Source of the DNA: an uncultured Dorea sp. | GTDB lineage: Bacteria > Bacillota > Clostridia > Lachnospirales > Lachnospiraceae | Assembly (NCBI GenBank): GCA_934307335.1 | Contig: CAKRCL010000040.1 | Coordinates: 1 to 16,308 of the forward strand | Length of the DNA: 16,308 bases | Reading direction: 5' to 3' | In this document: piece by piece, positions 1 to 16,308 of the stretch | How the letters are laid out: each line of letters starts with the position of its first letter | Numbering within the stretch: the first letter of the stretch is position 1 | The notes under the pieces: model-generated | The model's database searches: none | What the model was told of the DNA's origin: nothing | Seen by the model: the letters and a program-made list of their open reading frames with translations, nothing else | Position numbers and translations under genes: made by a program

Positions 1-2
1 TC

Positions 3-1607
3 ATTGCACCACATTTCCAGCCAATCCGTGAGAATGAGAAACTGGTCGGATATGTCAATGTCATCAAGAATGCAGGAAGACGCTATACAGGTCTTGGTCA
101 GAGAGAAGAATGTGAGATTCCGGATTATTGTAAGCCGAATCTGGAGATGTACCGGGAGAAACTTCTCGAAGCAGTTGCAGAGATCAGTGATGAATATATG
201 GAGCGTTATTTTGCCGGAGATGAGTTCTCAGTAGAAGAGATTCGTGCTGCTATGAGAACAGAAGTTATGGAAGGAAGTATTGTTCCGGTGGCTATGGGAT
301 CGAATATCCAGGCGCAGGGTGTTGCCAATCTGTTGTCTGATATTGTCCGTTTCTTCCCAAGTCCGGATTGGAGAGAATGTGCAGGTTTCAACCGGAAGAC
401 AAATGAAATTTACGAAGCAAACTATGATTTCGCAAAAGCAAAATCAGCTTACGTATTCAAAACTATGGTAGATCCGTTTATTGGAAAGTATTCTTTCATT
501 AAAGTATGTTCCGGTGTATTAAAGGGTGATGATACACTTTATAATGCAGATGTGGATACAGAGGAGAAGCTTGGTAAGATATATACGATGTTTGGTAATA
601 AACCAGTTGAAGTCAGTGAGTTATTTGCCGGTGATATTGGTGCAATTGCAAAACTGACATCAGCTAAGACCGGCGATACATTGTCTACGAAGACAACTCC
701 GATTCTTTATGGTAAGACGGAATATACAAAGCCTTATACATACATGAAATATGTAACTAAGAATAAAGGTGATGAAGATAAAGTATCTCAGGCACTTCAG
801 AAGATGATGGCAGAAGATGTGACACTGAAGGTTGTCAATGACAGTGAAAATCGTCAAGCACTTCTGTATGGTATCGGTGATCAGCATCTTGAGATTGCTG
901 TCAGCAAATTATTAGAGCGTTATAAATGCGAAGTAACACTGGAGACACCAAAGGTTGCATTCAGAGAGACTATTCGCAAGAAATCTGACGTGGACAGCAA
1001 GTATAAAAAACAGTCTGGTGGACATGGACAATATGGACACGTAAAGATGCGCTTTGAGCCTTCAGGAGATTTAGAGACACCATTTGTATTTGAAGAAGAA
1101 GTTGTTGGAGGAGCAGTTCCAAAGAACTATTTCCCGGCAGTAGAAAAAGGACTTCAGGAATCTGTTGTAAAAGGACCTCTTGCAGGATATCCGGTCGTTG
1201 GTGTTAAAGCAGTACTTTATGATGGATCTTATCATCCGGTAGATTCTTCAGAGATGGCATTTAAGACTGCAACGATCCAGGCGTTTAAGAAGGGATTTAT
1301 GGAAGCATCACCAGTACTTCTTGAGCCAATTGTTTCTGTAAAAGTAACAGTTCCAGATGAATACACAGGAGATGTTATGGGTGACTTGAACAAGAGACGT
1401 GGACGTGTACTGGGAATGACTCCGGTTGGTGCTGGAAATCAGATTGTTGAGGCAGATGTTCCGATGACAGGATTATTTGGATATTGCACAACACTTCGTT
1501 CTATGACAGGTGGACGTGGAACTTACGAATATACATTTGCACGTTATGAACAGGCACCTTCAGAAGTACAAGAATCAGAGATCGCAAAGCGTGCGGCTGA
1601 GGAGTAA
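3..1607 (+). CDS. fusA: Elongation factor G paralogue (EF-G, C-terminal part; 5' end outside window)
   Basis: This is a translational GTPase of the EF-G family, which moves tRNA and mRNA through the ribosome after each peptide bond. The reading frame is open from base 3, so about 535 residues are present and the P-loop part of the G domain lies upstream. The visible part runs from the end of the G domain through domains II-V. Domain IV begins near the 'VAFRETI' stretch and carries QSGGHGQYGHV, matching the QSGGRGQYGHV block of E. coli EF-G. The tip histidine is kept in SYHPVDSSEMAF, and domain V has TGDVMGDLNKRRG and GLFGYCTTLRSMTGGRG. Keeping the tip His argues for a real translocase and not a ribosome-protection protein. 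The sequence has diverged from housekeeping EF-G (for example SGGHGQ for SGGRGQ), which suggests the second paralogue (EF-G II type) often found in Clostridia. That subfamily call is inference. Transcription ends at the hairpin starting at 1689. Confidence 0.93.
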   Translation: MAPHFQPIRENEKLVGYVNVIKNAGRRYTGLGQREECEIPDYCKPNLEMYREKLLEAVAEISDEYMERYFAGDEFSVEEIRAAMRTEVMEGSIVPVAMGSNIQAQGVANLLSDIVRFFPSPDWRECAGFNRKTNEIYEANYDFAKAKSAYVFKTMVDPFIGKYSFIKVCSGVLKGDDTLYNADVDTEEKLGKIYTMFGNKPVEVSELFAGDIGAIAKLTSAKTGDTLSTKTTPILYGKTEYTKPYTYMKYVTKNKGDEDKVSQALQKMMAEDVTLKVVNDSENRQALLYGIGDQHLEIAVSKLLERYKCEVTLETPKVAFRETIRKKSDVDSKYKKQSGGHGQYGHVKMRFEPSGDLETPFVFEEEVVGGAVPKNYFPAVEKGLQESVVKGPLAGYPVVGVKAVLYDGSYHPVDSSEMAFKTATIQAFKKGFMEASPVLLEPIVSVKVTVPDEYTGDVMGDLNKRRGRVLGMTPVGAGNQIVEADVPMTGLFGYCTTLRSMTGGRGTYEYTFARYEQAPSEVQESEIAKRAAEE

Positions 1608-1688
1608 ATATTCAGGTTAATATTCAGATAAAGAATATAAAAAGTGATTTATCAGTGAGTAAAGATAAAGTTAAATAAAGAAATAACA

Positions 1689-1720
1689 GGAAAAAAGGCC
1701 TCTTAAGGGCTTTTTTTCCT
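1689..1720 (+). terminator. Intrinsic terminator of the EF-G gene
   Basis: Arms GGAAAAAAGGCC and GGCTTTTTTTCC form a 12-bp stem with one G-U pair and a 7-nt loop. The T-rich 3' arm doubles as the U-tract. It lies about 80 nt after the EF-G stop and just before the next promoter. Confidence 0.85.
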
Positions 1721-1730
1721 TGTGTAAAAG

Positions 1731-1739
1731 TGCTATAAT
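1731..1739 (+). promoter_or_regulatory. Extended -10 promoter of trkA-trkH
   Basis: TGCTATAAT is a perfect extended -10 element (TG-N-TATAAT). No good -35 box lies 16-18 bp upstream, where the sequence is the T-tract of the preceding terminator, but extended -10 promoters can work without one. The start of transcription would be near 1746, giving an untranslated leader of about 80 nt. Confidence 0.7.
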
Positions 1740-1769
1740 CTCTATGCCTTATATGGTTTTATCAGGTGG

Positions 1770-1782
1770 GAGTTTTAAACTC
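1770..1782. promoter_or_regulatory. Dyad GAGTTT-T-AAACTC in the trkA leader
   Basis: Perfect 6-bp inverted repeat around one central T, about 25 nt downstream of the predicted start of transcription. The loop is too short for an RNA hairpin with all six pairs, so a protein-binding operator is the likelier reading. Function is not shown. Confidence 0.3.
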
Positions 1783-1825
1783 AGCATGATACAAGTATAA
1801 AGAGAAATATAACGAGGGACAAAAA

Positions 1826-3184
1826 ATGAAAATAGTAATTATCGGCGACGGCAAGGTTGGTCATAAATTGACAACACAATTGTCAGAAGAAGATTATGAC
1901 GTTACCTTGATTGACCAGAATGCCGGAAAGCTGAAAGCAGCTTTGAACAATCTGGATATTTTCTGTATTAATGGAAATGGTGTAGATGCGGAAGTTCTGA
2001 AACAGGCAGATGTATCACATGTGGACATTGTGATAGCATGTACTTCTACAGATGAGATGAATATGATTAGTTGCCTGTTGGCAAAAAGACTTGGAGCAAA
2101 GCATACAATTGCACGAGTAAGAAATCCACTATATTATCGTCAGATGGAATTATTGAAAGAGGATCTTCGTCTGAGTATGGCGGTTAATCCGGAGCTTGCT
2201 GCTGCAAATGAGATTTCAAGAATGCTTCTTTTCCCGGAGGCTACTAAGGTAGAACCTTTCATGAAGGGAAGAGTAGAACTGGTAGAATTTCCGATTGCAG
2301 AGAATAGCCCAATCGTGGGACTGTCACTGGCTCAGATTAACAGTAAATATGAGTTTCAGATCCTTGTATGTGCAATTAAGCGAGGAGAGCAGGTTTATAT
2401 CCCAGATGGTAACTTTGTGATTGAAAAGGGAGATCGAATGCACGTTGTTGCATCCCATCAGAATCTGAAGACATTTTTCCGTGCACTTGGTCATAAGGAA
2501 GAAAAAGTGAAAAAGGTTATGATCTGTGGAGGCGGACATGTATGCTTTTATCTTGCAGTTCAATTACAGCAGGCTGGAATGCAGGTAAAGATTATCGAGC
2601 AGAATCAGGCAAGATGTGAAGAACTATGTGAATTGCTTCCGAAAGCGACTATTATTCATGGAGATGCAACAGATCAGGAGCTTTTACTTGAAGAAGGTCT
2701 GGAGAATGCAAATGCAATCGTTGCATTAACCGGAATGGACGAAGAAAATATTATGATGGCTCTATTTGCAAAAACAAGAGGAATTAAGAAGATTGTAGCA
2801 AAGGTGAATTCGGATACAAGAGCTCAGATGGTAGAGAGTCTTGGGATTGAAAGTACGGTTTCAGCTAAGAGTGCTACAGCAGATGCAATACTGGCATATG
2901 TAAAAGCAAGGATGAATTCATACAGCAGTGCGAATATTGAGACTATGTATCGCTTGTTGAACGGCAAGATTGTAGCACAAGAATACATTATTAATCAAGA
3001 ATGCGACTTCACGAATATCCCATTAAAAGATCTTCCGACAAAGTCAAATAACCTGATCGCATGTATCGGACGACATCGAAAAATTATTATTCCGAATGGT
3101 GATGATCATCTGGAAGTCGGCGACAGCGTCATTGTAATCGCGAAAGAGCACACGATCAATGATTTCAAGGATATACTGGCGTAG
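1826..3184 (+). CDS. trkA: TrkA: NAD(H)-binding regulatory subunit of Trk potassium uptake
   Basis: Cytoplasmic gating subunit that binds NAD(H)/ATP and controls the TrkH potassium channel-like subunit. The 452 residues form the duplicated RCK_N-RCK_C layout typical of TrkA. The first Rossmann unit starts at residue 1 (GDGKVG, residues 7-12, acidic D30 at the end of strand 2), and its RCK_C spans about 135-215. The second unit starts near residue 230, with its RCK_C about 365-450. The second nucleotide loop reads GGGHVC (235-240), so the last Gly of GxGxxG is Cys; nucleotide binding in this half may be altered. The start follows CGAGGGA about 8 nt upstream. trkH begins 14 nt after the stop, and its ribosome site GGGAG overlaps the trkA stop codon, so the two are co-transcribed and probably translationally coupled. 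Confidence 0.95.
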   Translation: MKIVIIGDGKVGHKLTTQLSEEDYDVTLIDQNAGKLKAALNNLDIFCINGNGVDAEVLKQADVSHVDIVIACTSTDEMNMISCLLAKRLGAKHTIARVRNPLYYRQMELLKEDLRLSMAVNPELAAANEISRMLLFPEATKVEPFMKGRVELVEFPIAENSPIVGLSLAQINSKYEFQILVCAIKRGEQVYIPDGNFVIEKGDRMHVVASHQNLKTFFRALGHKEEKVKKVMICGGGHVCFYLAVQLQQAGMQVKIIEQNQARCEELCELLPKATIIHGDATDQELLLEEGLENANAIVALTGMDEENIMMALFAKTRGIKKIVAKVNSDTRAQMVESLGIESTVSAKSATADAILAYVKARMNSYSSANIETMYRLLNGKIVAQEYIINQECDFTNIPLKDLPTKSNNLIACIGRHRKIIIPNGDDHLEVGDSVIVIAKEHTINDFKDILA

Positions 3185-3198
3185 GGAGTCTTAAGAAT

Positions 3199-4647
3199 AT
3201 GAATGGAAAAATGGTACGCTATATTGTAGGCCGGATGCTGGGGGTGGAGGCATTGCTCTTGCTTCTTCCAACATTTGTAGGTGTGCTATATGGCGAAGAA
3301 AAAGAAGCGCTGGCTTTTGTGATACCAGCTTTGATACTGGCATGTATTTTCATGATAGCAGGAAGAAAAAGACCAGAAGGTCAGGCAATTTACGGAAAAG
3401 AAGGTATGGTCGTTGTCGCCAGTGCATGGATTACATGGTCTTTGTTTGGTGCACTTCCGTTTACAATTTCAGGAAGTATTCCGAATTTTGTCGATGCTTT
3501 TTTTGAGACGGTGTCTGGATTTACAACAACCGGGTCATCGATTTTAAAAGATGTGGAAGCTCTGCCACAGTGCATGCTGTTCTGGAGAAGCTTTACACAC
3601 TGGGTCGGAGGTATGGGAGTGCTTGTATTCGTCTTGATGTTGACGAATCTGGATAAGAAGAATTCCATGTATCTGATGCGCGCGGAAGTTCCGGGACCAG
3701 AAAAGGATAAACTTGTTCCGAAGACAAAATCTACAGCAAGAATTTTGTATGGTATTTATTTTGGACTGACATTAATTCTGGTCATTTTGTTAATGCTTGG
3801 CGGAATGAACCTGTTTGACAGTCTGATCCATGCGTTTGGTTCTGCGGGAACAGGAGGATTTTCCAATTATGCGGACAGTGTGGGACATTTCCACAGTGCA
3901 TATATTGATTATGTGATTTCGATATTTATGATACTTTTTGGAATCAATTTTAACCTATATTTCTTTGTGCTTCTGGGAGATTATAAGGCATTTTGGAAAA
4001 ATGAAGAACTTCGGGTATATCTGGGAATTATAGCAACGGCAACGATTCTTATTACAGTGAATACTCTGAATCTGTATGATAGTATAGCGGATGCGTTCCG
4101 ATATGCGCTATTTCAGGTTGCGACAATTATTACTACGACTGGTTATGCGACTACGGATTTCAATCTGTGGCCAATGTTTTCACAATGTATCATCGTCCTA
4201 TTGATGATCATTGGAGCATGTGCATCTTCAACCGGTGGAGGTATTAAAGTATCAAGATTAATGATTGTAGTAAAAGGTGTAAAGCGTGAGATTAAACAGC
4301 TGGTACATCCAAAATCTGTGAATCTGATCCGCATAAATGGAAAGAAGATCAGTAATGAGACATTGCGCGGTGTATATGTATATCTTATGGCGTATGCACT
4401 ATTGGCGATTACATCAATTTTATTGATCTCTTTAGATAATCAGGATTTTGCCACAACATTTAGTTCTGTTATGGCGACATTGAATAATATCGGCCCGGGA
4501 CTTTCAGCAGTAGGACCGACTGGAAATTTTGCTGATTTTTCTATGTTGTCCAAGATTGTATTCTGTATAGATATGCTTGCGGGACGTTTGGAGATATTTC
4601 CGTTCCTCACATTCCTTACTATGTTTGCATGGAGAAGAAAGTTTTAA
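3199..4647 (+). CDS. trkH: TrkH: membrane channel subunit of Trk potassium uptake
   Basis: Integral membrane protein of the SKT (TrkH/KtrB) superfamily that carries K+ into the cell under control of TrkA. At 482 residues it is of normal family length. All four pore loops are visible: P1 SGFTTTGSS (about 106-114), P2 GTGGFS (about 216-221), P3 TTTGY (about 311-315) and P4 NIGPGLS (about 429-435). Each keeps the glycine of the selectivity filter. The ASSTGGGIK segment (about 341-349) matches the intramembrane gating loop before a cytoplasmic basic stretch. The start at 3199 sits 10 nt after GGGAG. It is the second gene of the trkA-trkH operon, which closes with a terminator directly downstream. 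Confidence 0.95.
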   Translation: MNGKMVRYIVGRMLGVEALLLLLPTFVGVLYGEEKEALAFVIPALILACIFMIAGRKRPEGQAIYGKEGMVVVASAWITWSLFGALPFTISGSIPNFVDAFFETVSGFTTTGSSILKDVEALPQCMLFWRSFTHWVGGMGVLVFVLMLTNLDKKNSMYLMRAEVPGPEKDKLVPKTKSTARILYGIYFGLTLILVILLMLGGMNLFDSLIHAFGSAGTGGFSNYADSVGHFHSAYIDYVISIFMILFGINFNLYFFVLLGDYKAFWKNEELRVYLGIIATATILITVNTLNLYDSIADAFRYALFQVATIITTTGYATTDFNLWPMFSQCIIVLLMIIGACASSTGGGIKVSRLMIVVKGVKREIKQLVHPKSVNLIRINGKKISNETLRGVYVYLMAYALLAITSILLISLDNQDFATTFSSVMATLNNIGPGLSAVGPTGNFADFSMLSKIVFCIDMLAGRLEIFPFLTFLTMFAWRRKF

Positions 4648-4658
4648 TCAATCTATGA

Positions 4659-4685
4659 CCGGGGTGTATATCGCCCTGGCTTTTT
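4659..4685 (+). terminator. Intrinsic terminator of trkA-trkH
   Basis: CCGGGGTG and CGCCCTGG pair as an 8-bp stem with two G-U pairs around a TATAT loop. The sequence CTTTTT follows. It starts 11 nt after the trkH stop. Confidence 0.75.
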
Positions 4686-4732
4686 GTAAATAAATGTATT
4701 CAAAAATGAAATAATCAGGAAAAGGAGACGCT

Positions 4733-6367
4733 ATGAAAAAGAAGACAAAAGGACTAGTTGTTCTGATTGCATTGTTGATTGCAGGGGGCTACTATTATGT
4801 AACAATTCCGGCAATCAATATTCATTCAACAGAAACCTGGGGAGCAATGCTATTTCTTATTGTGATTTTATTGCTTGTGAAGATTTGTTCTTATGGATTC
4901 AAGATACGCCCTGGATTTTCGCAATGGGATGAATTAAAAGAAAATAAAGTGATTCGTACGGGAATCGCATGTTTGGTTATATTAGGTGTGGTATATTTAC
5001 TTGGAAGTGTGCTTTCATCACCAATTATTAACGCTAAGAAATATCAGAAACTTATGAAAGTGGAGCAGGGAAATTTCACAGAAGATGTTGAAGAATTGTC
5101 TTTTGATAAAATTCCGCTTCTCGATAAAGATACGGCTGAACTTTTAGGAGACCGTAAGATGGGAAGTATGGTAGACATGGTATCCCAGTTTGAGGCAGAT
5201 AATATTTATTCACAGATTAACTATAATGATAATCCGGTTCGTGTGACACCGCTTCGATATGCAAGTATTATTAAGTGGTTCACGAACCGTTCCGATGGAA
5301 TTCCGGCATACATTCGAATTAATATGGCAACTCAGAATACGGAGCTTGTAAAGCTGGATCAGGGAATGAAATATGTCAACAGTGAGCATTTTAATCGAAA
5401 TATATACAGACACCTTCGATTTACACATCCGACATATATATATGGAGACTTGAGTTTTGAGATTGATGATGATGGTGTTCCTTACTGGATCGCACCTGTA
5501 AAAAAATACAATATCGGATTGTTCGGTGGTGAGACGATCGGGAAGGTTGTTATATGTAATGCTATCACAGGTGAGACGACAACATATAAAACAGAGGATG
5601 TTCCGGAATGGGTGGATCGTGTATACTCCGCAGATTTACTTGTAAATCTTTTTGATTATTATGGAACATTGAAGCATGGATTTTTTAACAGTGTGCTGAG
5701 TCAGAAAGACTGTCTGAAGACGACGGATGGATATAATTATCTGGCGCTGGATGATGATGTGTGGATGTATACAGGAGTGACTTCTGTAAATGGAGATCAG
5801 TCAAATGTCGGATTTGTATTGTCTAATCAGAGAACAATGGAGACAAAGTATTACGAATGTGAAGGGGCGACAGAGGCATCTGCAATGTCATCAGCAGAAG
5901 GTCAGGTCCAGAATTTAAAATATTCTGCGACATTTCCATTGTTATTAAACATTTCCGGGGAGCCGACTTATTTTATCGCATTAAAGGATGATGCTGGTCT
6001 GGTAAAAAAATATGCAATGGTAAATGTGCGAAAATATCAGATTGTGGCAATCGGTGACAGTGTGAGCCAATGTGAGGACAATTATCTGGAGTTACTTTTA
6101 AGTAATGGAGTTAAAGAAGAAGCAAAGGATGAGCGGGAGATCAAGACAATTACAGGAGAGATTACAAAGATTGCACAGGCAGTCATTGATGGGACTTCTC
6201 ATTATTATTTGATGATTTCTGGTTCGGAAGATATTTTTGATGTATCCGTAGTTGATTATATCGATGTAGTACGTTGCGAAGTAGGGCAGACTGTAACTAT
6301 AGAGTATAAAAAAGGCGAGAAAACGAATACAGTAGTGAGTTTAAAAAATACAGCGGTGGGTCTTTAA
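4733..6367 (+). CDS. Uncharacterised membrane-anchored protein with a large exported domain
   Basis: I cannot assign a function. The 544 residues start with three predicted membrane segments (about 7-27, 36-57 and 76-94), followed by about 450 mostly hydrophilic residues. With three segments and a short basic N-terminus (MKKKTK), the large domain is predicted to lie outside the cell. It contains an Asp-rich, strand-like stretch around DIDDDGVPYW-type sequence near residue 240-255. The C-terminal 80 residues (from about REIKTITGEITKI) have the alternating pattern and Gly spacing of an OB-like beta barrel; that fold is inference. A strong ribosome site (AAAAGGAGA) precedes the ATG. No convincing promoter was seen in the 47 bp after the trk terminator. 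Its stop codon overlaps that of the convergent CapA-like gene by 4 bp inside a shared terminator. Confidence 0.7.
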   Translation: MKKKTKGLVVLIALLIAGGYYYVTIPAINIHSTETWGAMLFLIVILLLVKICSYGFKIRPGFSQWDELKENKVIRTGIACLVILGVVYLLGSVLSSPIINAKKYQKLMKVEQGNFTEDVEELSFDKIPLLDKDTAELLGDRKMGSMVDMVSQFEADNIYSQINYNDNPVRVTPLRYASIIKWFTNRSDGIPAYIRINMATQNTELVKLDQGMKYVNSEHFNRNIYRHLRFTHPTYIYGDLSFEIDDDGVPYWIAPVKKYNIGLFGGETIGKVVICNAITGETTTYKTEDVPEWVDRVYSADLLVNLFDYYGTLKHGFFNSVLSQKDCLKTTDGYNYLALDDDVWMYTGVTSVNGDQSNVGFVLSNQRTMETKYYECEGATEASAMSSAEGQVQNLKYSATFPLLLNISGEPTYFIALKDDAGLVKKYAMVNVRKYQIVAIGDSVSQCEDNYLELLLSNGVKEEAKDEREIKTITGEITKIAQAVIDGTSHYYLMISGSEDIFDVSVVDYIDVVRCEVGQTVTIEYKKGEKTNTVVSLKNTAVGL

Positions 6368-6386
6368 AGACCCTCGCTGTATTTTT
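6344..6386. terminator. Bidirectional terminator spanning two overlapping gene ends
   Basis: AAAAATACAGCG (6344-6355) and CGCTGTATTTTT (6375-6386) are perfect 12-bp complements. Inside them lies the perfect palindrome GGGTCTTTAAAGACCC (6358-6373), with two unpaired bases on the left and one on the right. The A-tract on one side and T-tract on the other give a U-run in both directions. Both stop codons sit in the palindrome centre. Confidence 0.9.
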
Positions 6387-7557
6387 CTATCTTTTGCTTT
6401 ACGCGTTCTGCTTCATCACCGGATAACGGTGTCGGACAGTAATCATTTTTGCTGCTGGTTGAAGAAAGTGAACAAGGAATGATATTGATATTGTCATCTT
6501 GTGCGACATTTCCATCAGCATCAATGGTAAAAGTCTGTTGGAAAATCATTGTATCTTTGTCGGAAGGATTTTTATTTCCTCCGAAACAGAAATTACCAAG
6601 ACTGTAGGCAATATATTTTCCATTATACTTTTCAATGCCTTCCAGCACATGTGGGTGATGTCCGATAACAAGATCTGCTCCTTCATCAATCGCCAGATGA
6701 GCCAGAGTTTTCTGGGTGGCATTCGGTGTGTATTCCTTTTCGATGCCCCAGTGGAAATTGACGATAATAATCTGAGCACCGGCATCTTTCAAAGCCTGTA
6801 TATTTTCTTTCACTTGTGTTGATTTTTTCTCATGCTCTGCCAGTTCATAAATTCCTGTTAGTCCGACTTTGATTCCTTTGATATCTAGGACAGCAATATC
6901 TTCATATCCGAATGGAGTGATTCCGGCGTTAGAGAGATTTGTAAGTGTATCTTCCAGACTTTTGCTTCCGTAGTCTTTGCTGTGATTATTTGCAACATTG
7001 GCAGCTTCGACAGAACTTCCGGAAAGAATGGACGCATATTCAGCAGGAGCTTTAAAAGCAAAAGTTTTGTCTGCGCGATTTGTTTCGTCGGTCAAAGTAC
7101 CTTCAAAATTAACAATGGATAAATCATCGGCTTCCAGGATAGAACGGACATTTTTGAAGAAATAGTCAGCCCCATAATTATTGTAATAAGCATTCAAACT
7201 GGTAGACTGATCAAAATTTTCATCAGTTCCAAGTGTACAATCACCCATCGAACTAATTGTGATGGAAGTGGTGCTTTTTTCCTTACTGGAAGCTTTTTCT
7301 TTTTTATTAGAAGAAGTTTCAGAGATTTCTAGTTTTTCAGCGGTCTGTTTTGGTGTATTTTTAGCGGTTTCTTTAGCAGTGTTTTTATGAAGAAAATGAT
7401 GGATACCATAAATACCACCGAAAAGAATTAGACAGGCTATACAGAACATACCACCAAGCAGTAAAGCGCGTTTTTGTTTACGACGTCGGATTCGCCTTTT
7501 TCTGGCCTCTTCCCTTCGACGTTTTGCTGCTTTGATTCCTGAGTTATTTTCGCTCAT
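6364..7557 (-). CDS. CapA-family membrane-anchored metallophosphoesterase-like protein
   Basis: Member of the CapA / PGA_cap family, calcineurin-like phosphoesterase folds linked to poly-gamma-glutamate or other cell-surface polymer work; the substrate here is unknown. The 397 residues open with a very basic cytoplasmic tail (about 10-30), one membrane segment (about 31-53) and a Lys/Thr/Ser-rich linker (about 57-98). The catalytic-type domain follows outside the cell. Family motifs are clear: SMGDCTLG (103-110), NFEGTLTD (150-157), NVANNHSKDYG (187-197), NFHWGIE and IGHHPHVLEG. These supply the Asp, Asn and His residues that would bind metals. The start follows AAAGGAAAC. No capB or capC genes are near, so a capsule role is not supported by context. 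It converges on the upstream membrane protein gene with a 4-bp stop overlap. Confidence 0.88.
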   Translation of the reverse strand: MSENNSGIKAAKRRREEARKRRIRRRKQKRALLLGGMFCIACLILFGGIYGIHHFLHKNTAKETAKNTPKQTAEKLEISETSSNKKEKASSKEKSTTSITISSMGDCTLGTDENFDQSTSLNAYYNNYGADYFFKNVRSILEADDLSIVNFEGTLTDETNRADKTFAFKAPAEYASILSGSSVEAANVANNHSKDYGSKSLEDTLTNLSNAGITPFGYEDIAVLDIKGIKVGLTGIYELAEHEKKSTQVKENIQALKDAGAQIIIVNFHWGIEKEYTPNATQKTLAHLAIDEGADLVIGHHPHVLEGIEKYNGKYIAYSLGNFCFGGNKNPSDKDTMIFQQTFTIDADGNVAQDDNINIIPCSLSSTSSKNDYCPTPLSGDEAERVKQKIEKYSEGL

Positions 7558-7611
7558 AATTGTTTCCTTTTATATTTTAATCATAAAGTATTTTGTAATA
7601 GACATAAGAAC

Positions 7612-7649
7612 AGACAGCTCATCAAGAGATGAACTGTCTATGTTTTTTT
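7612..7649 (+). terminator. Terminator-like hairpin with plus-strand polarity between two minus-strand genes
   Basis: AGACAGCTCATC and GATGAACTGTCT pair over 12 bp (one G-U type mismatch) around loop AAGA. TTTTTTT at 7643-7649 follows on the plus strand. On the minus strand, where the flanking genes are read, the downstream sequence is only weakly T-rich. Confidence 0.6.
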
Positions 7650-7656
7650 CATACAT

Positions 7657-8079
7657 TTAATTCAAAAGAGTGCAGCCATCAAAATTTACGTCTTTTAATT
7701 CGGATTTGTCTGCGCTGATACTTACATAGAAATTGATATCACATTCGTTAGAGATTTTTTTCAGTCGCTCAATGAAATCAGGCATATTTTCAATAGAAAT
7801 ATCTGCGTGTTTTAAGATTCCGTCGATGAAAATGCATTCAATATCATGATTGGAGCTGTACATTCCATACAGGAATCCAATGTATTCATCTGTGTTTTTG
7901 ATGGAAGGAAAATCATCCATACAGATTGTACGAATGTCAAATGCAACACTTGCAGTATCGCGATGTGTTTTTTTGATAAATACGACATTTCCGTTACATT
8001 CTTTTGCTTGCTTGTTAGCCTGCTCGATCATTTGTTGTGTTTTTCCGCTGCCTTTAGGGCCAGTTAATAAATTTACCAT
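7657..8079 (-). CDS. Small P-loop ATP-binding protein of unknown role
   Basis: A 140-residue predicted NTPase. Walker A is GPKGSGKT at residues 7-14, directly after the first strand, and Walker B is ECIFIDG with Asp at about 86. The compact layout, with the P-loop at the extreme N-terminus and a short alpha/beta core, recalls the thymidine kinase / RecA-like fold. No lasso zinc site or nucleoside-binding motif is seen, so I do not call it a thymidine kinase. Short proteins of this kind in Clostridia are often given names such as 'twitching motility protein PilT'; nothing here supports motility. The start is well placed after AAAGGAGAG. The next gene in its direction is the CapA-like gene, 99 nt on, beyond a hairpin with poor polarity for this strand, so read-through is possible. 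Confidence 0.75.
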   Translation of the reverse strand: MVNLLTGPKGSGKTQQMIEQANKQAKECNGNVVFIKKTHRDTASVAFDIRTICMDDFPSIKNTDEYIGFLYGMYSSNHDIECIFIDGILKHADISIENMPDFIERLKKISNECDINFYVSISADKSELKDVNFDGCTLLN

Positions 8080-8103
8080 GGCAAACTCTCCTTTATGTAT
8101 AAG

Positions 8104-8125
8104 ATTATACTGGACATTTCCAGTA
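8104..8125 (-). promoter_or_regulatory. -10 box and palindromic operator candidate of the P-loop gene
   Basis: On the minus strand TATAAT lies at 8104-8109, about 25 nt upstream of the start codon. A perfect inverted repeat, TACTGGA-CATT-TCCAGTA (8108-8125), overlaps the upstream edge of that box and the spacer, where a repressor would block polymerase. The -35 region is weak. The palindrome matches no regulator motif that I know. Confidence 0.5.
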
Positions 8126-8253
8126 CCGAATAATTGATGTATTTATTATACACTAAAATACAGACAGCAACAACATAAAAAACAAAGTTTTTAGACAATT
8201 TAAATATAAGTTGATAGATAGGAGATGTCGATAAATATATAGAAAAGAGTGAC

Positions 8254-8283
8254 TTGACGCGGGGTGTGCTCAGGAGAGATAAT
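8254..8283 (+). promoter_or_regulatory. Promoter of the oxidoreductase / ferredoxin / saoC operon
   Basis: TTGACG (8254-8259) and GATAAT (8278-8283) are separated by 18 bp, a good vegetative-type promoter. The start of transcription would be near 8290, about 40 nt before the chosen ATG. The rest of the gap from 8126 to 8253 is AT-rich and holds only a weak AAAAAC-AAA-GTTTTT repeat at 8178-8192. Confidence 0.65.
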
Positions 8284-8328
8284 AAAATGATAACGAAGAA
8301 CAGGGTATGAAAACTGTTGGAGGAAAAG

Positions 8329-10458
8329 ATGGGAAATTTAAGTAAAGAAGAACTTATAAAAGCAAAAATACCAGGAGAAGATACCGGAATAGAGGTGAAA
8401 ACCGGTATTTGTGGATTTTGCGGTGGAGATTGTCTTTTGGATTATTACGTGAAAGATGGAAAGATTATAAAGACAGAGGGAAATTCTACTTTGCCGGGAA
8501 CCAATGGGAGAGTTTGTGTAAAAGGGGCAGCAATTAAGCAGGCACTTTATCATTCGGACCGGATTTTATATCCAATGAAACGAATCGGAGAACGAGGAGA
8601 AGGAAAATTTGAGCGTATAAGCTGGGAAGAGGCACTGGATACAATAGCAGAGCGGATGCAGAAGGTAAAAGAGGAATATGGACCGGAACAGACCATGTTT
8701 TATGTGGGACATCCAAAATGGTTCCGTCCTCAGATCACAGATTTTGTGAATAGATATGGGACACCGAATTATGGAACAGAATCCAGTACTTGTGCATATG
8801 CACTTATGATGGCGAATCAATGTAATTTTGGAGAAAATATTATGCTATTACCTCCGGATTTCGGGCGTTGTCGTACGTTGGTTGTATGGGGAGTGAATCC
8901 TTTGTATAGTAACTCTATAAAAGGAGGAGCAGGATTTTTGCACGCAGTGGATCGTGGGGCAAATGTAATCGTTATAGATCCAAAGTGTACACCGACAACG
9001 GAATATGCGACAGTACACCTGCGTCCGATCCCGGGAACAGATGGGGCATTAGCTCTTGGTATGGCGCGTGTGATCATTACAGAGAATCTGCATGACAGTG
9101 AATATATTGAAAAATATACATATGGATATGAAGAATATCGTGATTATGTTATGGAGTTTACTCCGGAAAAAGTAGAAAAAATTACCGGAGTACCAAAAGA
9201 TGAGATGATTCGAGCAGCAAGAATGATTGCAGCAGAAGGACCGACATCGATCATGATGTCTGCATCGCCGGTCGTACATAATTGGAACGGAGTGCAGAAT
9301 GGACGTGCAATTGGACTTTTGATGGCACTGACAGGGAATTTTGGAATGCCGGGAGGTTTTGCAGGTCCAGGACCACAAAGAGCAGTATTGAAAGATGCGT
9401 TTATGGGATGTAAGAAAGATCGTGAGCATCCGGAAAAAGGATTAAATTACGGAGAATTTCCAGCCTGGGATCGTCTGACATCCAGAGAACTCCAGGTAGA
9501 GAAAATTGCGGATTTTCTTCTTGGTAAAGGAAAATACCCAATCCGTAATCTTATTTCATTTGGCATGAATCATCATATGTGGCCAAGACCAGATCGGATT
9601 GAAGAAGGAATGAAGCAGGTGGAATTTTTCACATGCGCAGATATTTATATGAATGAGACTTGTAAATTTGCAGATATTTTGCTTCCGGTCTCATCAGGAC
9701 AAGAACGGGAACAGGTAGAACTTATTGGACCACAGACTGTGTATTATCAGCCGAAGATTATAGAAAATCAGGGAGAAACGAAAAATGATATGGAAATCCT
9801 GATTGAACTGGCAAAACGGCTGGGATTTGCAATGGGAGAGCCAGAATTTCATAGTTATGAAGAATATATGGAAGACCGTCTGAGTCCGACAGGAGTAACG
9901 TTGAAGGAATTAAAGGAAAACGATGGAATCATGCAGGCAAAGAAATTAATGCCGGCTCGGACATCGGAAGATATATTGAAGGTTCAGACACCAACAGGGA
10001 AGATAGAATTCGTTTCGACAATATTAAAGGGTTGTAAAAAAGAAGGACATGAAGGAATTCCGGCATATCATGATTTCAGGGAGAAATTGCCAATGAAGGA
10101 GTATCCGTTGATTCTTAGTACCGGAAGTAGAAAACCGCAGCTTTTCCATTCCAGAACCTATCGCTTACCATGGCTTGTAAATCTGGAAAAGTGTCCGGTG
10201 GTAGAGATTCATCCAGATGATGCAAAAGAATGTGGTATAGAGAATGGAGAGATTGTCAGACTTGAAACCCCGGTTGGAAAGATGGATATGGCAGCGGCAG
10301 TGAATTCTTCTTGCCTGAAAGGTGTAGTAAATGTTTATCATGCCACTGGAGATCAAGATATTAATCTACTGGTAGATGACAAATACATTGATCCAATTTC
10401 AGGATTTCCGGGATTCAAATCTTATTGTTGCAGAATCAGTAAAAAGGAGGAAGCTTAG
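8329..10458 (+). CDS. Cytoplasmic molybdopterin (or tungstopterin) oxidoreductase, DMSO-reductase family
   Basis: Catalytic subunit of the bis-MGD enzyme superfamily; the substrate is unknown. In the 709 residues a [4Fe-4S] site sits at C28-x2-C31-x3-C35-x27-C63, followed by Lys65 as in the formate dehydrogenase / nitrate reductase group. The predicted metal ligand is C155 in ESSTCAYA, so this is a Cys form, not a Sec form. Cofactor-binding blocks include VVWGVNP, the GTDGAL stretch and a C-terminal molydopterin-dinucleotide domain from about residue 580. No Tat signal is present, so the enzyme should stay in the cytoplasm. I chose ATG 8329 because GGAGG ends 5 nt before it; an in-frame TTG at 8317 would put the ribosome site inside the gene. 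The Fe-S partner begins 2 nt after the stop. Formate dehydrogenase, acetylene-hydratase-like or metalloid-oxyanion reductase activities all remain possible. Confidence 0.88.
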   Translation: MGNLSKEELIKAKIPGEDTGIEVKTGICGFCGGDCLLDYYVKDGKIIKTEGNSTLPGTNGRVCVKGAAIKQALYHSDRILYPMKRIGERGEGKFERISWEEALDTIAERMQKVKEEYGPEQTMFYVGHPKWFRPQITDFVNRYGTPNYGTESSTCAYALMMANQCNFGENIMLLPPDFGRCRTLVVWGVNPLYSNSIKGGAGFLHAVDRGANVIVIDPKCTPTTEYATVHLRPIPGTDGALALGMARVIITENLHDSEYIEKYTYGYEEYRDYVMEFTPEKVEKITGVPKDEMIRAARMIAAEGPTSIMMSASPVVHNWNGVQNGRAIGLLMALTGNFGMPGGFAGPGPQRAVLKDAFMGCKKDREHPEKGLNYGEFPAWDRLTSRELQVEKIADFLLGKGKYPIRNLISFGMNHHMWPRPDRIEEGMKQVEFFTCADIYMNETCKFADILLPVSSGQEREQVELIGPQTVYYQPKIIENQGETKNDMEILIELAKRLGFAMGEPEFHSYEEYMEDRLSPTGVTLKELKENDGIMQAKKLMPARTSEDILKVQTPTGKIEFVSTILKGCKKEGHEGIPAYHDFREKLPMKEYPLILSTGSRKPQLFHSRTYRLPWLVNLEKCPVVEIHPDDAKECGIENGEIVRLETPVGKMDMAAAVNSSCLKGVVNVYHATGDQDINLLVDDKYIDPISGFPGFKSYCCRISKKEEA

Positions 10459-10460
10459 TA

Positions 10461-10889
10461 ATGAGCAGAGTAGAATGTGATGAAGCGCGTTGTTCCGGCT
10501 GTTTGGCCTGTGTCGTTGCCTGTCTGGATCAGCATTATGATGCTACAGAGAAAAATGCGGTTTCGCCTAGAATTTATGAGATGAGAAAAAGAGGACATAG
10601 TGACCTTGAGACATATATTACAAGGAGCTGCCTTCATTGTGAAGATGCAGTGTGTCTAAAAGTGTGTGGATTTGGTGCGTTAAAAAGAGATGAGAGAGGT
10701 TTTGTAATACCTGTCAGAGAAAACTGTAAAGGATGCAGATTGTGTCAGAAAGCCTGTCCGCATGATGTGCCAAGATTTGATCAGGAGGGCAAAATCGTCA
10801 AGTGTGACGGTTGTTCGGTCAGAGTATCTATGGGAATGGAGCCGGCATGTGTGAGAGCCTGCAATACGGGAGCGTTGAAACAAGTGTAG
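10461..10889 (+). CDS. Ferredoxin-like electron-transfer subunit with four [4Fe-4S] sites
   Basis: Electron-transfer partner of the preceding oxidoreductase, of the DmsB/HycB/FdhB kind. Only 142 residues long, it still holds four complete cluster motifs: C11-x2-C14-x2-C17-x3-C21, C57-x2-C60-x4-C65-x3-C69, C89-x2-C92-x2-C95-x3-C99 and C115-x2-C118-x11-C130-x3-C134. DmsB-type subunits are usually longer, so this is a minimal version. It has no membrane segment, and no anchor subunit is encoded nearby. The pair is therefore predicted to be soluble and to exchange electrons with ferredoxin or another soluble carrier (inference). Its ribosome site AAGGAGG lies in the last codons of the upstream gene and only two bases separate the genes, so translation is likely coupled. 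Confidence 0.92.
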   Translation: MSRVECDEARCSGCLACVVACLDQHYDATEKNAVSPRIYEMRKRGHSDLETYITRSCLHCEDAVCLKVCGFGALKRDERGFVIPVRENCKGCRLCQKACPHDVPRFDQEGKIVKCDGCSVRVSMGMEPACVRACNTGALKQV

Positions 10890-10954
10890 TTGGGCAATAA
10901 AAGATAATCATATAGAAAATCATACAAGTAGAAGAAAATGACAGAGGGAAAGAC

Positions 10955-11497
10955 ATGAAAAATAAGGAAAAATTGAAAGATAGTGTATTGATCAAGATAA
11001 TTCTTATAGCTGCCATTGTGATTGTAGCATTTGTAATGAGATCCGTACTTGAAAATAAGCATGAAGAGATTAAGATAGACAAGCAGACAGCAGGAAAGAC
11101 AGTACGCGAGATGAATTATGCAAAATCGGTTCAGGAAGATGATTCAATCTTACAAGTGTTTAAAGAAAAATATTCAAGTGCAGAAATTTTGCTTGCTTGT
11201 AGAGAAGATGTGACAGATGATGGATTAGATGATTTGGTTGTAATCTGTAAGCTAGAAGAAGGAAATAGGACAATCGTTGTAACTGATAGTGGAGACAGCT
11301 TAAATTATAATTTCTCAGATCCGATTCCTGCTCCGATAGAGAATCAGAAAATACAATTTAAAAATATTGATAAGGAAGGCGAAATAGAATTTATTATAAC
11401 CGGAGAGAAAAAGGGAGCGGTAGGTTATGCCATCTATCGTATGATAGATGGCCAGCCAGTTGATCTTTTTGGAGAAGGAATGGAGGATTGCTGTTAA
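10955..11497 (+). CDS. saoC: SaoC-like Cys-Cys-COOH protein, membrane-anchored
   Basis: A 180-residue protein with a single N-terminal hydrophobic segment (about 11-30) after a basic start (MKNKEKLK). The rest is predicted to lie outside the membrane. It contains DVTDDGLDDLVVI (85-97), an acidic DxxDDGxDD loop of the type that can bind calcium, and ends FGEGMEDCC with Cys179-Cys180 as the last two residues. From memory this matches the family named Cys-Cys-COOH (seleno)protein SaoC, part of a proposed 'selenocysteine-assisted organometal' set in which one Cys may be Sec. Here both codons are Cys (TGC TGT), so no Sec is needed. A C-terminal Cys pair is also used by mercuric reductase to hand over Hg(II). 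The gene follows the Fe-S subunit by 65 bp without a clear promoter or terminator between, so it is probably in the same operon. Its stop overlaps that of the response regulator by 4 bp. Confidence 0.65.
   Translation: MKNKEKLKDSVLIKIILIAAIVIVAFVMRSVLENKHEEIKIDKQTAGKTVREMNYAKSVQEDDSILQVFKEKYSSAEILLACREDVTDDGLDDLVVICKLEEGNRTIVVTDSGDSLNYNFSDPIPAPIENQKIQFKNIDKEGEIEFIITGEKKGAVGYAIYRMIDGQPVDLFGEGMEDCC
11429..11452. repeat. Perfect 10-bp hairpin inside the 3' end of the saoC-like gene
   Basis: GCCATCTATC (11429-11438) and GATAGATGGC (11443-11452) are exact complements with a GTAT loop. It lies 42 bp before the saoC-like stop and the same distance beyond the stop of the convergent response regulator gene. 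A T-run (11466-11470) comes 13 nt later on the plus strand, too far for a classical terminator. It may act as a pause or RNA-stabilising element. Confidence 0.55.
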
Positions 11498-12189
11498 ATA
11501 CAGAATTTGTATCCTTTGCCCCAGACAGTACAGATATAAACAGGGTGAGAAGGATCATCTTCCAGTTTGTCACGTAATTTTTTGATATATACAAGAATGG
11601 TGCTGTCATCGCAGTTATCATTTTTCCAGACTCTGGAGAATAATTCTTGTTTCGAAAATATATGATCAGGATTTTCGATAAAGAGATAGAGGAGGGAGAA
11701 TTCCTTGGAAGTGAGGGATATCTCCTTTTCGTGTTTTAAAACGGTCTGAGAGTCCATTTGGAGGACAAATGGACCTTTTTTTATCTCTGAAGTAATCTCT
11801 TCGGAAATCGGTGTGTATTGATTTGTCCGTCTGACCATCGCGCGGATTTTGGATACCAGTACAGTTTTACTAAATGGTTTTGTGATGTAATCATCGGCAC
11901 CGAGTTCCAGACCTTTGACTTGGGCAGAATCTTCGCCGCGACCACTTAACAGGATAACAGGTGTATAATTCTGACTGCTTCGAATCATTTTTAGAAGTGA
12001 GAATCCATCTTGGTCTGGCATGATTATATCCAGTAAAATCAAATCAAATGTGTTGGATTTGAGAATGTTCAGAGCAAGAGGACCGTTATCTGCACAAGTA
12101 ACAGCAATATGCTCTTGTTTTAGCGTCATACTGACAGCTTTTAAAATAGAAGGTTCATCATCTATAATAAGAACCGATATATCTGGCAT
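11494..12189 (-). CDS. OmpR-family response regulator
   Basis: DNA-binding response regulator of 231 residues. The receiver domain (about 3-115) has the acidic pair at D10-D11, phosphoacceptor D54 in LLDIIMPDQDG, the switch residue S82 and the conserved Lys104 in TKPFS. A linker leads to a winged-helix DNA-binding domain (about 135-231) with the typical LTSKEFSLLYLF and VYIKKLRDKLE segments and the closing WGKGYKF hairpin. It is read from a strong promoter in the gap shared with the divergent histidine kinase gene, its likely partner. The gene ends by overlapping the saoC-like gene tail-to-tail by 4 bp. No canonical terminator follows it, and its transcript may run antisense into saoC. Target genes are unknown; the neighbouring operons are the natural candidates. 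Confidence 0.93.
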   Translation of the reverse strand: MPDISVLIIDDEPSILKAVSMTLKQEHIAVTCADNGPLALNILKSNTFDLILLDIIMPDQDGFSLLKMIRSSQNYTPVILLSGRGEDSAQVKGLELGADDYITKPFSKTVLVSKIRAMVRRTNQYTPISEEITSEIKKGPFVLQMDSQTVLKHEKEISLTSKEFSLLYLFIENPDHIFSKQELFSRVWKNDNCDDSTILVYIKKLRDKLEDDPSHPVYICTVWGKGYKFCI

Positions 12190-12246
12190 TTGATAAATAC
12201 CTGCCTTTCTATTGTAATTATAAAAAAAACATATTAAGATAAATTT

Positions 12247-12275
12247 ATTATATCTGTGAAAAAATTTAAAGTCAA
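12247..12275 (-). promoter_or_regulatory. Promoter of the response regulator gene
   Basis: On the minus strand TTGACT (12270-12275) and TATAAT (12247-12252) are separated by exactly 17 bp. The start of transcription would be near 12240, giving a leader of about 50 nt. A weaker plus-strand candidate for the kinase gene, TTGTAA (12212-12217) and TAAGAT (12235-12240) with a 17-bp spacer, sits back-to-back with it. Confidence 0.7.
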
Positions 12276-12301
12276 CTATAAGAAAATGAGATGAGAAAAT
12301 A

Positions 12302-13936
12302 ATGAATAATAAAAAGAAGGATTTGTTTATTTTTGTAGTTGGTGCGGTATTATTGTTGGCAAGTGCAATATTATGTTACCGTACAGTGAGAGATGCAATT
12401 GTTAATAATGAAAAAGAGAGCATTCAGAATATTGCAGAAGTTAGTTCGCATAGTTTGAAAGCAACGCTTCAAGGAAAAAGTAATCTTGTCTATGCAGCTT
12501 TATCCGGAGATATGGCGAGTGAAGAAAGTATCAAAACAAGCATGCTGAAGATAGGTGAAAAAGGAAAATATATAAGCTTGGATGATATTGGCATAATACA
12601 AGACTGGGAAGAAAAAGCCTGTAAAGAAGCAGGGAAAAAACCGGGACAGGTAATAGCGGGACCAATTAAAAAGACTGAAAATGGTGACTATGTATTATAC
12701 ATGACAAAGGCTGTTTATATGGATCGAAGTATTGCCGGTTATGTGCAGATTGAATTGAACCTGGACGAGATTTATGAAACAGAACAGGATTTGTCAAATC
12801 TGAAAGTAGGGAATCATGGCTATTGTATCGTGAAAGACGCAGATGGAGTAACGATTATGTCAGGGCCTAAAAGGGGGAGTGATAATTTTTCTTTTTTAGA
12901 AGATGATAAGTCGGGATGTGAAGTTGTCAGCTCTTATGAAGTAGAAGGTGGAACAACAAAAAAGACACAAAAATTACTGGCATATAATACAGTTGATTTT
13001 AATGGAGTTCCGTTCGTATTATGTGTAATAGAAGATTATGATGATATTACTGCACCGATTATGAAAATAGCTTTTTATTTATCTTTATTCGCGGTATTGT
13101 TGCTTATATGGCTTGGTATTTTCGGATATCGAATTTTACAACAACAGAAAGAAGAGGAGAAGTTAAAACTGGAATTGTTACATGAAAAAGAATTGAATGA
13201 AGCAAATGAAGCAATAAAGAATCAGGAAAATCTTATGCAGAAATACAATCATTCTAAGACTATGGTATTTTTGGCAGGTGCACTTGCACATGAGTTTAAC
13301 AATCTCATGACTCCGATTGTATTGTATAGTGAATTATTATCAGATAATGATAAGGTTGTACAAGAGATGCCAGAAGAAGTTTACGAATTAAATATGTCAG
13401 CAAAACGATGTGAGGAGTTAGCCGGACAGCTTTTAGATTATAGCAGACAAGGAAGAGCAGAGAGAGTATTATCAGAGTATAATGCAACATTTGCAGTAGA
13501 GAGCAGTGTTAGTATTGTTAGCCGGTTGTTCCCTGACAATATAAAATTTGAGACATCTGTGTGCAGTACGCCATATTATGTGCGTGGACAAATAGGGGCA
13601 TTGAATCAGATTATTTTGAATTTGGTGACCAATGCAATCTATGCAATTGGAGATAAAAATGGATATGTAAAGCTTCAGTTTGGACTGAGTGTGGATGATA
13701 AGAATACGGTTAGGTTAGTGATAGAAGATAATGGATATGGAATCCCTAAAGATATACGCAAGCATATATTTGATTCCTTTTTTACAACGAAGAAGGCAGG
13801 AGAAGGTACAGGGATTGGTCTTACTGTTGTAAAGCGTATGGTAGAAGAACATGGTGGATGGATACAGGTGCAGAGTGAAGAGGAAAAAGGAACAACATTT
13901 ATTATGAATTTTCCAAGAGTAGAAGATTCTGAATAA
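12302..13936 (+). CDS. Membrane sensor histidine kinase with extracytoplasmic Cache-type sensor
   Basis: Sensor kinase of 544 residues. A first membrane segment (about 8-27) and a second (about 253-277) enclose some 225 extracytoplasmic residues. That region has the look of a double Cache domain, including the GYVQIELNLDEIY and HGYCIVKDADG stretches. No HAMP domain follows; a charged coiled coil (about 280-318) leads to the kinase core. The phosphoacceptor is H330 in LAHEFNNLMTPI, an NtrB-like H-box. The ATPase domain has the N-box (NLVTNAIYAI, about 440-449), DNGYGI (about 476-481), FDSFFTTKK and GTGIGLTVV. The start at 12302 is the only one possible, since an in-frame stop lies just upstream; its ribosome site (GAGATGAG) is weak. 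It is divergent from the OmpR-type regulator gene across 112 bp and is the likely partner. Confidence 0.92.
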   Translation: MNNKKKDLFIFVVGAVLLLASAILCYRTVRDAIVNNEKESIQNIAEVSSHSLKATLQGKSNLVYAALSGDMASEESIKTSMLKIGEKGKYISLDDIGIIQDWEEKACKEAGKKPGQVIAGPIKKTENGDYVLYMTKAVYMDRSIAGYVQIELNLDEIYETEQDLSNLKVGNHGYCIVKDADGVTIMSGPKRGSDNFSFLEDDKSGCEVVSSYEVEGGTTKKTQKLLAYNTVDFNGVPFVLCVIEDYDDITAPIMKIAFYLSLFAVLLLIWLGIFGYRILQQQKEEEKLKLELLHEKELNEANEAIKNQENLMQKYNHSKTMVFLAGALAHEFNNLMTPIVLYSELLSDNDKVVQEMPEEVYELNMSAKRCEELAGQLLDYSRQGRAERVLSEYNATFAVESSVSIVSRLFPDNIKFETSVCSTPYYVRGQIGALNQIILNLVTNAIYAIGDKNGYVKLQFGLSVDDKNTVRLVIEDNGYGIPKDIRKHIFDSFFTTKKAGEGTGIGLTVVKRMVEEHGGWIQVQSEEEKGTTFIMNFPRVEDSE

Positions 13937-13951
13937 TAGTTTATTACTTAA

Positions 13952-13985
13952 AAGGAGCAGCCACAATTGCGGCTGCTCCTTCGTG
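13952..13985. terminator. Hairpin terminator between convergent kinase and lipoprotein genes
   Basis: AAGGAGCAGCC (13952-13962) and GGCTGCTCCTT (13971-13981) pair perfectly over 11 bp around an 8-nt loop. On the minus strand the stem is followed by TTTTAAG, making it a good terminator for the lipoprotein gene. On the plus strand no T-run follows, so it is weaker for the kinase gene. Confidence 0.75.
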
Positions 13986-14007
13986 AATGCCTGTTTAAAA
14001 GCATATT

Positions 14008-15288
14008 TTATTCATATGCCTGACGATCTTTCAGGTCTTTATTTAAGTAAGATGTAGCTGTCTTGGAGATATCTACTGCTTCATCATCGGAGATATCATC
14101 AATCTTCTTAGCTTCGTTGTACCAGTCTTCGAATGTCATACCAAGTGGGAACTTGTCATCAACATTCTTTTTGATAAATTCATCAAAATCATCAACACCA
14201 GCATCTTTAGAAATATCAGTTGTCATGAATTTACTTACGTCACTGACACGAGGAATTTCCTCTTCCGGAATCTGTGGATACTGTGTGTAGTAGTTCTCAA
14301 AGTTTTCAATGTTCTTTTCAGAGAAGTGCCATGTAAGTGTACGTCCCTCAGCAACGGTCTTCATATAGATCGTACGAAGAGCAACATAAGGATCTACATC
14401 AAATCCATCTGCGAACATCATTGCAGCATTGTATGGATGTGTGTACATGTATTCAAGAGCCATCTCATGAGCATATACAAGACGTCTTGCAAGCTCTGGG
14501 TGATTCTCTTTGAAATCGTTAGACATAGCATAAATACAGCAAAGTCCCCATGTATCAGCAGTAGCGTCAGAGTCAACATTAGCTCCGCCCCAGCCGATTC
14601 CGAGAATATGTCCAAATCCTTCGAACTCAGCGATGGAAGCATAAGGGTCGCAGCATGTGAAAGCATCAATCTGTCCGGCTTTCAGTGCGAACATAGCATC
14701 CTGAGATCCCATGTCTACGATGTTGTAACTGGAAGCATCAGCTGGGATTCCAAGCTTTTTGGACCATGTTAAAAATTCAGGATCGATTTCAGGTTCCGCG
14801 GTCATAGAAATTGTTTTGCCGACTAACTGGGAAGGATCTGTAATGTCGTTACTTGCTACGAGATAACGTGATCCACCCATGTGGTTCGCAGCAGCCATTG
14901 AGAATGGAGCACCTTGGTTTACTGCACGAATCGCACCTTCGATACCCGTATATCCAACATCCATGGCACCGCTTGTGAGTGCTTTCAATGTCTCACCGGA
15001 TTTTGTTACATTTACATTCAGTCCTAAAGCTTTGTAAATACCGGCTTTCTCACCAATGATAGCACCGACCATGTGGTCACAGTTGAAGTATCCCATCTCG
15101 ATGGTATAATTCTTATCCTCCTCAGATAATTCGCCAAAATCAAATTTTTTGGCTGCTTCTTCTGGATTATATCCTGTTGCTTCTACGTCTTTCGTGGCTT
15201 GATTGTCTTTACTACTATCGTGACATGCAGTTACAGTAGGGACAAGGAGTGCCATAACAAGAAGTACAGATACAATTCTTTTTTTCAT
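14008..15288 (-). CDS. ABC-type substrate-binding lipoprotein (NrtA/SsuA/ThiY-like fold) with vicinal cysteine pairs, possibly SaoB-like
   Basis: Secreted ligand-binding lipoprotein of 426 residues. The signal peptide ends in lipobox VTAC, so Cys22 is lipid-modified and anchors the protein outside the membrane. The body follows the NMT1/NrtA-like plan, with GEKAGIYKALGLNVNV, ALTSGAMDVGYTGIEGAI and the QDAMFALKAGQIDAF segment. Unusually for the family it has Cys70 in FNCDHMVG and two adjacent Cys pairs, Cys212-Cys213 (TCCDP) and Cys250-Cys251 (GLCCIY). Those residues fall in loops that commonly line the cleft of such proteins, so they may bind a thiophilic ligand (inference). From memory this resembles the family named substrate-binding (seleno)protein SaoB, but I am not sure. 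No ATPase or permease gene is seen in the window. Start follows GGAGGGAG. A divergent LysR gene probably controls it. Confidence 0.85.
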   Translation of the reverse strand: MKKRIVSVLLVMALLVPTVTACHDSSKDNQATKDVEATGYNPEEAAKKFDFGELSEEDKNYTIEMGYFNCDHMVGAIIGEKAGIYKALGLNVNVTKSGETLKALTSGAMDVGYTGIEGAIRAVNQGAPFSMAAANHMGGSRYLVASNDITDPSQLVGKTISMTAEPEIDPEFLTWSKKLGIPADASSYNIVDMGSQDAMFALKAGQIDAFTCCDPYASIAEFEGFGHILGIGWGGANVDSDATADTWGLCCIYAMSNDFKENHPELARRLVYAHEMALEYMYTHPYNAAMMFADGFDVDPYVALRTIYMKTVAEGRTLTWHFSEKNIENFENYYTQYPQIPEEEIPRVSDVSKFMTTDISKDAGVDDFDEFIKKNVDDKFPLGMTFEDWYNEAKKIDDISDDEAVDISKTATSYLNKDLKDRQAYE

Positions 15289-15303
15289 AGTTCTCCCTCC
15301 AAA

Positions 15304-15335
15304 TATTAATAATTGTTAATAAATATGTGATTATA
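15304..15335 (-). promoter_or_regulatory. Promoter region and dyad upstream of the lipoprotein gene
   Basis: On the minus strand TATAAT lies at 15330-15335 with no good -35 box, which suits activator dependence. TATTAA-N6-TTAATA (15304-15321) lies just downstream of the predicted start of transcription. AATATTAAYAA recurs in direct orientation at 15302-15312, 15374-15384 and 15414-15424. Confidence 0.5.
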
Positions 15336-15461
15336 ATAGCAGATACAAAATGAAATAGAAAGGCATATAAATGAATATTAACAATTTTGATAAAGAAAAG
15401 GGAACCTATTAGAAATATTAATAAAGTATAGAAAAATTCAATAAAACTATGAGAACAATCA

Positions 15462-15492
15462 ATTCGACATTTTATACGAATAGATTTAAAAT
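15462..15492 (+). promoter_or_regulatory. LysR-gene promoter overlapped by a LysR-type dyad
   Basis: TCGACA (15464-15469), a 17-bp spacer and TAAAAT (15487-15492) form a good promoter about 50 bp before the LysR start. The dyad ATTCG-N10-CGAAT (15462-15481) covers the -35 box. LysR regulators often bind such sites to repress their own gene, so this is a candidate autoregulatory site. Confidence 0.55.
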
Positions 15493-15541
15493 ATAGTTAC
15501 AATTTTAAGCATGACATGAGGGAAAGAGGAAAAAGAAAATA

Positions 15542-16308
15542 ATGAGATTGGATTACATAAAAAGTTTTATTAATGTCGTCAACTGTAAGAGCTTTTCTGT
15601 TGCTGCAAAAAAAGCATTTGTCTCACAGCCGACGATCAGTACTCACATCAAGCAACTGGAAGCGGAATTGGGAGTCCAGCTTTTGGTTAGATCAACAAAA
15701 GATGTGATATTGTCAGAAGAGGGAGTTCTGTTTTATCCATATGCAGTCAGACTTCTTGAAACGGAAAATGAGGCACTGGCACATTTGAACAAGACAGAAG
15801 CAAAGGTAAAAGGAACTGTAACGATTGCTACTTCATCAGTTCCTGGAAATTATATTCTTCCGAGGATTTTGAAACAGACAAGACTTAAATATCCTGAGAT
15901 TGATTATCGTATGCTGGAGGGAGACAGTAGTCAGGTAATTCAGTCGGTCTTAAGATTTGAAGCAGATCTTGGAATAGGGAGTATCCGTACTAATCATGAG
16001 AAATGTATGTGTATGCCGCTTCTAAAAGATCAGATTGTACTTGCAACACCGAATACAGAAGAATATCGGAGCCTGAATGGGGTATTTCCGATTGATAAGC
16101 TGAAGAAAGAGACATTTGTTATACGGGAATCAGGCAGTGGAACAAAGATTGCATATGAAAGTATTGAGAAAGCGCTGAATCTGCATGCAAAGCCGTTGAA
16201 GATTGCCATGCAGGCAGAATCTTCGGATCTGGTCCGAAGAAGTGTAGAAGAAGGAATGGGAGTTGCATTTGTAAGTAGTCTGGCAATTCAAGATTCTCTG
16301 GCATTGGG
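15542..16308 (+). CDS. LysR-family transcriptional regulator (3' end outside window)
   Basis: LysR-type regulator; 255 codons are present and the frame is still open at the window end. The winged helix-turn-helix spans about residues 1-60 (FSVAAKKAFVSQPTISTHIKQLEAELG is split here as FSVAAKKAF and SQPTISTHIKQLE). A substrate-binding-like effector domain starts near 90 with VTIATSSVPGNYILPRIL. A second lobe includes FVIRESGSGT, typical of the CysL/CysB side of the family. From memory, the STKDV and SSVPGNYILP stretches resemble regulators described as selenium-metabolism-associated LysR proteins; that subfamily call is tentative. The start follows AAGAGGA. The gene is divergent from the lipoprotein gene across 253 bp, the usual layout for a LysR regulator and its target. 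Confidence 0.9.
   Translation, partial: MRLDYIKSFINVVNCKSFSVAAKKAFVSQPTISTHIKQLEAELGVQLLVRSTKDVILSEEGVLFYPYAVRLLETENEALAHLNKTEAKVKGTVTIATSSVPGNYILPRILKQTRLKYPEIDYRMLEGDSSQVIQSVLRFEADLGIGSIRTNHEKCMCMPLLKDQIVLATPNTEEYRSLNGVFPIDKLKKETFVIRESGSGTKIAYESIEKALNLHAKPLKIAMQAESSDLVRRSVEEGMGVAFVSSLAIQDSLAL

Follow-up and report, generated by a model that had tools for sequence, protein, structure and literature searches.

The window, i.e. the whole stretch of 16,308 nucleotides analysed from an uncultured Dorea sp., holds a locus that is a member of the known selenocysteine-assisted organometal (SAO) kind, with cysteine forms of SaoC and SaoX. The window very probably covers the left part of this locus, with saoP, saoT, saoE, saoB, saoA, saoL and saoD most likely following lysR at once, and with selenocysteine (Sec) in SaoP, SaoT and SaoL and cysteine in SaoB, SaoC and SaoX. 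The SAO system was reportedly described by Haft and Gwadz in 2023, and the only point of the locus that looks new is its two-component system. The features concerned are listed in Table 1.

Table 1. Genes and divergent intergenic regions in the right-hand half of the window.
Feature	Position	Strand	Remarks
Mo/W bis-PGD oxidoreductase (moOx)	8329..10458	+	709 aa from ATG; ORF list starts at TTG 8317
4Fe-4S ferredoxin-type protein (feS)	10461..10889	+	PF13247 73.1 bits
saoC, Cys-Cys-COOH form	10955..11497	+	180 aa; NF040734
OmpR-family response regulator (RR)	11494..12189	-	PF00072 + PF00486
Divergent RR-HK intergenic region	12190..12301	.	81% identity vs G207
Sensor histidine kinase (HK)	12302..13936	+	PF02518 + PF00512 over cut-off
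saoX, substrate-binding protein, CC/CC form	14008..15288	-	426 aa; NF040735
Divergent saoX-lysR intergenic region	15289..15541	.	79% identity vs G207
Selenium-metabolism-associated LysR gene, truncated by window end	15542..16308	+	NF040786

An earlier note on this DNA had singled out three genes as related to selenium or to the SAO set, and all three are found where it had placed them, each passing the cut-off of an NCBIfam model. The protein ending in Cys-Cys-COOH, proposed there to be SaoC-like, scored 180.5 bits against NF040734 (cut-off 80) in the NCBIfam search, its C-terminus being MEDCC followed by a TAA stop. The regulator suspected to be of the selenium-associated LysR type is indeed one, as it passed NF040786 (LysR_Sec_metab) with 265.4 bits for a cut-off of 250 although truncated to 255 aa; the full-length orthologue in genome G207 reached 293.8 bits. 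The third protein, a binding lipoprotein thought to be possibly SaoB-like, proved to be SaoX, with 486 bits against NF040735 (cut-off 300), and the SaoB model NF040727 was not among the six families listed for it at E 0.1. The two vicinal Cys pairs noticed in this protein are present, in FTCCDP (C212-C213) and GLCCIY (C250-C251). From 8329 to 15288 there are six complete genes, none of which is interrupted by an in-frame stop, and the visible sao genes of the window are all of the Cys type with no in-frame UGA, as had been remarked. The gene order SaoC(+) RR(-) HK(+) SaoX(-) LysR(+) was also observed in loci L003, L013, L018, L020 and L022; L001 shows it too, interrupted by a small ORF and a gene for a double-cubane reductase. 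Since this order recurs in other loci, the arrangement of the window is not due to chance.

Residues C70, H72, M73, M109, H136, C213, C251 and H274 of SaoX are invariant in 31/31 aligned sequences, and the N-terminal C22, which fits a lipoprotein, is conserved in 27/31. The SaoX model (mean pLDDT 86.0) displays a fold like that of SsuA/TauA-type binding proteins; C70, H136 and C213 sit at the ends of strands or in loops between strand and helix, C251 belongs to a strand and H274 to a helix. Some of the invariant soft ligands presumably line the ligand cleft, as judged from the fold class and not from coordinates. This fold, common to the SsuA, TauA and NrtA binding proteins, together with scores of the G207 SaoP against SsuC, TauC and NtrB that stay below cut-off, could also be taken to mean that the locus encodes an uptake system of the sulfonate or nitrate type and that the NCBIfam names were misread in arriving at a soft metal. 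Such a reading is considered improbable: on SaoX the SsuA model (83.2, cut-off 163.5) and the TauA model (30.3, cut-off 304.25) are far under their cut-offs, and the invariant Cys, His and Met set that sets SaoX apart from these proteins fits a soft metal better, as do the MerB-like protein and the Cu/Zn-efflux-related SaoE encoded in G207.

Evidence for an organometal locus of mixed Sec and Cys composition comes from G207, the closest relative found, in which synteny with the window extends from EF-G to lysR. Identity is 96% for EF-G and 80-97% from moOx to lysR (MoOx 85%, FeS 80%, SaoC 81%, RR 89%, HK 80%, SaoX 96%, LysR 97%). Directly after lysR, G207 carries saoP, saoT, saoE, saoB, saoA, saoL and saoD, each above its cut-off (bits/cut-off: SaoP 404.6/295, SaoT 105.5/65, SaoE 565.2/325, SaoB 300.5/140, SaoA 445.8/360, SaoL 218.7/140 and SaoD 190.3/169). 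In-frame UGA is present in three of these genes (SaoP VI-U-AEF, SaoT CA-U-C and SaoL GSC-U-NV), while Cys occupies the motif in SaoB (DCC), SaoC (EDCC) and SaoX (FTCCDP). The Sec machinery, scored by SelB, is represented in G207 at 383 bits (cut-off 242.25); compared with shuffles, the hairpins that follow the three UGAs are weak (z -0.57, -2.10 and -1.52). SaoL of G207 is MerB-related (42.5 bits against PRK13239, cut-off 193), and its SaoE is a relative of a Cu/Zn efflux family.

Because the syntenic G207 holds the remaining set, the UGA genes and SelB, the locus of the window is read as an ordinary mixed Sec/Cys SAO locus, whose all-cysteine appearance arises because the window stops inside lysR, before the remaining sao genes. 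What is said of the unseen right half of the window's own locus is drawn from this synteny, and that half would be expected to resemble its G207 counterpart. The earlier proposal of an all-cysteine form is consequently not supported and very probably wrong, saoP, saoT and saoL of G207 all carrying UGA. A genuine all-cysteine SAO variant would agree with the Cys type of every visible sao gene in the window, but it is judged highly unlikely with the closest relative encoding Sec in this way, and also with G338 and L001, which have the same SaoB, SaoC and SaoX Cys states as G207 together with UGA in saoP and saoT (in L001 also in saoL). A truncated window can thus make a mixed Sec/Cys system appear all-cysteine.

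The Sec and Cys states were compared across 54 loci, comprising the 51 obtained in a SaoC scan with a 34-sequence alignment, the window, G207 and G338. SaoP has Sec in 37 loci and Cys in 6 and is absent or cut in 11, so that Sec is found in 37/43 readable cases, which also speaks against an all-cysteine variant here. For SaoB the corresponding numbers are 21 with Sec, 23 with Cys and 10 absent or cut. SaoL showed Sec in 24 loci and a single Cys call (L023, probably spurious), and in the other 29 it is missing, truncated or too divergent for the search to pick up; since its motif is readable in only 25/54 loci, the lyase step may not be universal across SAO loci. SaoC ends in CC in 42/54 loci and in CU in 12/54, and as 36 of the 42 CC-ending loci carry UGA in a further sao gene, the CC tail of SaoC is a poor guide to the other genes of the set. 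Six CC loci show no UGA elsewhere. In four of these (the window, L043, L050 and L051) several of the six scored genes went undetected; the remaining two are L046 (a 7,987-bp contig) and L049. These last two are the candidate all-cysteine sets that can be cited in favour of such a variant, and in neither was SaoL found; because both hold SaoB, SaoC, SaoP, SaoT and SaoX in Cys form, Sec is not obligatory. SelB was above cut-off in 37 of the 39 SAO genomes searched and under it in the other 2.

The SaoC, SaoX and LysR genes had been described as interspersed with a two-component system, which they are, and the pair belongs to this branch of SAO loci. The response regulator is of the OmpR type, and the sensor region of the kinase resembles PF02743 (dCache) with 34.3 bits, under the cut-off of 45. 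When 52 loci were compared by clusters, the window included, the kinases of 15 loci grouped in a single cluster and the regulators of 14 loci in another (c10). Among 397 genomes sampled from the family of G001 (the Extibacter muris genome that carries L001), SaoC was found in 7; 5 of the 397 have a kinase that is orthologous over its full length (40-80% identity, E below 1e-100), and all 5 are SaoC-positive, each with the orthologue at the SAO locus. With three candidates scored per genome, this amounts to 5/7 SaoC-positive against 0/390 SaoC-negative genomes (Fisher 2.6e-10, kinship uncorrected); the SaoC-positive G010 and G367 gave no kinase match at E 1e-40. Of 16 SAO kinases, a set that includes several close relatives, 15 have Cys at position C107; 0/4 other kinases do, a thin control in which only two (G069 and G280) matched over the sensor region. 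C175 was dismissed as an SAO signature, being Cys in 16/16 SAO kinases but also in 3/4 controls.

Judging from these sequence comparisons, the kinase and its response regulator look like a dedicated SAO sensor pair. It is tentatively proposed, at somewhat less than even odds, that in Dorea/Extibacter-type gut anaerobes the kinase, perhaps via C107 of its outer domain, senses the organometal or the freed metal and, with its OmpR-type partner, induces uptake and cleavage alongside LysR. If true, gut anaerobes would possess a route for organometals that is inducible, depends on selenium and differs from mer, and the pair would offer a handle on the substrate, as any inducer of the set becomes a candidate.

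Upstream of saoC lies the Mo/W oxidoreductase, which matches PF00384, PF01568 and PF04879 and whose Cys in ESSTCAY we take to be at the metal-ligand position. Among the best 25 of the 27 NCBIfam families matched, it stayed under the cut-off of each, including Fdh-alpha (318.8/666.25), PhsA (286.5/694) and DmsA/YnfE (248.8/777.7), and its best PDB relatives are thiosulfate reductase (2vpw) and acetylene hydratase (2e7z). The 4Fe-4S protein is probably its subunit. The earlier note had reported such an enzyme as adjoining the SAO genes; the neighbourhood is real and the gene co-directional with saoC, but the enzyme is only a putative SAO member.

It could be argued that the oxidoreductase and the FeS protein form a functional part of SAO, carrying out for instance a redox step on the freed metal, on a metalloid or on the thiol pool. 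The genes moOx, feS and saoC are contiguous and co-directional in both the window and G207, with gaps between feS and saoC of 65 bp and 33 bp respectively. Furthermore, 5/39 SAO genomes (G207, G133, G004, G008 and G424) have a PF00384 enzyme no more than 10 kb from saoC on one side or the other, where random placement of the 112 matches in these genomes would give 0.69 (Poisson P 0.0007, or 0.005 if the close pair G133/G008 is counted once), in a test that was chosen after the window had been seen and a count that excludes the incomplete MoOx-like sequences of L046, L048 and L050. In G001 the PF00384 enzyme is about 12 kb from saoC, shortly after saoD, and relatives of MoOx at E 1e-60 were found in 5/7 SaoC-positive against 20/390 SaoC-negative genomes (two candidates scored per genome). 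On the other hand, PF00384 is absent at E 1e-15 in 6/39 SAO genomes, a MoOx relative stands away from the SAO locus in G338 and G277, and 11 of the 12 regions fetched for MoOx relatives, out of 32 match places listed, show no clear sao gene. Nothing beyond weak matches to a SaoA-type ATPase, a regulator or LysR (25-32%) was seen in those 11, and several of the relatives there adjoin molybdenum-cofactor genes. In the tree, the SAO-adjacent Mo enzymes fall into several subfamilies and not into one clade; a single dedicated SAO Mo enzyme was rejected on this scatter. A functional role of the pair in SAO is therefore regarded as rather doubtful, and it is a possible accessory of the locus.

With regard to known systems, the locus agrees with the SAO system in SaoC, SaoX and LysR (window) and in SaoA, SaoB, SaoD, SaoE, SaoL, SaoP and SaoT (G207), all above curated cut-offs, and differs from it by a two-component system within the locus and a Mo/W oxidoreductase/FeS pair upstream of saoC; the parts of the SAO literature covered, outside which the founding 2023 paper falls, make no mention of either addition and report no tested function of any sao gene. 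The mer operon offers a second comparison, MerB being an organomercurial lyase to which SaoL of G207 is related. MerA has a C-terminal Cys pair and nearly ends in it, and SaoC ends in one. Import in mer is by MerT/MerP, whereas in SAO it would be ABC import by SaoX, SaoB, SaoP and SaoA, and several SAO proteins have Sec instead of Cys. No MerA turned up in the general family matches reported for the locus.

In the scheme proposed for the set, SaoX and SaoB would use thiols to trap a soft (organo)metal cation on the outer side of the membrane, SaoP and SaoA would import it, and the MerB-like SaoL would split the carbon-metal bond, after which the metal would be passed on by thiol/selenol exchange, through SaoT, SaoD and the C-terminal Cys pair of SaoC, and exported by SaoE. 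LysR and the putative sensor kinase/response regulator pair would control the sao set. Substrate, direction of flow and regulation are all conjectural in this scheme. If the SAO idea is true, some gut anaerobes own a route of organometal uptake and cleavage unlike mer, which bears on the gut handling of organic mercury or similar compounds. The Sec positions of G207 at the SaoL CU motif and in SaoT and SaoP are consistent with the review PMC13188914, where the SAO system is described and the SaoT and SaoP families are listed as selenoproteins. The staphylococcal saoABC operon (PMC9223772) shares only the name, its SaoC being DNA-binding according to the title.

The Cys form of SaoC already bears NCBI names, for example in [Clostridium] scindens. 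In the SaoC model (mean pLDDT 80.7), a long helix at residues 11-42, which may be a membrane anchor, leads via a linker of low confidence into a domain rich in strands. Structure matches were to propeller-type entries (an FG-GAP/beta-propeller-blade fold was tested) with weak Foldseek E-values, and the PDB had no chain similar to SaoC by sequence at E 10. One entry, P0095, in which SaoC and the response regulator are fused in one ORF, was set aside as an apparent assembly chimera. As for non-coding features, no Rfam family reached its gathering score within the window, and a scan of the window gave 42 promoter-like sites against 27.4 expected and 5 terminator-like sites against 4.5 expected.

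Genes for double-cubane-cluster reductases (cluster c6 in the comparison of SAO loci) were present in the neighbourhood of 24 of the 51 loci with a SaoC match, while random placement would be expected to bring about 0.77 such genes near SAO genes in 39 genomes. Both cluster members tested (n=2) belonged to family NF040772, and in some loci a divergent pair of these genes adjoins saoC. No double-cubane-cluster reductase genes were found in the SAO neighbourhood of the window or of its sister genome G207. The genes preceding the SAO genes in the window occur in identical order in G207, and the 544-aa and 140-aa proteins among their products gave no Pfam match at 1e-4.

Positions of cluster c6 genes and of the flanking genes in the window
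Feature	Locus	Position	Cluster
Double-cubane-cluster reductase gene	L001	14759-15919	c6
Double-cubane-cluster reductase gene	L036	8646-9851	c6
EF-G (start cut off), TrkA, TrkH, 544-aa protein, 140-aa protein, PGA_cap protein	Window	3-8079

With SaoB, SaoC, SaoP, SaoT and SaoX in the cysteine form throughout, the sets of L046 and L049 are candidates for true all-cysteine SAO sets; SaoL was not found in either of them. In the Extibacter muris genome G001 (locus L063), a Mo/W oxidoreductase and 4Fe-4S protein pair lies a short way past saoD, followed by cofactor genes of the mobA, moeA and mobB types.

Two copies of saoX were observed per locus in L014, L021 and L037; the CCDP motif has UGA as its second codon in both copies of L014 and in one copy of L021. 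In P0095, SaoC is fused to a response regulator within a single ORF, which is probably an assembly chimera; the regulator gene of the window lies on the opposite strand.
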